A stretch of DNA of 64,000 nt, taken from positions 3,501,001-3,565,000 of the forward strand of contig NZ_JAZHRU010000001.1 in the NCBI RefSeq assembly GCF_036924525.1, read 5' to 3'. The position numbers and the translations under genes are program-made. The notes beneath the pieces were generated by a model that saw only the letters and a list, made by a program, of their open reading frames with translations, did not search any database and was not told the DNA's origin. This DNA is from Bradyrhizobium sp. AZCC 1719 (GTDB lineage Bacteria > Pseudomonadota > Alphaproteobacteria > Rhizobiales > Xanthobacteraceae). Every line of letters begins with the position of its first letter. Position 1 is the stretch's first letter. Of this stretch, positions 1-64,000 are shown one piece after another.

Positions 1-1086
1 GGCACGACGGGGAATCCAAAGGGTGTACTGTACTCGCATCGGTCAAATGTACTCCATTCGCTGATGACCGCGCAGGCAGACGTTCTGGGCCTTAGCTGCA
101 ACGACACGGTCCTGCCGGTTGTGCCGCTCTTTCATGCCAACAGCTGGGGGCTCGCGTTTCACGCCCCGATGGTAGGGAGCAAGATTGTTTTCCCTGGCGC
201 GAAGCTCGATGGCGCGTCCGTATACGAGTTGCTCTGGGACGAAAAAGTAACGTTTACGGCCGGTGTGCCGACCGTCTGGCTCATGCTTCAACAGTATATG
301 GAATCAAACAGCTTGCGTTTGCCAGCGCTTCGGGACTTGACCATCGGTGGCGCGGCGCCACCGCCTGCGATGATTGAAGCCTTTGAGCGGATGGGCATCT
401 GTGCACGGCAGGGGTGGGGTATGACAGAGATGGGACCTGTCGGTTCGATCGGAAGCCTGAAGCCGCCGTTCGCAGATTTGACCGGCGCGGAGAAAATTGC
501 CCAGCTTTCCAGCCAAGGTTTTTCGCCTTTCCTCGTTGAAATGAAGATCACCGACGAGTCCGGCGAGAAGCTTCCCCACGACGGAAAGGCGTATGGCAGG
601 CTAAAGGTGCGTGGCCCAAGCGTTGCCAAGGCCTACTACGGGCTGAATGACGAGATCCTGGACAAGGAGGGCTATTTCGATACCGGCGACGTCGCCACGA
701 TCGACGAGCACGCCTACATGCGTATCACGGATCGATCCAAGGACGTTATCAAGTCGGGCGGCGAATGGATATCATCCATCGAAGTCGAAAATGCCGCTAT
801 CGCTCATCCTTCCGTACAGGAGGCCGCGGCGATCGCGGTTTCACACCCGAAATGGGGCGAAAGGCCGCTTCTCATCGTTCAGCTTAATCCGAACATGGAG
901 ACGACCAGGGCGGATATCCTTTCATTTCTTGAAGGCAAGATCGCGAAGTGGTGGATGCCCGATGACGTCGTCATGGATTCAATCCCCCACACGGCGACGG
1001 GAAAGATCAGGAAGTCCGAGCTTCGTGAGCGTTACAGGAACCACCTGCTGCCCAGCGCATCGGTTCGTCCAGCAACCGTCAAATGA
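1..1086 (+). CDS. Acyl-CoA synthetase (AMP-binding), 5' truncated by window edge
   Basis: Activates a carboxylic acid through an acyl-AMP to its CoA thioester in the cytoplasm. The frame is open from base 1 and begins inside the P-loop-like motif (GTTGNPKGV), so roughly the N-terminal third lies outside the window. Visible family motifs are HANSWGLAF, GWGMTEMGP (A5), the YFDTGDVA/ITDRSKDVIKSGGEW block (A7-A8) and PHTATGKIRKSEL, which carries the A10 catalytic lysine. The overall style resembles medium/long-chain fatty-acid CoA ligases such as AlkK. The next gene starts 35 bases downstream on the same strand, so this is probably the first visible gene of a short acyl-CoA operon. The substrate cannot be inferred. 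Confidence 0.93.
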   Translation, partial: GTTGNPKGVLYSHRSNVLHSLMTAQADVLGLSCNDTVLPVVPLFHANSWGLAFHAPMVGSKIVFPGAKLDGASVYELLWDEKVTFTAGVPTVWLMLQQYMESNSLRLPALRDLTIGGAAPPPAMIEAFERMGICARQGWGMTEMGPVGSIGSLKPPFADLTGAEKIAQLSSQGFSPFLVEMKITDESGEKLPHDGKAYGRLKVRGPSVAKAYYGLNDEILDKEGYFDTGDVATIDEHAYMRITDRSKDVIKSGGEWISSIEVENAAIAHPSVQEAAAIAVSHPKWGERPLLIVQLNPNMETTRADILSFLEGKIAKWWMPDDVVMDSIPHTATGKIRKSELRERYRNHLLPSASVRPATVK

Positions 1087-1121
1087 CCAATCATCCTGGC
1101 TAGAGCGAGGGAGCTCTTACT

Positions 1122-1910
1122 GTGACATCCGTGAAATTCGAAAAGCTGCGTAACGTTGGTATCCTAACGCTGGACAATCCTCCGATCAATCTCGTCGATG
1201 ACGACCTGCTCCTGGAGCTCGGCAAGGCGCTCGATGAAGTGGACAGCTCGGGTGTTCGAGCGGTACTTCTACACGCGACGGGGGACCACTTCGGGCCGGG
1301 AGTGAACGTCAAGACCACCTTTTCGGGAGTGAATAGCAAGGGCGCCCGAAAAATGCTGACCAGGGCTATTCCGATTGTGCTGCGACTGGAGCAGTTGGAC
1401 GTCCCAATCGTGTGCGCGGTTCAAGGGTTTTGCTTCGCGGCATCGCTCGAACTGGCGTTGCGTTGTGATGTAATAATCGCATCTGAAGATGCAAAATTTG
1501 CTCAGGTAGAGCGCGATATCGGAGCCGCAACCTATTTGGGCGGAATCTACCTGCTCGCCGAGCGTTGCGGACCGGCGCGGGCTCGAGAGATTTGTCTGAC
1601 AGGTGAACGCTACGATGCCGCCGTCTTCGAGCGGTGGAATATCGTCAATCGCGTCGTACCGCGGGCATCGCTATGCACCGAAGCGTTGGCGTGGACGCAA
1701 AGGTTTGCGGACGGTCCAACAAAAGCGTATGCGGCGAATGAGCGTTTGCTGCGAGGATTTCTCGACTACGGTACTAGAGGAGCCGACGAGCTGCTCCTGG
1801 AAATTGGGCCTCCCCTGTTCGAGAGCGAAGATTTCAAAGCCGGGGTTCAGTCGGTGGTGGAACATGGAGCCAAGAATTTCCGGGGCAAAGTAGTCTTCCG
1901 GGGATCGTGA
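1122..1910 (+). CDS. Enoyl-CoA hydratase/isomerase (crotonase) family protein
   Basis: A 262-residue crotonase-fold protein expected to hydrate or isomerise an enoyl-CoA. The start is GTG with a GAGGGAG-like ribosome site about 10 bases upstream. The N-terminal strand LRNVGILTLDNPPINLVDDD is typical. Both positions that hold the two catalytic glutamates of hydratases are acidic here: Glu in ASLELALRCD and Glu in AQVERDIG. The oxyanion loop is altered (HFGPGVNVK instead of the usual FxAGAD), so the exact reaction is uncertain. It lies between the acyl-CoA ligase and a 3-hydroxyacyl-CoA dehydrogenase, which fits a beta-oxidation segment. Confidence 0.88.
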   Translation: MTSVKFEKLRNVGILTLDNPPINLVDDDLLLELGKALDEVDSSGVRAVLLHATGDHFGPGVNVKTTFSGVNSKGARKMLTRAIPIVLRLEQLDVPIVCAVQGFCFAASLELALRCDVIIASEDAKFAQVERDIGAATYLGGIYLLAERCGPARAREICLTGERYDAAVFERWNIVNRVVPRASLCTEALAWTQRFADGPTKAYAANERLLRGFLDYGTRGADELLLEIGPPLFESEDFKAGVQSVVEHGAKNFRGKVVFRGS

Positions 1911-2062
1911 TCGTCGCGACAGAGTGGCCACGCTAGTCATCGCCGCGATCACCGCTACCGTTTATGGCACCGACAACGTCCACACGACCGAGAGAGCTGA
2001 GATCGAGTCACTGCGTGCTGCGCGTCGAAGGAACGCTCGCCAAAAATCGCGAGGCTATCGCC

Positions 2063-2923
2063 ATGACGTTCAAACTCCCTAATGACATCGCCACCCGCCC
2101 CATCGCCGTTCTGGGCGCCGGCACGCTTGGCCGCCGCATCGCGCTGATGCTGGCGACGCGCGGCGCTGAAGTGCGCCTGTATGCCCGTAGCGCCGCGACG
2201 CGCGATGCGGGCGTCGCCTTTGCAAGAGAGCAATTACCTGCCGTGCTCGCTACGCTTCCAGGCAGCAAGGCAGGCACCATCATGGGGGTCGACGACATGA
2301 CTGCCGCGCTAAAGAATGCGTGGCTTGTCGTGGAGTCAGTGCCTGAAAATCTTGAACTGAAAAAGGACATCTTCAAGCAGATCGATGCGCTCTCTGAGCC
2401 CGACGCCATCCTGGCGAGCAACTCCTCATCCTATTCCTCGAGCGCTTTTGCCGACAGCGTGAAGAACCCGGCGCGCCTCTTGAACACGCACTTCCTGATG
2501 CCGCCGGGCATCACGCCGATTGAGTTGATGTCGTGCGGCCAGACCGACCCGGCTGTGATCCAGCTGCTGGTCGACGTGCTGCCCGGCTATGGCCTGACGC
2601 CCTACGTGGTGCAGCGCGAGAGCATGGGCTTCATCTTCAACCGCATCTGGGCCGCCATCAAACGCGAGACACTGGCCGTGGTAGCCGAGGGTGTCGCGTC
2701 GGCGGAGGTAGTGGATGCTATCTACAGCCAGGCGACCGGTTCACAGCACGGCCCCTTCCGCCTCATGGACGCGGTGGGCCTGGACGTGGTGCTGAGCATC
2801 GAAGAGAACTATGCCCAGCACCGGCTCGGCCTGCCTGAAGAGCCGCGGATTTTGCTGAAGAAGATGATCGCCGAGGGCTGCCTTGGCGTAAAAAGCGGTC
2901 GAGGATTTTATGACTACTCGTGA
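2063..2923 (+). CDS. 3-hydroxyacyl-CoA dehydrogenase, stand-alone
   Basis: NAD-dependent oxidation of a 3-hydroxyacyl-CoA. The protein has 286 residues, the usual size for a single-domain-pair HAD. The N-terminal Rossmann fold shows GAGTLG at residues 18-23. The catalytic His is about residue 143 in NTHFLMPPG. The C-terminal helical domain follows, ending GVKSGRGFYDYS, which is typical of the family. I chose the ATG at 2063 because family members begin shortly before the Rossmann strand; an upstream in-frame ATG at 1964 would add 33 residues that resemble nothing. It follows the crotonase by about 150 bases and probably works with it. Confidence 0.9.
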   Translation: MTFKLPNDIATRPIAVLGAGTLGRRIALMLATRGAEVRLYARSAATRDAGVAFAREQLPAVLATLPGSKAGTIMGVDDMTAALKNAWLVVESVPENLELKKDIFKQIDALSEPDAILASNSSSYSSSAFADSVKNPARLLNTHFLMPPGITPIELMSCGQTDPAVIQLLVDVLPGYGLTPYVVQRESMGFIFNRIWAAIKRETLAVVAEGVASAEVVDAIYSQATGSQHGPFRLMDAVGLDVVLSIEENYAQHRLGLPEEPRILLKKMIAEGCLGVKSGRGFYDYS

Positions 2924-2995
2924 TGCGACATCTATCGGCCACTTTGAGGGTTTTGAGATACGGGACATGAGCAGCCAAGCATAGGCACCCGAGCC

Positions 2996-3922
2996 TCAGA
3001 CCCCCAACATTGCAGACTCTGCTTCGAGGTCCCTGGCTATAACTTTCAGCCACTGGTGCACAGCCTTGATCCTGCCCGATGTTTCATGCAATTTTCGATA
3101 GGTAAAATAGAAATCTCGCGAGTCCATCTTGAAGGACGGCCAGAGCGTAAGGACCTTGAGAGCCCCGCTGGTAATCATCGGCGAAACCAAGGGAAACGGC
3201 GCAAGAATAACTCCCATGCCGGACCGGGCCATTTGAAGTGCTGTAAGCAGGCTGTCGCCGACTAGTTCCGGTTCGATCGACGGGAGATCAGGGTCGTTTG
3301 CCTGAAACCATGCACGCCAGCTATTTGGCACAGTGCTGAACTCGATCAGGGGCAACTTAGAGAGGTCCTTGACCGTGCTGATAGGCCCAAATCTCTCAAG
3401 TAGGTTCGGCGCGGCGCAGGGCGCCGCACGGGAGCGAAGAAGCCGATGGAATGTCAGGCCGGGCACCGGTGGCGTTCCCAGTTGCACCGCGGCATCGATA
3501 CTGTCCATTGCAAAGTCGACCGTTGTGTTGCGTGCTTCCAGTCTGAGATCGAGGTTGGAAGATGCCTTGCGGAACCGTTCCAAGTTGGGCAATGCGGCGA
3601 GCATTGCAAACGTTGGAGTCACGCTGACGCGTACAACACGATCGTGCTTTCGGACACCCAAGATGTCGCTCGCGCGAAACAGTTCGTTGAACGCGTTCAG
3701 CACGGAGGCGGCGTAGACCGCACCGCTTTCAGTCAGAGCGATGTTGCGTCCCTTGCGCTCCACCAGTTGCATCCCGAAGTGCGCCTCTAGCGATCGAATC
3801 TGATGACTGACAGCGGACGGCGTCAGATTGAGGCTCTCGGCGGCAAGCTTGACGCTGCCAAATCTCGCGATCGCTTCGAAGGCGCGCAGACTCGTGAGAG
3901 GTGGAAGAGCCGGGCTAGACAT
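2996..3922 (-). CDS. LysR-family transcriptional regulator (GcvA-like)
   Basis: A 308-residue LysR regulator. The N-terminal winged helix-turn-helix reads SLRAFEAIARFGSVKLAAE, then LTPSAVSHQIRSLE, as in the GcvA/AmpR branch. The rest is a two-lobed effector-binding domain. I placed the start at the ATG at 3922, just before PALPPLTSLRAF; an upstream ATG at 3955 adds 11 atypical residues. It is divergent from the class II aldolase gene at 4100, so by the usual LysR arrangement it probably regulates the aldolase, aldolase, ketopantoate-reductase-like and flavoenzyme genes. The effector is unknown. Confidence 0.92.
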   Translation of the reverse strand: MSSPALPPLTSLRAFEAIARFGSVKLAAESLNLTPSAVSHQIRSLEAHFGMQLVERKGRNIALTESGAVYAASVLNAFNELFRASDILGVRKHDRVVRVSVTPTFAMLAALPNLERFRKASSNLDLRLEARNTTVDFAMDSIDAAVQLGTPPVPGLTFHRLLRSRAAPCAAPNLLERFGPISTVKDLSKLPLIEFSTVPNSWRAWFQANDPDLPSIEPELVGDSLLTALQMARSGMGVILAPFPLVSPMITSGALKVLTLWPSFKMDSRDFYFTYRKLHETSGRIKAVHQWLKVIARDLEAESAMLGV

Positions 3923-4099
3923 ATTCTGGCTTGAGCCTGCTTCAACAATCAGCAACCGAATTCAATTGTGCTTTGGATGGCCATCCGTCAGCTTCCTGGA
4001 GAGATCGATGGAGCCCAATTGTAGGGCTGGCATGTGGGAAAAGCCAGCGAACCTCCAATTTCGCATCGCGAAACATACAAGAGAAAACGGGAGAATGCG

Positions 4100-4921
4100 A
4101 TGAACGCCCCCTCAAAACATGCTCAGCAGGCGCATGCGACGGAGAAGATGACGCACGGGCTACCTCAACCGCCGGTCTTTTCAACATTGGCCGAAGAACG
4201 GCAGCATCGCAAAGAGCGCCTTGCAGCCGGCTTCCGGTTGTTCGCCAAGTTCGGGTTCGATGAAGGCGTCGCTGGCCACATCACCGCGCGCGATCCGGAG
4301 TTCACCGACACATTCTGGGTGAATGGCTTCGGCATGAGCTTTGGCCTGATCAAGGCGTCTGATCTTATTCGGGTCAACCACAAAGGCGAAGTTGTCGAAG
4401 GCAATCATCCGGTCAATGCGGCTGCTTTCGCGATTCACGCGAGCGTTCATGCTGCCCGGCCCGATTCTGTGGGCGCGGCGCATTCGCACTCCACGTACGG
4501 CCGGGCCTTCTCGACCTTGGGTCGAAAGTTGGGGGCGATCACGCAAGACGCCTGCGCCTTTTACAACGACCACGCTCTGTACGAGGATTACGGCGGGGTC
4601 GCGGTCGAGTTGGATGAGGGTCAGCAAATCGCCCGGGCGTTGGGGCCTCACAAGGCGGCAATTCTGCAAAACCATGGACTTCTCACGGTCGGCCAGACCG
4701 TTGATGAAGCTGTGTGGTGGTTCATCACGATGGAGCGGTCGTGCCAAGTGCAGTTGCTCGCTGAGGCGGCTGCTGCGCGAACCGGGCAATCTCTCAAGGT
4801 CATCCCTGAAGAGTCAGCGCAGCAGGCTTTCAACATCCTCGGTGCGTCGAGGACAGGCTGGTTTCAATTCCAGACCCTCTATTCGAAGATCGTTAAAGAA
4901 CAGCCGGATCTGCTCAACTGA
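4100..4921 (+). CDS. Class II aldolase/adducin family protein
   Basis: A 273-residue protein of the metal-dependent class II aldolase/adducin fold, which in relatives cleaves or decarboxylates phosphorylated or small hydroxy-acid substrates. Metal-binding histidines are visible in HASVHAARPDSVGAAHSHS, and a third in the ILQNHGLLT block. EGVAGHITARDPE is the usual N-terminal substrate loop. The ATG at 4100 follows GGGAGAATGCG, a good ribosome site. It forms a same-strand run with a second aldolase-like gene 38 bases downstream and is divergent from LysR. The pair may be subunits or act on successive substrates; the substrate is unknown. Confidence 0.88.
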   Translation: MNAPSKHAQQAHATEKMTHGLPQPPVFSTLAEERQHRKERLAAGFRLFAKFGFDEGVAGHITARDPEFTDTFWVNGFGMSFGLIKASDLIRVNHKGEVVEGNHPVNAAAFAIHASVHAARPDSVGAAHSHSTYGRAFSTLGRKLGAITQDACAFYNDHALYEDYGGVAVELDEGQQIARALGPHKAAILQNHGLLTVGQTVDEAVWWFITMERSCQVQLLAEAAAARTGQSLKVIPEESAQQAFNILGASRTGWFQFQTLYSKIVKEQPDLLN

Positions 4922-4959
4922 CATACGGACCAACGATGAAGTGTTTCGGAGGGGAGCGC

Positions 4960-5751
4960 ATGAACATCCAAACCTCACCTGGAAATGTCAGCCACGACGT
5001 TCTGGCGGCCGAGGAACGGCTGGTCCGGGAGGATCTCGCCGCGCTGTACCATGTCTTCTTTGATCTAGGCTGGTGCGAGCACATCTACAATCATATCACC
5101 GCGCGGGCACCGGGTCCCGACAAGCACTTTCTGATCAATTCATTTGGGCTGGCGTACAACGAAGTCACAGCCTCCAATCTCATCAAGATTGATCTTGATG
5201 GGAACAAGGTTGTAGACGTTCCGGGACGCGTCAACGCGCCGGGCTTCACGATCCATTCTTCGGTTCATGCCGCGCGCGATGACGCCCATTTCATCGCCCA
5301 CACGCACACGACGGCCGGTGTGGCTGTTGCTTGCACGGACGAGGGGCTGTCGCATCATAGCTTCTACGGCGCGATGCTTTATGAGCAAATCGCGTATCAC
5401 GACTTCGAGGGCATTTCGACGGACCTTGGTGAGCGCGAGCGCCTCGTAAAATCGCTCGGCAACAAGAACTACATGATCCTGAGACATCATGGTCTTCTGA
5501 CATGCGGGAGGACTGCCGCGGAGGCACTGTTCCGCATGACGATCCTGCAACGCGCGTGCGAAGTGCAACTCGCAGCTGCAACGTTCGGCAAGAGCTGGCG
5601 GCCCTTGTCGGAAGAGGTTCTGCGTCGGACGACGCGTCAGATGCAGAGCGAGGTTGCAAAGGGCTTCGACGAAAAAACCTCCTTTGGGCAAGATTCGTTC
5701 GAAGCATATCGTCGGGCGCTTGATGCAAAAGGATCGCGCTACAGAGACTAA
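4960..5751 (+). CDS. Class II aldolase/adducin family protein, second copy
   Basis: A 263-residue paralogue-type neighbour of the preceding gene. HIYNHITARAPG and INSFGLAYNEVTASNL match the class II aldolase N-terminal region. The zinc-site histidines occur in HSSVHAARDDAHFIAHTHT, with another in ILRHHGLLTCG. The ATG at 4960 has a strong GGAGGGG ribosome site seven bases upstream. It is co-directional with the first aldolase gene and with a ketopantoate-reductase-like gene downstream. Sequence divergence between the two aldolase-like proteins is large, so they probably have distinct roles rather than being a recent duplication. Confidence 0.88.
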   Translation: MNIQTSPGNVSHDVLAAEERLVREDLAALYHVFFDLGWCEHIYNHITARAPGPDKHFLINSFGLAYNEVTASNLIKIDLDGNKVVDVPGRVNAPGFTIHSSVHAARDDAHFIAHTHTTAGVAVACTDEGLSHHSFYGAMLYEQIAYHDFEGISTDLGERERLVKSLGNKNYMILRHHGLLTCGRTAAEALFRMTILQRACEVQLAAATFGKSWRPLSEEVLRRTTRQMQSEVAKGFDEKTSFGQDSFEAYRRALDAKGSRYRD

Positions 5752-5820
5752 GCTTGATCGGCGGCGGCTTGTTGGCTGCAGCCGAGGTCCCGCAATTGAG
5801 AGGCTAGAAGGAGATGAATC

Positions 5821-6750
5821 TTGCGGATACTGGTAATCGGCGCCGGAGCGTTGGGCGGATATTTTGGCGCTCGGCTTCTGGCCGCGGGACGTGATGTCAC
5901 GTTCCTGGTGCGGCCGGCCCGTGCAGAAGCGCTCAGGACGAATGGGCTTGTCATCAGGAGCCCAGCCGGCAATCTCAATCTGCCATCACCGCCGACCGTG
6001 ACATCCGAACGGCTGAAAGGCTACTACGATCTGATATTGTTGAGCTGCAAGGCCTATGATCTCGACGGTGCCATTCAATCGTTCGCCCCCGCGGTGGGAG
6101 ACAATACGGTCATCATTCCCTTTTTGAATGGCCTGCGTCATATCGAAGTACTGAACGCCCGCTTCGGGGAGGAGAGGGTGTTTGGCGGTCAATGCGCCAT
6201 CTCGGCCACGATGTCTGCAAATGGTGAGATTCTCCATCTCGTCGATTTGCATACGCTGGGGTTTGGCGAGCAAAACAAGGCGCGATCGAAGCGCCGCGAT
6301 GAGATCATCGCTGAATTGTCAGGTGCCAATTTTATTGCCGAGGCCAGCCACAATATCCTGCAGGACATGTGGGAGAAATGGGTATTCATCGCCACCGCCG
6401 CGGGCTCGACCTGTCTGATGCGCGCCTCGATCGGGGATATCGTCGCCGCTGGCGCATCCGGCCTTGTGATGAATTTTCTTGACGAGTGCAGCGGGATCGC
6501 GGCCGGGGCAGGATTCGAGCCACGTCCGGCCTTTATGGAACGCACGCGATCCATCTTCACAATGCCAGGCTCGCCGCTGATGGCGTCCATGCTGCGCGAT
6601 ATCGAGAAAGGATCGCAGACGGAAGGCGATCATGTTCTGGGCGACCTCTTGGGTCGGGCGAAAGCGGGACAAATTCCTGTCCTTCTCAGCGCGGCCTATG
6701 CGCATGTGAAGTCTTTTGAGGCGCGTCGCGCCAGAGAAGCCGGCAAGTAG
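5821..6750 (+). CDS. Ketopantoate reductase (PanE/ApbA) family 2-oxoacid reductase
   Basis: A 309-residue NADPH-dependent reductase of the PanE fold. It starts with TTG, preceded by AAGGAGA, the best ribosome site available. The N-terminal Rossmann motif GAGALGGYFGARL begins at residue 7, CKAYDLDGAI is the typical second block, and NGLRHIE precedes the catalytic lysine region (WEKWVFIATAAG). The FLDECSGIAAGAGFEP helix and ASMLRDIEKG segment are characteristic. Because the neighbours are aldolases and an alpha-hydroxyacid-oxidising enzyme, this is more likely a catabolic 2-oxoacid reductase than the pantothenate-pathway enzyme. Confidence 0.88.
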   Translation: MRILVIGAGALGGYFGARLLAAGRDVTFLVRPARAEALRTNGLVIRSPAGNLNLPSPPTVTSERLKGYYDLILLSCKAYDLDGAIQSFAPAVGDNTVIIPFLNGLRHIEVLNARFGEERVFGGQCAISATMSANGEILHLVDLHTLGFGEQNKARSKRRDEIIAELSGANFIAEASHNILQDMWEKWVFIATAAGSTCLMRASIGDIVAAGASGLVMNFLDECSGIAAGAGFEPRPAFMERTRSIFTMPGSPLMASMLRDIEKGSQTEGDHVLGDLLGRAKAGQIPVLLSAAYAHVKSFEARRAREAGK

Positions 6751-6989
6751 GGACGGAGCTGGAAGGCGGGAATCAAGCTCGTGCGTTCTTGCCGTGGTCT
6801 CGGACCCGAGGGGGATCAAATCCGGCTTTCAGCCGCTTAGAGGCCGGCGGTTGAGCGCGTTGGCCTCTTCACTGGCCGCCTGCGCGTGAATGAGCTGAAA
6901 ACGTCAGGCGCTGCGCCAAAGACCGGACGGCGATAGGCTATGCTCGCGCCGCCCACCAATCACAATGGGTAGGACTACGGGAGGACACA

Positions 6990-8154
6990 TTGGGTCACTA
7001 CGGCGACTACCAGACAGAAATCTATGTTGGCGGCCTCAGCGGAAGACTGCCGAAACTTCCGGTAGATTTCCGCGAATTGGAAGCGCGGGCGCACGCTGCG
7101 ATGTCGCCGAGTCTTGTGTCTTACGTGGCCGGCGGCTGCGGCAACGAGCATACGCAGAATATCAACGTGTCTGCATTTGAGCGGTGGGGTTTGATCCCTC
7201 GCATGCTTGTCGGCGCCGCCAAGCGGGATCTGTCGATCGACCTTTTCGGGATGCGGCTTCCAACCCCGCTCTTCATGAGCCCTATCGGCGTCATCGGATT
7301 ATGCGCGCAGGATTTCCGTGGCGACATCGCGACGGCAAAGGCTGCGCAAAAGATCGGCGTTCCGATGATGGCGTCGACCTTCAGCAGCGATCCGCTCGAG
7401 CAGGTGGCTGCCGAATTTGGCGATACGCCAGGCTTCTTCCAGCTCTACACTCCCAACGATCGGGAAGTAGCCGAGAGCCTGATCCGCCGGGCCGAGGCAG
7501 CGGGATTTAAGGCCATCGTGGTGACTCTGGATACATGGGGTCACCGGATGGCGGCCACGGGATCTTAACCTGGCCAATTTTCCTCAGCTGCATGGGCATG
7601 TTCTCAGTAACTATTTTTCGGATCCGGTGTTTCGCAGCAGGCTGCAAAAGCCACCCGAGGAAGATTTTCAAGCGGCGATCATGCAATGGGCGAAGATTTT
7701 CGGAAATCCTTTGACCTGGGACGATCTTCCCTGGTTGCGCTCGCTGACCAAGCTTCCGCTCGTTCTCAAAGGCATTTGCCATCCTGATGACGCGCGGCGC
7801 GCGATCGATGCCGGCGTCGACGCCATCTACTGCTCAAATCACGGCGGCCGTCAGGCAAACGGCGGCATTGCTGCGGTGGACCTGCTGCCTGGCGTTGTCA
7901 AAGCCTCAGGCAACACGCCCGTTTTGTTCGACTCAGGGATACGATCAGGGACGGACGTCATCAAGGCTTTGGCGCTCGGCGCGACGGCTGTTGGGATTGG
8001 CCGGCCGTACGCGTATGGACTCGCACTGGACGGCGTAGAGGGTATCGTTCACGTACTGCGATGCATTCTGGCTGAGGCGGACTTGCTGATGGCCGTCGAT
8101 GGGTATCCCAGTCTCGCCGATCTTCATCCATCCTCGCTGATGGCGGTTGGTTGA
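6990..8154 (+). pseudogene. FMN-dependent alpha-hydroxyacid dehydrogenase / lactate 2-monooxygenase-like, frameshifted
   Basis: Two adjacent frames together spell one enzyme of about 387 residues. The first (TTG at 6990, GGGAGGAC ribosome site) runs from YQTEIYVGGL to VVTLDTW and then stops at 7566-7568. The second resumes as [11 protein letters not shown] and ends [10 protein letters not shown]. Removing one G from the GGGG run at 7537-7540 restores a continuous, family-like protein. The C-terminal half keeps the active-site block SNHGGRQ with catalytic His and Arg, and [19 protein letters not shown] for FMN binding. Relatives oxidise lactate or other 2-hydroxyacids. The lesion is either a real inactivation or a homopolymer sequencing error. 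Confidence 0.85.
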
Positions 8155-8360
8155 ACAAACCGGCTGTCTCGAGACCACTTGCGACGAACGCAAGAGACTT
8201 GCGCGAAATTAGCGGCAGATTTGCCCGATGCTGCGCATTGAATCCGAGCGACGCCTTCAGTGCGGCCGTGGACGGCGCGCGGAAGAATTCGAAATCCTTC
8301 CCGCACGCCAGACCCGTTTGCCCCATCGCGCGAGGCTCACAATTCGCTGTTTCGCTGAGG

Positions 8361-9521
8361 CTAAGCGGCCATTCGTAGCAGATCGACGATATCAGCTTCG
8401 TTTTTGAAAGGCCGCGGATTGGCCTGTACGAAGCGATGATTGATTGCAATCGTGCTGATCTTGCCAAACTTGTCTTCGCCGATACCGACATCAGCAAGGC
8501 GGCCAGGTAATCCAAGGCTTTTGGTAAATTCCGCAAAGGCGTCTGCGGCCTCCATACCTGGTCCGCCAAGAGCCGCCGCTAAACGCTTCTGCGCATCCTC
8601 GGTGAATGGCTTATTGTAGCGAAGCAGGCTCGGCATGATAACAGGTGTGCAATAGTAGTGAGGAACGTCGAAGGTCCCTCCAAGCACATGGCCAATGCCG
8701 TGACTTGCTCCCATCGGGACGCGTGCCTGAAGACCGAAGGACGCAAGCCAAGAGCCATGTTGAGATAGTCGCCGCGCCTCCAGATCATCAGGTTGCTGCA
8801 AGGTCCGGAGCATTCCCTCACGCAGGATGCGGATGCCGGCCAAGACGACCTCGTCGGCCAACGGGGTGCCGGCGGGCGAGCACAACGCTTCGATACCGTG
8901 ATCCATCGAGCGCGTTCCCGATCCCATCCAAAGGCTCGAAGGCGTATGAAGGGTGAGGGCAGGGTCGAGAATAATCGCCACCGGCGACATCTGGGGGTGG
9001 AAGAATATCTGCTTCAACTTGTGACGCTCATCGGTGACGAGCGCTGCGGCATTGTATTCGCCACCATTCAGCGTCGATGGGATCGCGATCTGGCGGACTG
9101 CGGGCGAACGGAACGGAGAGACGTTGACGCCCGGGCCCATGGGGAATGGATCGAAACCGGCTTCATCGCGGATATCATGTTCCATCGCCATGATGACTAT
9201 CTTTGCGAGATCGATGGCAGAACCTCCACCAACAGCCACGATCAGATCGGCTCTTGCGTCTTTAGCGTGATGGGCAACCTCGGCAGCTTGCTTGCGCGTC
9301 GTATGCTGCGCAATTCCGTCAAAGGTCGCCGCGTGCTTGTTGCCCAGCGCTCGACGGATCTTCTCGATCTCATCGGTCTTTGTGTTCAGGGTTCGACTGG
9401 CGAGAAGGAAGACGCGCTTTGCGTTCAGTCGCTCTGCCTCTTCGTTCAGAGCGTCAGACGCAGCTTTGCCATAGATGACACGATCAATTGCTGGAAAGTT
9501 GTGTACACCAGTCTTCCGCAT
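8361..9521 (-). CDS. Maleylacetate reductase-like iron-containing alcohol dehydrogenase
   Basis: A 386-residue NAD(P)-dependent dehydrogenase of the iron-type ADH superfamily. The ATG at 9521 has GGGAGG eight bases upstream. The dinucleotide motif GGGSAID lies at residues 98-104. The stretch ASHGIGHVLGGTFDVPHYY matches the maleylacetate reductase signature (HHKxCHxLGGTFxxPH). In the metal-site segment SGTRSMDHGIE, the aspartate found in FucO-type enzymes is replaced by Arg204; maleylacetate reductases also lose it, usually to Asn. Its role would be reducing an enone or keto acid from aromatic ring cleavage. A perfect inverted repeat lies just upstream at 9550. Confidence 0.87.
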   Translation of the reverse strand: MRKTGVHNFPAIDRVIYGKAASDALNEEAERLNAKRVFLLASRTLNTKTDEIEKIRRALGNKHAATFDGIAQHTTRKQAAEVAHHAKDARADLIVAVGGGSAIDLAKIVIMAMEHDIRDEAGFDPFPMGPGVNVSPFRSPAVRQIAIPSTLNGGEYNAAALVTDERHKLKQIFFHPQMSPVAIILDPALTLHTPSSLWMGSGTRSMDHGIEALCSPAGTPLADEVVLAGIRILREGMLRTLQQPDDLEARRLSQHGSWLASFGLQARVPMGASHGIGHVLGGTFDVPHYYCTPVIMPSLLRYNKPFTEDAQKRLAAALGGPGMEAADAFAEFTKSLGLPGRLADVGIGEDKFGKISTIAINHRFVQANPRPFKNEADIVDLLRMAA

Positions 9522-9549
9522 TTTTTGTCCTCCCGTCCTAAAAAAGCAA

Positions 9550-9572
9550 GTGACTATATTATCAATAGTCAC
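9550..9572. promoter_or_regulatory. Perfect inverted repeat, probable operator
   Basis: GTGACTAT, seven A/T-rich bases, then ATAGTCAC: perfect eight-base arms ending 28 bases upstream of the start codon of the minus-strand maleylacetate-reductase-like gene. The position fits a repressor or activator site. No regulator gene is adjacent, so the cognate protein is not identified. Confidence 0.6.
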
Positions 9573-9897
9573 GGCATGCAACAGAGGGGCGGAGCGCTGC
9601 GATCTCACGCCGGCTTTGTAAAACGCATTAGACGTCACTCGCGGGTAAAGCGGTGACCGGAAGCGAATAACCGCCGCGCGCCAGGAAAACTGCTTTTGAC
9701 CCACACAGTGCCATGCCAGCAGGCGCTCGGTGGGATGCTGCTTCATCCATCCGGCGAGCTTGGAAGCACCAATCAGGCAGGACTACATCGAGAGGTCGGC
9801 GAAGTCTGAGGTGGTGAGACGATCTGCTCGTGGCAATTTGCCGGAGAGGAGAGACTGCATCAAAGTACGGCTATGACCTTGATCAAGACAGGAGAAA
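9573..9897. other. Intergenic region, no gene recognised
   Basis: Stretch between the operator of the dehydrogenase gene and the small gene ending at 9898. An open frame continues upstream of the dehydrogenase start on the minus strand to 9746, but its residues do not resemble the family and it lies beyond the operator. Nothing else is supported here. Confidence 0.5.
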
Positions 9898-10074
9898 TCA
9901 GTCGCTACGATAGGTATTGGCGCCGCTGACCGTATGACTCACCCGTGCATTATTCCGAATCTCGCTGACTGGATCGGCTGGCGGGAAGATGCTGTCATAA
10001 ATCGCACGCGCCTCTCGAATGAGACGATCTCGCTCACGCTCAGACTTTGACACAAATCGAATAACTTCGCCCAT
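9898..10074 (-). CDS. Small conserved protein, 58 residues, unknown function
   Basis: Short gene on the minus strand encoding 58 residues, starting MGEVIRFVSKSERERDR and ending with TGA at 9898-9900. A GGAG ribosome site lies six bases before the ATG at 10074. The protein is highly charged at the N-terminus (SKSERERDRLIREARA, probably helical), followed by IYDSIFPPADPVSE. I recall small proteins of this style, with a charged helix followed by YDSIFPPADP, in Bradyrhizobium and relatives, with no assigned function. This is memory, not a search. A palindrome (ATGAT-AACC-ATCAT) sits about 60 bases upstream of the start. Confidence 0.72.
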   Translation of the reverse strand: MGEVIRFVSKSERERDRLIREARAIYDSIFPPADPVSEIRNNARVSHTVSGANTYRSD

Positions 10075-10133
10075 ATTTGCTCCAAAAAACCTAAGTGCCC
10101 CTATCCGCAGTTAGCGAACCGCTTCGCTACGAT

Positions 10134-10147
10134 ATGATAACCATCAT
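10134..10147. promoter_or_regulatory. ATGAT-N4-ATCAT palindrome upstream of the 58-residue gene
   Basis: ATGATAACCATCAT, a palindrome with five-base arms, about 60 bases upstream of the minus-strand start at 10074. It resembles the sites at 22770, 47942 and 59374 (GATGATAATCATC core) but with a different centre, so shared control is only a possibility. Confidence 0.35.
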
Positions 10148-10247
10148 TCAATCTCGATCTAGGAGCTCTGCACGAACTTTGAAGCTCTGCAGGCGGTAAC
10201 GAAGATAAATAACTCGTGACTAGTCGTCTTCGAGGAATTAGCGGCGT

Positions 10248-10403
10248 TCACTGTTGAAGATGACTTTGCAATTGATGGACGTGGTCATCCGGCGAGCCAA
10301 CCGGCGTTGTTCGGGACTGGATCTGAAGACCTTCAACTTCGCGCTCGAGCTTCGCAACACGCTCTTCCAGCCCAAACATGTACTCGCCGCGCGGATCGTC
10401 CAT
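10248..10403 (-). CDS. Possible small coiled-coil protein, unknown function
   Basis: A minus-strand frame of 51 residues from the ATG at 10403, beginning MDDPRGEYMFGLEERVA. The segment FGLEERVAKLEREVEGLQ has clear heptad character and could form a short coiled coil. A GAGGT element lies about nine bases upstream. A longer version with GTG at 10463 is possible but has AGGA directly abutting the start. It follows the alpha/beta hydrolase gene on the same strand. No family is recognised; the coiled-coil pattern is the only argument that it is real. Confidence 0.38.
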   Translation of the reverse strand: MDDPRGEYMFGLEERVAKLEREVEGLQIQSRTTPVGSPDDHVHQLQSHLQQ

Positions 10404-10484
10404 GCCTGGGACCTCAGCCCAGTAATTCAAGCTCTCCAGAAGCGCTTGAACATAGTTGCACACTCCTGTGTTTGATCATTGCGG

Positions 10485-11336
10485 TCATTCTGTTGCCAAT
10501 ATCACGCGGGCCAGCTCCGACGGATTCTCAACAGCCGAGAAGTGGCCGGTATTTTTGAGCGTCACCATCTGCGAGGCAGGAATCAGCGACCGTGTGCGTT
10601 CGCGTTCATTTGGCCGAGACCAATCGCTATCGCCATAAATGAGCGTCACAGGCACGGAGATTTGCCGATAGTAATCGCGTGCCTTGCTCCAGGATCGCCA
10701 GCCTGCCAGCACTTTCCGTGCGACCCGCTTGTATCCCGGGCGGTGGGCTACTTCATCGAACTCAGCAAGCAAATCGGCCGGCAGTTTGCGCGGGTCGTGA
10801 TATCCGCCGCCCATGATCTTGCTGAGGACCATCTTGTTTTCAAGCGACGCATTCATCGCGCCGAGTACCGGAATCTGCAAACTTCCGATGATAAAGTTCG
10901 CGAACCAGTTGCCGCGTCGAATACCGTCCCCGTAGCGGGTCTCGTAGTCGTAGGGGTTGATCGCATAGACCCGCTTCACCCGCTGCGGAAGCGCCGCGGC
11001 CACGGTGAGGGCCAATGTCCCGCCGATCGACTCGCCAACGATCGTAACGGCCGAGAGGTTTAGCTGCTCGATGAAACGAATGACGGCCTGCCGGAAGTAA
11101 GGTTCGTCGAAGCTCGCGCCTGGATCTATTGGTGAGTGTCCGTGGCCTGGGAGGTCAATGGCGTACACCGTGTGCGATCTCGCGAGGAGAGGCGCCAGAC
11201 TGCGGAAATATTCGAGCTGTGTGCGGATCGTATGTATGAGGAGTAGCGGAGGCCCGCTGCCGATCTCTTGAAAACGCAGGCTAAGCGTATCCGATATTTC
11301 GAGCAAACTTGGTTTGCCTTTTGTCACGCTAAGCAT
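10485..11336 (-). CDS. Alpha/beta-fold hydrolase
   Basis: A 283-residue serine hydrolase. The ATG at 11336 has GGGAG about eight bases upstream, better than an upstream ATG at 11375 that would overlap the TetR gene. The nucleophile elbow VGESIGG places Ser at residue 103. DLPGHGHSP is the conserved loop after strand 4. YGDSDWSRP supplies the acid and NTGHFSAVENP the catalytic His near the C-terminus. It is the second gene of an operon led by the TetR regulator at 11372-11950 and therefore probably responds to the same signal. Candidate reactions are ester or lactone hydrolysis, or C-C bond hydrolysis; the substrate is not predictable. Confidence 0.88.
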   Translation of the reverse strand: MLSVTKGKPSLLEISDTLSLRFQEIGSGPPLLLIHTIRTQLEYFRSLAPLLARSHTVYAIDLPGHGHSPIDPGASFDEPYFRQAVIRFIEQLNLSAVTIVGESIGGTLALTVAAALPQRVKRVYAINPYDYETRYGDGIRRGNWFANFIIGSLQIPVLGAMNASLENKMVLSKIMGGGYHDPRKLPADLLAEFDEVAHRPGYKRVARKVLAGWRSWSKARDYYRQISVPVTLIYGDSDWSRPNERERTRSLIPASQMVTLKNTGHFSAVENPSELARVILATE

Positions 11337-11371
11337 TTCGATTTCTCCCGTGCTTTGAGGGGCGCGATTTT

Positions 11372-11950
11372 TCAAGCGGCGGCGGCTTCTCGGACCTGTT
11401 TGACTGCTGCATCCAGAAGGGCCTGAGCCAGATCAGGGTCGTTGACGACGCGCGATAGCGTCACCGCACCGACCATCGTCGTGAGAATGGCCATGGCCTT
11501 GCCAATGGGCTCCTCGCCGTCGGTCTCGGCAATCAAGCGGCCGAGCACTTCGAGATGCGCCTTGATCCCCGCTTCGAATGCCGCTTTCACGTCCGGCCCT
11601 TGTCTGGCGGCATCTGAGCCGAGCGCCACGATCGGGCAGCCGTCCATCTTTTCTTCGCGATGGTCGGCACTGAGGTAAAACGCGATCACCGCGCCAAGCG
11701 GATCATCAGGATTCTCCGCGGCCGCGTCCGACCATCGGCGGGAGGCGCTCTCCAATGCCCGCTTGGACGCCTCTACCGTCAAATCCTCTTTTGACGCGAA
11801 CTGCTTGTAAAAGCCGCCTTGGGTCAGGCCGGCACCCTTCATCAGATCCTTAAGGCCGATGCCGTCAAAGCCGCGCTCCCGAAATAGGCGACTTGCCGCA
11901 TTGATTACGGTTTGACGGTTTTCTGCGGCCTGGCTCCGACTCACGCGCAT
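11372..11950 (-). CDS. TetR/AcrR-family transcriptional regulator
   Basis: A 192-residue TetR regulator. The ATG at 11950 opens MRVSRSQAAENRQTVINAA, followed by the helix-turn-helix GLKDLMKGAGLTQGGFYKQF. A ligand-binding domain follows; CPIVALGSDAARQGPDVKAA is typical of a common subgroup whose members control small detoxification operons. It is divergent from the RND efflux operon. Two near-perfect palindromes containing TCTATA (11976-12000 and 12214-12248) lie between them, so it probably represses both its own operon with the hydrolase and the efflux genes. The inducer is unknown. Confidence 0.93.
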   Translation of the reverse strand: MRVSRSQAAENRQTVINAASRLFRERGFDGIGLKDLMKGAGLTQGGFYKQFASKEDLTVEASKRALESASRRWSDAAAENPDDPLGAVIAFYLSADHREEKMDGCPIVALGSDAARQGPDVKAAFEAGIKAHLEVLGRLIAETDGEEPIGKAMAILTTMVGAVTLSRVVNDPDLAQALLDAAVKQVREAAAA

Positions 11951-11975
11951 TGTCGACTCCCTTTTTGATTTCGTT

Positions 11976-12000
11976 CGACATCTATAGCATATAGAAGTCG
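11976..12000. promoter_or_regulatory. TetR operator candidate 1 (CGACATCTATA-GCA-TATAGAAGTCG)
   Basis: A 25-base palindrome with eleven-base arms and one mismatched arm position, 26 bases upstream of the TetR start codon. It shares the TCTATA/TATAGA core with the second site at 12214, which is next to the divergent efflux operon. Best explained as autoregulatory TetR binding. Confidence 0.72.
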
Positions 12001-12213
12001 AATGCAATCTATCAAGAGAGATTAAGAGACGATCCGCGGGGACCCTGATGTTTTCCAGCGAGGCCCGGCTTTGCCGAGGTGATGTCCGGCGCAGGGACCA
12101 CCGCCCCCGGCGGATCAGAGCCCACACTTCCAGGTGTCAGGAAGCGGACTCATGCCCGCCCGAAAGGAACTTGCCGTCAAACACTGTTTCGTGAACTCTC
12201 ATTTTTAGATTGC

Positions 12214-12248
12214 GATCGAAATCTATATGGTCCATATAGAGGTCGATC
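12214..12248. promoter_or_regulatory. TetR operator candidate 2, upstream of the RND operon
   Basis: A 35-base palindrome: arms of 17 bases (GATCGAAATCTATATGG and CCATATAGAGGTCGATC) around a single T, with 15 of 17 positions paired. It ends 25 bases before the start codon at 12274. A further half-site, GATCGAAATCTATC, follows directly at 12245-12258. The core is the same as the site near the TetR gene. Confidence 0.75.
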
Positions 12249-12273
12249 GAAATCTATCGAGAGGAGATACGAG

Positions 12274-12636
12274 ATGATCCGCAAGACATTGGGCGCATCG
12301 CTCCTAGCTGCGCTGTTTCTGGCGACCCCGGCGTTTGCCGAGAAAGCCACCGTCGAACGCCCTATCGAAGGCAGCAGCCTTCACGTGGGACGTCTCGACA
12401 TGGCGGTCTACTACGTCCCGGTCGATGGCGACCTCTTGGAGGTCACCGCCACCTTCGCGCCGAAGGGCGGGGGCGATCCGCTGCGCGTCGTCATGGGGCT
12501 CGCCGACCGCGACTCCGTGACCTTCTCCATGCCGGGCTACCAGGACTCGCTCTACACGTTCTCGAGGTCTGGCGAGGAGGTGACGGTCTCGACCGAGACT
12601 GACATGCCTCTGCGAGCCGATGCGCAAATGCGCTGA
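12274..12636 (+). CDS. Small exported protein of unknown function, RND operon leader gene
   Basis: A 120-residue protein starting at an ATG with GAGGAGA upstream. The first 22 residues (MIRKTLGASLLAALFLATPA, then FA-E) form a clear Sec signal peptide with an AFA cleavage site. The mature part is short, beta-rich and contains GDLLEVTATFAPKGGG. I recognise no family. It is the first gene after the TetR operator and is followed 37 bases later by the efflux adaptor gene, so it is probably a periplasmic accessory of this operon. Confidence 0.82.
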   Translation: MIRKTLGASLLAALFLATPAFAEKATVERPIEGSSLHVGRLDMAVYYVPVDGDLLEVTATFAPKGGGDPLRVVMGLADRDSVTFSMPGYQDSLYTFSRSGEEVTVSTETDMPLRADAQMR

Positions 12637-12673
12637 CCCGCCGTGCGAACGCAATCTATTTTGATTTGAGGCG

Positions 12674-13789
12674 ATGAGCATGAAAAAGAGACCCGTTGTT
12701 GTCCTGGGCAGCATCCTAACCGCTGTGTTCGGGGTGGGCGCAATCGTCACGCTTTCCATCCACACGCAGGCAGCCTCCGCCGTGAGCGACCCGAGGCAGG
12801 AACCACCGATCGTCAGACTGGCGGCGGCAGCGCGGGTGAATGGGTCCGAACGCGGCTTCACCGGCGTCATTGGGGCGAGGGTGCAGAGCAACCTCGGGTT
12901 TCGCGTCGCTGGCAAGATCGTGGAACGGCTGGTGAATACCGGTCAGCAGGTCAAAGCCGGTCAGCCGCTGATGCGGATCGACGAAACCGACCTTCGCCTT
13001 GCGGTCACGGCAAAGCGCAACGCCGTTGCTGCAGCGCGTGCATCTTTCGTTCAGACCGAAGCGGATGAACAGCGATACGCCAAACTGGTCAGCAACGGAT
13101 GGGCTTCCCGACAGCGCTACGAGCAGGCGAAGGCCGCGTTGGATACGGCCGAGGCACAACTCGCCACCGCCGAAGCTGATGCGCGGGTCGCCGAGAATGA
13201 GGCGACCTACTCGGTCCTGGTAGCGGATGCGGACGGAACGGTGGTCGAAACGCTTGGAGAGCCCGGGCAGGTCGTCTCTGCCGGCCAGACAGTCGTTCGG
13301 ATCGCCAAGGCCGGCCCCCGCGAAGCGGTGGTCGCGCTTCCCGAAACGATCAGGCCAGCGATTGGCTCCGAGGCTGAGGCCAGCATCTATGGCGTCGATG
13401 GGCGGCGCTATACGGCGCATCTGCGGCAGTTGTCGGACTCCGCGGATGCTCAGACCCGCACCTATGAGGCCCGTTATGTGCTCGACGGTGAGGCCGCGGC
13501 GGCGCCGCTTGGCGCGACGGTAACCATTCGGCTGGCAAGCCAGGCGAGTCAGCCGGAAGTCCAGGTGCCGCTGGGAGCCGTGCTCGATGACGGCCGGAAG
13601 ACCGGCGTTTGGGTCTTCGACAGCGGTACGTCGACCGTACACTTTCGGCCCGTCAAGCTTGCACGTGTGACCAGCGAAACCGCCGTGATCTCCGGATTGA
13701 GCTCTGATGATCGGGTTGTTTCCCTCGGCGCTCACCTCCTCCAGGAGGGCGCTCGCGTCAGGACTGCATCTGAAAACAAGGGAAACTAA
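12674..13789 (+). CDS. RND efflux periplasmic adaptor (membrane fusion protein)
   Basis: A 371-residue HlyD/AcrA-type adaptor linking an inner-membrane RND pump to an outer-membrane channel. A single N-terminal hydrophobic segment (VVVLGSILTAVFGVGAIVTL) anchors it; there is no lipobox cysteine. The lipoyl half-motifs are GFRVAGKIVERLVNTGQQVKAG and VETLGEPGQVVSAGQTV, flanking a helical hairpin rich in Ala/Glu (about residues 110-185). The beta-barrel and membrane-proximal domains follow. Its last codons (SLGAHLLQEGARVRT) are duplicated at 14328-14383 beyond the next gene, evidence of rearrangement. No TolC-type channel gene is present in the window. Confidence 0.92.
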   Translation: MSMKKRPVVVLGSILTAVFGVGAIVTLSIHTQAASAVSDPRQEPPIVRLAAAARVNGSERGFTGVIGARVQSNLGFRVAGKIVERLVNTGQQVKAGQPLMRIDETDLRLAVTAKRNAVAAARASFVQTEADEQRYAKLVSNGWASRQRYEQAKAALDTAEAQLATAEADARVAENEATYSVLVADADGTVVETLGEPGQVVSAGQTVVRIAKAGPREAVVALPETIRPAIGSEAEASIYGVDGRRYTAHLRQLSDSADAQTRTYEARYVLDGEAAAAPLGATVTIRLASQASQPEVQVPLGAVLDDGRKTGVWVFDSGTSTVHFRPVKLARVTSETAVISGLSSDDRVVSLGAHLLQEGARVRTASENKGN

Positions 13790-13812
13790 CGCGCTTCAAT
13801 CTTTCCGCGATC
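13719..13812 (+). repeat. Left copy of a duplicated adaptor-end / pump-start segment
   Basis: This stretch holds the end of the adaptor gene (SLGAHLLQEGARVRT) and, after its stop codon, TTCAATCTTTCCGCGATC (13795-13812). That is an exact 18-base copy of the start of the RND pump gene at 14409-14426 and would encode FNLSAI. A matching pair of elements flanks the SnoaL-like gene on the right. Confidence 0.8.
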
Positions 13813-13830
13813 ACCGTCGGAGGACGGCAA

Positions 13831-14286
13831 ATGCCGTACAGCTACATTGTCAAGAAAGAAATCCGAAAGACCTTCGACCACGTCAACAACCATCGCTGGG
13901 ATGACGCGGTGAAAGCGGTCGCGCCGCATGTTCATCACCGCGTTTCCGGCGCCCACGCGCTTGCTGGTGAGCGCCACGACAAAGAAGCGCTGCGCCGCTG
14001 GTTTGAGCGTCTCGGCCGCGTCCAGCCCACTCTCCATATCACGGTCAACAACATCTGGGTGAAGGGCTGGCCGTGGAATACCACCGTGTTTGTCCAGTGG
14101 GACGGCACCGCAACGCTGCTCGACGGCGACGCGTACGTGAACCGTGGTCTCCACGTGTTCACCCTGCGGTGGGGTAGAGTCTATGCACTTGAGGAATTTC
14201 AAGATTCACAGGAAGCGGCCCGTGGGCTTGCCGTCCAAGCGGCAGCTGGCCTCAAAGAAGCTGTCGCCGAACCAATTGTAAGTTAG
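13831..14286 (+). CDS. SnoaL-like / NTF2-fold protein inserted in the RND operon
   Basis: A 151-residue protein beginning MPYSYIVKKEIRKTF with a GGAGGAC ribosome site. RRWFERLGRVQPTLHITVNN and WPWNTTVFVQWDGTA are typical of the SnoaL-like/NTF2 fold, used by small isomerases, cyclases, dehydratases and scavenging proteins. No signal peptide is visible. It sits between adaptor and pump genes that are normally adjacent, and both flanks carry duplicated gene ends, so it looks like a later insertion. Its link to efflux is unknown; it may modify or bind the exported compound. Confidence 0.85.
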   Translation: MPYSYIVKKEIRKTFDHVNNHRWDDAVKAVAPHVHHRVSGAHALAGERHDKEALRRWFERLGRVQPTLHITVNNIWVKGWPWNTTVFVQWDGTATLLDGDAYVNRGLHVFTLRWGRVYALEEFQDSQEAARGLAVQAAAGLKEAVAEPIVS

Positions 14287-14327
14287 CAGAAACACAGCCA
14301 GAGGCGCGCGTTCCTTAGAAAAGCGCG

Positions 14328-14426
14328 GTTCACTCGGCGCCCACCTGCTGCAGGACGGCGCGAGCGCCAGGACGAACGTCTAGGATTAGGAGTGGCCAAA
14401 TGATGAATTTCAATCTTTCCGCGATC
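14328..14426 (+). repeat. Right copy of the duplicated adaptor-end / pump-start segment
   Basis: Between the SnoaL-like gene and the pump start, a broken adaptor tail is readable as GSLGAHLLQDGASARTNV followed by a stop at 14381-14383. It is diverged from the intact tail at 13719-13764. It continues into the true pump start, which contains TTCAATCTTTCCGCGATC. Confidence 0.8.
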
Positions 14427-17400
14427 GCCGTTCGTGAACGGGCCGTCACCCTGTTCTTCATCATGCTGTTGGCGGCCGCAGGCGCCTACGCCTTCGTCAT
14501 GCTCGGGCGGGCGGAGGACCCCTCGTTCACCATCAAGACCCTGACGGTCACGACAGTATGGCCAGGCGCGACGGCGCGCGAGATGCAGGACCAGGTCGCC
14601 GAACCGTTGGAGAAGCGGCTTCAGGAGCTGACCTGGTACGACCGGGTGGAGACGACCACGCGGCCAGGTTACGCGTACATGACAGTTACGCTGAAGGACA
14701 GCACACCGCCATCGAGCGTGCAGGAGGAGTTCTACCAGGCCCGCAAGAAGCTTGGGGATGAAGCGCGCAAGCTGCCGTCTGGCGTGCTCGGCCCGTTCGT
14801 CAACGACGAATATTCGGACGTGAGCTTCGCCCTCTATGCCCTCAAGGCGAAGGGCATGCCGATGCGAGAACTCGCCAGGCAAGCCGAAACCATTCGCCAG
14901 GACCTCCTGCACGTGCCCGGCGTCAAGAAGATCAACATCCTCGGTGAACGTCCCGAACAGATATTCATCGAGTTTTCCTATGCCAAACTGGCAACCCTCG
15001 GCGTGTCGGCGCAGGATATCGTTGCCGCCCTGCAGCGGCAGAACACCGTCACACCGGCAGGCTCGATCGACACCAAGGGGCCGCAGGTCTTCATCCGGGT
15101 CGACGGCGCCTATGACAGCGTCCAGGCGATCGCCGACACGCCGATCGTCGCTGCGGGGCGGACGCTGAAACTCTCCGACATCGCCGAAGTGCGCCGCGGC
15201 TACGAGGATCCTCCCACCTACCTCATCCGGCACCAGGGTGAGCCCTCCGTCATGCTCGCGGCGGTTATGCAAGAGGGCTGGGATGGCCTCGCGCTCGGCA
15301 AGGCGCTCGAGGAGAGGTCCGCAGCTATCGCTCGGACGCTGCCACTCGGGATGACTCTGGCCAAGGTCAGCGACCAGGCCGTCAACATCACCTCGGCGGT
15401 TGACGAATTCATGATGAAGTTTGCGATGGCGCTCGGCGTGGTGCTGCTGGTGAGCCTGCTCAGCCTCGGCTGGCGCGTCGGCATCGTCGTGGCGGCCGCG
15501 GTCCCTCTGACGCTTGCCGTCGTGTTCCTCATCATGCTGGAAACCGGCCGGTTCTTCGACCGCATCACGCTCGGCGCCCTCATCCTGGCGCTTGGTCTGC
15601 TCGTGGACGACGCCATCATCGCCATCGAGGTGATGGTGGTGAAAATGGAAGAGGGCATGGATCGCATCAAGGCGGCGGCCTATGCGTGGAGCCACACTGC
15701 GGCGCCAATGTTGTCGGGCACACTCGTGACCGTCGCCGGGTTCCTGCCGGTGGGCTTCGCGCGCTCGACGGCCGGTGAATACGCCGGCAACATCTTCTGG
15801 GTCGTGGGGTTCGCCCTGATCGTCTCCTGGATCGTCGCGGTGATCTTCACGCCCTACCTCGGCGTCAAGATGCTGCCCGCGATCAAGCCGGTCGAAGGCG
15901 GTCACCACGCGATTTACGGCACACCTAACTATCGGCGCCTGCGAAGCCTCATCACCTTCGCCGTGCGCCACAAGTTCGTAACCAGCGGCATCGTCGCCAT
16001 CGCTTTCGCGCTTTCCGTCGTCGGCATGGGCGCCGTCAAACAGCAGTTCTTCCCGACGTCCGACCGCCCCGAAGTGCTGGTGGAGGTTCGCCTGCCGGAA
16101 GGCACCAGCATCGGGACGACGACCGCCACAGTCGAGAAGCTCGAACGCTGGCTGAACCAGCAGTCGGAGGCCAAGATCGTCACGAGCTATGTCGGTCAGG
16201 GCGCTCCCCGATTCTTCTTCGCGATGGCGCCGGAGCTGCCTGATCCGGCCTTCGCCAAGATCGTCGTGCTTACACCGGACGCGGAGGCGCGCGAGACTTT
16301 GAAGCACCGGCTCCGACAGGCGGTGTCAGACGGGCTTGCACCTGAGGCCAATGTGCGCGTCACGCAGCTTGTGTTCGGACCCTACACGCCGTTCCCGGTC
16401 GAGTTTCGCGTCATGGGGCCTGATCCCGCGCAATTGTACGCTATCTCTGAAAAAGCGCTCGGTATCATGCGTGGCGTTCCGGACGTGCGGCAGGCCAACC
16501 GGGATTGGGGTAATCGCACACCCGTGCTCCGCTTCATCCCGGATCAGGATCGACTGAACCTCATCGGCCTCTCGCCGGCGGAGGTGGGCCGGCAACTCCA
16601 GTTCCTTCTTACCGGCATCCCCGTTACGCAGGTCCGCGAGGACATTCGCAATGTCCCCATCGTGGCACGCAGCGCCGGCGGCGAACGGCTGGATCCGGCG
16701 CGTCTGGCGGATTTCTCCCTGATGAGCCGGGACGGCCGCCCGATTCCGCTCGACCAGATCGGCCATTCGGAAATCCGTCTGGAAGAGCCGATTATGAAGC
16801 GCCGCGATCGCACACCCGTCGTCACGATTCGCTCTGATATCAATGAGGCGACCCAGCCTCCAGAGGTCTCCAAGGAGATCAAGACGGCCCTTCAGCCGCT
16901 GATCGCATCCCTTCCGGCCGGCTATCGCATCGAATTGGGCGGATCGATCGAGGAGGCAACCAAGGCCAATGACGCGTTGGCGACGGTCTTTCCCGCCATG
17001 ATCGCCGCCATGTTGATCGTCATCATGCTGCAGGTACGATCCTTCTCGACGATGGCCATGGTCATGCTGACGGCACCGCTTGGCCTCGTCGGCGTCGTGC
17101 CCGTGTTGCTCGCCTTCAACCAGCCCTTCGGATTCAACGCTATTCTGGGCCTGATAGGACTGGCCGGCATCCTGATGCGCAACACGCTGATCCTGACCGA
17201 ACAGATCAAGGAGAACCGTGCTGCCGGCCTTGATGACTACCACGCCGTCATCGAGGCCACGGTGCAACGCACGAGGCCCGTGATCCTGACCGCACTTGCC
17301 GCCGTGCTGGCCTTCATCCCTCTCACGCATTCCGTCTTCTGGGGATCGATGGCCTATACGCTGATCGGCGGCACCGCGGTCGGCACGGTGTTGATCCTGC

Positions 17401-17513
17401 TGTTCCTTCCTGCGCTTTATGCCGCGTGGTTTCGGATCAAGCCGACGACAGATGCGATCCATGAGGATTCAACGGAGGAATCGGAATTGCAAACAGCAAT
17501 GGCTGCCGAGTAG
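14400..17513 (+). CDS. RND efflux transporter permease (AcrB/HAE-1 superfamily)
   Basis: A 1037-residue inner-membrane proton-driven exporter, full length for the family (about 1020-1050). It begins NFNLSAIAVRERAVTLFF with the first membrane helix, then the porter domain from about residue 40. The TM4 proton-relay pair is Asp403-Asp404 in LLVDDAIIAIEV, which distinguishes drug-type pumps from others. The second half repeats the fold, with TM blocks such as GLIGLAGILMRNTLILTEQI. The adaptor is upstream, beyond the inserted SnoaL-like gene, and a TetR gene follows after 15 bases. Exported compound unknown; hydrophobic organics are likely given the surroundings. Confidence 0.95.
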   Translation: MMNFNLSAIAVRERAVTLFFIMLLAAAGAYAFVMLGRAEDPSFTIKTLTVTTVWPGATAREMQDQVAEPLEKRLQELTWYDRVETTTRPGYAYMTVTLKDSTPPSSVQEEFYQARKKLGDEARKLPSGVLGPFVNDEYSDVSFALYALKAKGMPMRELARQAETIRQDLLHVPGVKKINILGERPEQIFIEFSYAKLATLGVSAQDIVAALQRQNTVTPAGSIDTKGPQVFIRVDGAYDSVQAIADTPIVAAGRTLKLSDIAEVRRGYEDPPTYLIRHQGEPSVMLAAVMQEGWDGLALGKALEERSAAIARTLPLGMTLAKVSDQAVNITSAVDEFMMKFAMALGVVLLVSLLSLGWRVGIVVAAAVPLTLAVVFLIMLETGRFFDRITLGALILALGLLVDDAIIAIEVMVVKMEEGMDRIKAAAYAWSHTAAPMLSGTLVTVAGFLPVGFARSTAGEYAGNIFWVVGFALIVSWIVAVIFTPYLGVKMLPAIKPVEGGHHAIYGTPNYRRLRSLITFAVRHKFVTSGIVAIAFALSVVGMGAVKQQFFPTSDRPEVLVEVRLPEGTSIGTTTATVEKLERWLNQQSEAKIVTSYVGQGAPRFFFAMAPELPDPAFAKIVVLTPDAEARETLKHRLRQAVSDGLAPEANVRVTQLVFGPYTPFPVEFRVMGPDPAQLYAISEKALGIMRGVPDVRQANRDWGNRTPVLRFIPDQDRLNLIGLSPAEVGRQLQFLLTGIPVTQVREDIRNVPIVARSAGGERLDPARLADFSLMSRDGRPIPLDQIGHSEIRLEEPIMKRRDRTPVVTIRSDINEATQPPEVSKEIKTALQPLIASLPAGYRIELGGSIEEATKANDALATVFPAMIAAMLIVIMLQVRSFSTMAMVMLTAPLGLVGVVPVLLAFNQPFGFNAILGLIGLAGILMRNTLILTEQIKENRAAGLDDYHAVIEATVQRTRPVILTALAAVLAFIPLTHSVFWGSMAYTLIGGTAVGTVLILLFLPALYAAWFRIKPTTDAIHEDSTEESELQTAMAAE

Positions 17514-17528
17514 GGCTCTGTTGGATCC

Positions 17529-18143
17529 ATGAATCGTCCGGTCCGAACGGGAACTGATCCCGATGAGGCGCGCGCGCGCATCCTGGAGGTGGCGGAGGAG
17601 CACTTTCGCCGCATCGGTTACCATAAGACGTCGGTGGCCGACATCGCCTCCGAACTCGGCATGAGCCCGGCGAATGTCTACCGCTTCTTTTCCTCCAGGG
17701 ATGCGATCAACGAGTCGATCTGCGAGCGGGTTTTGAACGAGGTTGCTGACATCGCCTTTGCGATCGCACACACGAACGCGCCGGCCATGGAGAAACTCGA
17801 TCAACTCCTGACCGCCGTTCACCGCCACAACAAGATGACGCTGGTCAAGCAAAGGCACATGCACGACCTGATTGTCGTCGCTATGCAGGAGAACTGGACG
17901 ATCATCAAGGCGCACGTCGAACGGATAGTGGCGATCTTCGAGGCGATCATACGCGAGGGCATCGAAGCGGGCGAGTTCGAGGTCGAAGATGCCGCGAAAG
18001 CTGCGCGAGCTGTCAAATTCGCCTTCACGCCATTCTTCCATCCGCGTCTGATCGAGCACTGCGTTCAACACGGCGAAGATACCGAAGCAGACCTGCGCGA
18101 GCATATTCGCTTTATCGTGAAAGCTCTTGGCAGGTCCGGCTAA
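17529..18143 (+). CDS. TetR-family regulator, distal gene of the RND operon
   Basis: A 204-residue TetR regulator starting 15 bases after the pump gene, so it is probably co-transcribed. The helix-turn-helix is TSVADIASELGMSPANVYRFF within the N-terminal 60 residues. FKFAFTPFFHPRLIEHC-like residues near the end (actual text VKFAFTPFFHPRLIE) are typical of the TetR C-terminal domain found beside RND pumps. It probably adds feedback control; the operon thus has a regulator at each end. No obvious separate promoter is seen. Confidence 0.92.
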   Translation: MNRPVRTGTDPDEARARILEVAEEHFRRIGYHKTSVADIASELGMSPANVYRFFSSRDAINESICERVLNEVADIAFAIAHTNAPAMEKLDQLLTAVHRHNKMTLVKQRHMHDLIVVAMQENWTIIKAHVERIVAIFEAIIREGIEAGEFEVEDAAKAARAVKFAFTPFFHPRLIEHCVQHGEDTEADLREHIRFIVKALGRSG

Positions 18144-18287
18144 ACCAGTCCGCGTATTCAGGTCTGTGGTTCCGAACTAAGCCGACTGCGTCGGAAACCG
18201 CAGGCTATGCTCTGTGGGAGTTGGAGGCTGGTAACTGCCTCCGGCGACCCGGTGAGTACAGTCGAGAGGCTTTCTCCCACCAATTTG

Positions 18288-20537
18288 TCACGCGAATTTG
18301 ACGCTCTTGTTCAGGGGCAGTTCGCGCACACGCTTTCCGGTGAGAGCAAAGATGGCGTTCGCGAGCGCCGGTGCCGCAGGCGGAACGGGGGGTTCGCCAA
18401 TTCCCCGCACCTCACCGCCAAGCTGCAATCCCTTGACGATGATTTCCGGTGCCTGATGGAATCTCATTCCCTCGAACTCGTGATAATTGGTCTGGACCGG
18501 CGCGAAGTTGTCGTAGGTCAGCTCACAATTCATCGCGTGGCCCAAGCCCCAGATAATGCCTCCCTGGATTTGCGCCTCGAAATTGATTGGGTCGAGAACG
18601 CGCCCCACCTCGCAAACGGCGTATACTTTGTCGATTCTGATGCCTTGAGCCGTATCGCTCACTTCAACGACTTGGGCCATCGGTACGCCAAATGATAATG
18701 TCAGGGCGACCCCACGAGCGCGCCTGCTGTCTATTCGCGGCCCTTTCCATGCAGAAATATCCCGCAAGGTCTCCAGGACTGCCTTCGATGTCTTATGATC
18801 GCATAGACGAATAAGTTCCGACATCGGATCAGCGCCGGCGGCATGGATCAATTCGTCCAGGAAGGAGGCGTGATGAAACCCATTCGCCGAGGCTCCAACC
18901 GATCGCCACGGGCTGACGGGCACCATTTCCTTCGCCCGGTAACCTGTCACCCGGTAGTTCGGTATTGCGAAAGGTTGGTCCCAAACACCATTGACACTGC
19001 TAGTATCGGGGCCGGGAGGAACGGGCGCCTGCAGACGGTTAAACCAAGAGGCCCCCATTGATTGGCCAGCGATATCGATGCTCATGCTCTCGACCTTGCC
19101 ATCGCGAACCGTTCCCTTTGCGCGCGAGAGCTGGATTGGGCGCGGATAGTCGTGCGCCATGTTCTCTTCTCGGCTCCACGTCATTTTGACCGGAACGCCT
19201 TCCATCGCAATCGCAAGCTCGATGGCCTGCAACGCATAGGTATCGTCGAGTCGAGCTCCGAAGCTTCCGCCGATTGGCTGAGCGTGCACATAAACCTTGG
19301 ATTCCGGCAGTTGGGCCAGCTTCGCGGCATGCACCTGGAGGAATAGCGGGATCTGCGTTCCCGTCCAGATGTCGAGCCGTTCCTTCGTGTAGAGTACAAC
19401 CGCATTCATGGGCTCAAGCGGCGCGTGAGCTAGATATGGCGTTCGATACTCCGCCTCAATCTGGTTGGATGCGGCGGTCAATGCCTTCTCGACGTCTCCG
19501 TCGTTGCGAAGTCGGCTGTCCTGCAGGTCTTTGGAGAACGAATTCTCTAATAACTTCCACATTCCAGCCGAGTTGGCCGGATAGGGAGGATCGTTCCATT
19601 CGATCTTGATCGCGGCCGCAGCCTGAAAGGCTCTCCACGTGTTATCGGCGATGACGCCCACACCGTCTTTGACCGGGACGATCTTCTTTACGCCCCTCAT
19701 CTTTTCCGCGATAGAGGCATCGTATCGTTTGATCGTGCCTCCCATGCCAGGATTGGCACGCACGGTTGCGTACAGCATCCGGTCCAAACGAACATCAATC
19801 CCATACTGCTGTGTACCGGTAGACTTCGCAACGATATCGATCCTGCGCATGCTCTTGCCGATGTAACGCCACTCCTGTTCCGAGCGGAGCGTGACATCAG
19901 TAATGGGCTCAAGCTGCGCTGCCTCGACGGCTAGTTCCGCGTAAGTAACGGACTTGCCATCGGGGAAGATCACCTGGCCATCTTTGGTTTTCAGTTGCGA
20001 TCGGGACACTCCCGATCTCTTGGCGGCCGCCTCCTTCAGAGTCTCGCGCGCAACAGCCCCCGCCATGCGAAGTTTATGATATCCATCGGGTACAGTGGAG
20101 GAACCACCGGTGATCTGCATACCTAGCAGACGGCTTAACACTTCGCCGCCACCACGCGCACCCCGTGCCAAGAAGCCATCATCGATTGTAGCAAAGGGCA
20201 GGCTGTCGTCCATGATCCGGCTGTTGAAGTATGCCGGACTGGGCGGACCAGGATCGATGCGAACCTTATGCGGATCCACATCGAGCTCTTCAGCAATAAG
20301 ATGAGCTTGGATGGAATAGGAGCCTTGGCCTTTATCGGCTCGCGGAGTAATAAGCGTGACGCCCTTCGCATCGACGCGGACGTAGGGCGTGATCGCGGCT
20401 TCACCCGGCTGGAGGCCTTTGAGCAACGGATTGAGAGGTTCCTTGCGCAAGTTGTAATAGCCGAACGCGACGCCACCGGCGATCGCCGCGGATCCGATCA
20501 GAAACGTGCGTCGTGCAATTTTTCCAAGCCGAGCCAC
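18288..20537 (-). CDS. Molybdenum hydroxylase large subunit, IorB-like, Tat-exported
   Basis: A 749-residue molybdopterin-cytosine-dinucleotide-binding subunit of the xanthine dehydrogenase family, in the isoquinoline 1-oxidoreductase (IorB) branch. The N-terminus has a twin-arginine signal (RRTFLIGSAAIAGGVAFGYY), placing the enzyme in the periplasm. GGSFGARLDDTYALQAIE is the Mo-cofactor region. The catalytic glutamate is Glu715 in RGIGEPPVPP near the C-terminus. It starts one base after the [2Fe-2S] subunit gene ends. Relatives hydroxylate N-heteroaromatics or aldehydes and pass electrons to a cytochrome c, which is not encoded nearby. Confidence 0.92.
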   Translation of the reverse strand: MARLGKIARRTFLIGSAAIAGGVAFGYYNLRKEPLNPLLKGLQPGEAAITPYVRVDAKGVTLITPRADKGQGSYSIQAHLIAEELDVDPHKVRIDPGPPSPAYFNSRIMDDSLPFATIDDGFLARGARGGGEVLSRLLGMQITGGSSTVPDGYHKLRMAGAVARETLKEAAAKRSGVSRSQLKTKDGQVIFPDGKSVTYAELAVEAAQLEPITDVTLRSEQEWRYIGKSMRRIDIVAKSTGTQQYGIDVRLDRMLYATVRANPGMGGTIKRYDASIAEKMRGVKKIVPVKDGVGVIADNTWRAFQAAAAIKIEWNDPPYPANSAGMWKLLENSFSKDLQDSRLRNDGDVEKALTAASNQIEAEYRTPYLAHAPLEPMNAVVLYTKERLDIWTGTQIPLFLQVHAAKLAQLPESKVYVHAQPIGGSFGARLDDTYALQAIELAIAMEGVPVKMTWSREENMAHDYPRPIQLSRAKGTVRDGKVESMSIDIAGQSMGASWFNRLQAPVPPGPDTSSVNGVWDQPFAIPNYRVTGYRAKEMVPVSPWRSVGASANGFHHASFLDELIHAAGADPMSELIRLCDHKTSKAVLETLRDISAWKGPRIDSRRARGVALTLSFGVPMAQVVEVSDTAQGIRIDKVYAVCEVGRVLDPINFEAQIQGGIIWGLGHAMNCELTYDNFAPVQTNYHEFEGMRFHQAPEIIVKGLQLGGEVRGIGEPPVPPAAPALANAIFALTGKRVRELPLNKSVKFA

Positions 20538-20538
20538 G

Positions 20539-20997
20539 CTATTTCCCCTTCATCATCTGGGCTGCAGTTTCGACGGCGCGCCGGATGCGAGGGTAGGTGC
20601 CGCATCGACAGAGATTTCCGCTCATCGCATCGTCAATATCGGTCTTAGACGGATCGGGGGTTTTCGACAGGAAGGCTGCTGCAGTCATCATTTGGCCGGA
20701 CTGACAATAGCCGCACTGCGCAACTTGGTGCTCGATCCAAGCCTGCTGAATCACGTGTGGGTTTGCCGGCGTTCCAAGACCCTCGATCGTCGTGACGCTG
20801 CCGCGAACCTCGCCAGCACTGATCGAGCAGGAACGAACCGCCTCGCCGTCCACGTGCACAGTGCATGCGCCGCAGAGGCCAGCGCCGCAGCCATACTTCG
20901 GTCCTGTAATGCCGAGTTCATCTCGAAGCACCCAAAGAAGCGGAATTTCCGGTTCGATGTCCAAGTCGTGCCGCTTGCCATTGACGGTCAATTGCAT
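20539..20997 (-). CDS. (2Fe-2S)-binding small subunit, IorA-like
   Basis: A 152-residue electron-transfer subunit partnering the large subunit at 18288. The plant-type ferredoxin cluster uses Cys37, Cys42, Cys45 and Cys57 ([17 protein letters not shown]). The C-terminal cluster uses Cys95, Cys98, Cys130 and Cys132 (CGYCQSGQ and NLCRCGTY). All eight ligands are present and the length matches the IorA/CoxS family. It has no signal peptide of its own, as expected if it is co-exported with the Tat-tagged partner. The two genes form a tight operon read leftwards. Confidence 0.93.
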
Positions 20998-21158
20998 TGC
21001 GAGTGCTCCAGCGATTGAGAAAACGACGATTGGCGCCCGTCCACTCTTCAGGAGCTCCCAACACCCTGGCAGAGTTGAGGTCCCGCTGACAATGCGCGGT
21101 CATTCCCTATGGGGCGTTCCTCGTCTATTACCAGACTTGACTAGTTTTTTGCAAGTGA

Positions 21159-21173
21159 CTAAGTTTTGCTTAG
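21159..21173. promoter_or_regulatory. Inverted repeat CTAAG-TTTTG-CTTAG in divergent intergenic region
   Basis: A perfect five-base-arm repeat between the divergent IorA-like gene and the QueG-like gene. It sits in an A/T-rich stretch with a possible -35 (TTGACT at 21137). The arm context AAGTGACTA resembles the arm of the 9550 repeat. Control site is plausible but weakly supported. Confidence 0.35.
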
Positions 21174-21232
21174 ACATTTTGATTTGATCGAGATCGGGGC
21201 CGAGTTTGACCTGCTGATGAGGGAGCTGGTGT

Positions 21233-22573
21233 GTGGTCGATTTAGCGAGTCATCCAACCGTTGTATCGCATCGAGCTGAGACAAAAGCGTCGCCGCCGCA
21301 CACATTGGATGCCGATCTGCTTAGATCATTGTGTTTGGAAGCGGGGGCGGACGACGTAGGATTCGTCGAGGTCGATCGGGAATATCTCGCGGCGCACCGT
21401 GCGGATATCGTCAGTGTGTTCCCGCGCACGAAATCGATCATCAGTATTGTGTGTCGGATGAATCGCGAGAACATCCGAACTCCAATGCGATCCATCGCAA
21501 ATATCGAATTTCACCACGTCGTGCACAAGACAGACGGCGTGGTTCGAGAGATCGTCAGTAGACTGGAAGACGTTGGCGTTCGAGCGATAAATGCAGCTGC
21601 CGTCGGCTTTCCGATGGAAATGGACCGGTTCGGCGCAGGTAAGCAGTGGCTGGTATCGCACAAGCCCATTGCCGAAGCGGCCGGCCTTGGTCGGATGGGC
21701 ATTCATCGCAACGTCATCCATCCCAAGTTTGGCAACTTTATTCTTCTCGGGACCGTTTTGCTGGACGCGGAGGTCAGCGCTTATTCCCGACCGCTCGACT
21801 TCAGCCCTTGTCTGGAATGCAAGCTCTGCGTTTCCGCTTGTCCCACGGGTGCGATCGCGCCAGATGGGCATTTTGATTTCGCGGCATGCTACACGCACAA
21901 CTATCGTGAATTCTCAGGCGGTTTCACCGATTGGGTAGATACGATCGCCGACAGTCCGAGTTCGCGTGCCTATCGGGATAGAGTCACGCCGGCAGAAACG
22001 GCCTCAATGTGGCAAAGCCTTTCCTTCGGAGCGAATTACAAAGCCGCTTACTGTATGGCGGTGTGTCCGGCAGGCGAAGATGTGATCGGTCCGTATCTTG
22101 CCGACCGAAAGCAATACATGGAAGAGATAGCCAGACCGCTAAACGAAAAGGCTGAGACCGTCTATGTCGTCGCCGGATCTGACGCTGAAGCCTACGTGCC
22201 CCGCCGCTTCCCGCACAAGCCGATCAAGCGCGTCCGCAACGGGCTCTCGAACATACGTTCGATTTTCGCCTTTCTGAGATCGCTTACATTGGTCTTTCAG
22301 CGGGGACGTTCTGCCGGCCTTAATGCGACGTTTCATTTCACATTCGTCGGCCGCGAAACCGCGGAAGTGACCGTCGAGATCAGGAACAAGACGATAAAGG
22401 TTACCAATGGCCGCCACGGTGCGGCAGATTTCGCTATGACAGCCGATAGTGACGCGTGGCTGAGCTTTGTCCGCAAAGAGGTGAAGCTGCCTTGGCTGCT
22501 GCTGCGCAGGAGACTTCGCTTCCGCGGTTCACCGAGGCTGCTGCAGGCCTTTGGCCGGTGCTTTCCGTCTTGA
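21233..22573 (+). CDS. QueG/reductive-dehalogenase-like 4Fe-4S protein with C-terminal SCP2 domain
   Basis: A 446-residue protein with two parts. Residues about 25-290 resemble the corrinoid-binding fold of epoxyqueuosine reductase QueG and reductive dehalogenases (HKPIAEAAGLGRMGIHRN, then HPKFGNFILLGTVLLD). A canonical 4Fe-4S motif follows: Cys193, Cys196, Cys199, Cys203 in CLECKLCVSACPTGAI. A second cluster region is less complete (YCMAVCPAG). The last 95 residues look like an SCP2 sterol-carrier domain (FTFVGRETAEVTVEI, then GAADFAMTADSDAWLSFV). Start is GTG. It is longer than QueG and unlikely to serve tRNA modification; a catabolic redox role is inferred. Confidence 0.78.
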   Translation: MVDLASHPTVVSHRAETKASPPHTLDADLLRSLCLEAGADDVGFVEVDREYLAAHRADIVSVFPRTKSIISIVCRMNRENIRTPMRSIANIEFHHVVHKTDGVVREIVSRLEDVGVRAINAAAVGFPMEMDRFGAGKQWLVSHKPIAEAAGLGRMGIHRNVIHPKFGNFILLGTVLLDAEVSAYSRPLDFSPCLECKLCVSACPTGAIAPDGHFDFAACYTHNYREFSGGFTDWVDTIADSPSSRAYRDRVTPAETASMWQSLSFGANYKAAYCMAVCPAGEDVIGPYLADRKQYMEEIARPLNEKAETVYVVAGSDAEAYVPRRFPHKPIKRVRNGLSNIRSIFAFLRSLTLVFQRGRSAGLNATFHFTFVGRETAEVTVEIRNKTIKVTNGRHGAADFAMTADSDAWLSFVRKEVKLPWLLLRRRLRFRGSPRLLQAFGRCFPS

Positions 22574-22912
22574 TCGTTCTGAGCGTGGACAGACGGCCAT
22601 AAAGCCGTACAGATCTGATGCCCGAGCGTCTAAGCGTTGGCGCGGTAGCGCCCCCGGTCGCCAGTGTATCCTATCCTGCTATTTTGAAAGCACCGCGGAC
22701 GGATGATCAACGCACTGCTTTACGAATCAAGATGCTCGCCGAGGCAAACGTTTTGCCTTGACGTTGTGCATGATGACCATCATTCTCGTTGCTGAAGATG
22801 AGGAACGAGGCAGAAAGCGCACCGAACTCTGGGCACTCTGGCAACTGTTCAGACGTCAGCGTTGCCCGTGCGGAATGGAGCAGATGCGCGCTGAGTGTCC
22901 AGGGGGGCGGCG
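22574..22912. other. Intergenic region with a probable promoter
   Basis: No gene is recognised in this 339-base stretch. It contains a TTGACG -35-like element at 22758-22763, with a CATTCT -10-like element 17 bases further on. The spacer holds a palindrome, ATGATGACCATCAT. This is the likely promoter of the LysR gene that follows, with an untranslated leader of about 120 bases. Confidence 0.5.
22758..22786 (+). promoter_or_regulatory. Probable promoter with ATGATG-AC-CATCAT palindrome
   Basis: TTGACG (22758-22763), a 17-base spacer, then CATTCT. The palindrome ATGATGACCATCAT at 22770-22783 overlaps the spacer and the -10. It resembles the GATGATAATCATC sites at 47942 and 59374. The next gene is the LysR regulator at 22913. 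Confidence 0.42.
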
Positions 22913-23983
22913 ATGGCGGTTGAGGTTCTGACGCAATCTTCCGGAGGCCATCGGGACGCTTGCCAGACCGTCGAGTCGACTACCGAAGCTGCAAGCGGTC
23001 AGGTCCAGATTTCGTCGCCGAGAGCACGAGGACGAGCGGCGGAAGTAAACTGGGATCTCTTCCGACTATTCGTTTCCGTCGCCAAGATCGGCAGTCTCAA
23101 TCGGGCGGCTCGCGAAATTGGTATGAGCCAGCCGACACTCGGTCGGCGATTGAAGGAGCTGGAACGCTACATCGGAGCTCCGCTGTTCTTTCGAGTGTCG
23201 TCCGGTGTCAAGCTCACACAGGAAGGCGAACAACTCCGTCAGTCGGCGGCTGACATGGTACGTTCGTTCGAGTTGTTTCAGCGCGACCTGTCATCGCGCG
23301 TCGGGGACAGATCCTACTCTATCAAGATCTCTGCCACGGAAGGCCTGACCAAGCACTGGTTGTTGCCTCGCGTCAGAAAGCTGCGTGCGCTGGACGACCA
23401 GATCCGACTTGAGATTAACTCCACGGTTCTGCAGCAGAATCTTGCCGCAAGCGATCTCGATTTCGTTCTCAGGATGGGACATCCGGGCGACAACGAGCTG
23501 ATTGGGCGGCGGGTGGCGACGGTTGCATTCGGTTTGTTCGCATCCGAAGCCTACCTGGCTGGGCATCCGGCGCCACGGTCTGTTGCGGATCTCGACAAGC
23601 ACGAGATTATCGGGAGTCCGGTTGACTTTGCCGACCTTCGCAGTGAACGTGCTGGACAAATGGTTCTCCTCACGCGCTTCAAGGCTGCCGCGGACGCCCG
23701 CGGCGCATTGAGGGTAATGCCGATCGCAAATCATTTTTCGGCCGCTGCCGCGGGACTGGGGTTGGCATTCCTGGCGGTCCCGTTCGCTCTCGCAGAGGGC
23801 TTGGTGCGTGTTCTTCCGCACGAATCGTCGTCAATGGATCTTTGGCTATTGCGTCGACGCGAGAGCGATCTACGCAAGCTGACACGGCAGGTCCGTCGAT
23901 GCCTCGAAGCAGAGTTTGCGGAGTCTCGTGCGTGGTTTCTGGGGCAGCAAGGGCCTCGAAGGCGTTTGCAGCGCATTGCGTGA
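22913..23983 (+). CDS. LysR-family transcriptional regulator with extended N-terminus
   Basis: A 356-residue LysR regulator. About 45 residues of low-complexity leader precede the winged helix: DLFRLFVSVAKIGSLNRAAR, then IGMSQPTLGRRLKELE. GTG at 22895 or ATG at 22913 could be used; the AGGGGGGC element favours 22913. The effector domain is complete. The proline-free extension is unusual, since most LysR proteins start within ten residues of the helix-turn-helix. Targets are unclear: its neighbours are the QueG-like gene upstream and a convergent old-yellow-enzyme gene. Confidence 0.9.
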   Translation: MAVEVLTQSSGGHRDACQTVESTTEAASGQVQISSPRARGRAAEVNWDLFRLFVSVAKIGSLNRAAREIGMSQPTLGRRLKELERYIGAPLFFRVSSGVKLTQEGEQLRQSAADMVRSFELFQRDLSSRVGDRSYSIKISATEGLTKHWLLPRVRKLRALDDQIRLEINSTVLQQNLAASDLDFVLRMGHPGDNELIGRRVATVAFGLFASEAYLAGHPAPRSVADLDKHEIIGSPVDFADLRSERAGQMVLLTRFKAAADARGALRVMPIANHFSAAAAGLGLAFLAVPFALAEGLVRVLPHESSSMDLWLLRRRESDLRKLTRQVRRCLEAEFAESRAWFLGQQGPRRRLQRIA

Positions 23984-24147
23984 CGGTCTCATGATGCCCT
24001 GAAAACGAGCGCACCGGATCTTCCGCGGTCGCGGAGTGGCTTGGCGTCTCCTATTTCGCGGAGCCTATTGCCGCTAACAGCTATGTAGGCAGTGCTTGGC
24101 ATGGCTCAGTTGCCAGAGCTTGTCTCAATCAAAAGGAGAAAGCCGGA

Positions 24148-25245
24148 TCAAAGCATCGCCATCGATGCCGGAGAAAATGCCGACAGTTCGGCGAATTGCC
24201 GGTCGCGGACTTTCGATGTCCAATATGGATCGGCGATCAGCGCCCGGCCCACCGCGACAAGATCGAACTCGCCACGTCCAAGGCGCGCTTCCAGATCGTG
24301 CAACTCGCGGACTTCGGCGCTCTTGCCCTTGTAGGAGTCGATAAAGTCGGCACCTTTGAGGCCGACAGATCCAACGGTGATCGATGGTTTTCCGGTAAGC
24401 TTTTTGCTCCATCCGGCGAGATTGAGATCGGAACCGGAGAACTCGGGCTCCCAGAATCGTCGCGTTGAAGCGTGGAATATGTCGACGCCGGCGTCGACCA
24501 GCGGAGTCAGGAGGGCGGCCAGCTCGTCAGGGGTGTGCGCAAGTCGCGCGCTATAGTCTTGCTGTTTCCACTGGGAGAAACGGTGAATGATGACAAAGTC
24601 CGGTCCGACGCGCGTTCGAATTGCCTTGATGATCTCAGCGGCGAACCGGGTCCGCTTTACCAGGTTTCCCCCGTAGGCGTCGTCTCGCCTGTTGGACTGC
24701 GCCCAGAGGAATTGGTCCACCAGATATCCATGCGCCCCATGTAACTCGACAGCGTCGAAGCCGATCTCTTTCGCAACCAGTGCAGCTCTTGCAAACGCGT
24801 CGATCGTGTCGGCGATATCCGAATCGGTCATCGGCTCGGCGACTTGCTTCCCGGAACCCGAAAGTCCCGAGGGCCCGTCCGATTTGCCGGCAGGCCGGGG
24901 ACCGGTGCCCGCTCTGCGCACCATGCCCTGATGCCAGATCTGCGGCGCGATCTTCGCGCCGGCGGCATGGACGGCAGCGACGACCTTGCGCCAGCCGTCG
25001 ACGCTCTGGGGTGAATACAGGTTCGGGATATTGGAATCGTTTGAGCTGCCGGCCCGATCGATGGTCGTGCCTTCGGTAATGATCAGCCCAACCCCGCCTT
25101 CCGCTCGCCGGCGGTAGTATGCGGCAACATCGTCTCCGGGCGTCTCGTCGGGACTTTTGGAGCGGGTCATGGGCGCCATAACCACACGATTGCGAATTTC
25201 AAGCGATTTCAGCTTGAAGGATTCGAACAGTGGGTTAGTCGTCAT
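24148..25245 (-). CDS. Old yellow enzyme family alkene reductase
   Basis: A 365-residue FMN-dependent ene-reductase that reduces activated C=C bonds with NAD(P)H. NRVVMAPMTRSKSPD and GGVGLIITEGTTI are the first barrel strands. IWHQGMVRR covers the region preceding the substrate pocket. FDAVELHGAHGYLVDQFLW is the classic family signature, and FDLVAVGRALIADPYW forms the phosphate-binding end of the barrel. The size matches NemA/OPR-type enzymes. It stands alone on the minus strand between LysR and a crotonase gene. Likely substrates are unsaturated carbonyl compounds, nitro compounds or enones from ring cleavage. Confidence 0.92.
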   Translation of the reverse strand: MTTNPLFESFKLKSLEIRNRVVMAPMTRSKSPDETPGDDVAAYYRRRAEGGVGLIITEGTTIDRAGSSNDSNIPNLYSPQSVDGWRKVVAAVHAAGAKIAPQIWHQGMVRRAGTGPRPAGKSDGPSGLSGSGKQVAEPMTDSDIADTIDAFARAALVAKEIGFDAVELHGAHGYLVDQFLWAQSNRRDDAYGGNLVKRTRFAAEIIKAIRTRVGPDFVIIHRFSQWKQQDYSARLAHTPDELAALLTPLVDAGVDIFHASTRRFWEPEFSGSDLNLAGWSKKLTGKPSITVGSVGLKGADFIDSYKGKSAEVRELHDLEARLGRGEFDLVAVGRALIADPYWTSKVRDRQFAELSAFSPASMAML

Positions 25246-25468
25246 GATGCGCCTCCGCAGTAGATATTGGGGTTTGCAGCGCTGCGGCCGCCAGCTGTTA
25301 GCGCCGGGAGAGTAAACGACCTACCCACCATCATGAAATTCATTCCTGAATAAGCGAGGCACAAGAATGTTGTAGCCGGCGTCGGGCACAAATTGTCTTG
25401 TGACCTGATCGAGCGCACCGCCGCGGGCTGCTATCCCCTCAGGTGTCAAGCGCTGCAAGGAGGAGCAA

Positions 25469-26260
25469 ATGAGCGAGCAGAAGCCCCCGCTGGGTCAGAT
25501 CCGCACTGAAGTTCATGATCGGGTGCTGAAAATCATCATCGACAATCCGACGAAGAAGAATTCGTTCAACCCGCAGATGATGGTGCAGATCTCCGATGCG
25601 ATGACCTTGCTGGATCGCAATGACGATTATTGGGCCGGCGTGGTCTGCGCCGAGGGCAGCGACTTTACCTCCGGCCTCGACATGCCCAAATTCTTCGGCC
25701 CGAAGGCCGAAAGGGTTGATCCCCCGGCTGCCAACATCGACGTGTTCGCCCTCAAGGGACGTTGCCGAAAACCGGTTATCACCGCGGTGCAGGGCATCGT
25801 CTACACCATCGGCATCGAAATGATGCTCGCCGGAGACATTGTCGTCGCTGCCTCAAACAGTCGATTCTGCCAAATGGAGTCGAAGAGGGGCATTGCGCCG
25901 CTCGGCGGTGCGCACTTCCGCTTTCTGACCCGGGCCGGTTGGGGGGATGCAATGTACCATCTGTTCCTGTGCGACGAGTTCGATGCCGCGCAAGCCCATA
26001 AGATCGGCCTTGTGCAGGAAGTGGTCGAACCCGGAAAGCAAATTGAGCGTGCGATGGAGCTGGCGCAAGCGATCGTCAAGAACGCGCCGATCGGAATCCA
26101 GGTCACCAAAGAAGCTGCGTTGAAGTACATCGAGGCCGCTGAAAGAGCTGCGATCGACTACATCCCCAAGATCAAGGATCGTGTCTTCAACAGCCAGGAC
26201 ATGATGGAGGGCATCCAGTCCTTCGTCGAACGTCGTGCCGCGATCTTCAAGGGACGTTAG
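25469..26260 (+). CDS. Enoyl-CoA hydratase (crotonase) family protein
   Basis: A 263-residue crotonase starting at an ATG preceded by AAGGAGGAGCAA, one of the best ribosome sites in the window. Both catalytic glutamate positions are kept: Glu in YTIGIEMMLAGD and Glu in FCQMESKRGI. TSGLDMPKF forms the oxyanion loop, in place of the usual SAGAD. The C-terminal helices (VFNSQDMMEGIQSFVERR) match hydratase/isomerase members. It precedes a decayed SDR piece and the haloalkane-dehalogenase-like gene. Likely hydration or retro-aldol chemistry on an acyl-CoA. Confidence 0.9.
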   Translation: MSEQKPPLGQIRTEVHDRVLKIIIDNPTKKNSFNPQMMVQISDAMTLLDRNDDYWAGVVCAEGSDFTSGLDMPKFFGPKAERVDPPAANIDVFALKGRCRKPVITAVQGIVYTIGIEMMLAGDIVVAASNSRFCQMESKRGIAPLGGAHFRFLTRAGWGDAMYHLFLCDEFDAAQAHKIGLVQEVVEPGKQIERAMELAQAIVKNAPIGIQVTKEAALKYIEAAERAAIDYIPKIKDRVFNSQDMMEGIQSFVERRAAIFKGR

Positions 26261-26287
26261 TCGCCTGCGCCCGCGACTAGTTCGGCA

Positions 26288-26429
26288 GTGAAAAGGAATC
26301 AGCGCGAAAGGCATTTGATCTTACGAAGATCGCGCTCGTGGCGGACGGCTAACGGTGGATTGGGCGCCAAATGGCCGAGGCGCTGGGCGAGCGAGGTGTC
26401 AAGGTGATTGTGCCGTCGCGGAATAGGTA
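26288..26429 (+). pseudogene. Remnant of the 5' end of a short-chain dehydrogenase gene
   Basis: This stretch aligns at the nucleotide level with the start of the SDR gene at 27428-27575. Shared landmarks in order are GAAAAGGAATC, GGCATT(T/C)GATCTTACG, ATCGC(G/C)CTCGT and GCCGAGGC(G/A)CTGGGCGAGC, ending AAGGTGATT. Small deletions remove the start codon and break the frame, and similarity ends shortly before TAG at 26427-26429. It is a decayed partial duplicate. The crotonase and dehalogenase-like genes flank it, so a duplication or insertion separated it from the intact copy 1.1 kb downstream. Confidence 0.8.
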
Positions 26430-26462
26430 GCTTGAGCAGAACCGAAGGAGCCATGACTTGCC

Positions 26463-27359
26463 ATGATTCCCGCCCGCGAGACCTTTGGTGGAACTTGGCC
26501 CTTCAAACCACGCTTTTTTGAAGGGGCCGGCTTTCGGATGCATTACGTCGACGAGGGGACCGGCGATCCCATCGTTTGTTTGCATGGTGAGCCCACCTGG
26601 GGCTACCTCTATCGGCGTTTCATCCCGCCGCTTTCCGCGACGCACAGAGTCATCGTTCCTGACCACATGGGTTTCGGCAAGAGCGAAACTCCTCGGGATC
26701 GAGAATATTCGCTGAGGACTCATGTCGACAACCTGACCAAATTGATCGAAGCGCTTGATCTCAAGAACATTACGTTCGTTTTGCAGGATTGGGGTGGGCT
26801 GATCGGCTCAGCGTTCACGCTACGACATCCGCACCGCGTCAGGCGCCTGTTTCTCCTCAACACGTTGGCCGGCTATGGAAAGACCTCCGCGGGGTCGACG
26901 CCTTGGTTCCAGCTCATCCTGAAGCATCACAAAGCCGGCACGCTCGGGGAGGTGTTGGGGCACCTGGACGTGAATATCCTCGGCATCATGAAGACGCAGG
27001 GTTTGGAGAATTTGTCGGCGGTGGATTCCAATTGGCTTGCAGCCTTCGGCTCGGCCTTTCCAACCAAGGAGGACTGCGTCGGGGCAATTGAGTTTCCGCT
27101 CGACGCTTTGCTCGGTCGGATCATTCCATACCTCGAGGAGGGCTTTCCGCTTCTCCAAAACCTGAAATCGAAGCCCGCGATGCTTGCGGTCGGCATGAAG
27201 GATCGAGCGATCGCGCCGGAGAACCAGATCTCTGACTTCAGAGCAATATGGCCAGAGGGGCCAGTCATTAGGCTCCCGAATGCGGGACACTTTAGTCAGG
27301 AAGACGCACCGGACACCATCATTGCATTGGTTGAGCTGTTCATCCAAAGCGCCAGATGA
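26463..27359 (+). CDS. Haloalkane dehalogenase-type alpha/beta hydrolase
   Basis: A 298-residue alpha/beta hydrolase with haloalkane dehalogenase hallmarks. The nucleophile is Asp109 in VLQDWGG (not Ser or Cys), with halide-stabilising Trp110 next to it, as in DhlA. HGEPTWGYLYR (from His41) is the oxyanion and second halide-site loop. The acid is probably Asp247 in VGMKDRA and the base His276 in NAGHFSQED. These enzymes hydrolyse carbon-halogen bonds without cofactors; fluoroacetate-type dehalogenases and epoxide hydrolases are related alternatives. It lies between a decayed SDR copy and the intact SDR gene. Confidence 0.86.
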   Translation: MIPARETFGGTWPFKPRFFEGAGFRMHYVDEGTGDPIVCLHGEPTWGYLYRRFIPPLSATHRVIVPDHMGFGKSETPRDREYSLRTHVDNLTKLIEALDLKNITFVLQDWGGLIGSAFTLRHPHRVRRLFLLNTLAGYGKTSAGSTPWFQLILKHHKAGTLGEVLGHLDVNILGIMKTQGLENLSAVDSNWLAAFGSAFPTKEDCVGAIEFPLDALLGRIIPYLEEGFPLLQNLKSKPAMLAVGMKDRAIAPENQISDFRAIWPEGPVIRLPNAGHFSQEDAPDTIIALVELFIQSAR

Positions 27360-27442
27360 TTGTGCAAGCAAACCTGACTGGTTTGCAGGAACAGCGGTGC
27401 GTGTCCGGCTATGAAGAGCAACTCTTTGAAAAGGAATCGCTC

Positions 27443-28222
27443 ATGGGCAGCGTGAAGAAGGCATTCGATCTTACGGGAAAAATCGCCCTCGTAACGGGCG
27501 GCTCACGAGGATTGGGCCTGCAGATCGCCGAGGCACTGGGCGAGCAAGGCGCCAAGGTGATTTTGTCCTCGCGCAAAGCCGCCGATCTGGAGCAGGCGTG
27601 TTCACATCTTTCGAAGCTCGGATATCAGGCGGACGCGATCGCGGCCGACAATTCCAAGGATGCTGATATCATGCGGTTGGTGGACCAAGCCTTGGGTAAG
27701 TTTGGCAGGATCGATATTCTCTTGAACAATGCCGGCGCTACCTGGGGAGCGCCGACGGAGGATCATCCTGTCGAAGCATGGGACAAGGTGATGAATCTCA
27801 ATATTCGTTCCCTGTTCGTGTTGAGCCAGCAGGTCGCGAAGAGGTCGATGATTCCGAACAAGTACGGGCGCATCATCAACATGGCGTCGATTGCCGGATT
27901 GCGTGGTCATGTTGGCGAGCCGCAGATGATTGCCTACAACACGAGTAAGGGAGCGGTTGTCAATTTCACCCGCGCATTGGCGGGCAGTTGGGGTCAGTAC
28001 GGCATTACGGTGAATGCGCTCGCTCCCGGTTTCTTCCCGTCCAAGATGACGGCCGGAACCATTAAGGCGGTTGGGCTCGACAAGCTGACTGAGGGTGTTC
28101 CGCTGCGTCGCATCGGCGATGAAGACGATCTAAAGGGGGCGATCGTCCTGTTCGCCAGCGACGCCGGCAAACATATTACGGGTCAGATATTGGCGGTGGA
28201 CGGCGGCATCATGGCTGTCTGA
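27443..28222 (+). CDS. Short-chain dehydrogenase/reductase (classical SDR)
   Basis: A 259-residue NAD(P)-dependent oxidoreductase. The Rossmann motif is TGGSRGLGLQ near residue 18. NNAGATWG follows, then the catalytic Ser in MASIAG and the Tyr-Lys pair in AYNTSKGA, so the active site is intact. The C-terminal VNALAPGFFPSKM and GQILAVDGG are typical of classical SDRs such as FabG-like enzymes. ATG at 27443 has AAGGA nine bases upstream. A decayed partial copy lies at 26288. Its position before the FadB/FadJ-type gene suggests a role in acyl-CoA or alcohol oxidation. Confidence 0.92.
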   Translation: MGSVKKAFDLTGKIALVTGGSRGLGLQIAEALGEQGAKVILSSRKAADLEQACSHLSKLGYQADAIAADNSKDADIMRLVDQALGKFGRIDILLNNAGATWGAPTEDHPVEAWDKVMNLNIRSLFVLSQQVAKRSMIPNKYGRIINMASIAGLRGHVGEPQMIAYNTSKGAVVNFTRALAGSWGQYGITVNALAPGFFPSKMTAGTIKAVGLDKLTEGVPLRRIGDEDDLKGAIVLFASDAGKHITGQILAVDGGIMAV

Positions 28223-28255
28223 CAGCTCGCCCGCCGGCGCTTGCTGGCGCGCACT

Positions 28256-28273
28256 CAATTCAATGTTGAATTG
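28256..28273. promoter_or_regulatory. Perfect palindrome CAATTCAA-TG-TTGAATTG
   Basis: An 18-base inverted repeat with perfect eight-base arms, 122 bases upstream of the FadB/FadJ-type gene. The same arm, CAATTC/GAATTG, recurs with a seven-base spacer at 59458 before the candidate sRNA. It could be an operator for the bifunctional beta-oxidation gene. Confidence 0.45.
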
Positions 28274-28394
28274 CCGCTCGCCAGATGCGCTGTGGCCAGC
28301 ACTGACCAAGCCGAACTACCAAGCTGCCAACCAGCCGATGCCGCGCAAACATTTGGGCGGATCCGAGCGCAGTCCTTCCTAAAGGAGATAGCCG

Positions 28395-30473
28395 ATGACA
28401 AGCCCTGTTAGTATCGAGAAACACGGCACTGTGGCCGTTCTTCTGGTCGACAATCCGCCAGTGAATGCACTCGGGTCGGCGGTGCGCCAAGGTTTGCGCG
28501 ATGCCATGCGGGAGGTTCTGGATAATCCGCAGTATGCGGCCGTCGTGCTTGCCTGCGCCGGCCGCACCTTCATTAGCGGGGCCGACATTCGCGAGTTCGA
28601 CCAGAAGATCGAGGGACCCAGTCTCGACGAAATCAATCGCCTGTTCGAGAATCGGTCCAAACCTGTCGTCGCCGCAATTCATGGCGTCGCGTTCGGCGGC
28701 GGGCTCGAAGTTGCGATGGGCTGTCATTTCCGTATCGCGGCGAGCGATGCCAAGCTCGGGCAACCGGAAGTCAAACTTGGATTGATCCCGGGTGGTGGCG
28801 GTACGCAACGTCTGCCGCGTGCCATCGGACCGGCGAGAGCTGTGCAATTGATCGTGACGGGCGATCCGATCGGCGCGGAAGAGGCCCTGCAGCTTGGGCT
28901 GGTCCACGAAATATTCGAAGGGGATCCAGTCGCGGCAGGTGTTGCCTTTGCGCAGAAAGTTCTGTCCGAACGCCGTCCCGCGCGTTCCCTGCGCGATGAC
29001 GATTCGAAGCTGAAGGCGGCGCGCGCTGACAGAAGCATGCTGACGAAGGCGGCGGCCGAAGCGATGAAGCGCAATAAGGGGCTGGAAGCTCCGGCGGCCT
29101 GCGTGGAAGCCGTTGCCTGGTGCCTGGACGTACCATTCGATGAAGCGATCCGGCGGGAATGGACGCTGTTCACCCGATTGAGAAGCGGCGATCAGTCTAA
29201 AGCACTGCGTCACGTGTTCTTCGCGGAACGCAGCAGCAACAAGATCGCTGGTGTCGAAGCGGGCACGCGCCCGCGCAAGATCGATTCGGTCGCGATCATC
29301 GGCGCGGGCACCATGGGTGGCGGCATCGCCATGTCCTTTGCCAACGCCGGCATCCCGGTGAAGCTGATCGAGATCGCAAAGGATTCGCTCGACCGTGGCC
29401 TTGGTACCATACGAAAAAATTACGAGGCGACCGCAGCGCGCTCCGGGATGTCTTCGGACACCGTGACCAAGCGCTTGGGACTGATAGCGGGTGCCGTTGG
29501 CCTGGAGCACGCTGGGCAAGCCGACCTCATCGTCGAGGCCGCTTTTGAGACTATGCAGATAAAGAAGGACATTTTCTCCGAGCTCGATAAAGTTGCGAAG
29601 CCGGGCGCGATTCTCGCAACAAATACGTCCTTTCTTGACGTCAACGCGATCGCAGCCGTCACGAAGCGTCCCCAAGATGTCCTCGGGATGCACTTCTTCA
29701 GCCCGGCGAATATCATGAAGCTGTGCGAGATCGTGCGTAGTGAAAAGTCGGCGCCGGACGTGCTGGCTACCGCCGCCGCAGTCGCGCGGCGCATCGGCAA
29801 GATTCCCGTGGTCGTGGGCGTCTGCTACGGCTTTGTCGGCAATCGAATGCTCGTGGTCCGCCTGCTCCAGGCCCGCAAGATGTTGCTTGACGGGGCACTG
29901 CCGGAGCAGGTTGACGCTGTCGCGACGCGGTTCGGAATGATGGGGCCTTTTGCCATGGGGGATATGGCAGGTCTCGATATCGGCTGGCGATCGCGCAAGG
30001 ATAGTGGCGAGACATCTCCGATCGAGGATGCGTTGTGCGAAGCGGGAAGATTCGGTCAGAAGACCGGAGCGGGGTACTACCGGTACGATGCTGGATCCAG
30101 AACGCCGATTCCGGATGCCGACGTAGAGGCCTTGATCGTGGATACCAGTCGCAAGCTGGGCATCACGCGACGCCAGATCAGCGACGCCGAGATTCATGAA
30201 CGACTGATTTATCCAATGATCAATGAGGGCGCACGAATTTTGGAGGAAGGGATCGTGGAGCGGGCGAGCGACATCGATCTGGTCTGGCTCTATGGATATG
30301 GCTGGCCGCCCCAGACCGGCGGTCCGATGTTTCTTGCGGATCAGGTAGGCCTGCCCGTCGTGGCTGAGCGGCTGGCGTTTATGGCCGCACTGGACAAGGA
30401 CGAAACACTTCGGCCAGTGCCGCTGTTACATCGCCTCGCTACCGCCAGCGGAACCTTCGCGGCTTTCAAGTAG
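28395..30473 (+). CDS. Bifunctional enoyl-CoA hydratase / 3-hydroxyacyl-CoA dehydrogenase (FadB/FadJ type)
   Basis: A 692-residue fusion carrying two successive beta-oxidation steps. The N-terminal crotonase domain (about residues 1-190) keeps both glutamates (GVAFGGGLEVAM and LGQPEVKLG). A linker follows, then the dehydrogenase domain with IIGAGTMGGGIAMSFANAG near residue 300 and catalytic His in GMHFFSPANIMKL. The C-terminal helical repeats end near residue 690. The length fits the shorter alphaproteobacterial/peroxisomal-type fusion. ATG has AAGGAGA upstream. The partner thiolase is not adjacent; thiolases lie at 44782 and 58143. Confidence 0.94.
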   Translation: MTSPVSIEKHGTVAVLLVDNPPVNALGSAVRQGLRDAMREVLDNPQYAAVVLACAGRTFISGADIREFDQKIEGPSLDEINRLFENRSKPVVAAIHGVAFGGGLEVAMGCHFRIAASDAKLGQPEVKLGLIPGGGGTQRLPRAIGPARAVQLIVTGDPIGAEEALQLGLVHEIFEGDPVAAGVAFAQKVLSERRPARSLRDDDSKLKAARADRSMLTKAAAEAMKRNKGLEAPAACVEAVAWCLDVPFDEAIRREWTLFTRLRSGDQSKALRHVFFAERSSNKIAGVEAGTRPRKIDSVAIIGAGTMGGGIAMSFANAGIPVKLIEIAKDSLDRGLGTIRKNYEATAARSGMSSDTVTKRLGLIAGAVGLEHAGQADLIVEAAFETMQIKKDIFSELDKVAKPGAILATNTSFLDVNAIAAVTKRPQDVLGMHFFSPANIMKLCEIVRSEKSAPDVLATAAAVARRIGKIPVVVGVCYGFVGNRMLVVRLLQARKMLLDGALPEQVDAVATRFGMMGPFAMGDMAGLDIGWRSRKDSGETSPIEDALCEAGRFGQKTGAGYYRYDAGSRTPIPDADVEALIVDTSRKLGITRRQISDAEIHERLIYPMINEGARILEEGIVERASDIDLVWLYGYGWPPQTGGPMFLADQVGLPVVAERLAFMAALDKDETLRPVPLLHRLATASGTFAAFK

Positions 30474-30520
30474 ATGCAAGAGGTGCGGGATCTCCGCGTC
30501 AAGAGAGGACAATAGACGAG

Positions 30521-30820
30521 ATGGTCTACGTGATAGCAACGCTCACGGTGAAGCCAGAAATGAAGGCGGAGTTGTTTTCCGCCGCGAAGGATTGCATCGC
30601 CGCCACCCGTCAGGAAGACGGGTGTATTTCCTACGAGCTGTTCGAAAGTACCACCGATCCGAACAAGCTCGTGTTCGTCGAACAGTGGCAGTCGGCCGAC
30701 TGCCTCCCTCTGCATTCGAAGAGCGACCACATGAGAGCATTTGGCCGCGTGGCGGTGAAGTGCTTTGCAGCCCCTGTACAGGTCCAGATCATCACTCCCG
30801 AAAAGGTCGAGAAGCGGTAG
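30521..30820 (+). CDS. Putative quinol monooxygenase (ABM domain, YgiN-like)
   Basis: A 99-residue single-domain antibiotic biosynthesis monooxygenase (ABM) protein, the usual YgiN length. VYVIATLTVKPEMKAEL opens the ferredoxin-like fold, EDGCISYELFESTTDPN is the signature strand-loop, and FVEQWQS and HSKSDHMRAF complete the core. Relatives oxidise quinols or small phenolics without cofactors, or degrade heme. It lies 47 bases after the bifunctional beta-oxidation gene with a GAGAGG site upstream, and probably shares its transcript. Confidence 0.88.
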   Translation: MVYVIATLTVKPEMKAELFSAAKDCIAATRQEDGCISYELFESTTDPNKLVFVEQWQSADCLPLHSKSDHMRAFGRVAVKCFAAPVQVQIITPEKVEKR

Positions 30821-30872
30821 CTCTATCGTCCTCAGACACACTGGGTAGCCATCAATGGGGCCCGGATAGTGG

Positions 30873-30887
30873 GTTCCATATAAGAAC
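30873..30887. promoter_or_regulatory. GTTC-N7-GAAC site 1
   Basis: GTTC-CATATAA-GAAC, the upstream copy of a repeat found at four promoter-proximal positions in the window. It is 223 bases upstream of site 2, a distance compatible with DNA looping or an auxiliary site. Confidence 0.5.
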
Positions 30888-31088
30888 GATTTCAAGGGTG
30901 CACGGACTTCCCGTCACCTTTGTCGAGTCATTCAGTAACGACCGGTCCACCCCATGCCGATAGCAGCGTAAGCCGGTTGCCCGCTTCAAAGCTCAAACGC
31001 GGTTCTTGCGCGAGCTCAAACGGAGACGCCAGTCTCCCCACTGGATTGCTTCCGTACGGATACGCGGGACAATTCTTCTCGAAGCGGC

Positions 31089-31118
31089 TTGACGAGTTCT
31101 AAAAAAGAACTGTAGGTT
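31089..31118 (+). promoter_or_regulatory. Promoter with GTTC-N7-GAAC operator (site 2), binding-protein operon
   Basis: TTGACG (-35), an 18-base spacer containing GTTC-TAAAAAA-GAAC, then TAGGTT (-10-like). The arrangement is almost identical to the promoter at 39986. The palindrome fills the spacer, a position where a bound repressor would block RNA polymerase. Confidence 0.68.
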
Positions 31119-31206
31119 AACGGAAAGACGGCTGAACAATGGCCGCGGTTTGCAGGATCGCGGGCCCCGCCGGGGCGCGCACTCCGCTGTTCACAGGGAG
31201 GACGCT

Positions 31207-32409
31207 ATGCTCAAATTGTTCAAAGCTGCTTTCGCACTGATGCTTTTGGCGCTGGGATCATCCGCATTTGCCGCTGACGCCCCGGGGGTAACACAGACTG
31301 AGATCAAGATTGGCGGGGTCTTTCCTTTCAGCGGACCCGCTTCGTCGATCGGCCTGGTCGGCCGAGGGATTCTCGCTTATGTCCAGTCGATCAACGACCG
31401 CGGCGGCATCAACGGACGGAAGATCAACTACATCGCTTACGATGACGCCTACAGCCCGCCCAAGGCCGTAGAGCATGTTCGCAAGCTCGTCGAAAGCGAT
31501 GAGGTTGCCTTCATCTTCAGCCAACTCGGCACGCCCGGTAATACGGCAGTGGCAAAATATCTGATGTCGAAGCGAGTGCCGGCTATCGGCATCGTCTCGG
31601 GGTCGAACAAGTTCACGAACGTGACGGACTTTCCGCTGACGACGACCAGCCTGGTCAGCTTCGACACGGAGGGAAAGATCTACGCCAAATTCCTGACCAA
31701 GACGCTGCCGAATGCGAAATATGCCATCCTCTATCAGAACGATGACCTCGGCAAAGATTACGTCAACGCTTTCAAGGCGAGTCTGAAGGGCGATTTCGAC
31801 AAGAAAGTCACTGCCATCGCTTATGAAATCAGCGATCCAACAGTGGATTCTCAGGTCGTGAATTTGAAGAGCTCAGGCGCCGAAGCATTGCTGGTGGCAG
31901 GAACGCCAAAGTTTGCGGCGCAAGCAATCCGAAAGGCGGCCGAGATCGACTGGAAGCCAACAATCCTGCTGAACTACCCCTCCGGTTCGGTCGGCGCGAC
32001 CCTTAAACCGGCAGGACTTGAAAGGTCGGTGGGGGTGATAGTCGGGACCATCGTAATGGATCCGACCGATGCGCAGTGGGATAGTACCGCAGGGATGAAG
32101 GATTATCGGGCCTTCATCGACAAGTACATGCCGGGCGTCGATATCGCCGACGGCAATTACCTCTTCGGTTACACGCAGGCCATGCTGCTCGAACAGTTGA
32201 TCAAGCAGTGCGGCAACGATCTGTCCCGCGAGAACATCATCAGGCAGGCGAAGAGCATGAAGAATGTGGCGTTGCCGACGCTGCTGCCTGGCATCACCGT
32301 CAATACGAGCGACAAAATCAACATGAACTACACGCAGATGAGGCTGCAACGCTGGACCGGCACGCGTTGGGACCTTTTCGGCGAGGTACTCGATGCCTCT
32401 TCGGAGTGA
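31207..32409 (+). CDS. ABC transporter substrate-binding protein (LivK family), copy 1
   Basis: A 400-residue periplasmic binding protein of the branched-chain amino acid (type I) family. A Sec signal peptide (KAAFALMLLALGSSAFA, cleaved before ADAPG) is followed by TEIKIGGVFPFSGPASSIG. The two lobes include NDRGGINGRKINYIAYDDAY and YAILYQNDDLGKDYVNAFK. In Bradyrhizobium and Rhodopseudomonas, relatives often bind aromatic or phenylpropanoid acids rather than amino acids. It has a strong GGGAGG site and the GTTC-N7-GAAC promoter. A tandem paralogue follows after 73 bases. No permease or ATPase gene is present in the window. Confidence 0.93.
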   Translation: MLKLFKAAFALMLLALGSSAFAADAPGVTQTEIKIGGVFPFSGPASSIGLVGRGILAYVQSINDRGGINGRKINYIAYDDAYSPPKAVEHVRKLVESDEVAFIFSQLGTPGNTAVAKYLMSKRVPAIGIVSGSNKFTNVTDFPLTTTSLVSFDTEGKIYAKFLTKTLPNAKYAILYQNDDLGKDYVNAFKASLKGDFDKKVTAIAYEISDPTVDSQVVNLKSSGAEALLVAGTPKFAAQAIRKAAEIDWKPTILLNYPSGSVGATLKPAGLERSVGVIVGTIVMDPTDAQWDSTAGMKDYRAFIDKYMPGVDIADGNYLFGYTQAMLLEQLIKQCGNDLSRENIIRQAKSMKNVALPTLLPGITVNTSDKINMNYTQMRLQRWTGTRWDLFGEVLDASSE

Positions 32410-32482
32410 CCATGGACCAGTAGTAGCGCCGCAACAAAACAGAACCACCTGCCCGGAAGGGCGCGCGTTTGGAGGAAGAGCA

Positions 32483-33682
32483 ATGTTGATGAGATGGAAG
32501 ACCGTGGCGGCTTTGGCTTTAGTTTTGAGCGGCCCGGCATTCGCGGCCGAAGAGCCCGGAATTACAGCGACTGAGATCAAGATCGGCGCTGTTTTCCCCT
32601 TCAGCGGGCCGGCCTCATCGATCGGGCTCGTGGGCAGGGGAGTTATGGCCTATGTCCAGTCGGTCAACGATCGCGGCGGCATCAATGGCCGCAAGATCAA
32701 CTACATCGCATATGACGACGCTTACAGCCCTCCCAAAGCGGTGGAGCACGTCCGCAAACTCGTTGAGAGCGACGAAGTGTCGTTCATGTTCGGTCAGCTC
32801 GGCACGCCCGGCATCTCGGCTACGGCCAAATACCTGAGGTCGAAAGGGGTGCCCAGCATCGCAATCATGAGCGGGTCATCCAAGTTCACGGATGTTGCCA
32901 ACTACCCGCTGACCACGACAGGTCTCGTCAGCTACGACACCGAAGGAAAAATCTATGCCAAGTATCTGACGAGGGCACAGCCAAACGCCAAGTATGCCAT
33001 CCTCTATCAGAACGACGATCTCGGCAAAGACTATGTCAACGCCTTCAAGGCGTTTCTCGGCAAGGATTTCGACCGAAAGGTCGTGACCGCTTCGTATGAG
33101 GTCACTGAACCGACGGTCGATTCACAGGTCGTCAATTTGAGGAGCTCCGGTGCGGAGGCTCTCGTGATCGCCGGCACACCGAAGTTCGCCGCTCAGGCCA
33201 TCCGGCAAGCCGCGGTGATCGGCTGGAAGGCGACCGTAATCCTCAATTTTCCATCCAGCTCGGTCGGAGGCACGCTCGCACCGGCCGGACTCGACAAATC
33301 GGTCGGCGTGATCGTCGGCACGACCAACAAGGACATTCTGGATCCGGCATGGAAAGACGACCCGGGTATGCAGGCCTACCGGGTGTTCTTTGACAAGTAT
33401 TTGCCGGGCGCCGACATCACCAATGGCAGCTATCTGACCGGCTATCAGCAAGGTATCGTGCTCGAGCAAATTCTAAAGCAATGCGGCAATGATCTGTCCC
33501 GCAAGAATATTCTTGCGCAGGCCAAAAACCTGAAGGACTTCGTCGTTCCAACTGCGCTGCCCGGCATCAAGGTCAACACCACCGACACCGAGAACATGAT
33601 CTGGACGCAAATGCGATTGCAGCGGTGGGGTGGCACGAGCTGGGAAGCTTTCGGCGAAGTGCTGGACGCCAGGTCCGAGTGA
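32483..33682 (+). CDS. ABC transporter substrate-binding protein (LivK family), copy 2
   Basis: A 399-residue tandem paralogue of the preceding gene, near-identical in many blocks (for example FPFSGPASSIGLVGRG and YQNDDLGKDYVNAFKA). The signal peptide is TVAALALVLSGPAFAAEEPG. Differences cluster in parts that line the cleft, such as FGQLGTPGISATAKYLRSKG versus the first copy, suggesting a different but related ligand. ATG at 32483 follows GGAGGAAGAGCA. The pair is followed by the feruloyl-CoA-synthase-like gene, which supports uptake of a carboxylic acid destined for CoA activation. Confidence 0.93.
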   Translation: MLMRWKTVAALALVLSGPAFAAEEPGITATEIKIGAVFPFSGPASSIGLVGRGVMAYVQSVNDRGGINGRKINYIAYDDAYSPPKAVEHVRKLVESDEVSFMFGQLGTPGISATAKYLRSKGVPSIAIMSGSSKFTDVANYPLTTTGLVSYDTEGKIYAKYLTRAQPNAKYAILYQNDDLGKDYVNAFKAFLGKDFDRKVVTASYEVTEPTVDSQVVNLRSSGAEALVIAGTPKFAAQAIRQAAVIGWKATVILNFPSSSVGGTLAPAGLDKSVGVIVGTTNKDILDPAWKDDPGMQAYRVFFDKYLPGADITNGSYLTGYQQGIVLEQILKQCGNDLSRKNILAQAKNLKDFVVPTALPGIKVNTTDTENMIWTQMRLQRWGGTSWEAFGEVLDARSE

Positions 33683-33707
33683 CCTGACCACCCGAAGCTA
33701 CGAGTGC

Positions 33708-33728
33708 GGCAGTTCGATGCGAACTGCC
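33708..33728. repeat. Perfect inverted repeat GGCAGTTC-GATGC-GAACTGCC
   Basis: Eight-base perfect arms 25 bases after the second binding-protein gene. It contains GTTC and GAAC but with a five-base spacer, unlike the promoter family. It could form an RNA hairpin (no T tract follows) that stabilises the upstream mRNA or attenuates read-through, or it may be an operator. Confidence 0.5.
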
Positions 33729-33861
33729 CACCGTCTGGCCCGAAGCCCGATTGACGGATCACGCATCCAGGCGGTGGGCCCAGCGGCGATGGGCATCAGG
33801 GGTGGCAAAGCGCGTGCAGCGCGCGATGGGCTCAATGCAATAATTCAGGAGATCAATTTCG

Positions 33862-35664
33862 ATGTCGACGAAGGCACTGACGTTTGCACCGAGGGAGCTT
33901 TCCATAGAGCGTCGAACCGACGGCACGCTCATATTGAGCTCGCCTATTCAGTTGGGCGAGTGCGATTGGCGCATCACAGACTTCCTTCCGACCTGGGCAA
34001 ATTCTGTTCCGGATAGAATTTTTCTCGCGCAGCGCAACGCGAGGGGAGGATGGGACGAGATTACCTACAGCGAAGCATGGTCGCAGGTTCAGGCGGTCGG
34101 CCAAAGCCTGATCGATATGGGCGCAAAGCCGGCTGACAAGCTGGCGGTACTTTCAGGAAACTCGATCGAGAACGCGGTGATCTCGTTTGCAGCGATGTCA
34201 ATCGGGGTAATCCTGGCGCCAATATCGCCAAACTACACGCTGATGCCCGGCGGCCTGGCTCGTCTCAAGGATATTGCGGAAACCTTGCGACCGAATTTCG
34301 TTTTCGTTCAGAGCGGACGCGACTTTTCCGCTGGCCGCTCCATTCCGGAACTGGCAGCCGCAACCTGGGTCAGCGTCGATGGCGCGAAGGACACGGTGCC
34401 TTTCCACACGCTGACCGCACGAAGCTTGAGCGACGGATTCGAGCGCGCTTCAAGTGCGGTGTCTTGCGATGCCATCGCAAAGATTCTCTTCACGTCCGGT
34501 TCGACCGGTTTCCCCAAAGGCGTGCTCAATACCCACCGCATGATGGCCAGCTCTTTGCAAATGGGGAGTCTGCTGGTGTCGCCTCAAGATGCTCCGGTCC
34601 AGGTTGAGTGGCTACCCTGGCACCACACGATGGGCAGCAACGTTATCCTTCACAGCATCCTCAAGAATGGCGGCACACTTTACATCGACGATGGCCGGCC
34701 GCTGCCTCAGCTCTTCCACAAGACAGTCGCGAATCTCAGGGAGATTTCGCCCACCGCCATGTTCAACGTGCCTGCCGGCTATAATCTCTTATGCGACGCG
34801 ATCGAGAACGACCTCGAGCTTGGCGCCAGCGTGTTCAAGCGGATGGATCGATTGAGCTACGCCGGAGCTGCAATTTCGCAGGCGACGCTTGAAAAGCTCT
34901 ATCGGCTGACATCGTCGATCACCGGCCGGCGAATTCCGGTCATGTCGGGCTACGGTACCACCGAAACGGCCCCGACCATCAGTACGACCCATTGGGCCAC
35001 CGACCAGCCGGGAGAGATTGGTCTTCCGGCGCCGGGTCTGCAGCTAAAACTGATTCCTGTTTCTGATACTTACGAGGCGAGGGTGAAGGGGCCCAACGTC
35101 ACCCCGGGTTATCTCGGAAGGCCGGATTTGACGGAAAAGGCGTTCGACGAGGAAGGGTTCTATCGCATCGGCGATACCGTCTCATTTTTGGACCCTCAGA
35201 AGCCGGAGCGGGGGCTGCGTTTTACGGGCAGAATTTCCGAGAACTTCAAGCTCGCGAACGGCACGTGGGTCTCGATCGGGAATATGCGCGCAGCAATCCT
35301 GGCTGCTACGCGCGGCGTCTTGCTGGACATTGTCGTTGCGGGAGAAAACCGTGAATCGTGCGCGCTGCTTTGCTGGTTGAATCCGACCGAGGCGGCGCGA
35401 ATTTCGAAGACGCCAGCCTCGGATTTAACCTGCGACGCTCTCGTGGTTCAATTTCTGAGAGATCGTTTTCAGGAATACAATGAGTCCGTTGGAAGCAGCG
35501 AACGAATCTGTTCGTTCTGCCTGCTGACGGATCCGCCGTCATTGGCCGCAGGAGAAATCACCGACAAGGCCTATGTCAATCAACGTGCTGTGCTGAAACA
35601 TCGCTCTGAACAGGTGGAGCGCCTCTACTGCAACGAAACAAATCGAGATGTGATACGGATTTGA
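33862..35664 (+). CDS. Feruloyl-CoA synthase-like AMP-binding ligase
   Basis: A 600-residue acyl-CoA ligase resembling feruloyl-CoA synthase (Fcs), which activates hydroxycinnamates. The adenylate motif ILFTSGSTGFPKGVLNTHRM lies near residues 207-226, VEWLPWHHTMGSN and NGGTLYIDDGRPLPQLF are Fcs-style blocks, and SGYGTTETAPTISTTHW is A5 at about residue 361. The C-terminal AAGEITDKAYVNQRAVL carries the A10 lysine in the Fcs variant form. The gene follows the two binding-protein genes by 180 bases, suggesting uptake and activation of the same compound. The exact acid is not provable from sequence. Confidence 0.85.
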   Translation: MSTKALTFAPRELSIERRTDGTLILSSPIQLGECDWRITDFLPTWANSVPDRIFLAQRNARGGWDEITYSEAWSQVQAVGQSLIDMGAKPADKLAVLSGNSIENAVISFAAMSIGVILAPISPNYTLMPGGLARLKDIAETLRPNFVFVQSGRDFSAGRSIPELAAATWVSVDGAKDTVPFHTLTARSLSDGFERASSAVSCDAIAKILFTSGSTGFPKGVLNTHRMMASSLQMGSLLVSPQDAPVQVEWLPWHHTMGSNVILHSILKNGGTLYIDDGRPLPQLFHKTVANLREISPTAMFNVPAGYNLLCDAIENDLELGASVFKRMDRLSYAGAAISQATLEKLYRLTSSITGRRIPVMSGYGTTETAPTISTTHWATDQPGEIGLPAPGLQLKLIPVSDTYEARVKGPNVTPGYLGRPDLTEKAFDEEGFYRIGDTVSFLDPQKPERGLRFTGRISENFKLANGTWVSIGNMRAAILAATRGVLLDIVVAGENRESCALLCWLNPTEAARISKTPASDLTCDALVVQFLRDRFQEYNESVGSSERICSFCLLTDPPSLAAGEITDKAYVNQRAVLKHRSEQVERLYCNETNRDVIRI

Positions 35665-35713
35665 GGCGAGTTCAGCCGTTCGCCTCTGAGGTAGTCCGGG
35701 GCGAGCAGCTACC

Positions 35714-36229
35714 TCAAGCGGCCGCTTTGCGGCGCGCTTTTGCCTTCGGGCTCTCTGGCGCCGTTATTGCCGGAGTGCTCCGGGCACCGGGGCCAGGGTG
35801 GGTATGAACCTCCTTGGCCGAAAGTGGCTCGCCGCATTCGGAGCACACCATGACCGGATCGAAGTTCTTGCCGCATTTGCGGTGCTGGTGCAGCAACGGT
35901 CGCCCGCGCTCGTCGACCATGTGGGTGTCGCCCCAATGCACGATCGCCATCATGATCGGATAAAGATCGAGTCCCTTCTGAGTGAGGATATATTCATGCC
36001 GCTTGGGCGACTCCTGATACGGAATGCGGCGCAGCACGCCTTGCCGGACCAGTTTCTTCAACCGCTCGGCGAGCAAATGCCGTGTAATCCCGAGCGCAGA
36101 CTGAAATCCTTCGAAGCGGCGGGTGCGCAGGAAGCATTCGCGCAGGATAAGAAGGGTCCAACGGTCACCGATCACGCCGATGGTGCGGGCCATCGAACAC
36201 GGCTCTTCTTCAAGGGCATCCCATCGCAT
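35714..36229 (-). CDS. HxlR-family regulator with cysteine-rich C-terminal part (HxlR-1)
   Basis: A 171-residue winged-helix regulator. The N-terminal EEPCSMARTIGVIGDRWTLLILRE is the HxlR signature, with conserved Cys11, a redox-sensing residue in some members. ALGITRHLLAERLKKLVRQG is the recognition helix. Beyond the usual 110-residue domain it has CGKNFDPVMVCSECGEPLSA, three cysteines in a zinc-ribbon-like pattern, then a Lys/Ala-rich tail. It is divergent from the isomerase/CoA-transferase operon; GTTC-N7-GAAC at 36379 lies between them, making it the best candidate to bind that repeat family. Confidence 0.9.
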   Translation of the reverse strand: MRWDALEEEPCSMARTIGVIGDRWTLLILRECFLRTRRFEGFQSALGITRHLLAERLKKLVRQGVLRRIPYQESPKRHEYILTQKGLDLYPIMMAIVHWGDTHMVDERGRPLLHQHRKCGKNFDPVMVCSECGEPLSAKEVHTHPGPGARSTPAITAPESPKAKARRKAAA

Positions 36230-36296
36230 TTTCCTGCTCTCCAGTCATCCGACGACCCGATTCCGCTCGAACCGTCCCGGGAACCTCAGCTTTACC

Positions 36297-36314
36297 TACC
36301 ATTCTAGATAGGTA
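36297..36314. promoter_or_regulatory. Palindrome TACC-AT-TCTAGA-TA-GGTA upstream of HxlR-1
   Basis: An 18-base imperfect palindrome (seven of nine arm positions pair), 68 bases upstream of the HxlR-1 start. It may be an autoregulatory site or part of the minus-strand promoter. Its sequence differs from GTTC-N7-GAAC. Confidence 0.42.
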
Positions 36315-36372
36315 CTCAGCTCCAAACAATCCCCTACTGGGGACGCCAAAAGCAGTAGGAATTCCCAGGAAT

Positions 36373-36401
36373 TTGACAGTTCGTTTTTAGAACTGTAAAG
36401 A
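36373..36401 (+). promoter_or_regulatory. Promoter with GTTC-N7-GAAC operator (site 3), isomerase operon
   Basis: TTGACA (-35), then GTTC-GTTTTTA-GAAC filling the spacer, then TAAAGA as a -10-like element 17 bases away. The palindrome occupies the same position as in the promoters at 31089 and 39986. It lies between HxlR-1 and the isomerase/CoA-transferase genes. Confidence 0.65.
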
Positions 36402-36408
36402 TGGGTGG

Positions 36409-36425
36409 TAGCCGGAATTCGGCTA
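36409..36425. repeat. Perfect palindrome TAGCCG-GAATT-CGGCTA in the 5' leader
   Basis: A 17-base perfect inverted repeat just downstream of the predicted start of transcription and 49 bases before the ATG at 36474. It could act as a second operator or as an RNA hairpin in the leader. Confidence 0.45.
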
Positions 36426-36473
36426 TTGGACATTAAACCTGATCATTCGATGCACGCTCCGGGAGAAGCCGAC

Positions 36474-37106
36474 ATGCCCCTGAAGGTAGAATTCCAGTTC
36501 GATTTCGGCAGCCCCAACGCCTATCTGGCGGAGGTTGCCATTCCCGGCATCGAGCGGCGTACCGGCGTGAAATTCGAGTATGTCCCGGTTCTGCTCGGCG
36601 GCATCTACAAGGCGACGGGCAACATGTCGCCGTTCGATTCGCTTCGCGGCATCAAGAACAAGCCGGAATACCAGGCGCTGGAGACCCAACGCTTCATTCG
36701 CCGCCATAATGTAACGAAATTTCGCCAGAATCCGTTCTTTCCGGTCAACACGCTGATGCTGATGCGCGGCGCCGTCGCGGCCCAGTTCGAAGGCGTGTTC
36801 GAGCCCTATTTCCGCGCGGCCTACCATCATATGTGGGAAGAGCCGAAGAAGATGGACGACCTGGAAATCTTCCGGAGCGCATTCATCTCCTCGGGGATCG
36901 ATATCGACCGGCTGATCGCGCGTGCGCAGCGGGATGACGTCAAGAAGAGGCTGATCGATCTGACCAACGACGCCGTCAGCCGGGGAGCATTCGGCTCACC
37001 GACCTTCTTCGTCGGAAAGGAAATGTTCTTCGGCAAGGACCAGCTCCGCGACGTCGAGGAATCGATCGTCGAGCAGACCAGACAGGCTGTTCCCAAGACG
37101 GCCTAA
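36474..37106 (+). CDS. 2-hydroxychromene-2-carboxylate isomerase-like (DsbA/kappa-GST fold)
   Basis: A 210-residue thioredoxin-fold protein of the NahD/kappa-GST family. FQFDFGSPNAYLAE is the family N-terminus with the active-site serine in place of cysteine. PFFPVNTLMLMRGA and SRGAFGSPTFFVGKEMFFGKD (two blocks near residues 95 and 175) are diagnostic. NahD uses glutathione to isomerise chromene carboxylates in naphthalene breakdown. ATG at 36474 has GGGAG nine bases upstream; an ATG at 36450 is possible. A CoA-transferase gene follows after 78 bases, so the substrate may be an aromatic acid or its CoA ester. Confidence 0.9.
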   Translation: MPLKVEFQFDFGSPNAYLAEVAIPGIERRTGVKFEYVPVLLGGIYKATGNMSPFDSLRGIKNKPEYQALETQRFIRRHNVTKFRQNPFFPVNTLMLMRGAVAAQFEGVFEPYFRAAYHHMWEEPKKMDDLEIFRSAFISSGIDIDRLIARAQRDDVKKRLIDLTNDAVSRGAFGSPTFFVGKEMFFGKDQLRDVEESIVEQTRQAVPKTA

Positions 37107-37184
37107 CGGCGACGAGGGCCCGGGTAGAGTGCTAAAAGCCAAACTCCCGGACCTAAAGCAAAAGTGAACTCAGGGAGAATGCCC

Positions 37185-38384
37185 ATGCCTGGCCCGCTTA
37201 GCGGTGTTCGCGTCCTCGACCTGACCGGGGTGGTGTCGGGCCCGTTCGCGACCATGTTTCTGGCGGACCAGGGCGCCGACGTGCTGAAGATCGAGCCGAT
37301 CGGCGGCGATATTACGCGCCGCAGCCGTGCCACCATCGACAAGGATGGCGAATTCTCCGCGCTGTTCATCTCTTCGAACCGCGGCAAGCGTTCGCTGTCG
37401 ATCGACGTCAAGAGCACGGGTGGCCGTGAGGTGCTCACCAGGCTGGTCGCACAGGCCGACGTGTTGGTGCAGAACTTCCGGCCCGGCACCATGGAGCGCC
37501 TCGGTCTAGGCGTAGAAGAATTGCGGCAGCGCCATCCGCGCCTGATCTACGTCTCGATTAGTGGCGTCGGCGATACCGGCCCGTATGTAAAGAAGCGTGT
37601 ATATGACCCGATCATTCAGGGCCTGTCGGGCTTCGCCGATATCCAGTCGCAGCCGGTCACTAACCGTCCGCAGATGATCCGCACGATCGTATGCGACAAG
37701 ACCACTGCAGTGTTCACTGCACAGGCTGTGGCGGCAGCGCTCTATGCCCGTGAGAAGACGGGGCAGGGCGATCATATCCAGGTCGCGATGCTGGATGCGA
37801 TGATTTCCTATCTCTGGCCCGAAGGCATGATGCAGTACACGGTCGTGGGGGCCGAGGCTGCCGCAGCCGATCCCAACGATCGGCCGGATCTCGTGTTCAA
37901 GACCAGTGACGGCTACATCACCGCCGGCACGATTTCGGATTCCGAATGGCAGGGTTTCTGCCGGGCATCTGGCGATCCCGAGCTTGCCAACGATCCCCGG
38001 TTCGCGACGCCATCGGCGCGTTCGGTCAACGCCACCGCGCGCATCAACAAGATGGCTGAGTATATCAGCCAGCATACCACCGCGGAATGGCTGGACCGGC
38101 TAGACGCCGCCGACGTGCCTTGTGCGCCGATCCTGCGGCGGAGCGAAATCATCCACAATGAGCAGGTGGTGGCGCGCGGTATCATCGCGGAATTCGATCA
38201 GCCGAAAGTCGGCCGGGTGCGGCAGCCGAAGCCGGCGGCTCGCTTCGAAATCAATGAGGCTGCAATTGGCGGACCCGCGCCAAGGGTCGGTGAGCATTCG
38301 CGCGATGTATTGCGCGAACTGGGTTATGATGACAGCGCCATCGAGAAGATGATCGCCGAACGTGCCGTGCGTGTGGCCGTCTAG
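37185..38384 (+). CDS. CaiB/BaiF-type (class III) CoA transferase
   Basis: A 399-residue family III CoA transferase that moves CoA between carboxylic acids. The N-terminus GPLSGVRVLDLTGVVSGPFA and LADQGADVLKIEP are hallmark blocks. The catalytic aspartate is present (Asp141 in RVYDPIIQGLSGFAD). The start at 37185 is chosen because GGGAG is seven bases upstream; ATG at 37179 is too close to that site. It follows the isomerase gene under the GTTC-N7-GAAC promoter. Compare the second CoA transferase at 50563, which lacks the aspartate. Confidence 0.92.
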   Translation: MPGPLSGVRVLDLTGVVSGPFATMFLADQGADVLKIEPIGGDITRRSRATIDKDGEFSALFISSNRGKRSLSIDVKSTGGREVLTRLVAQADVLVQNFRPGTMERLGLGVEELRQRHPRLIYVSISGVGDTGPYVKKRVYDPIIQGLSGFADIQSQPVTNRPQMIRTIVCDKTTAVFTAQAVAAALYAREKTGQGDHIQVAMLDAMISYLWPEGMMQYTVVGAEAAAADPNDRPDLVFKTSDGYITAGTISDSEWQGFCRASGDPELANDPRFATPSARSVNATARINKMAEYISQHTTAEWLDRLDAADVPCAPILRRSEIIHNEQVVARGIIAEFDQPKVGRVRQPKPAARFEINEAAIGGPAPRVGEHSRDVLRELGYDDSAIEKMIAERAVRVAV

Positions 38385-38413
38385 GTCAAGCTATCGCGAT
38401 CGACGAACGGTTC

Positions 38414-39091
38414 TCAGATCTTCGCCGCTGCCGGCGTGATCGGTGCCACCGGGACATTCGCCGCGACGGCTCGCTGATAGGCCTCTCGGCTTTGGATGCG
38501 CTTAAGGTAGGGTTGCGCGTTGTCGCAGATGCCGACGCCGTAGGCGATGGCCCAATCGAGGCACGTCGTGAGCAGAATGTCGGCGCTGGTAAATTGGTCA
38601 CCCATCAGGAATGTCCGCCCATCCGCCAGCGCGACCTCCACGTGTCGTAACTGCTGCCGGAAATACTCACCCGCCTGTGCGACAACTTCGGGCGCAACTC
38701 CATAGATATGTCCCAGTGCATCCGCGCGATGGCGGCGCATGACGTAGAGGCTCGTAGAATCGAGTTCGGCCACGATAAAGAAGCACCATTCGAGCCACGC
38801 GGCATACTCGCGCTGGGTTTCCGGGATCAGCGAGCGTTCCGGCGTCGAATAGGTTCGCGACAGATAGGCGACAATCGCGGCGCTTTCGCCGATGCAGAAG
38901 TCGCCGTCCTGCAGCAGGGGAATCTTCTGGCGGGGATTGAGCTTGGTGTATTCGGCCGTCTTGGTCTCGCCGGTCCGCGGCCCGATCGGTTTGACCTTGT
39001 AGGATAAGCCAAGCTCGTGCATGGCCCAGTGCGGACGAATGGTGCGACTTGTACCAACGCCCCACAGGGTGAGATCGGGTGTAGCGTTCAT
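38414..39091 (-). CDS. Glutathione S-transferase family protein
   Basis: A 225-residue GST. The thioredoxin-like N-terminal domain contains LWGVGTSRTIRPHWAMHELG, with Ser/Thr near the glutathione site, NPRQKIPLLQDGDFCIGESAAI with the cis-Pro, and the glutamyl-binding ES pair. A helical C-terminal domain follows (DQFTSADILLTTCLDWA is the usual signature). Its start codon overlaps the stop of the SDR gene (TGATG at 39093-39089), so the two are translationally coupled; ATG at 39097 is an alternative. It may conjugate an electrophilic intermediate or supply a glutathione-dependent isomerase step. Confidence 0.9.
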   Translation of the reverse strand: MNATPDLTLWGVGTSRTIRPHWAMHELGLSYKVKPIGPRTGETKTAEYTKLNPRQKIPLLQDGDFCIGESAAIVAYLSRTYSTPERSLIPETQREYAAWLEWCFFIVAELDSTSLYVMRRHRADALGHIYGVAPEVVAQAGEYFRQQLRHVEVALADGRTFLMGDQFTSADILLTTCLDWAIAYGVGICDNAQPYLKRIQSREAYQRAVAANVPVAPITPAAAKI

Positions 39092-39834
39092 CACCATCTC
39101 TCCACGGACGGACGAAGATCGAGTTCATGGGTCCAGCCGTCTCGGCTTTGCTGATGGGCGAACCAATAGGCCTCGGCGATGGAAGACGTCTTCGTCAGGC
39201 TGTCCGGGGGAATCTCGCTTGCCTCGATTCCCTTCGCCGCTTTCATGCGCTGATGAATGGCTTCGCTATCTACGCCGGCGTCGATGATGAGATGGGCGAC
39301 GTGAATGTTCTTCGGCCCCAGCTCGCGCGCCATGGCCTGGGCCACTGCGCGAAGGCCGAACTTCGCCGATGAAAATGCAGCAAACCCCTGGCCGCCACGC
39401 ACACTGGCGGTCGCGCCGGTAAAGAAGATGGTGCCGCGTCCGCGCGGCAACATGACGCGAGCAGCCTCGCGCCCGACCAGGAATCCGGCGTAGCAGGCCA
39501 GTTCCCAGGCTTTGAAGAACAGCTTTTCCGTGGTCTCCACGAGGGGCTTGTTGACATTCGATCCGGCATTGAAAAGGCAGACTTCGATCGGTCCGATGTT
39601 GCTTTCGACGTCGGAAAAAAGCTTTTGAACTTCGGCTTCCTGGCGGGCATCGACACTGAACGCGTGAATGTTATGCCCCGCAGCCCTCAGCTCGCCCACG
39701 AGCCCCTGCGACTTGGACGCATCGCGCCTGCAGATGCAAACCGTATAGCCGCCCTTCGCAAAACGCCTGGCGACGGCCGCGCCGATGGCGTCGCCGGCGC
39801 CCACAAGTATCGCTACGCCGCGGCGCTCCACCAT
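39091..39834 (-). CDS. Atypical SDR-family protein (Tyr to Phe at active site), copy A
   Basis: A 247-residue SDR-fold protein. The cofactor motif is VGAGDAIGAAVARRF (residues 11-25) and LFNAGSNVN corresponds to NNAG. The catalytic Tyr of YxxxK is replaced by Phe154 (FSSAK158), so classical hydride-transfer catalysis by Tyr is not available. ARELGPKNIHVAHLIIDAG is strongly conserved with the paralogue at 41672. ATG at 39834 has GGGAG upstream. It is divergent from the ligase operon at 40068 and coupled to the GST gene. Reaction unknown; it may use an alternative acid, or act as an epimerase or binding protein. Confidence 0.87.
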   Translation of the reverse strand: MVERRGVAILVGAGDAIGAAVARRFAKGGYTVCICRRDASKSQGLVGELRAAGHNIHAFSVDARQEAEVQKLFSDVESNIGPIEVCLFNAGSNVNKPLVETTEKLFFKAWELACYAGFLVGREAARVMLPRGRGTIFFTGATASVRGGQGFAAFSSAKFGLRAVAQAMARELGPKNIHVAHLIIDAGVDSEAIHQRMKAAKGIEASEIPPDSLTKTSSIAEAYWFAHQQSRDGWTHELDLRPSVERW

Positions 39835-39985
39835 CCCGTTCTCCCATAAGTTCCTATTTGATACTTCAATCGTAGCTGCGGGAAGATGCATTGTAAACGA
39901 GGCTTTTCAACAACGTTGCGGATAATAATAGGGCAGCAAAGTTGCCCCTTCGGGCCTCATGAAACGGGGGGTGATGAATTAGTGA

Positions 39986-40015
39986 TTGACGAGTTCTAAA
40001 AAAGAACGTTAGGTA
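39986..40015 (+). promoter_or_regulatory. Promoter with GTTC-N7-GAAC operator (site 4), beta-oxidation operon
   Basis: TTGACG, an 18-base spacer with GTTC-TAAAAAA-GAAC, then TAGGTA. The -35 and the palindrome are base-for-base identical to the promoter at 31089 (TTGACGAGTTCTAAAAAAGA, then AC). It drives the ligase/SDR/ACAD operon and lies 52 bases upstream of the predicted start codon. Confidence 0.7.
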
Positions 40016-40067
40016 AGCGGCGAATGTGCCGCGTTAGAGGCAGGCATGCTTGGTCGGGAGGTCGGTC

Positions 40068-41657
40068 GTGGCGGAGCTATCGGAGGCGATCAATCTCGAC
40101 GAGATTGCTGTCGGCTTGCCGAGCCGCATCCATGAAGTAACGGCAGGACAGCTTGCCGAAGCCCCCGACCGGATCGCGCTGATCGAGAACGGGGCGTCCT
40201 GGAGTTACCGCGATCTGGAGCAGCGCGTTAGAGAGATCGCAACCGTCCTCTCCTCGCTTGGAATCAGAGCGGGTGATCGGATGGTCATTATCAGCGAAAA
40301 CTGCATTGCGTTGGCGGCCTTGCTGCTTGCGGCGAGCCGGCTCGACGCCTGGGCAATCGTCGCCAACCCGCGATTGTCGGCGCGCGAGTTGGACCAGATC
40401 CGGGATCATAGCGGCGCCCGCCGGATGTTCTTCACGTCAGGTGTTTCGAAAGAGGCTGCGGCGCACGCATCACGCTATGGTGCGGAGAACCGGCAAATTG
40501 GCGCGCTGCGGGAGATTGGCATCGGTCCGCTGAACGAAAGCGCCACCGTCGAGCCGGTGGAGGCCGATCCGGCAAAACAAGTCGCAGTGCTGATCTACAC
40601 CTCGGGAACGACGGGGACGCCGAAGGGGGTGATGCTCTCCCATGAAAACCTGCTGATCAGCGCCAAGACCACGGCGCATTTCCGCAAGATGGATCGAGAC
40701 GACAAGATCTATCTGGTGTTGCCGATTTCCCATATCGTCGGCATCTCGCTCCTGATCATGACCCTGATGGCCGGCGGCACCGTGCGCTTGGCCAGCCGAT
40801 ACGATCCTGCCACGCTTGCCAAGTCACTGGTCGATGAAGGCATCACTATGCTCGATGGCGCGCCGGCCACCTATCAAGGTCTTCTCGAATACAAGAATGT
40901 CGCAGGTCTGAAGCAGGTTGACTGTGGCGTACTGCGTTTGATCGCCGTTTCTGGCTCATCCCTCGATCTCAATCTGAAAACTCGCGTAGAGAGGGAGTTT
41001 GGTTTGCCTCTGCTGAACGGCTATGGGACCACCGAATGCTCGCCAGGGGTATCTGCCGTGCGCTTTGATGCCCCACGGTCCGATGATGCGGTCGGTGCGC
41101 TGCTGCCGGGAGTGGAGGCCCGCGTCAGAACGCTCGATGGTATACCGCTGTCAAGAGGGGAAGTCGGCGAGCTTCACGTGCGCGGACGCAACGTGATGCG
41201 CGGCTACTATCGTGCGCCAGACCTGACGGCGAAGGTGATTGATACCGAGCACTGGTTCAACACTGGCGATCTCGCGCGTTTCGAAGGCGATTGCCTCCAC
41301 ATCGTTGGCCGTAGCAAGGAACTGATAGGCGCGATCTCAGCCAATATTGAGGCGATCCTCAATGCGCACAAGCATGTGCAGTCCGCCGTCGTCGGCCGAG
41401 CCCTCACCGGCAACGGGGAGATTGTCGCATTCGTGCGGCCGTTGCCAGGATCGCGCGTTAAGCCGACCGATCTGATGGAAGCCATCAAACCTTGGCTCAC
41501 CTCCTATATTCGGCCGCCAAAAATCGTCGTCGTTGATGTTTTACCGGGAAGCTCAACCGGCAGGATACGCGAGCATGAGCTCGCGGCCTGTCTGCATCGC
41601 GACCGAGCTGCCGCCAAGCAGGCGGCGAAATTCCAGCGACGAACTCACTTTACTTGA
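40068..41657 (+). CDS. AMP-binding acyl-CoA ligase with altered A8/A10 motifs
   Basis: A 529-residue adenylate-forming ligase. VLIYTSGTTGTPKGVMLSHE (A3) is near residue 173 and NGYGTTECSPG (A5) near 317. WFNTGDLARFEGDCLHIVGR is A7. The hinge region reads SKELIGAISANIEA instead of the usual KxLIxxGGxNI. The A10 lysine is replaced by Arg499 (SSTGRIREHEL), which in relatives lowers adenylation. The GTG start at 40068 has GGGAGG six bases upstream; an upstream TTG at 40050 is weaker. First gene of an eight-gene operon; probably activates its substrate acid, though a different reaction is possible. Confidence 0.88.
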   Translation: MAELSEAINLDEIAVGLPSRIHEVTAGQLAEAPDRIALIENGASWSYRDLEQRVREIATVLSSLGIRAGDRMVIISENCIALAALLLAASRLDAWAIVANPRLSARELDQIRDHSGARRMFFTSGVSKEAAAHASRYGAENRQIGALREIGIGPLNESATVEPVEADPAKQVAVLIYTSGTTGTPKGVMLSHENLLISAKTTAHFRKMDRDDKIYLVLPISHIVGISLLIMTLMAGGTVRLASRYDPATLAKSLVDEGITMLDGAPATYQGLLEYKNVAGLKQVDCGVLRLIAVSGSSLDLNLKTRVEREFGLPLLNGYGTTECSPGVSAVRFDAPRSDDAVGALLPGVEARVRTLDGIPLSRGEVGELHVRGRNVMRGYYRAPDLTAKVIDTEHWFNTGDLARFEGDCLHIVGRSKELIGAISANIEAILNAHKHVQSAVVGRALTGNGEIVAFVRPLPGSRVKPTDLMEAIKPWLTSYIRPPKIVVVDVLPGSSTGRIREHELAACLHRDRAAAKQAAKFQRRTHFT

Positions 41658-41671
41658 CCGGGAGAAGACCC

Positions 41672-42409
41672 TTGCAAAAGAGAAACGCGACCGTGGCCGT
41701 AATCGGCGCCGGGGACTATATCGGCGGCGAGATTGCGAAGAAGTTCGCCTCCGAGGGCTTCACGGTGTTTGCCGGGCGCCGTAACGGGGCAAAACTCGAA
41801 CCGCTCGTCAAGGAGATCGAGAAGGCCGGCGGCGAAATTCACGCGCGCTCGCTCGATGCCCGCAAGGAGGAGGAGATCATCTCGTTTCTCAACGATGCCG
41901 ACAAGCACGCGCCTCTCGAGGTCTGCATCTTCAACATCGGCGCCAATGTCAACTTTCCGATTCTGGAAACCACCGAGCGCGTGTTCCGCAAGGTGTGGGA
42001 AATGGCCTGTTATTCCGGCTTCCTTGCCGGCCGCGAAGCAGCGCGACTGATGCTGCCCCGCGGCAAGGGCAACATCTTCTTCACAGGTGCGACGGCGAGT
42101 CTCCGTGGTGGAACGGGTTATGCAGCCTTTGCCAGCGCCAAGTTTGGCCTGCGGGCCGTCGCGCAAGCCGCGGCGCGCGAGTTGGGGCCCAAGAACATCC
42201 ACGTGGCGCATCTCATCATTGATTCCGGCGTCGACACCGAGTGGGTGCGCCAGCGACGGATCGAGGCACTCGGTCCGAACGCGCTGGATGATCCCGACGC
42301 TTTGATGCCGCCGTCCTCGGTCGCGGAATCCTATTGGCTGCTCTATCAGCAGCCGCGCAGCGCCTGGACGTTCGAGCTGGAGATTCGTCCCTTCGGCGAG
42401 AAGTGGTAA
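41672..42409 (+). CDS. Atypical SDR-family protein (Tyr to Phe at active site), copy B
   Basis: A 245-residue paralogue of the SDR at 39091. The cofactor motif is VIGAGDYIGGEIAKKF. The YxxxK position is again Phe (Phe153 in AAFASAK157FG), although a Tyr lies three residues earlier. HVAHLIIDSGVDTEWVRQRR matches copy A. The TTG start at 41672 follows GGGAG by eight bases; a TTG at 41654 overlapping the ligase stop is an alternative. Position after the ligase and before two acyl-CoA dehydrogenases suggests an acyl-CoA substrate. Confidence 0.86.
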   Translation: MQKRNATVAVIGAGDYIGGEIAKKFASEGFTVFAGRRNGAKLEPLVKEIEKAGGEIHARSLDARKEEEIISFLNDADKHAPLEVCIFNIGANVNFPILETTERVFRKVWEMACYSGFLAGREAARLMLPRGKGNIFFTGATASLRGGTGYAAFASAKFGLRAVAQAAARELGPKNIHVAHLIIDSGVDTEWVRQRRIEALGPNALDDPDALMPPSSVAESYWLLYQQPRSAWTFELEIRPFGEKW

Positions 42410-42424
42410 CGGGAGCCTCGCACG

Positions 42425-43606
42425 ATGGAGCTCAATCTTTCCAGCGAGGACGCTGCGTTTCGTGACGAGGTACGCGCTTTTATTGCGGAGAACTATCCGC
42501 AGGAAATGCGCGTTCCAAACCCCGAGACCGATTTGACCAAGGAGCAGTCGCTGCTCTGGCACAGGATCCTCTACAAAAAGGGCTGGATAGCGCCGCTATG
42601 GCCCAAGGAGTATGGCGGCCCCGGCTGGTCCGTCACGCAACGATTCATCTTTGAGCAGGAGACCTCGCGCGCCGGAACGCTGCCGCCGCTCGCATTCAGC
42701 GTCACCATGGTCGGTCCGGTCATCTACACCTTCGGCCACGAGGCGCAGAAGAAGAAATATTTGCCGCGAATCCTCTCCGGCGAGGACTGGTGGTGCCAGG
42801 GCTATTCGGAGCCGGGCTCCGGCTCCGACCTCGCCTCGATCCGCACCAAGGCGGTACGCGACGGCGACCACTACATCGTCAACGGCCACAAAACCTGGAC
42901 GACGTTGGCCCAGCATGCCGACTGGATCTTTTGCCTGGTGCGAACGGACTCTAGCGCGAAGCCTCAGGCCGGCATCTCCTTCCTGTTGATCGACATGAAA
43001 TCGCCCGGCGTCACCGTGCGGCCCATCATCACCATCGACGGTTCGCATGAAGTCAACGATGTGTTCTTCGAGGACGTGCGGGTCCCCGTGGAGAACTTGA
43101 TCGGCGAGGAAAACAAAGGCTGGACCTACGCTAAATTCCTGTTGGGTAACGAGCGTACCAGCATGGCCGGGATCGGCCGGTCCACTCGGTATCTCGGGCG
43201 TCTCAAGCAGATCGTGAGAACCGAAGTTGGCGAGGACGATCCGTCCTTCGGGGAGTTCATCAGGGAGATCGCGCGCGTCGAGCTCGATGTGCTGGCGCTG
43301 GAGGCGACCGAACTGCGCATCGTCGCGCAGATGTCGCGCGGCATCGACCCGGGACCGGCCGCGTCGCTGTTCAAGATCAGGGGAACCGAGATATTCCAGC
43401 GCATCACCGATCTGACGCACCAGGCGATCGGTAATTACGGCCTGGCCATCCGTGAGCACCCGGCAAGCGCCAACCGCTTCATGCCGGGTCCGGACTACGG
43501 ACACACCGCGACCGAGAAGTACCTGAACTCCCGCAAGCTCAGCATTTATGGGGGATCGAACGAGATCCAGCGCAACATCATCGCGAAAGCGGTGCTGGGT
43601 CTCTGA
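42425..43606 (+). CDS. Acyl-CoA dehydrogenase (large-type subunit)
   Basis: A 393-residue flavoprotein that introduces a double bond into an acyl-CoA. LWPKEYGGPGWSVTQRFIFE and WWCQGYSEPGSGSDLASIRT are the FAD and substrate blocks, HKTWTTLAQHADWIF the middle beta domain, and YGGSNEIQRNIIAKAVLGL the typical C-terminus. It pairs with a second, diverged dehydrogenase 21 bases downstream. Such pairs in steroid and cyclic-acid catabolism form alpha2beta2 enzymes, for example FadE-type heterotetramers, so a heteromeric enzyme is likely. Confidence 0.93.
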   Translation: MELNLSSEDAAFRDEVRAFIAENYPQEMRVPNPETDLTKEQSLLWHRILYKKGWIAPLWPKEYGGPGWSVTQRFIFEQETSRAGTLPPLAFSVTMVGPVIYTFGHEAQKKKYLPRILSGEDWWCQGYSEPGSGSDLASIRTKAVRDGDHYIVNGHKTWTTLAQHADWIFCLVRTDSSAKPQAGISFLLIDMKSPGVTVRPIITIDGSHEVNDVFFEDVRVPVENLIGEENKGWTYAKFLLGNERTSMAGIGRSTRYLGRLKQIVRTEVGEDDPSFGEFIREIARVELDVLALEATELRIVAQMSRGIDPGPAASLFKIRGTEIFQRITDLTHQAIGNYGLAIREHPASANRFMPGPDYGHTATEKYLNSRKLSIYGGSNEIQRNIIAKAVLGL

Positions 43607-43627
43607 TCACAGCGCACGAGGCATCCG

Positions 43628-44767
43628 ATGGACATCCAGTTGACGGAAGAACAGGAATTGCTCCGGTCCAGCATTCAACGCTTCCTGCGCGAGCAGTACG
43701 ATTTCGATGAGCGCCGCAAGATCGTTGCGACCGATGAAGGCTGGAGCCGCAGGCACTGGAAATCCTTCGCCGAACTTGGGCTCTGTGCGGCGCCGTTCCA
43801 GGAAAGCTCCGGCGGCCTTGGTGGCGGCTCGCTTGCGACGATGATCGTGATGCAGGAGTTCGGCCGCAACCTCGTCGTCGAGCCGTATTTTGAGACGGTT
43901 GTCCTCGCCGGTGGACTGATCGAGGACGTCGGCTCGCCCGAGCAGCGCCAGGCGCTTCTGCCGAAGATCATGGAGGGCGAGGCGATATGGGCGCTGGCCT
44001 GGGCGGAAGGACGGTCACGTTATGATTTCAACAACGTCACCACGACCGCGCGCCGCCAAGGGGACAAGTTTGTCCTGAGCGGAACCAAAGCCGCGGTGGT
44101 CGGTGCGCCATGGGCCGACAAGCTGATCGTTTCGGCGCGCACCTCGGGCCAGCAACGCGATCGCGACGGCGTCAGTCTGTTTGTCGTCGATCGCCATGCG
44201 GCCAATCTTCACCTGCAGAGCTTCAAGACGATCGACGGCCGGCGCGCCGCTGAACTCACGCTGATGAAAGTCGAGGTGCCGGCCAGCCAGATGCTGGGCA
44301 GCGAAGGCGAGGGCGTCGCGGCCCTGGAGGCGGCTCGCGATCGCGCCATCGCGGCCCTTTGCGCGGAAGCCGTCGGTGCCATGACGGAGCTGAACTCGGC
44401 GACGCTCGAATACAGCAAGACGCGCAAGCAGTTCGGGGTTGCGCTGGGAACGTTTCAGGTGCTGCAGCACCGCATGGTCGACATGTTCATCGCGCTTGAG
44501 GAATCGATTTCGCTCACTCAGCATTTGAATCTAACCCTGGCGTCGAAGGAACCGAACGGATCGAAACTGGCGTCCGGCGCCAAGACGAAGGTCGGCTACG
44601 CCGCACGCTTTGTCGCAGAGCAGGCCGTGCAACTGCACGGCGGCATGGGCATGAGCGACGAGTTGAACGTCGGCCACTACTTCAAGCGAATCTCCTCCAT
44701 CAACATCCAGTTCGGCGATCCCGCCTACCATCTGATGCGGTACGCGCAGCTGGACGCGGCCGCCTAA
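43628..44767 (+). CDS. Acyl-CoA dehydrogenase (small-type partner)
   Basis: A 379-residue acyl-CoA dehydrogenase family protein, diverged from its neighbour. The N-terminal helices are [40 protein letters not shown] is the early signature, and [20 protein letters not shown] is the FAD-contact helix. The C-terminal end reads [20 protein letters not shown], replacing the usual GG(T/S)xE motif with a His/Gly form. This matches the non-catalytic or partner subunit in two-gene dehydrogenases. It is spaced 21 bases from the preceding gene and 14 from the thiolase gene. Confidence 0.92.
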
Positions 44768-44781
44768 GCAGAGAGGCAAGC

Positions 44782-45969
44782 ATGACGACTGAAGCAGTAA
44801 TCGTTTCCACCGCCCGCACGGGCGTCGGCAAAGCCTATCGCGGTGCGCTCAACAACACCGAGGGCCCGACTTTGGCTGGCCACGTCATGGCCGAAGCGGT
44901 GAAGCGGGCCGGCATCGCGCCCGGCGAGGTCGAGGACGTGGTGATGGGCTGTGCGATGCAGCAGGGCACCATGGTGATGAACGTGGCGCGCAAGGGTGCG
45001 ATCCGCGCTGGCCTGCCGGTGACGGTCGCCGGCACCACAATTGACCGGCAATGTGCCTCCGGCCTGCAGGCGATTGCGGTTGCCGCACGATCGGTGATGC
45101 TCGACGGCGTCGAGATCGCGATCGGCGGCGGCATCGAATCGATCAGCCTCGTGCAGAACGAGCACATGAACAAGTTTCATGTCGTCGACGAAGAGTTGAT
45201 GGCGATGAAGCCCGAAATGTACATGTCCATGTTGGAAACCGCCGAGGTCGTCGCCGAACGCTATAAGATCGGTCGAGACAAGCAGGATGAATACAGCCTC
45301 GAGTGCCAGCGCCGCGTGGGCGCTGCGCTGCAAGGCGGCCGTTTCAATGACGAGATCGTGCCGATCACGACCAAAATGGCCGTGGTCGACAAGGATACCA
45401 AGGAGGTCAGCTATCAGCAGGTGACGCTGTCGAAGGACGAGGGGCCGAGGCCGGACACTACCGCCGAAGGCCTTGCAAAGATCAAGCCCGTGTTTGAAGG
45501 CAAAACAATTAGTGCGGGCAATGCGAGCCAGCTCTCCGATGGCGCCTCGGCCTGCGTGATCATGAGCGACAAGATTGCGGCGAAGAAGGGCCTGAAGCCG
45601 CTTGGCATCTTCCGCGGGTTCGTTGCCGCCGGCGTCGAGCCAGACGAGATGGGCGTGGGCCCGGTCGCCGCGATCCCGCGGTTGCTCAAGCGCCATAACC
45701 TGAAAATCGATGACATTGATCTCTGGGAGCTCAATGAGGCCTACGCGGTGCAGGTGATCTATTGCCGCGACAAGCTCGGGATCGACCCGGAGAAGCTCAA
45801 CGTCAATGGCGGATCGATCGCGATCGGTCACCCCTACGGTATGACCGGGGCGCGGCTCACGGGCCACCTCCTGATCGAGGGCCGGCGGCGCAAGGCGAAG
45901 TACGGCGTGGTGACCATGTGCATCGGTGGCGGCATGGGCGCGGCGGGTCTGTTCGAAATCGTCAACTGA
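44782..45969 (+). CDS. Acetyl-CoA acyltransferase (thiolase)
   Basis: A 395-residue thiolase carrying out the final thiolytic cleavage of a 3-ketoacyl-CoA. The nucleophilic Cys91 lies in [13 protein letters not shown], the His in [17 protein letters not shown] and the second Cys in [13 protein letters not shown]. All three catalytic elements are intact. The start ATG has AGAGAGG upstream. It sits in the operon after the two acyl-CoA dehydrogenases. A different thiolase gene at 58143 shares a TetR-type operator with the regulator downstream of this operon. Confidence 0.94.
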
Positions 45970-45990
45970 TCGGAAAGCGGAGAATCACAC

Positions 45991-46995
45991 GTGAAGACAG
46001 CAATCACTGAATTGTTCGGCATCCAGCATCCGATCATCCAAGGCGGCATGCACTATGTCGGCTTCGCCGAGCTGGCCGCAGCGGTGTCGAACGCTGGCGG
46101 TCTCGGCATCATCACCGGCCTTACCCAGAAGACGCCGGAATTGCTGGCGAAGGAAATCGCGCGCTGCCGCGATATGACCGACAAGCCGTTCGGCGTGAAC
46201 CTTACTTTCCTGCCGAGCTTCACCGCGCCGCCCTATCCGGAATATATCGCCGCTATCAAGGAAGGCGGCGTCAAGGCGGTGGAGACCGCTGGCCGCAGCC
46301 CCGAGCAGTACATGCCTGCGCTGAAAGCTGCTGGCATCAAGGTGATCCACAAATGCACCTCGGTGCGGCATTCGCTGAAAGCCGAGAAGATCGGCTGCGA
46401 CGCCGTCAGCGTCGACGGCTTTGAATGCGGCGGCCATCCCGGCGAGGACGACATCCCGAACATGATCCTGCTGCCGCGTGCGGCGGACGAGCTGAAGATC
46501 CCGTTCGTGGCGTCGGGCGGCATGGCCGACGCGCGGAGCCTCGTCGCGGCGCTGTCGATGGGGGCCGCCGGCATGAACATGGGTACCCGCTTCATCGCCA
46601 CGAAGGAAGCGCCGGTCCACGACAATGTAAAGCAGGCGCTGGTCAAGGCGACCGAACTCGACACCGTTCTGGTCATGCGCGCGCTGCGCAATACCGAGCG
46701 CGTCTTGAAGAACAAGGGCGTCGACCAGCTGCTCGAGGTCGAGCGCGAGAAGGGCGCGAGCCTGAAGATTGGTGACATCCACGAGCAGGTCGCTGGAGTC
46801 TATCCAAAGGTGATGATCGATGGCGACATGGACGCGGGCGCGTGGAGTTGCGGCATGGTCGTTGGACTCATTCAGGACATTCCGACGGTGAAGGAGTTGA
46901 TGGATCGCATCATGGCGGATGCCGAGCGGCTGATCAGGGGCCGGCTTACGGGATTCCTGGACGCGGACAGCAAGGAAGCCTTGATGGTCGCCTGA
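45991..46995 (+). CDS. PA1024-type NADH:quinone reductase / nitronate monooxygenase family
   Basis: A 334-residue FMN protein of the 2-nitropropane dioxygenase fold. The blocks HPIIQGGMHYVG, VETAGRSPEQY, VIHKCTSVRHSLKAEK and DGFECGGHPGEDDIPN match, from memory, Pseudomonas PA1024. That protein was annotated as nitronate monooxygenase but shown to be an NADH:quinone reductase. A related fold member (IpdC) acts in steroid ring breakdown. GTG start with CGGAGAA upstream. In a beta-oxidation operon it may recycle NADH or reduce an acyl-CoA intermediate; nitronate oxidation is less likely. Confidence 0.86.
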   Translation: MKTAITELFGIQHPIIQGGMHYVGFAELAAAVSNAGGLGIITGLTQKTPELLAKEIARCRDMTDKPFGVNLTFLPSFTAPPYPEYIAAIKEGGVKAVETAGRSPEQYMPALKAAGIKVIHKCTSVRHSLKAEKIGCDAVSVDGFECGGHPGEDDIPNMILLPRAADELKIPFVASGGMADARSLVAALSMGAAGMNMGTRFIATKEAPVHDNVKQALVKATELDTVLVMRALRNTERVLKNKGVDQLLEVEREKGASLKIGDIHEQVAGVYPKVMIDGDMDAGAWSCGMVVGLIQDIPTVKELMDRIMADAERLIRGRLTGFLDADSKEALMVA

Positions 46996-47019
46996 AGGCG
47001 CGCAAGGAGAACAGGGCGG

Positions 47020-47847
47020 ATGGCAGAAGATCGGATCGAGGTCGATACCGGCACAGAGGAGTTGCTGTGTGAGATCCGGGATCGCGTGGCGCTCGTCACG
47101 CTGAACCGGCCCGAGGCCCGCAACGCCTTGTCCGATCAACTGACCCCAGCGCTCCGGCGCATGATCAGGCAGTGCGGCGAAGATTCCAGGGTCGGCGCAC
47201 TGCTCATCACTGGCGCCGGGACTGCCTTTTGCGCCGGCGGCGACGTCAAGGGCATGGGGAACAATTCTGCGAAGGCAGAAACGCCGATCGATGAGCGGAT
47301 CGCCGACTTGCGTGTGAAGCAGCGCACCCTCACGGGCGCGCTGGTGGAACTACGAAAGCCGACGCTCGCGGCGCTTCCGGGGCCTGCCGCGGGCGCGGGG
47401 CTTGCGCTCGCACTCGCCTGTGACATTCGAATCGCCGCTGAATCGGCTGTGATGACCACAGGATATGCCCGCATCGCCTTGACGGGAGACTACGGCATCG
47501 CCTGGCTGCTGACGAGGCTGGTGGGAACGTCCCGGGCACGCGAGTTGATGTTTCTGTCGGAGCGGATCGACGCACGCCGCTGCGAAACCCTGGGACTGGT
47601 AAACCGGGTGGTGGCCGACGCTGAGCTGCGCGCTGTTGCATTTTCGCTTGCAAGGTCCTTGGCGGAGGGCCCCTCGCAAGCTTTCGCCGGCATGAAGGAC
47701 AACCTTGACCATGCCTTGGCCACGGACCTTCTGGATTCGATGGACCAGGAAGCGGCATACATGGTCCGTTCCGCGCAAACGACGGATCACAAGGAGGCGG
47801 TGCGCGCCTTCATCGAGAAGCGCAAGCCCGTATTCGTCGGACACTAG
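47020..47847 (+). CDS. Crotonase-family protein lacking both hydratase glutamates (PaaG/ECI-like)
   Basis: A 275-residue crotonase. The oxyanion loop FCAGGDVKGMG is normal. The two hydratase glutamates are absent: Ala129 in GAGLALALACD and Ala150 in TTGYARIAL. An aspartate appears instead at 157 (LTGDYGIAWLL), the position used by PaaG and delta-enoyl-CoA isomerases. An isomerase or C-C hydrolase role is therefore more likely than hydration. It is the last gene of the operon and is followed 18 bases later by a hairpin terminator. Confidence 0.88.
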   Translation: MAEDRIEVDTGTEELLCEIRDRVALVTLNRPEARNALSDQLTPALRRMIRQCGEDSRVGALLITGAGTAFCAGGDVKGMGNNSAKAETPIDERIADLRVKQRTLTGALVELRKPTLAALPGPAAGAGLALALACDIRIAAESAVMTTGYARIALTGDYGIAWLLTRLVGTSRARELMFLSERIDARRCETLGLVNRVVADAELRAVAFSLARSLAEGPSQAFAGMKDNLDHALATDLLDSMDQEAAYMVRSAQTTDHKEAVRAFIEKRKPVFVGH

Positions 47848-47864
47848 CGTGCCTTAAATCTGGA

Positions 47865-47888
47865 GGTCAGCTTCGCTGACCGGCTTTT
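47865..47888 (+). terminator. Hairpin terminator after the beta-oxidation operon
   Basis: GGTCAGC-TTC-GCTGACC, a perfect seven-base-pair stem with a three-base loop, followed by GGCTTTT. It lies 18 bases after the crotonase stop codon. The short T run is typical of alphaproteobacterial intrinsic terminators and marks the end of the 40068-47847 operon. Confidence 0.68.
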
Positions 47889-47941
47889 CCTGGTAGGGCG
47901 CAGGTCAAAAGACCATTCTGCGGAATTTGATTGTTATATAT

Positions 47942-47954
47942 GATGATAATCATC
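47942..47954. promoter_or_regulatory. TetR operator candidate GATGATAATCATC
   Basis: A perfect 13-base palindrome in an A/T-rich setting (ATATAT before, TAATAT after), 40 bases upstream of the TetR start at 47994. A near-identical site (GACGATAATCATC) precedes the thiolase gene at 59374. Best read as autoregulation by this TetR protein. Confidence 0.68.
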
Positions 47955-47993
47955 TAATATGGCTCTGTTTCTTTGGTCATCCCGGAGCAAGCA

Positions 47994-48590
47994 ATGCGTT
48001 ACCCGAAAGACCATGGGCAGCAGACACGCAGGCGGATTGTCGAAAATGCTTCCTACGGCCTGCGTCAGAACGGTGCCGACGGCTTGAGTGTGGTCGACCT
48101 GATGAGGCTCGTCGATCTGACGCATGGGAGCTTCTACGCCTACTTCAAGTCGCGTGACGCTCTGGTCATTGAAGCGCTCGCCTTGGCCATGGATCAAACC
48201 GTCGACCATTGGCTGGATCTCACGCAGGGGTTACCCGACGAGAAAGGGTTCGACGCAGTCGTCGAGTCCTATCTGAGCCCCCGCCATCGCAACAATGCGG
48301 CCCGCGGTTGTGCTCTTCCGGCTCTGGCCGCGGATATCGGACGCTCGGGCCCGGAGGCGCGGCGTACCTTTGCAGGCAGGCTCGAGAAAATGATCGATGT
48401 CATCGCTGGTTTGATCCCGAAGAGATCGTCAATGGATGCGCGGCAGGCCGCAGCCGGCGCAATTGCGACCATGGTCGGTTCCATCGTGCTCGCGCGTGCG
48501 GCCGGCGACAAGCGGCTGTCTGACGCTCTTCTGGAGGCCGGTCGGCAGGCCCTGCGCAACCAGGGCGCTAATGTCTTTCCGAGTCCATAA
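47994..48590 (+). CDS. TetR-family regulator, probable controller of GAYGATAATCATC sites
   Basis: A 198-residue TetR protein starting MRYPKDHGQQTRRRIVENA. The helix-turn-helix is LSVVDLMRLVDLTHGSFYAYF. The ligand domain contains AARGCALPALAADIGRSGPEARR, the same subgroup style as the regulator at 11372. ATG at 47994 has CGGAGCAAG upstream. The palindrome directly upstream, and its near copy before the thiolase at 58143-59339, suggest a small regulon. The inducer may be an acyl-CoA or free acid. Confidence 0.91.
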   Translation: MRYPKDHGQQTRRRIVENASYGLRQNGADGLSVVDLMRLVDLTHGSFYAYFKSRDALVIEALALAMDQTVDHWLDLTQGLPDEKGFDAVVESYLSPRHRNNAARGCALPALAADIGRSGPEARRTFAGRLEKMIDVIAGLIPKRSSMDARQAAAGAIATMVGSIVLARAAGDKRLSDALLEAGRQALRNQGANVFPSP

Positions 48591-48606
48591 GCCTCCGGCG
48601 CTCTAT

Positions 48607-48625
48607 AACTTGCAAAATGCAAGTT
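48607..48625. promoter_or_regulatory. Perfect palindrome AACTTGC-AAAAT-GCAAGTT
   Basis: Seven-base perfect arms around AAAAT, 47 bases upstream of the FAH-family start codon. A second copy (CTTGC-AAAAC-GCAAG) lies at 49680 before the next gene. Its position overlaps a possible upstream TTG start at 48624, which argues that translation begins further down. Confidence 0.68.
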
Positions 48626-48671
48626 GGTGTCTATGCTGCAGTCAAGTGCTCATTTGGCCTGGGAGGCGCCC

Positions 48672-49661
48672 TTGAAACTAGCTACCTATCGATCCGGCGG
48701 TCAAAATAAGATCGCGTTAGTTCATGCCGGCGGCCGCTTGTTATTTGATCTCGCTGCCGCATCGCAGCGGGCCGGTAAGCAAAATCCGGCGTTCAACTCG
48801 ATGCTTGACCTTGTGGATCACGGCGACGCTGCGCTCGATGAAGCATCCAACCTGTTTGATCGCTATAGGAAAGATCAGGATTTGTGGTCCGCGGTTGCGG
48901 AATCCGAGATTCTTGCGCCGTTGCCGGAGCCGCGCCAGATGCGCGACGGCATGTCGTTTCCGGTGCATATCGTTCAAGGCCCGATCGGACATCTCAAACT
49001 GAAGGCGCGAAAGGCGGGCGATGCGGCTGAGCTTGCACGCCTCCAGGCGGCCCCGCTGCCCGAGTTGCCGGAGGTATATCGCAAGCAACCGATCTACTAC
49101 GTTACCAACCGTTTTAGCGTGAAGGGCCCCAACACGACAGTCAAATGGCCGCGCTACAGCCAAGTGATGGACTACGAACTGGAATTCGGAATCGTCACCA
49201 AGAACAGGGGCGCCAACATTTCTGCGGCGAAGGCGCGCAATCACATCTTCGGCTACACGATTTTCAACGATTTTTCCGCCCGCGATGCCCAGCGAATAGA
49301 GATGGAAGGCCGGTTGGGGCCCGCCAAAGGCAAGAGCTTCGATGGCGGCAACGTGCTCGGGCCCTGGATCGTGACACCCGACGAAATCGGGGACCCCTAC
49401 AAGCTCAAGATGGAAGCCCGCGTCAACGACGAAGTTCGTTCGCAAGGCACGAGCGAAGGCATGCTGTTTTCGTTCGAGGAAATCATCGCCTACATTACCC
49501 GGGATGAGACGTTGATGCCCGGTGAGTTCATCGGCTCCGGCACCGTGGGCAATGGCTGCGGGCTCGAACTTGGCTGGTATCTCGAGCACGGGGATAGCAT
49601 CGAGCTCGAAGTGGAGAAGATCGGCGTCTTGAAAAATCGGGTCGAGCGCCAAGACGTTTGA
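48672..49661 (+). CDS. Fumarylacetoacetate hydrolase family protein
   Basis: A 329-residue FAH-fold hydrolase that cleaves C-C bonds in beta-diketo or related acids, or decarboxylates/isomerises them, with Mg or Ca. The N-terminus LKLATYRSGGQNKIALVHAG is typical. Metal and active-site segments are MDYELEFGIV (Glu pair), FNDFSARDAQ, KSFDGGNVLGPWIVTPDE and GSGTVGNGCGLELGWYLEHGD. The TTG start at 48672 has GGGAGG five bases upstream. It heads a three-gene group (FAH, crotonase, CoA transferase) whose first two genes each carry a CTTGC-N5-GCAAG site. Confidence 0.9.
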   Translation: MKLATYRSGGQNKIALVHAGGRLLFDLAAASQRAGKQNPAFNSMLDLVDHGDAALDEASNLFDRYRKDQDLWSAVAESEILAPLPEPRQMRDGMSFPVHIVQGPIGHLKLKARKAGDAAELARLQAAPLPELPEVYRKQPIYYVTNRFSVKGPNTTVKWPRYSQVMDYELEFGIVTKNRGANISAAKARNHIFGYTIFNDFSARDAQRIEMEGRLGPAKGKSFDGGNVLGPWIVTPDEIGDPYKLKMEARVNDEVRSQGTSEGMLFSFEEIIAYITRDETLMPGEFIGSGTVGNGCGLELGWYLEHGDSIELEVEKIGVLKNRVERQDV

Positions 49662-49679
49662 TGCAGGAGCAAATTACAG

Positions 49680-49694
49680 CTTGCAAAACGCAAG
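49680..49694. promoter_or_regulatory. Palindrome CTTGC-AAAAC-GCAAG, second copy
   Basis: Five perfect arm bases around AAAAC, 70 bases upstream of the crotonase start at 49764. It has the same arms and spacer length as the site at 48607, implying that one regulator controls both promoters; HxlR-2 at 51909 is the nearest unassigned regulator. Confidence 0.64.
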
Positions 49695-49763
49695 TCATGA
49701 TGTAGCTTGTGTTGATGGCTAGATAATGCGGTCGCGAGAACCGCCGGCAAACAGGAGGCAGCT

Positions 49764-50561
49764 TTGTCCGAGGATGCATTGGTGACGCGCGAGCAGCGCG
49801 GCAATATCTCCGTTTTGACCATGGTTTATCGGCCGCACAACCTGCTCGGCCCCAAACTCCTCAACGCGATCGTCGAGCAGGTGGAGGCGGCGCAAAGGGC
49901 AGGCAGCCGCGCCATCGTCATCCGTAGCGGACTGCGGCATTTCTCCGCCGGCGCCGATCTGGATATCTTCGAGAAGCGGGTGGAGGCAGGCAGCGGAGAT
50001 CAGGCCGGTGAAAATCGGCAGCTGAACGGCGTCGAATTCCTGCGCTTCATGGAGCTGCTGCCAATCCCGCTAATCGCCAGTGTTCACGGCGTTTGCCTGG
50101 GGGGCGGTCTCGAGCTTGCGCTGTCGTGCGATTACATCATCGCGGCCTCTTCGGCGAAGATCGGCTCGGTCGAGGCGACGCTTGGGCTGCATCCCTTGCT
50201 GGGAGGAATCCAGCGTCAGGTGCAGCGGATTGGTGCCCAGCGCGCCAAGGAAATGTCGATGCTGGCGCGGCGATACGATGCGCCGACGCTGGAGAAGTGG
50301 GGATTGATCAATCTCACAGTTCCGGAAGAGTCGCTGGAGACGGCCACGATGGCGATAGCGGAGGAGTTTGCGCAGGGGCCTACGGTGGCGCATGCCGCGA
50401 CCAAGGAGCTCGCGCATATCGCCGCCAACCAGGGCGTGGTGGCCGCGGACGAGGCGATGGCAAGAGTTCAGGCGCCGATCTGGGCGTCGGAAGACCTCAA
50501 GACCGGTCTTGCGTCATTCCGCAAGAACGGGCCCGGTCTCGCCAAGTTCGCGGGGCGCTAA
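49764..50561 (+). CDS. Enoyl-CoA hydratase (crotonase) family protein
   Basis: A 265-residue crotonase with both catalytic glutamates (CLGGGLELALSCD and GSVEATLGLHP). The oxyanion loop is HFSAGADLDIF. The usual GGTQRL motif reads GGIQRQVQRIG. TTG start with AGGAGGC upstream. It ends one base before the CoA-transferase ATG, so the two are tightly coupled. Probably a true hydratase acting on the CoA ester handled by the neighbouring genes. Confidence 0.9.
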   Translation: MSEDALVTREQRGNISVLTMVYRPHNLLGPKLLNAIVEQVEAAQRAGSRAIVIRSGLRHFSAGADLDIFEKRVEAGSGDQAGENRQLNGVEFLRFMELLPIPLIASVHGVCLGGGLELALSCDYIIAASSAKIGSVEATLGLHPLLGGIQRQVQRIGAQRAKEMSMLARRYDAPTLEKWGLINLTVPEESLETATMAIAEEFAQGPTVAHAATKELAHIAANQGVVAADEAMARVQAPIWASEDLKTGLASFRKNGPGLAKFAGR

Positions 50562-50562
50562 C

Positions 50563-51828
50563 ATGAGTGGCCCCCTGAGTGGAATCCGTGTCGTCGATTT
50601 CTCCCGCGTGCTGGCTGGTCCGCTGTGCGCTCGGACGCTGCAGGATCTTGGCGCCGAGGTCATCAAGATCGAACCGCCAAGCCCCGACGTTTCCCGGTTT
50701 GCATTTCCATCGACCGACGGCATGTCGGGCTACTACGCCCAGCAAAATGCCGGAAAACGGAATGTCAGCATCAATCTCAATATGCCGGGCGCCTATGAGT
50801 TGGTGCTGAAACTCTGTGACACCGCCGATATCGTCGTCGAAAACTTCCGTGCCGGGACTCTGGCTTTCTTCGGCCTTGACTACGAAACACTGTCCAAACG
50901 CAACCCGCGTCTGATCTACGCGTCGATCACCGGCTATGGCCAGGGCGGTCCGTGGCGTAGCCGGATGGCCTATGCGCCAACCGTGCAGGCCGAGGCCGGC
51001 TTTACCGACAACAGCGTTCGTCACTATGGCAACACGCTGGCGGAGCCGCGTACCGACAGCCTGTCGCATGCAGACGTCTATGCCGGATTGCAGACCGTGA
51101 TTGCGATTCTCGCAGCGCTCAACAGCCGCCAGAAGACCGGGCAGGGCCAGTATATCGACGTTGCAATGGCGGCGACGCTGCTCGCCGTCAATGAACGAGC
51201 GCATGTCGATCTCTCCGACGACGATATCGGGGCGGAGCCCGCGATACTCGGGGCCACCGATTGCCCATTTTTCACGGGACCGCAAGGCGAGCACTTCACG
51301 GTTGCGACCAGTATCATCGGCAGCCTGACCTTTCCGTCGTGGCTGCGCGCCATGCGCCGCGTCGATCTGATGGACGATCCCCGGTTCTCCACTGCTGCCG
51401 CGCGCCGCTTGAATTTCGGCGTGTTGCACCAGATCATCCAGTCCTGGATCCTGACCTTTCCGGATATGGCGACCCTCGACGCCCAGTTCGACGAGGCCAA
51501 GATCGCCATGGGCGAGATCCGTTCGATCAAGGAGCTCACGGCCTCGGAATGGAGCGATTACTGGGGCGCCGTGCAACACGTTCCTGACCGCAGCGGTGGC
51601 GAGTATCGCCTGCCGGGTCGGCCGTGGCGCTTTTCGGCAGAAGAGTTGACGCCAATTGGCACGCCTGCCTTTCAGGGCGAGCATAATTTCGCGGTCTTCA
51701 GCGAACTCGGCGTCAGCGAGGCGGAGCTGAAACGCCTGAGCGAAGCAGGCGTGCTCGTCACGCATCGCCGCGCGCTAGAGCCCGAGGTCGTGGCCAAGGC
51801 GCAAGCCCAGCCGGGTCAGGCCGCCTGA
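50563..51828 (+). CDS. CaiB/BaiF CoA transferase lacking the catalytic aspartate
   Basis: A 421-residue class III CoA-transferase-fold protein. GPLSGIRVVDFSRVLAGPLC and LQDLGAEVIKIEPP are the family N-terminal blocks. Where relatives carry the catalytic Asp (RxxYD), this protein has Ala138 (RMAYAPTVQAEAGF), so the standard aspartyl-CoA mechanism is not possible. AMACR-like racemases also belong to this fold and use other residues. It begins one base after the crotonase stop. The role could be racemisation, CoA transfer by another mechanism, or a partner subunit. Confidence 0.88.
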   Translation: MSGPLSGIRVVDFSRVLAGPLCARTLQDLGAEVIKIEPPSPDVSRFAFPSTDGMSGYYAQQNAGKRNVSINLNMPGAYELVLKLCDTADIVVENFRAGTLAFFGLDYETLSKRNPRLIYASITGYGQGGPWRSRMAYAPTVQAEAGFTDNSVRHYGNTLAEPRTDSLSHADVYAGLQTVIAILAALNSRQKTGQGQYIDVAMAATLLAVNERAHVDLSDDDIGAEPAILGATDCPFFTGPQGEHFTVATSIIGSLTFPSWLRAMRRVDLMDDPRFSTAAARRLNFGVLHQIIQSWILTFPDMATLDAQFDEAKIAMGEIRSIKELTASEWSDYWGAVQHVPDRSGGEYRLPGRPWRFSAEELTPIGTPAFQGEHNFAVFSELGVSEAELKRLSEAGVLVTHRRALEPEVVAKAQAQPGQAA

Positions 51829-51908
51829 TCAGCGAAACGCCGAAGGGCACTGGACATACACGAATTCCGCTCAATATGGTATGGGCTGAGTTCGGGGTTG
51901 AAAGAGCG

Positions 51909-52457
51909 ATGTCTAGTGTCAAGCAAAGCCGTCTTGCCAACAAGGAATGTTCCATGGCGCGCGCCATGGAAATCGTTGGCGACCGCTGGTCCATCCTGAT
52001 CCTGCGCGAGGCCTATTACGGCGTGAAACGCTTCGACGAGTTCGAATACTATGTCGGGATCGCTCCGAATATCTTGAGCACTCGACTGAAGAAGTTCGTC
52101 GAGGCCGGCGTCATGACGCGGGTGCCGCTACCCGAACACGCCGGTCGATATGAGTACGTTCTGACCGAGAAGGGACGTGATTTCTTTCCGGCCTATCTCG
52201 CGCTGAAGAAATGGGGTGACGACTGGCTGGCGGAGCCGGCCGGGCCGCAGGTCGTGTTCCGCGAACGCGCCGCCGGGCGCCCGATCGAATATCCGGAATT
52301 GCGGACGAGCGGCGGCAAGCGGTTGCGGCTCGAGGACGTCGAGATCGTTGCCGGCGCAGGTGCTGTTCCGTTCAACCGCAAGCGGTTTGGCGGCGATGCC
52401 GTTGATCGCGTTGCGGCCGGCTCGAAGGCGCGCGTCTCACGACGAAAGCGCAAGTAG
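51909..52457 (+). CDS. HxlR-family transcriptional regulator (HxlR-2)
   Basis: A 182-residue winged-helix regulator. KECSMARAMEIVGDRWSILILRE is the HxlR signature with conserved Cys14. GIAPNILSTRLKKFVEAGV is the recognition segment. The C-terminal extension is Arg/Lys-rich. I chose the ATG at 51909 because it places the signature near residue 13 as in relatives; a start at 51876 is possible. It follows the CoA transferase, overlaps the convergent CoxM-like gene by 21 bases, and is the nearest candidate for binding the CTTGC-N5-GCAAG pair. Confidence 0.9.
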   Translation: MSSVKQSRLANKECSMARAMEIVGDRWSILILREAYYGVKRFDEFEYYVGIAPNILSTRLKKFVEAGVMTRVPLPEHAGRYEYVLTEKGRDFFPAYLALKKWGDDWLAEPAGPQVVFRERAAGRPIEYPELRTSGGKRLRLEDVEIVAGAGAVPFNRKRFGGDAVDRVAAGSKARVSRRKRK

Positions 52458-53291
52458 CGCTCGCGTGGTCTCGATCCGGATCAGATTCGCTCGGTACTCC
52501 GCCGACGCGTAGCGGTCCGAGAGGCACTCGGTGGTTTCACTCAGCAGTTTTGCCGCCTGATCGATATTGTCTCGCGAAAGCGCCTTGCCGGTCAGAAAAT
52601 CGGCGGCGTGCTGGCCGGCGAAGGCGTGGTTCGCTGCACCGGTGACGCCGATGGAGACTTCGGCGACGAAGTCGTCCTGCAGCAGTACGCCGACCGCGAT
52701 TCCCACGACGGCAAAGCCGCTCGCGGGATGCCGGATCTTTCGGTAGATGAAGCGCATGCCGGGCTTCGGCCGCGGGATATGGATATGGGCGAGAATTTCA
52801 TCCGCTTCCAGCACGGTCGAGAAGATATCGACGAAGAAGTCCCGTGCCGCCACCCTTCTCAGGCCATTCGGGCCTGCGATCTCGATCTGTGCCTGCAGCG
52901 CCACCACAACGGCCGGCCAATCGGCAGCGGGATCGGCGTTCGCGAGCGACCCGCCGATCGTGCCGCGGTTACGTACCTGGGGATCGGCAATGAGTCCGGC
53001 CGCCTGGCGGAAGACCGGCAACTCCTTGTTCAGCGGCTCGGAAGCGAGCAAATCGGCATGCGTCGTCAACGCACCAATTCTGATGCCGGTTTCGCTGATT
53101 TCGATTGCCTTGAGCTCGGCGATTCCGCCGATATCAATCAGGCATGAGGGCGATGCCAGCCGCAACTTCAGCGCCGGCAGCAAGGTATGACCGCCGGCCA
53201 GAAGTTTCGTTCCGTCGGGATCCTCGCGCAACAGATCGATCGTCTGGGCGAGCGAGGATGCGCGGACATAATCGAAGGCCGCGGGGATCAT
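52437..53291 (-). CDS. FAD-binding subunit of a CoxSLM-type molybdenum hydroxylase (CoxM-like)
   Basis: A 284-residue medium subunit carrying FAD. The two flavin motifs are AGGHTLLP (from residue 32) and TIGGSLANADPAADWP (from residue 111). The C-terminal domain follows. Its ATG overlaps the stop of the large-subunit gene (ATGA at 53291-53288), indicating translational coupling. Last gene of the S-L-M operon read leftwards. It shuttles electrons from the molybdenum and iron-sulfur subunits to an acceptor. Confidence 0.92.
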   Translation of the reverse strand: MIPAAFDYVRASSLAQTIDLLREDPDGTKLLAGGHTLLPALKLRLASPSCLIDIGGIAELKAIEISETGIRIGALTTHADLLASEPLNKELPVFRQAAGLIADPQVRNRGTIGGSLANADPAADWPAVVVALQAQIEIAGPNGLRRVAARDFFVDIFSTVLEADEILAHIHIPRPKPGMRFIYRKIRHPASGFAVVGIAVGVLLQDDFVAEVSIGVTGAANHAFAGQHAADFLTGKALSRDNIDQAAKLLSETTECLSDRYASAEYRANLIRIETTRALLALSS

Positions 53292-55661
53292 TGGGGGGCT
53301 CCGGTGCGTGCCTTTTGTACCGCCGCCCAGATTCGAGGCGGCGTCAGCGGCATATCGAGATGCGTGATACCGAACGGTGACAAGGCATCGAGCACGGCGT
53401 GAACCATGCAGGGTGGGGCGGCGATAGAGCCGCTCTCGCCGATGCCCTTGACGCCGATCGGATTGGTCGGCGAGGGCGTTTCCTGGAACAGCGATCGGAT
53501 GTTCGGCACATGTTCGGCTCGCGGAACAGCATAGTCGAGCAGCGAGCCGGTCAGAAGTTGCCCATTGTCGGGATCGTAGCTGACCTCTTCATAGAGCGCC
53601 TGCGCGATACCCTGAACAACGCCGCCATGGATCTGGCCGGCCGCGAGACGAGGGTTGATCAGCGTGCCGACGTCGTCGACGGCGACATAGTCGAGAATGT
53701 CGACGATCCCGGTCTCCGGATCGACCTCGACATAAGCGAGGTGGATGCCTGACGGCGAACCCATGCCGACCGGATCATAAAACACTGTCTCATCAAGGCC
53801 CGGTGCGACTCCGTCCGGCAGTTTGTGCCCGACATGGGCCATGCGAGCCACCTTGGAGAAAGTCACTGGCGCAATATCGGTGCCGGGCACGCTGAACGCG
53901 CCCGCCGAGTAGGAAACATCCTTCTCGTCGACTTCCAGCATGCCCGCCGCAATCTTCTTGGCCTTGGCAATGACGCGTTGCGAGGAGACATGGACGCTCG
54001 AACCGCCGACCGCCATCGATCGTGAGTTAAACGTGCCATGGCCAGCCTGAACCTGGCGGGTGTCACCCTGCACGATGTCGATGTTCTCCATGGGAATCTG
54101 CAGCACGTCAGCAGCGATCTGCGATAGCGACGTGATATGCCCTTGTCCCTGGCTCATCGAGCCCGAATAAATCGTGGCTCGCCCGCTGGAATCGATGCTG
54201 ACCCGCGCGCTCTCCCAGCCGCCACGATCAAATCCGCTCATGGCTAACCGGCGTGATGGTGCCATCCCGCACATATGTGTATAGGCGGCGACGCCAATGC
54301 CGCGATAGGTGCCGCTTGCGCGCAGGGCTTCGCATTCGCTGCGGCGTTCGTCATAGTCGAAAGCCGCGAGCGCCTTGTCGAGTAGTCCCTGATAGTTGCC
54401 GCTGTCATACATCACGCCCATGCTGCCGTAGGGCCGATAGGGAAATTCCGCTGGTTTAACGAAATTCTTCCGCCGCACTTCGACTTGGTCCAGTTTGAGA
54501 TGGCGCGCCACCGCGTCGATCGCGCGCTCGGCGATGTAAGCGCCTTCGGGCCGGCCATAACCGCGATAGGCATCAACCGGTACGGTATTGGTAACGACGA
54601 CGCGGGAAATCGCTTCATAGTTGTCGATCTTGTAGGTGCCGGTGCCGAAGTTGACCGTATTCACGGTCGGACCGCCGCTTGCCATGTTGGAGAGATAGGC
54701 GCCGACATTGCCTAGCGTGTCGACCTTCAGGCCGAGGATCCTGCCGTCGTTCCTGAAAGCGATCTCGATGTTTTCTGTATGGGCGCGACCATGGCTGGTC
54801 GATTGATGGCTTTCGGAGCGGCTTTCCCACCATTTGACCGGCGCGCCGAGTTCGCGAGCGAGATAGGGGCAGAGCAGGTCCTCTGGATAAAGATGCATCT
54901 TGGCGCCAAAGCCGCCCCCGATATCAGGTGCGACCACCCGCAATTGATGCTCGGGAATACCGACTGTTTCCGCGATCCAGCGTCGGTGCATGTGGGGAAC
55001 CTGGCTGCCGATATAGACCGTCAGCGTGCCGTCCGGTTTCTGGTGAGGCAACGATCGCGCGCGTTTCCATACAGGTCGGGATCAGGCGGTTGTTGACGAC
55101 GCGCAGTCCGATAACGTGATCGGCCTCACGGGTGGCCTTCTCATAGTCGCCGCCGCGCACCTTATAGATCGTCGTGATGTTGCTGGGCACGTTATCATGG
55201 AGCTGTGGCGCGTCTTCTCGGATCGCGACCTCTTCGTCGGTCACCGCGGGCAGCACCTCGTAATCGACCTCGATCAGGCCGATCGCGTCGTAAGCCTCGG
55301 CCAGCGTCTCTGCCACCACCAGCGCCACGCACTCGCCGACAAAGCGCACGCGATCGGTTGCGATCACGGGACGGAACGGCACCTTGCTTCCGGGAATGAT
55401 CCAGTTCGGCACGATCGGGCCCATTTTGCCGTCGAGCGCCTTGCCGGACAGGACGAGACGAACACCCGGCGCGACTTTAGCTGCCGACAGATCGACGCTT
55501 CTGATCTCGGCGTGGGCGTGTGGCGACCGCAGTACCGCCATGTGCAGCATACCAGGCAACCTGACGTCATCGACGTATCGACCCTTGCCGGCGAGAAGCT
55601 TGAGATCTTCGCGTCGCTTGAGCGGCTGACCGATATGGCGGATAGCAGTCGTAACGTTCAT
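53288..55661 (-). pseudogene. Molybdopterin-binding large subunit (CoxL form II-like), frameshifted
   Basis: Two overlapping frames give one protein of about 790 residues. The first (ATG at 55661) runs from IRHIGQPLKRREDLKLLAG to CMETRAIV and then loses similarity. The second resumes at HQKPDGTLTVYIGSQVPH. Dropping one base near 55047-55052 joins them seamlessly. AYRGYGRPEGAYIAERAID is the form II active-site loop; true CO dehydrogenases have AYRCSFR. GGGFGAKMHLYPED binds the cofactor, and GIGESGSIAAPP holds the catalytic Glu. The ATGs of L and M both overlap upstream stops. Either the operon is inactive or the base is a sequencing error. Confidence 0.85.
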
Positions 55662-56149
55662 GGCTGATCGCCTTTCGTTACCAGGCTTTCGACGGCGCGC
55701 ACGATGTTGTGATAGCCCGTGCAGCGGCAGATGTTACCGGCAAGGCCGTGGCGGATGTCGTGCTCGCTCGGATCGGGCTTATCCTTCAATAGCTGGCGCA
55801 CACTCATCACCATGCCCGGCGTGCAAAAGCCGCATTGCAGCGCGTGATGCTCGTGGAATGCCGCCTGAACGGGGCTGAGTTCGGAGCCTATATCGGTCAG
55901 GCCCTCGATTGTCGTGATCGACGCGCCGTCTGCCATCACGGCCAGCACGGTGCACGACTTCACCGCTTGTCCGTCGATCTCGACGGTGCAGGCGCCGCAC
56001 TGTGAAGTATCGCAGCCCACATGCGTGCCGGTGAGGCCAAGATCCTCCCTGATCAGATGGACCAGCAATTTTCGCGCCTCGACGGCGACGGTCTTGCGCG
56101 TGCCGTTGATCTCCAGCGTCACGACGTGATGGTTGTCGAGCCCGGGCAT
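55658..56149 (-). CDS. (2Fe-2S)-binding subunit of a CoxSLM-type molybdenum hydroxylase (CoxS-like)
   Basis: A 163-residue iron-sulfur subunit. Cluster ligands are Cys46, Cys51, Cys54 and Cys66 ([17 protein letters not shown]) and Cys106, Cys109, Cys141 and Cys143 (CGFCTPGM and NICRCTGY), all present. The ATG at 56149 has AGGAGGG upstream, far better than earlier in-frame starts. Its stop overlaps the large-subunit start by four bases (55661-55658). It is divergent from HxlR-3, with two ACTC-N9-GAGT palindromes nearby, so HxlR-3 probably controls this operon. Confidence 0.93.
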
Positions 56150-56197
56150 GTACCCTCCTGATGGCGGCAGGTTTGGCCGTGCTTTTGCTTTACTCGA

Positions 56198-56222
56198 AGT
56201 AACTCTAATAATAAGAGTGACT
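56198..56222. promoter_or_regulatory. ACTC-N9-GAGT operator 1 between CoxS-like and HxlR-3 genes
   Basis: AGTAACTCT then an A/T-rich centre then AAGAGTGACT. The core ACTC-TAATAATAA-GAGT spans 56202-56218. It lies 50 bases upstream of the CoxS-like start on the minus strand. A second copy with the same spacing is at 56281. Confidence 0.66.
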
Positions 56223-56280
56223 AGCGGCAAGCGATTTTTGCACCCCGAGGCGGCTACTTGGATCCCACTGCCGCTTCTAT

Positions 56281-56297
56281 ACTCTGGTAATGCGAGT
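56281..56297. promoter_or_regulatory. ACTC-N9-GAGT operator 2
   Basis: ACTC-TGGTAATGC-GAGT, the same arms and nine-base spacing as operator 1, starting 79 bases away and 13 bases before the HxlR-3 start at 56310. The pair brackets both divergent promoters and suggests autoregulation plus control of the CoxSLM-like operon. Confidence 0.62.
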
Positions 56298-56309
56298 TGT
56301 TCGGAGTCG

Positions 56310-56810
56310 ATGTCGATGCGCTCTAAGAGCTTTGAGGGAATGGCGTGCTCGATTGCTGGCGTGCTCGATGCGGTAGGTGACCGCTGGGCCATTCTGATCC
56401 TGCGCGATTTGTCGCTCGGGTTGAGCAAATACGAGGATCTGAGGAAGTCGACTGGCGTTACTCACGCCACGCTGTCCGACCGGCTCAAGCACCTGGAGGA
56501 AAACGAACTCATCGAGCGGCAGCAGTATCAGACCGGGCCCGATCGCTACGAGTACCTCCTGGCCCGCAAGGGCAGGGACATCATCCTGGTCATTCAGGCG
56601 CTTGCCCAGGTGGGGGACAAGTGGGCGATCACAGGTAATGCCGGGCCGCCGCTCAAATTCATCAGCAAGAACAGTGGCCGTCCGGTGAAGCTCGCGCTCG
56701 TCGATGACAAGTCGGGCGAATTGGTACGCTTACGGGACGTCCGGCCGCAGGCCGGCCCAGGCGCCGACGACCTGGTGAGGTGGCGACTGGCCAAGTTCGA
56801 CCAACGATGA
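56310..56810 (+). CDS. HxlR-family transcriptional regulator (HxlR-3)
   Basis: A 166-residue winged-helix regulator. [25 protein letters not shown] carries the HxlR signature, split here as a short block around conserved Cys13. [20 protein letters not shown] is the recognition region. The ATG at 56310 has GGAG six bases upstream; the ATG at 56316 is an alternative. It is divergent from the CoxSLM-like operon. The three HxlR proteins in the window are clearly different from one another and lie beside different operator types. Confidence 0.89.
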
Positions 56811-56823
56811 TTTCGGTTTGCTG

Positions 56824-58053
56824 CTAATCATGGCCCGGCTTCAGCGCATACAGGCCAAAAGCAGCCAGCGAAAAGATCGTCAACACCACGCCTAGTGCGA
56901 ACATTGCTTCATGCGACACGGTGGCGGCCAGCCATACGCCGGCCGCGGCGTTCATCATCTGCCAGAAACCGAGCAGCGCCGAGGCCGCACCGGCCTTCTC
57001 GCCGAACGGAGAGAGCGCCTGCGCGGTACCGAGGGGAGTGACAATGCCCATGCCGAGGACGAACGCGCTCATCGCGCAGAGATACGGCAAGAAGGTCGGG
57101 CTGAACAGCGAGACAAGCAGGATCCCCACGCCGCCCGCGGCTGTTGCCCCCAAACCGGCACGGATCGAGAGCCCGAGCCCGTAGCGTGCTGCCAATTTCG
57201 TTGCCAGCATGCCGGCCGCGAATACGATCAGAACGGTGGCGGCAAAAAAGAGACCTAGCTGGATCGGGGTGAATTGAAGTGCTTCGATGAAGATGCGCGG
57301 AGAGGCCGAAAACATCGAGAACAGTCCGCCTATGATCAGGCTGACGGTTGCGGCAGGGACCGCGAAGCGGCGATCGCAAATCAGGCCGAGATAGGCTCCG
57401 ATGATCGCGAACGGATCGAGCGGAGTTCGGACCGAATTGTGGGTTTCGCCAAACACGATGCCATAGGCAATGGCACCAACCACCGCAAAAACGGCGACGA
57501 GGGCGAATTCGGAGCGCCAACCAAAGGTGTGATCGAGCGCGCCGCCAAGCAGCGGCGAGAAACCAGGAGCGACCGACATCGCAATCATGATTAGCGCCAT
57601 CGCGCGCGCCAGCACTGCGCCACTAAACATGTCGCGGGCTATGGCACGCGACAGTACTGATGTTGCGCAAGCGCCCGCAGCTTGCAAGACGCGGCCGATC
57701 AGCAGATTCGGTAGATCGCTTGCCAGTCCGCACCAGACACTGCCTCCGAAGAACACCGCAAATCCGACTAAAACTGGACAACGTCTTCCGTAGCGATCCG
57801 AGATTGGTCCGACCAGGAGCTGGCCGAAGGCGAACACGACAAGAAAGACCGTGATGGCGGACGTGACCGCCGCGCTTGTGACATCCAACGATGTCGCCAT
57901 CTGCGGCAGCGACGGCAGCATAATATTGGTCGCGAGCGTTCCCATTGACGCGAGCCCGGCAAGGACCGCGATCTGCAAGGCGCCGGAGACTGGCGCGCGC
58001 GGTGGTGCAGTCGCGACCGCTTCGCTCTGGTCGGCCATGAGAACTTTCGTCAC
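56824..58053 (-). CDS. Bcr/CflA-family MFS multidrug exporter
   Basis: A 409-residue 12-helix major facilitator. The N-terminal helix reads LQIAVLAGLASMGTLATNIML and is followed by PSLPQMATSLDVTSAAV, the DHA1 Bcr/CflA signature. GQLLVGPISDRYGRRCPVL is the conserved loop 2-3 motif (GxxSDRxGRR). Helices alternate with short loops to the C-terminus. ATG at 58053 or 58038 could be used. It ends 13 bases from HxlR-3, convergent with it. Probably exports a toxic intermediate or drug-like compound. Confidence 0.92.
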   Translation of the reverse strand: MTKVLMADQSEAVATAPPRAPVSGALQIAVLAGLASMGTLATNIMLPSLPQMATSLDVTSAAVTSAITVFLVVFAFGQLLVGPISDRYGRRCPVLVGFAVFFGGSVWCGLASDLPNLLIGRVLQAAGACATSVLSRAIARDMFSGAVLARAMALIMIAMSVAPGFSPLLGGALDHTFGWRSEFALVAVFAVVGAIAYGIVFGETHNSVRTPLDPFAIIGAYLGLICDRRFAVPAATVSLIIGGLFSMFSASPRIFIEALQFTPIQLGLFFAATVLIVFAAGMLATKLAARYGLGLSIRAGLGATAAGGVGILLVSLFSPTFLPYLCAMSAFVLGMGIVTPLGTAQALSPFGEKAGAASALLGFWQMMNAAAGVWLAATVSHEAMFALGVVLTIFSLAAFGLYALKPGHD

Positions 58054-58142
58054 GTTGAGGTGCCAGCTTCCGGGTGCGTTACAAGACGTCGGGCGACACC
58101 GTTCGTGCCGCTCGCCGTAGTATGTTCCTCCTGGTCGATCTG

Positions 58143-59339
58143 TCAGCGGACGATGCGCTCGACCGCGATGGCGGTGGCCTCACCACCGCCGATGCAGAGC
58201 GCAGCTACGCCGCGCTTCAGATTGTGAGCTTCGAGCGCGTGCAGCAGCGTCACGATGAGGCGCGCGCCAGTGGCCCCGATCGGGTGGCCGAGCGCGCAGG
58301 CGCCGCCGTTCATGTTCAGCTTTTCGCGGGGAATGCCGAGATCCTTCTGCGCGGCCATTGCCACCACCGCAAAGGCTTCGTTGATCTCGAACAGGTCGAC
58401 GTCGGCGACGCTCCAGCCGATTTTATCGAGCAGTTTGCGAATGGCCGGGATCGGCGCCGTGGTGAACCATTGCGGCTCCTGGCTGTGGGTGGCGTGGCCC
58501 TTGATCTCGGCGAGCATCGGAAGGCCGTCGCGATCGGCGAGTGAGCGTTTTGCCAGAATGAGCGCCGCGGCGCCGTCGGCGTTGGCCGAGGAAGCGGCTG
58601 GCGTGATGGTGCCGTTGGCGCGGAACGCGGGTTTAAGGCCGGGGATCTTGGCGGGATCGACCTTGAGCGGATGCTCGTCGTTGGCGATGATCCGCGGCCC
58701 GGTCTTCTCGGTCAGTGTGATCGGCACGATCTCGGCCTCGAACGCACCGCCTTCCACCGCCTTGCGCGCACGGGTCAACGTCTCCATCGCGTAGGCGTCC
58801 TGGTCCTTGCGGGTGAACTGATAAGCTTCCGCGGTCGCTTCGCCGAAATCGCCCATCGAGCGGCCGGTCTCGTAGGCGTCCTCGAGTCCATCCATCATCA
58901 TGTGATCGATGATCCTATCATGGCCGGCACGATAACCGCCGCGCGCCTTGGCGAGCAGATAGGGGGCGTTGCTCATGCTCTCCATGCCGCCGGATAGCAC
59001 GATGCCGGCGGAGCCTGCATGGATGATGTCGTGGGCCAGCATGGTGGCCTTCATGCCGGAACCGCAGACCTTGTTGATGGTGGTGGCGCCGGTGGCGTCA
59101 GGCAGTTTGGCGCCGCGTGCGGCCTGGCGTGCTGGCGCCTGACCCTGGCCGGCCGGGAGTACGTTGCCCATGAAGACCTCGTCGATCCGCTCCGGCGCGA
59201 GCTTGGCGCGCTCCAGCGCGGCGCCGATTACGTGGGAACCGAGCTTGTGTGCGCTGAAGGGAGACAGTTCGCCCATGAAACGGCCGAGCGGCGTGCGGGC
59301 GGCGGAAAGGATGACGACGGGATCGTTGGCGGCGGCCAT
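58143..59339 (-). CDS. Acetyl-CoA C-acetyltransferase (thiolase)
   Basis: A 398-residue thiolase. Nucleophilic Cys92 is in TTINKVCGSGMKAT, His in NGGACALGHPIGATGAR and the second Cys in CIGGGEATAI. The spacing and VILSAARTPLGRFMGELS start are typical of biosynthetic or degradative acetoacetyl-CoA thiolases. The start ATG has GGAGAACC upstream. A palindrome, GACGATAATCATC, lies 35 bases before it, nearly the same as the site before the TetR gene at 47994, implying shared control across 11 kb. Confidence 0.94.
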   Translation of the reverse strand: MAAANDPVVILSAARTPLGRFMGELSPFSAHKLGSHVIGAALERAKLAPERIDEVFMGNVLPAGQGQAPARQAARGAKLPDATGATTINKVCGSGMKATMLAHDIIHAGSAGIVLSGGMESMSNAPYLLAKARGGYRAGHDRIIDHMMMDGLEDAYETGRSMGDFGEATAEAYQFTRKDQDAYAMETLTRARKAVEGGAFEAEIVPITLTEKTGPRIIANDEHPLKVDPAKIPGLKPAFRANGTITPAASSANADGAAALILAKRSLADRDGLPMLAEIKGHATHSQEPQWFTTAPIPAIRKLLDKIGWSVADVDLFEINEAFAVVAMAAQKDLGIPREKLNMNGGACALGHPIGATGARLIVTLLHALEAHNLKRGVAALCIGGGEATAIAVERIVR

Positions 59340-59373
59340 GACTGGTTCTCCTGCTTGTCGCGGCTTATTATAT

Positions 59374-59386
59374 GACGATAATCATC
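59374..59386. promoter_or_regulatory. TetR-type operator GACGATAATCATC before the thiolase gene
   Basis: One base different from the perfect palindrome at 47942, with similar flanks (ATTATAT before, TATGT after). It lies 35 bases upstream of the minus-strand thiolase start and probably binds the TetR protein encoded at 47994. Confidence 0.64.
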
Positions 59387-59457
59387 TATGTGCTGGAATG
59401 CAATGCAGTGTTGGCGGCTCCTTCCCTAGATGAAGGCGCTACGCAGAGAGGCTTACT

Positions 59458-59479
59458 CAATTCTATTTTGGAATTGACT
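59458..59479 (+). promoter_or_regulatory. Operator-like repeat CAATTC-N7-GAATTG overlapping a -35 element
   Basis: CAATTC-TATTTTG-GAATTG with perfect six-base arms; its right arm runs into TTGACT at 59474-59479, a plausible -35. The -10 is not clear (TTTGGT at 17 bases). The same arms with a six-base spacer occur at 28256. It would drive the structured transcript that follows. Confidence 0.45.
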
Positions 59480-59499
59480 TTCTCGAAAATCGGTCGTTT

Positions 59500-59589
59500 G
59501 GTGCGATTCAGAATGCTCCCCCAAGGTAAGCGGCGCTGCGTCCGCTGAACTTGGAACTTAGGCCGGCTGCATCGCAGCCGGCCTTTTTT
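59500..59589 (+). ncRNA. Candidate small RNA with two hairpins and an intrinsic terminator
   Basis: A stretch without a credible reading frame lies between a possible promoter (TTGACT at 59474) and a strong terminator. It contains CCAAG (59521-59525) pairing with CTTGG (59550-59554). Inside that, AGCGG (59529-59533) pairs with CCGCT (59542-59546), with a symmetric three-base internal loop. The terminator stem follows. Genes on either side point away or start later, so the terminator belongs to no protein gene. I recognise no named RNA family; the exact 5' end is a guess. Confidence 0.48.
59561..59589 (+). terminator. Strong intrinsic terminator
   Basis: GGCCGGCTGC-ATC-GCAGCCGGCC, a perfect ten-base-pair stem with a three-base loop, followed by six T residues. 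It is oriented to stop rightward transcription and is the strongest intrinsic terminator in the window. Confidence 0.86.
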
Positions 59590-59643
59590 ATGAATCGGCA
59601 CAGCCGCGGACTAAAGGGGAGGTTGTGACCTAGGGGACTGTAA

Positions 59644-59666
59644 TAAAGTTCTAAATTGGTACTTTA
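59644..59666. promoter_or_regulatory. Palindrome TAAAGT-N11-ACTTTA upstream of glutaredoxin gene
   Basis: Perfect six-base arms with an eleven-base centre that includes GTTCTAAATTGG. It lies 63 bases upstream of the glutaredoxin start. It contains GTTC-N7-GTAC, one base off the GTTC-N7-GAAC family, so a link to that family is conceivable but unproven. Confidence 0.4.
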
Positions 59667-59729
59667 GGGTTCCTCGGTTGGATGGTAAGTAGAGGCCGGC
59701 TCTCGCCGATTCAGATGGAGGGAAAGATC

Positions 59730-60053
59730 ATGAGTGTTGCAGATTTCATCCGTAGCGAAGTGAACTCCAATGAAATCGTTCTGTTTATGAAGGGCACGCA
59801 AGCCGCACCGGCGTGCGGATTCTCGGCGCAGGTGGTGCGAATACTCGACCACCTCGGCGTAACCTTCAAATCGCACAACATCTACGAATCCGAAGAACTG
59901 CGGCAGGGGATCAAGGATTACTCGGATTGGCCGACAATCCCCCAGCTGTACGTGCGAGGGGAATTCGTTGGCGGTTGTGACATCGTGACGGAGATGTTCC
60001 AGTCGGGGGAATTGCAGGCTCTTCTCGAGAAGAAGGTGCCAGCGCAGTCCTGA
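59730..60053 (+). CDS. grxD: Monothiol glutaredoxin, Grx4/GrxD family
   Basis: A 107-residue monothiol glutaredoxin that binds and transfers [2Fe-2S] clusters with glutathione. The CGFS active site is at Cys29-Ser32 ([14 protein letters not shown]). [31 protein letters not shown] and the final helix are characteristic. ATG at 59730 has GGAGGGAAAG upstream. Such proteins are normally housekeeping and often found beside bolA; here it stands alone among catabolic genes, and may be a second copy serving the iron-sulfur enzymes of this region. Confidence 0.93.
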
Positions 60054-60682
60054 GCGCACGCTGTGGCTACATCGAAGGTCCATGCAAGGCTGCTTCGAAG
60101 GTGATCTTCGACGATGCAGGGCTCGCATCACCACACGGATCTGCATTGCGATCTCCCCTGTTGAAATGAAGCGGGCAGAATCGAGGTCTCATGGAATGCG
60201 GTCTAACCCTGCTGCTCGCTACCGAGCTCCTTCCCGACCTGAACATCGATGAAATCAGACGGGGACAGCTCCTCGCGTTGACGTTGGGGCTGCCTTGTGC
60301 GGTCGTGGGACAACTCGTTCTTTGGCTTGCGCTGTAACGCGCAGGCGCGCGGCACTTTTCCTACCCCATCCCTACAAATCTCCGAATTCGCGCTGGAGAA
60401 GAAATCGTGCGGGCTAAGCGGAAGACGGCTCGCTGCGGCCGGTTGCTCCCGCCCGGCAATCGGAACGTTGCGAATACGTTCTGACGCCACGCGGCTTCAG
60501 AGCCGGTCAGCAGGCAAGACTGGGCGGCGGTGCCGCTAATCACACGTGAATAGCGCTATCTCGATTTTTGGTCTAGCGCAGCGCACAGGTTACGGTGACC
60601 ATATTGGAACTGACCTCCGTCACGAGCCACAAACAAAAAGGCCAGGCGAATATCGACATCTGCCCCTTAGGGAGGGACACCA
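60054..60682. other. Intergenic region between glutaredoxin and third binding-protein gene
   Basis: About 630 bases with no recognised gene apart from the weak 48-residue frame at 60191. A longer antisense frame (60203-60490) has no family features. The ribosome site of the downstream gene (GGGAGGGAC) closes the region. Confidence 0.45.
60191..60337 (+). CDS. Possible 48-residue hydrophobic protein
   Basis: An ATG frame with GAGG upstream encodes 48 residues starting MECGLTLLLATELLPDL. The C-terminal half (LLALTLGLPCAVVGQLVLWL) is hydrophobic enough for one membrane helix. No family is recognised and the surrounding 600 bases carry nothing else, so this may be chance. Confidence 0.22.
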   Translation: MECGLTLLLATELLPDLNIDEIRRGQLLALTLGLPCAVVGQLVLWLAL

Positions 60683-61906
60683 ATGGACTATCGCATCTTG
60701 AAGACAGCGGGTTCGTTACTGGCCGCCGGTCTGCTCGGCGCAGCGACCGCGACCGGCGCGATCGCCCAGAAGGCTTATGACGCTGGCGCGAGCGATACCG
60801 AAATCAAAATCGGCAACATCATGCCATACAGCGGACCGGCGTCCGCCTACTCCGTGATCGGCAAGACGTTCTCTGCCTATTTCAGAATGGTAAACGAGCA
60901 GGGCGGCATCAACGGCCGCAAGGTCAACTTCATCAGCTACGACGACAGCTATAGTCCACCGAAAACCGTCGAGCAGACGCGCAAGCTCGTCGAGAACGAC
61001 GAAGTGCTGCTGCTGTTTGGCATACTCGGAACGCCGGGCAACTCCGCCATCCACAAGTACGTCAACACGAAGAAGATCCCGCACCTCTTGCTCGCGACGG
61101 GCGCTTCGAAGTGGGTGGATCCGCAGAACTTTCCCTGGACGATGGCCTTCATTCCCAACTACCAGAACGAAGCCCGCATCTACGCGCAATACATCATGAA
61201 GAACCATCCGAACGCGAAGATCGGAATTCTTTATCAGAACGATGACTTCGGCAAAGACTACCTCACCGGCTTGCGCGACGGTCTGGGGGCCAAGGCCTCG
61301 ATGATCGTATCGGAGGCTCCATTCGAAGTGACCGCGCCGACGGTCGACTCCCAGATCGTTCAGATCAAATCCGCGAATGCCGATGTTCTGCTGACGATCG
61401 CAACGCCGAAATTTGCGGCGCAGAGCATCAGGAAGGTCACCGAGGTGGGATGGAAACCCGTTCACATCGTTAGCAACGTTTCAACGTCGGTGAACGGCGT
61501 GATGAAGCCGGCCGGCTTCGAAAACGCTCAGGGTGTGTTGAGTGCCGTTTATCTCAAAGACGCAAACGATCCGAAGTGGAAGAACGACCCTGGCATGAAC
61601 GAGTGGTCGGGCTTCATGGACAAGTATTTTCCTGAGGGCGACAGAGGCGACGGCTTCACGGTGTACGGCTACGCCGTCGGAAAGACCATAGTCGAAGTGC
61701 TCAAAAAATGCGGCGACAATCTCACCCGCGAGAACGTGCTCAAGCAGGCGACCAATCTCGATATCGAGGTCGGACAGTTGCTTCCCGGCATCCGCCTCAA
61801 AAGCAGCCCGACCGACTACAACTTGATCAAACAGCTTCAGATGCAGCGATTCCAGGGTGGCAGCTGGGAACTGTTCGGGCCGCTCCTCAGCTCCGAACGC
61901 AGCTGA
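60683..61906 (+). CDS. ABC transporter substrate-binding protein (LivK family), copy 3
   Basis: A 407-residue periplasmic binding protein. The signal peptide (TAGSLLAAGLLGAATATGAIA) precedes QKAYDAGASDTEIKIGNIMP. The lobes contain NEQGGINGRKVNFISYDDSY and LYQNDDFGKDYLTGLRDGL. It belongs to the same family as the pair at 31207/32483 but is clearly more diverged, for example ATGASKWVDPQNFPWTMAF in the cleft. ATG with GGGAGGGAC upstream. Like the others it has no permease or ATPase genes nearby, so it must share a transporter encoded elsewhere. The Rieske dioxygenase downstream suggests an aromatic ligand. Confidence 0.93.
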   Translation: MDYRILKTAGSLLAAGLLGAATATGAIAQKAYDAGASDTEIKIGNIMPYSGPASAYSVIGKTFSAYFRMVNEQGGINGRKVNFISYDDSYSPPKTVEQTRKLVENDEVLLLFGILGTPGNSAIHKYVNTKKIPHLLLATGASKWVDPQNFPWTMAFIPNYQNEARIYAQYIMKNHPNAKIGILYQNDDFGKDYLTGLRDGLGAKASMIVSEAPFEVTAPTVDSQIVQIKSANADVLLTIATPKFAAQSIRKVTEVGWKPVHIVSNVSTSVNGVMKPAGFENAQGVLSAVYLKDANDPKWKNDPGMNEWSGFMDKYFPEGDRGDGFTVYGYAVGKTIVEVLKKCGDNLTRENVLKQATNLDIEVGQLLPGIRLKSSPTDYNLIKQLQMQRFQGGSWELFGPLLSSERS

Positions 61907-62109
61907 CTCGCTCTCCTGTTCAGACAACGAAGACCTGTGCACCGTACAGGCCTTCCCTATGAGGCTCCTCGACCCGCTCCCTTCAACGCCGCACTGGCAC
62001 GCTCTTGTCCAAGTGTTACGTCAGATGCGTCTTCAGGGCGAGCCATCCCGGAGGAGGGGGCAGAACAACAGCGTCCGCTACCCGGCCCGAAGCTGAACGC
62101 CCGGCGGAC

Positions 62110-62298
62110 AGCCCGTTGACGATCGAGGATGTGATCGCAACCGCTCAAGGAGGGATCGCGGGCTACAAGAAGCCCAAGCACGTCTTCCTGGTCGATGACC
62201 TCCCGCGAAACGGTACCGGCAAAGTCTTGAAACACGAGCTGCGTATGCGCGCGGAACGATGGCTGCGTCCTCCGTCTGAAGCGACCCCGACGCGCTGA
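62110..62298 (+). pseudogene. C-terminal remnant of an acyl-CoA ligase
   Basis: An open stretch encodes LTIEDVIATAQGGIAGYKKP, then KHVFLVDDLPRNGTGKVLKHELR: the last 60 residues of an AMP-binding ligase, including the A10 lysine. Upstream sequence keeps only shuffled hints of the preceding domain in other frames, and no start or adenylation core is present. It is a truncated, dead gene. It resembles the canonical ligase type more than the one at 40068, which has Arg at A10. Confidence 0.8.
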
Positions 62299-62353
62299 TC
62301 GAGCGCAAGACCGTCCGTGCAATATCGCCAAGGTAAGGCCGGAGAGGGTGGCC

Positions 62354-62500
62354 ATGAATCAGGAACCTGGAGTCGCGTTGCTGGTGGGAGTCGGCGACGC
62401 AATCGGAGCCGCCGTCGCGCGCCGCTTCGCGGCCGCGAACTACAAGGTATGCATCACAGCATTACCGTGGTCCGGATTGCAGCAGCATCCTGCTTCTTGA
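62354..62500 (+). pseudogene. N-terminal remnant of an SDR gene
   Basis: ATG at 62354 opens MNQEPGVALLVGVGDAIG, then AAVARRFAAANYKVCIT. This aligns with the start of the atypical SDR at 39091 (VAILVGAGDAIGAAVARRF). Similarity stops near 62458; the frame then runs into unrelated residues and a stop at 62498-62500. Only the first 35 or so of about 250 residues remain. Confidence 0.82.
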
Positions 62501-62620
62501 TTGGGCTTGAAAGCGGCAATAGGCGGTGCTAATAGTTAAACGGTCGTTCGGATTATTTATGGCGCCGGCGCACCCCGCTGAGGACGGCGGCGGCTTGGCC
62601 TGCGTGTGGGAGGAGCAGCG

Positions 62621-63880
62621 ATGAACGTGATGCCGCGCGCGTCGCAGTGGAAGGAGTTGATCCGCGCCGATCGGGTGCACGGCTCGCTCTACAGCGATCC
62701 GGCGATCTTCGAGGCCGAACTGCAGAACATTTGGTACCGCACCTGGGTCTATGTCGGGCACGAGAGCGAGGTGCCGAACGCCAACGACTACGTCGTCAAG
62801 TCGATCGGCCCGCAATCTGTCATCATGACCCGCGACGAGCAGGGCAGGGTCAATCTGTTGCTCAACCGCTGTTCGCACCGCGGCAATCAGGTCTGCTCCT
62901 ACGACCGTGGCAACGCGCGTTCCTTTACCTGCCCATTTCACTCCTGGACTTTTGCCAATGACGGCCGGCTGGTCGGCTATGCATTTCCCGATGGCTATGA
63001 GGGCCAGGACAAGTCGCAGCTTGCGCTCGGCCGCGTCACCCGCGTGGAATCCTATCGCGGTTTCGTGTTCGGATCCTTTGCCGCGGAAGGGCCGACATTG
63101 AAGGAACATCTCGGAGGCGCCGCGGAGACGATCGATCGCCTGGTGCGCACGTCGCCGGAGGGGGAAGTCGAGATCACGGCAGGTTTTCTCAAGCACCGCG
63201 TGAAAGCCAACTGGAAATTCATCCTTGAGAACGAGTGCGATGGTTATCATCCGGCCTTCGTGCACTCGTCGATCTTCGGCGTTGCCGACAGCGCGATCGG
63301 AAAACTCTATGGCGGCGCGTCCACCGCGCTGACGCGCGACTATGGTGGTGGCCACACCGAAATCGACCTGCGCCCCGAGTTTCGCAAGCGCGATGCGCCC
63401 ATGAGCTGGTTCGGCACAACGGCCGAGCGGTTGCCGGACTATGCCGCGCGCATGAATGCGGCCTATGGCGACAAGGCAGCGCGCGAGATCATGATCGACG
63501 GCACGCCGCATGTGATGATCTTCCCAAACCTGTTCATCGCCGAAATCCAGATGTTCGTGATCCAGCCGCTCGCCGTCGACGACAGCGTGCAGCACGTCAC
63601 CGCGCTGCAGTTCAAGAGCGCTCCCGACCTGAACCGCCGCCTGCGGCAGCAGACCATGGGCTCGGTCGGCCCCGCCGGTTTCCTGCTGGCCGACGATTCC
63701 GAAATGTACGAGCGCTGCCACCGCGGCGTACTGGCGCGCAACCCGGAATGGATCTACCTCGGCCGCGGCGAGAAGCGCGAGCGCACCGACGAGCACGGCT
63801 ACAAGGTCGGCCATGTCACCGACGAGATTCCCTCGCGCGGAATCTGGCGTCACTATCGCGAATTGATGGAGGCGCGCTGA
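62621..63880 (+). CDS. Rieske aromatic-ring-hydroxylating dioxygenase, alpha subunit
   Basis: A 419-residue oxygenase large subunit. The Rieske [2Fe-2S] ligands are Cys84, His86, Cys104 and His107 (NRCSHRGNQVC and FTCPFHSW). The mononuclear iron segment is ILENECDGYHPAFVHSS, giving Asp207 for electron bridging and ligands His210 and His215. The length is typical of biphenyl/benzoate-type alpha subunits. ATG at 62621 has GGGAGGAG upstream; GTG at 62606 is less likely. Its stop overlaps the beta-subunit ATG (TGATG). No ferredoxin or reductase gene lies inside the window. Substrate is probably an aromatic acid. Confidence 0.94.
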   Translation: MNVMPRASQWKELIRADRVHGSLYSDPAIFEAELQNIWYRTWVYVGHESEVPNANDYVVKSIGPQSVIMTRDEQGRVNLLLNRCSHRGNQVCSYDRGNARSFTCPFHSWTFANDGRLVGYAFPDGYEGQDKSQLALGRVTRVESYRGFVFGSFAAEGPTLKEHLGGAAETIDRLVRTSPEGEVEITAGFLKHRVKANWKFILENECDGYHPAFVHSSIFGVADSAIGKLYGGASTALTRDYGGGHTEIDLRPEFRKRDAPMSWFGTTAERLPDYAARMNAAYGDKAAREIMIDGTPHVMIFPNLFIAEIQMFVIQPLAVDDSVQHVTALQFKSAPDLNRRLRQQTMGSVGPAGFLLADDSEMYERCHRGVLARNPEWIYLGRGEKRERTDEHGYKVGHVTDEIPSRGIWRHYRELMEAR

Positions 63881-64000
63881 TGCTGTCGCGCGAGAGCGAC
63901 GCCACGCTGTTGAATGCCGTCACCGCCTTCATCTACAGGGAGGCGCGCTTTCAGGACGAGCATCAATATGAGGCCTGGGAAGCGCTGTGGACCGACGACG
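63880..64000 (+). CDS. Ring-hydroxylating dioxygenase beta subunit, truncated by window edge
   Basis: The first 40 codons of a beta subunit, starting MLSRESDATLLNAVTAFIYR. REARFQDEHQYEAWEALWTDD matches the N-terminal helices of the family (LDxxxYxEWxxLxxDD). The ATG shares a base with the alpha-subunit stop (TGATG), indicating translational coupling. The rest of the gene lies beyond the window. Confidence 0.85.
   Translation, partial: MLSRESDATLLNAVTAFIYREARFQDEHQYEAWEALWTDD

Follow-up and report, generated by a model that had tools for sequence, protein, structure and literature searches.

A palindrome shared by three promoters in a Bradyrhizobium gene cluster and its probable recognition by the HxlR-family protein HxlR-1

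Gene units and the HxlR-1 protein

The window, by which we mean the whole 64,000-nucleotide stretch of Bradyrhizobium sp. AZCC 1719 DNA analysed here, features three gene units (A, B and C), each downstream of a promoter of the same letter, and a gene for an HxlR-family protein, HxlR-1, from which promoter B diverges (Table 1). The models matched in unit A include AMP-binding PF00501 and, over its cut-off, PRK12582, while the first binding protein is a weak match to PRK15404. Unit C, described in a first-pass annotation as an eight-gene beta-oxidation operon, in fact comprises seven genes, and the eighth would be the TetR-family gene. The two acyl-CoA dehydrogenases of unit C have as their nearest models pimC (TIGR03204) and pimD (TIGR03203), a likeness to the pim operon of pimeloyl-CoA degradation, with scores of 487.4 and 378.9 bits that lie under the respective NCBIfam equivalog cut-offs of 623.85 and 652.7. 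As both scores are below cut-off, they do not point to pimelate as the substrate, and assignment of unit C as a pimelate degradation operon was rejected.

Table 1. Positions of genes, promoters and palindromes in the window
Feature	Position	Strand	Details
Fourth palindrome	30873..30887		GTTCCATATAAGAAC; without TTGAC or TA hexamer; not a supported operator
Promoter A	31089..31118	+	-35 TTGACG 31089-31094; operator GTTCTAAAAAAGAAC 31096-31110; -10 TAGGTT 31113-31118; spacer 18; read directly
Unit A	31207..35664	+	LivK-like substrate-binding proteins 31207-32409 and 32393-33682; acyl-CoA synthetase 33862-35664; ORFs
HxlR-1, proposed regulator	35714..36229	-	171 aa; Pfam HxlR PF01638, E 1.9e-23
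Probable HxlR-1 promoter	36301..36329	-	-35 TTGTTT 36329-36324; 17-bp spacer; -10 TAGAAT 36306-36301; hexamers read directly, promoter predicted
Promoter B	36373..36401	+	-35 TTGACA 36373-36378; operator GTTCGTTTTTAGAAC 36379-36393; -10 TAAAGA 36396-36401; spacer 17; read directly
Unit B	36474..38384	+	DsbA-fold isomerase-like protein 36474-37106 (PF01323); class III CoA-transferase 37164-38384 (PF02515)
Promoter C	39986..40015	+	-35 TTGACG 39986-39991; operator GTTCTAAAAAAGAAC 39993-40007; -10 TAGGTA 40010-40015; spacer 18; read directly
Unit C	40050..47847	+	acyl-CoA ligase, SDR, two acyl-CoA dehydrogenases, thiolase, FabK/NMO-like enzyme, enoyl-CoA hydratase; ORFs and family matches
TetR-family gene	47988..48590	+	PF00440; rejected rival regulator
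Weak consensus match	59647..59663		AGTTCTAAATTGGTACT; precedes glutaredoxin-like gene

HxlR-1 carries an HxlR winged helix-turn-helix domain that scores 82.6 bits against the PF01638 cut-off of 20.8, and its solved HxlR-family relatives by sequence include HypR/YybR, HxlR and YodB. Cys11 is conserved in 37/37 same-family and 22/22 other aligned sequences, and helix residues 48-61 vary at two positions only among the 37 same-family proteins. The structure model is poor on the whole (mean pLDDT 58.8), with averages of 77-85 over residues 41-80, and features a helix at residues 50-62 followed by two strands. Fold matches of the model add little.

Both hexamers of the predicted HxlR-1 promoter fall within stretches alignable in relatives, and the GTTC-N7-GAAC operator lies about 50 bp upstream of that promoter. 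A different palindrome, TACC-N10-GGTA at 36297-36314, overlaps the predicted promoter over its -10 and aligns unchanged in four related loci (L046, L047, L060 and L065). Because it occurs only once in the window it does not connect the three units, and it was rejected as the true HxlR-1 site linking them; it may be a second element.

The palindrome in its promoter context

Exact GTTC-N7-GAAC occurs in the window at the four sites originally annotated and at no others. The abundance of the bare palindrome is by itself only modestly unusual, with 4 occurrences in the window against a shuffle mean of 0.93 (four or more in 3/100 shuffles) and 87 genome-wide, where the reversed pattern has 67. When embedded in a promoter, as TTGAC-N1/2-GTTC-N7-GAAC, it is found three times in the window as compared to a mean of 0.007 and a maximum of 1 over 300 dinucleotide shuffles, and TTGACN{1,2}GTTCNNWWWNNGAAC has three matches in the entire 7.2-Mb genome, all of them at promoters A, B and C. 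Abundance of the motif elsewhere, which had been named as evidence against a common regulator, therefore gives a divided answer: the embedded form is present nowhere else in the genome, whereas the bare motif is common. This excess, together with the hexamers read at all three promoters, bears out the earlier proposal that three sites occupy the spacer between a TTGAC(A/G) -35 element and its -10, and the proposed identity of two promoters over the -35 and palindrome extends across 22 bp, TTGACGAGTTCTAAAAAAGAAC being common to promoters A (31089-31110) and C (39986-40007).

The notion of a four-site operator family holds for the three promoter sites but not for the palindrome at 30873, which was rejected as a fourth operator because it has neither a -35 TTGAC nor a following -10 TA and is aligned in a single locus (L046) out of 10 compared. 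The weak match at 59647 has two mismatches to AGTTCTWWWWWAGAACT and no TTGAC, and this stretch aligns with changes in two loci (L230 and L231). A looser search of the same genome with TTGACNNGTTC-N7-GAAC, allowing up to two mismatches, returned 98 matches, while the reversed control gave 70, so that the weaker distant sites are indistinguishable from noise and were set aside.

In relatives, sites matching that of promoter A precede the substrate-binding protein genes and those matching promoter C precede the ligase operon, while the exact palindrome is found upstream of HxlR-1 in 37/37 same-family loci examined, accompanied by TTGACA in 34 of the 37; each of units A, B and C has an operator at its promoter that is kept in relatives. 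The TA of the -10 is retained among 146 unique flanked sites and the bases that follow it are variable, in counts that left out loci L133-L157, L189 and L234-L308 as well as sites with short flanks.

Association with HxlR-1 in the genus and beyond

Among 195 genomes of the genus, 171/171 with HxlR-1 carry the embedded motif, as does 1/24 without it (nominal Fisher p 5e-29, kinship ignored), and in the lone motif-positive genome devoid of HxlR-1 the motif lies inside a 672-aa ORF; apart from this genome, motif and regulator are either both present or both missing. Since one site sits in HxlR-1's own upstream region, the co-occurrence partly reflects co-inheritance of one locus; in relatives the palindrome is also found at promoters away from HxlR-1. 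A close SDR2 homolog is kept in 22 of the 24 HxlR-1-negative genomes, and the palindrome was seen near these homologs in 0/23 fetched loci, which may be paralogous. Twenty 20-kb stretches picked by their TetR homologs, with tblastn hits covering less than half of the query dropped, contain 41 exact palindromes (35 TTGAC-linked), and in the 15 stretches that also carry HxlR-1 a TTGAC-linked site lies beside it in every case (15/15).

Outside the family, the palindrome lies within 200 bp upstream in 27 of 83 unique HxlR-homolog loci, all best-scoring matches as opposed to a random sample, compared with 1 of 1185 control windows, and is absent in its exact form from the other 56. Removal of duplicates had reduced 102 loci to 94 (83 outside and 11 inside the family), with one locus search matching 74/388 genomes and providing loci from the best 30 of the 74, and an order-wide search matching 40/297 genomes and providing loci from the best 30 of the 40. 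Related Streptomyces account for 16 of the 27 positive loci, and without Streptomyces the palindrome is found in 11 of 57. GTTC-N7-GAAC is the commonest palindrome with 4-bp arms upstream of the outside-family loci, and the distant homologs that bear it adjoin different genes. The TTGAC-embedded form is present in 2 of 30 non-family genomes of the order with an HxlR homolog at E <= 1e-25 (best-scoring loci). Order-wide motif matches in two genomes with no HxlR match at that threshold (G403 and G455) look like chance.

HxlR-1 as a probable repressor, and alternative readings

Directly observed are the sites, their position within promoters, their conservation, and the fact that they co-occur with HxlR-1 and its relatives; as a reading of sequence these make it very probable that HxlR-1 represses, through three promoters, a regulon for transport, CoA ligation and beta-oxidation. 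One regulator, HxlR-1, had been put forward for all three units, a view that gains support from co-occurrence in the genus, promoter conservation, distant recurrence and the failure of the TetR alternative discussed below. We infer binding, repression rather than activation, an inducer and one common substrate. HxlR-1 would act as a dimeric winged-helix repressor, where the recognition helix of each monomer (approximately residues 49-61, TRHLLAERLKKLV) would enter one GTTC half-site and the two half-sites of GTTC-N7-GAAC would lie in two successive major grooves. Because the palindrome fills the -35/-10 spacer at three promoters, bound HxlR-1 would exclude RNA polymerase, and its release, triggered by either a metabolite of the pathway or a reactive electrophile and possibly mediated by Cys11, would turn on the genes for uptake, CoA activation and beta-oxidation-type steps as a group.

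Binding to palindromes within promoters is common among TetR proteins, and the TetR-family gene lies directly behind unit C, so that its product could bind the palindromes with HxlR-1 merely adjacent. We consider this very improbable, as a TetR best match beyond E 1e-58 is found in only 36 of the 195 genomes as compared to 172 with the motif, no exact palindrome lies in 47700-48100, and one locus (L059) encodes a 61% TetR homolog, yet has no HxlR-1 hit and no palindrome. The motif thus does not track the TetR gene, and a TetR regulon was rejected. Chance or promoter duplication could be invoked from the roughly fourfold excess of the bare motif over shuffles and from the 22-bp identity of promoters A and C, but is hardly credible given the embedded-form excess, its conservation in the genus, and the retention of the -10 TA while the bases after it vary.

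Any cis element upstream of HxlR-1 would give a similar within-genus profile, and a regulator encoded outside the window could own a palindrome kept near HxlR-1 by inheritance of the divergent promoter; enrichment upstream of HxlR homologs from other families and from Streptomyces, beside different genes, and recurrence at promoters away from HxlR-1 nevertheless render this improbable. Somewhat less remote, though still unlikely, is that HxlR-1 activates transcription from these sites or can play either part. HxlR of Bacillus subtilis, which resembles HxlR-1 in family and in a cysteine aligned with Cys11 at the N-terminal position, differs in being a formaldehyde-responsive activator, reported as a positive regulator with formaldehyde-enhanced DNA binding (PMC7835342). 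The present sites fill -35/-10 spacers of ordinary 17-18 bp, and a dimer bound there would be expected to obstruct polymerase.

The proposed repression by HxlR-1 finds a closer parallel in YodB, a B. subtilis HxlR/DUF24 repressor with a cysteine near its N terminus that is reported to prefer the operator TACT-N7-AGTA (PMC8063818); at the level of sequence GTTC-N7-GAAC shares this 4-7-4 palindromic geometry but has other half-site letters. The genes under YodB serve quinone and electrophile detoxification, whereas the candidate targets of HxlR-1 would form a beta-oxidation-type regulon. CouR of Rhodococcus, another small winged-helix repressor, is reported to control a CoA-dependent catabolic pathway, with an acyl-CoA catabolite bringing about its release, but it belongs to the MarR family proper and is thus alike in role and not in descent. 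Within the open-access papers examined, YodB's was the one HxlR operator sequence given, and among the open-access papers listed we recognised none on a GTTC-N7-GAAC operator or a comparable HxlR regulon.

The kind of regulator itself is already known, and what may be new here is an operator class that crosses phyla, along with a possible recognition code. The motif, candidate regulator and target list are valid in 171 of the 195 sampled genomes of one genus, and the candidate regulator/site pairing is met again throughout the sampled genus and in certain distant bacteria. Tentatively, and with the odds of the whole slightly against it, much of the HxlR family, ranging from Alphaproteobacteria to Streptomyces, might use one 4-7-4 operator class, with half-site letters following the first recognition-helix residues; in the genus, the regulator would have spread from a single divergent site to regulons with as many as nine promoters. 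The helix/half-site pairing, if true, would allow HxlR target prediction in other genomes. In such a code, helix starts TRH, SRK and SRP would be paired with GTTC-N7-GAAC, TRP with GTTT-N7-(G/A)AAC, and SRT, in at least one protein, with GTCC-N7-GGAC.

A palindrome set into three promoters

All four GTTC-N7-GAAC sites listed by the first-pass annotation are found where it placed them, and the window holds exactly these four. By itself the count is unconvincing, with 87 matches to the bare palindrome in the 7.2-Mb genome and at least four copies in 3 of 100 shuffled windows; what convinces is the promoter-embedded form, in which the palindrome follows TTGAC after one or two bases, inside the -35/-10 spacer, and which occurs three times in the window against a mean of 0.007 across shuffles. 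A genome-wide scan returned no embedded match beyond these three, and the consensus AGTTCTWWWWWAGAACT, with two mismatches allowed, picks out four places genome-wide, all in the window: operators A, B and C and a weaker match at 59647. The palindrome at 30873, proposed as a fourth operator, is absent from these matches and aligned in just one of ten loci compared. A relaxed form, AATTC-TATTTTG-GAATT, lies upstream of a thiolase gene and aligns with changes in two fetched loci (L230, L231).

Operators, promoters (elements read from the sequence) and neighbouring genes in the window
Feature	Position	Strand	Description
Operator/promoter A	31089-31118	+	TTGACG-18-TAGGTT; unit A: two LivK-like binding proteins, acyl-CoA synthetase
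Operator/promoter B	36373-36401	+	TTGACA-17-TAAAGA; unit B: DsbA-fold isomerase-like protein, class III CoA-transferase
Operator/promoter C	39986-40015	+	TTGACG-18-TAGGTA; unit C: ligase, SDR, two PimC/PimD-like dehydrogenases, thiolase, FabK/NMO-like enzyme, hydratase
Weak consensus match	59647-59663		before glutaredoxin-like gene
Relaxed operator form	59459-59475		upstream of thiolase gene
Thiolase gene	58143-59339	-	
Second palindrome	36297-36314		TACC-N10-GGTA
HxlR-1	35714-36229	-	HxlR family (PF01638), 171 aa
TetR	47988-48590	+	behind unit C
Old-Yellow-Enzyme-like gene	24148-25245	-	read from ORF
HxlR-family gene	51876-52457		
HxlR-family gene	about 56133-56810		

Twenty stretches of about 20 kb each (398 kb in all), picked via TetR homologs from 18 further genomes of the genus, carry 41 exact palindromes, of which 35 are TTGAC-linked; HxlR-1 was found in 15 stretches, each time adjoined by a TTGAC-linked palindrome, and other palindromes lie ahead of binding-protein genes and of the ligase operon. 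All 37 same-family loci examined have the exact palindrome upstream of HxlR-1, and in 34 it is preceded by TTGACA. Base counts over 146 unique flanked sites (93 with one base after TTGAC, 53 with two) place a T three positions past the palindrome in 96% of one-base and 90% of two-base sites, followed by A in 84% and 90%; A/T makes up 95% of the 7-bp spacer. In sequence terms, this is how an operator that forms part of a promoter would look.

Probable assignment of the operators to HxlR-1

Across 195 genomes of the genus, 172 have the embedded motif and 171 have an HxlR-1 ortholog (E <= 1e-40); the motif is present in 171 of 171 genomes with HxlR-1 and in 1 of 24 without it, 20 of these 24 being named in the search output and four taken from their absence in the match table. 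In the one exception, G088, the site falls within a 672-aa ORF, and none of 20 query genes was found near it. A reversed control pattern matched four of the 195 genomes, once each. The cluster TetR was rejected as the motif's regulator, being matched beyond E 1e-58 in 36 genomes (hand count), as against a motif present in 172 of 195. As for the neighbouring genes, 22 of the 24 genomes lacking HxlR-1 keep an SDR2 homolog (80-93% identity) next to a DsbA or NMO homolog, at what may be a paralogous locus, and the palindrome occurs in 0 of 23 SDR2-homolog loci fetched from such genomes; judged by these loci, SDR2-type genes do not invariably carry the motif.

Because one operator lies upstream of HxlR-1 itself, co-occurrence within the genus could reflect co-inheritance, and HxlR loci outside the family were therefore compared. 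Among 83 unique loci, best-scoring rather than random and drawn from 388 phylum genomes, named genomes and the order loci, 27 carry the exact palindrome within 200 bp upstream, versus 1 of 1185 control windows taken from these loci; among palindromes with 4-bp arms and spacers of 3-12, GTTC-N7-GAAC is the most frequent there. Streptomyces, with 26 loci in the set, contributes 16 of the 27, and these are not independent; with Streptomyces excluded, the figure is 11 of 57. Neighbours at ten palindrome-bearing loci vary (SDRs, an acyl-CoA ligase, a hydrolase, an MFS transporter and others, two genes giving no Pfam match), which together with the upstream enrichment argues that the palindrome travels with the HxlR gene type, not with one neighbourhood. 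An order-wide scan of 297 genomes found the embedded motif in four non-family genomes: in G350 and G433 it adjoins an HxlR homolog (46-47% identity) and is accompanied by a second, tandem palindrome, and G403 and G455 gave no HxlR match at E <= 1e-25. Pointing the other way, the embedded form is missing in 28 of 30 non-family order genomes with an HxlR homolog (best 30 of 40 matching). Tandem palindromes 23-28 bp apart stand directly upstream of the HxlR gene at four loci of other families (L139, L141, L234, L268), whereas the window has single sites.

The proposal that HxlR-1 is the regulator is thus well supported by sequence comparison, within the genus and at distant HxlR loci, and so is a regulon of three promoters; the fourth site drops out of it. 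HxlR-1 is a known kind of regulator; the GTTC-N7-GAAC operator and the regulon are new to us, and their most interesting extension is a cross-phylum HxlR operator class, open to testing. Named relatives of HxlR-1, among 120 listed of 3089 matches, include unclassified Bradyrhizobium (88%) and Afipia sp. TerB (84%), and on this basis the organism is described as Bradyrhizobium-like.

Genes under proposed control and likely mode of action

The gene content of units A to C would suit an organic acid that is taken up, activated with CoA and degraded by beta-oxidation. Additional operators in other species stand ahead of binding-protein genes and of genes named, from their ORFs and not by family search, as Old-Yellow-Enzyme-like, ETF-beta-like and TetR; at many loci with one listed site, that site separates HxlR-1 from SDR2-NMO or DsbA-ligase genes. 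The window's own Old-Yellow-Enzyme-like gene resembles these operator-bearing genes; no exact palindrome occurs beside it at 25201-25700.

An HxlR-1 dimer bound to a palindrome that fills the -35/-10 spacer should keep polymerase out, making repression the likeliest mode. The inducer may be an acyl-CoA, as described for CouR, or an electrophile. Since about 50 bp separate the operator from the probable promoter of HxlR-1 itself, autoregulation is uncertain. The -10 of that promoter is overlapped by TACC-N10-GGTA, which aligns unchanged in four loci (L046, L047, L060, L065) and is possibly the site of another regulator or of a second HxlR-1 mode.

Proposed recognition helix and conserved residues

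Residues 48-61 of HxlR-1 (ITRHLLAERLKKLV) show no variation among 37 same-family sequences outside positions 54 and 55 (two changes each), and the predicted model has a helix at 50-62 followed by two strands. Sorted by residues 49-51, non-family loci carry the palindrome in 6 of 9 cases for TRH, 16 of 31 for SRK, 3 of 3 for SRP and 1 of 1 each for SRS and SRN, and in none for SRT (0/12), ARN (0/6), TRP (0/5) or smaller classes (0/14). By eye, TRP-helix loci have GTTT-N7-(G/A)AAC upstream and the SRT-helix locus L239 has GTCC-N7-GGAC; the correspondence between helix residues and half-site letters, noticed post hoc, suggests a recognition code. Loci L267, L276 and L134, with SRT or TRP helices, show GTTT-N7-GAAC/AAAC-like palindromes upstream. 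The site preferred by the family member YodB, TACT-N7-AGTA according to a review (PMC8063818), equals GTTC-N7-GAAC in arm and spacer lengths.

Cys11 of HxlR-1 is invariant and occupies the position reported to serve for electrophile sensing in HxlR and YodB of B. subtilis. H116, C119, C129 and C132 are unchanged in all 37 same-family sequences, with all or most of the four kept in 14 of 22 others, and could form a metal site. HxlR-1 has two further HxlR-family genes within about 21 kb, whose helix residues differ from its own.
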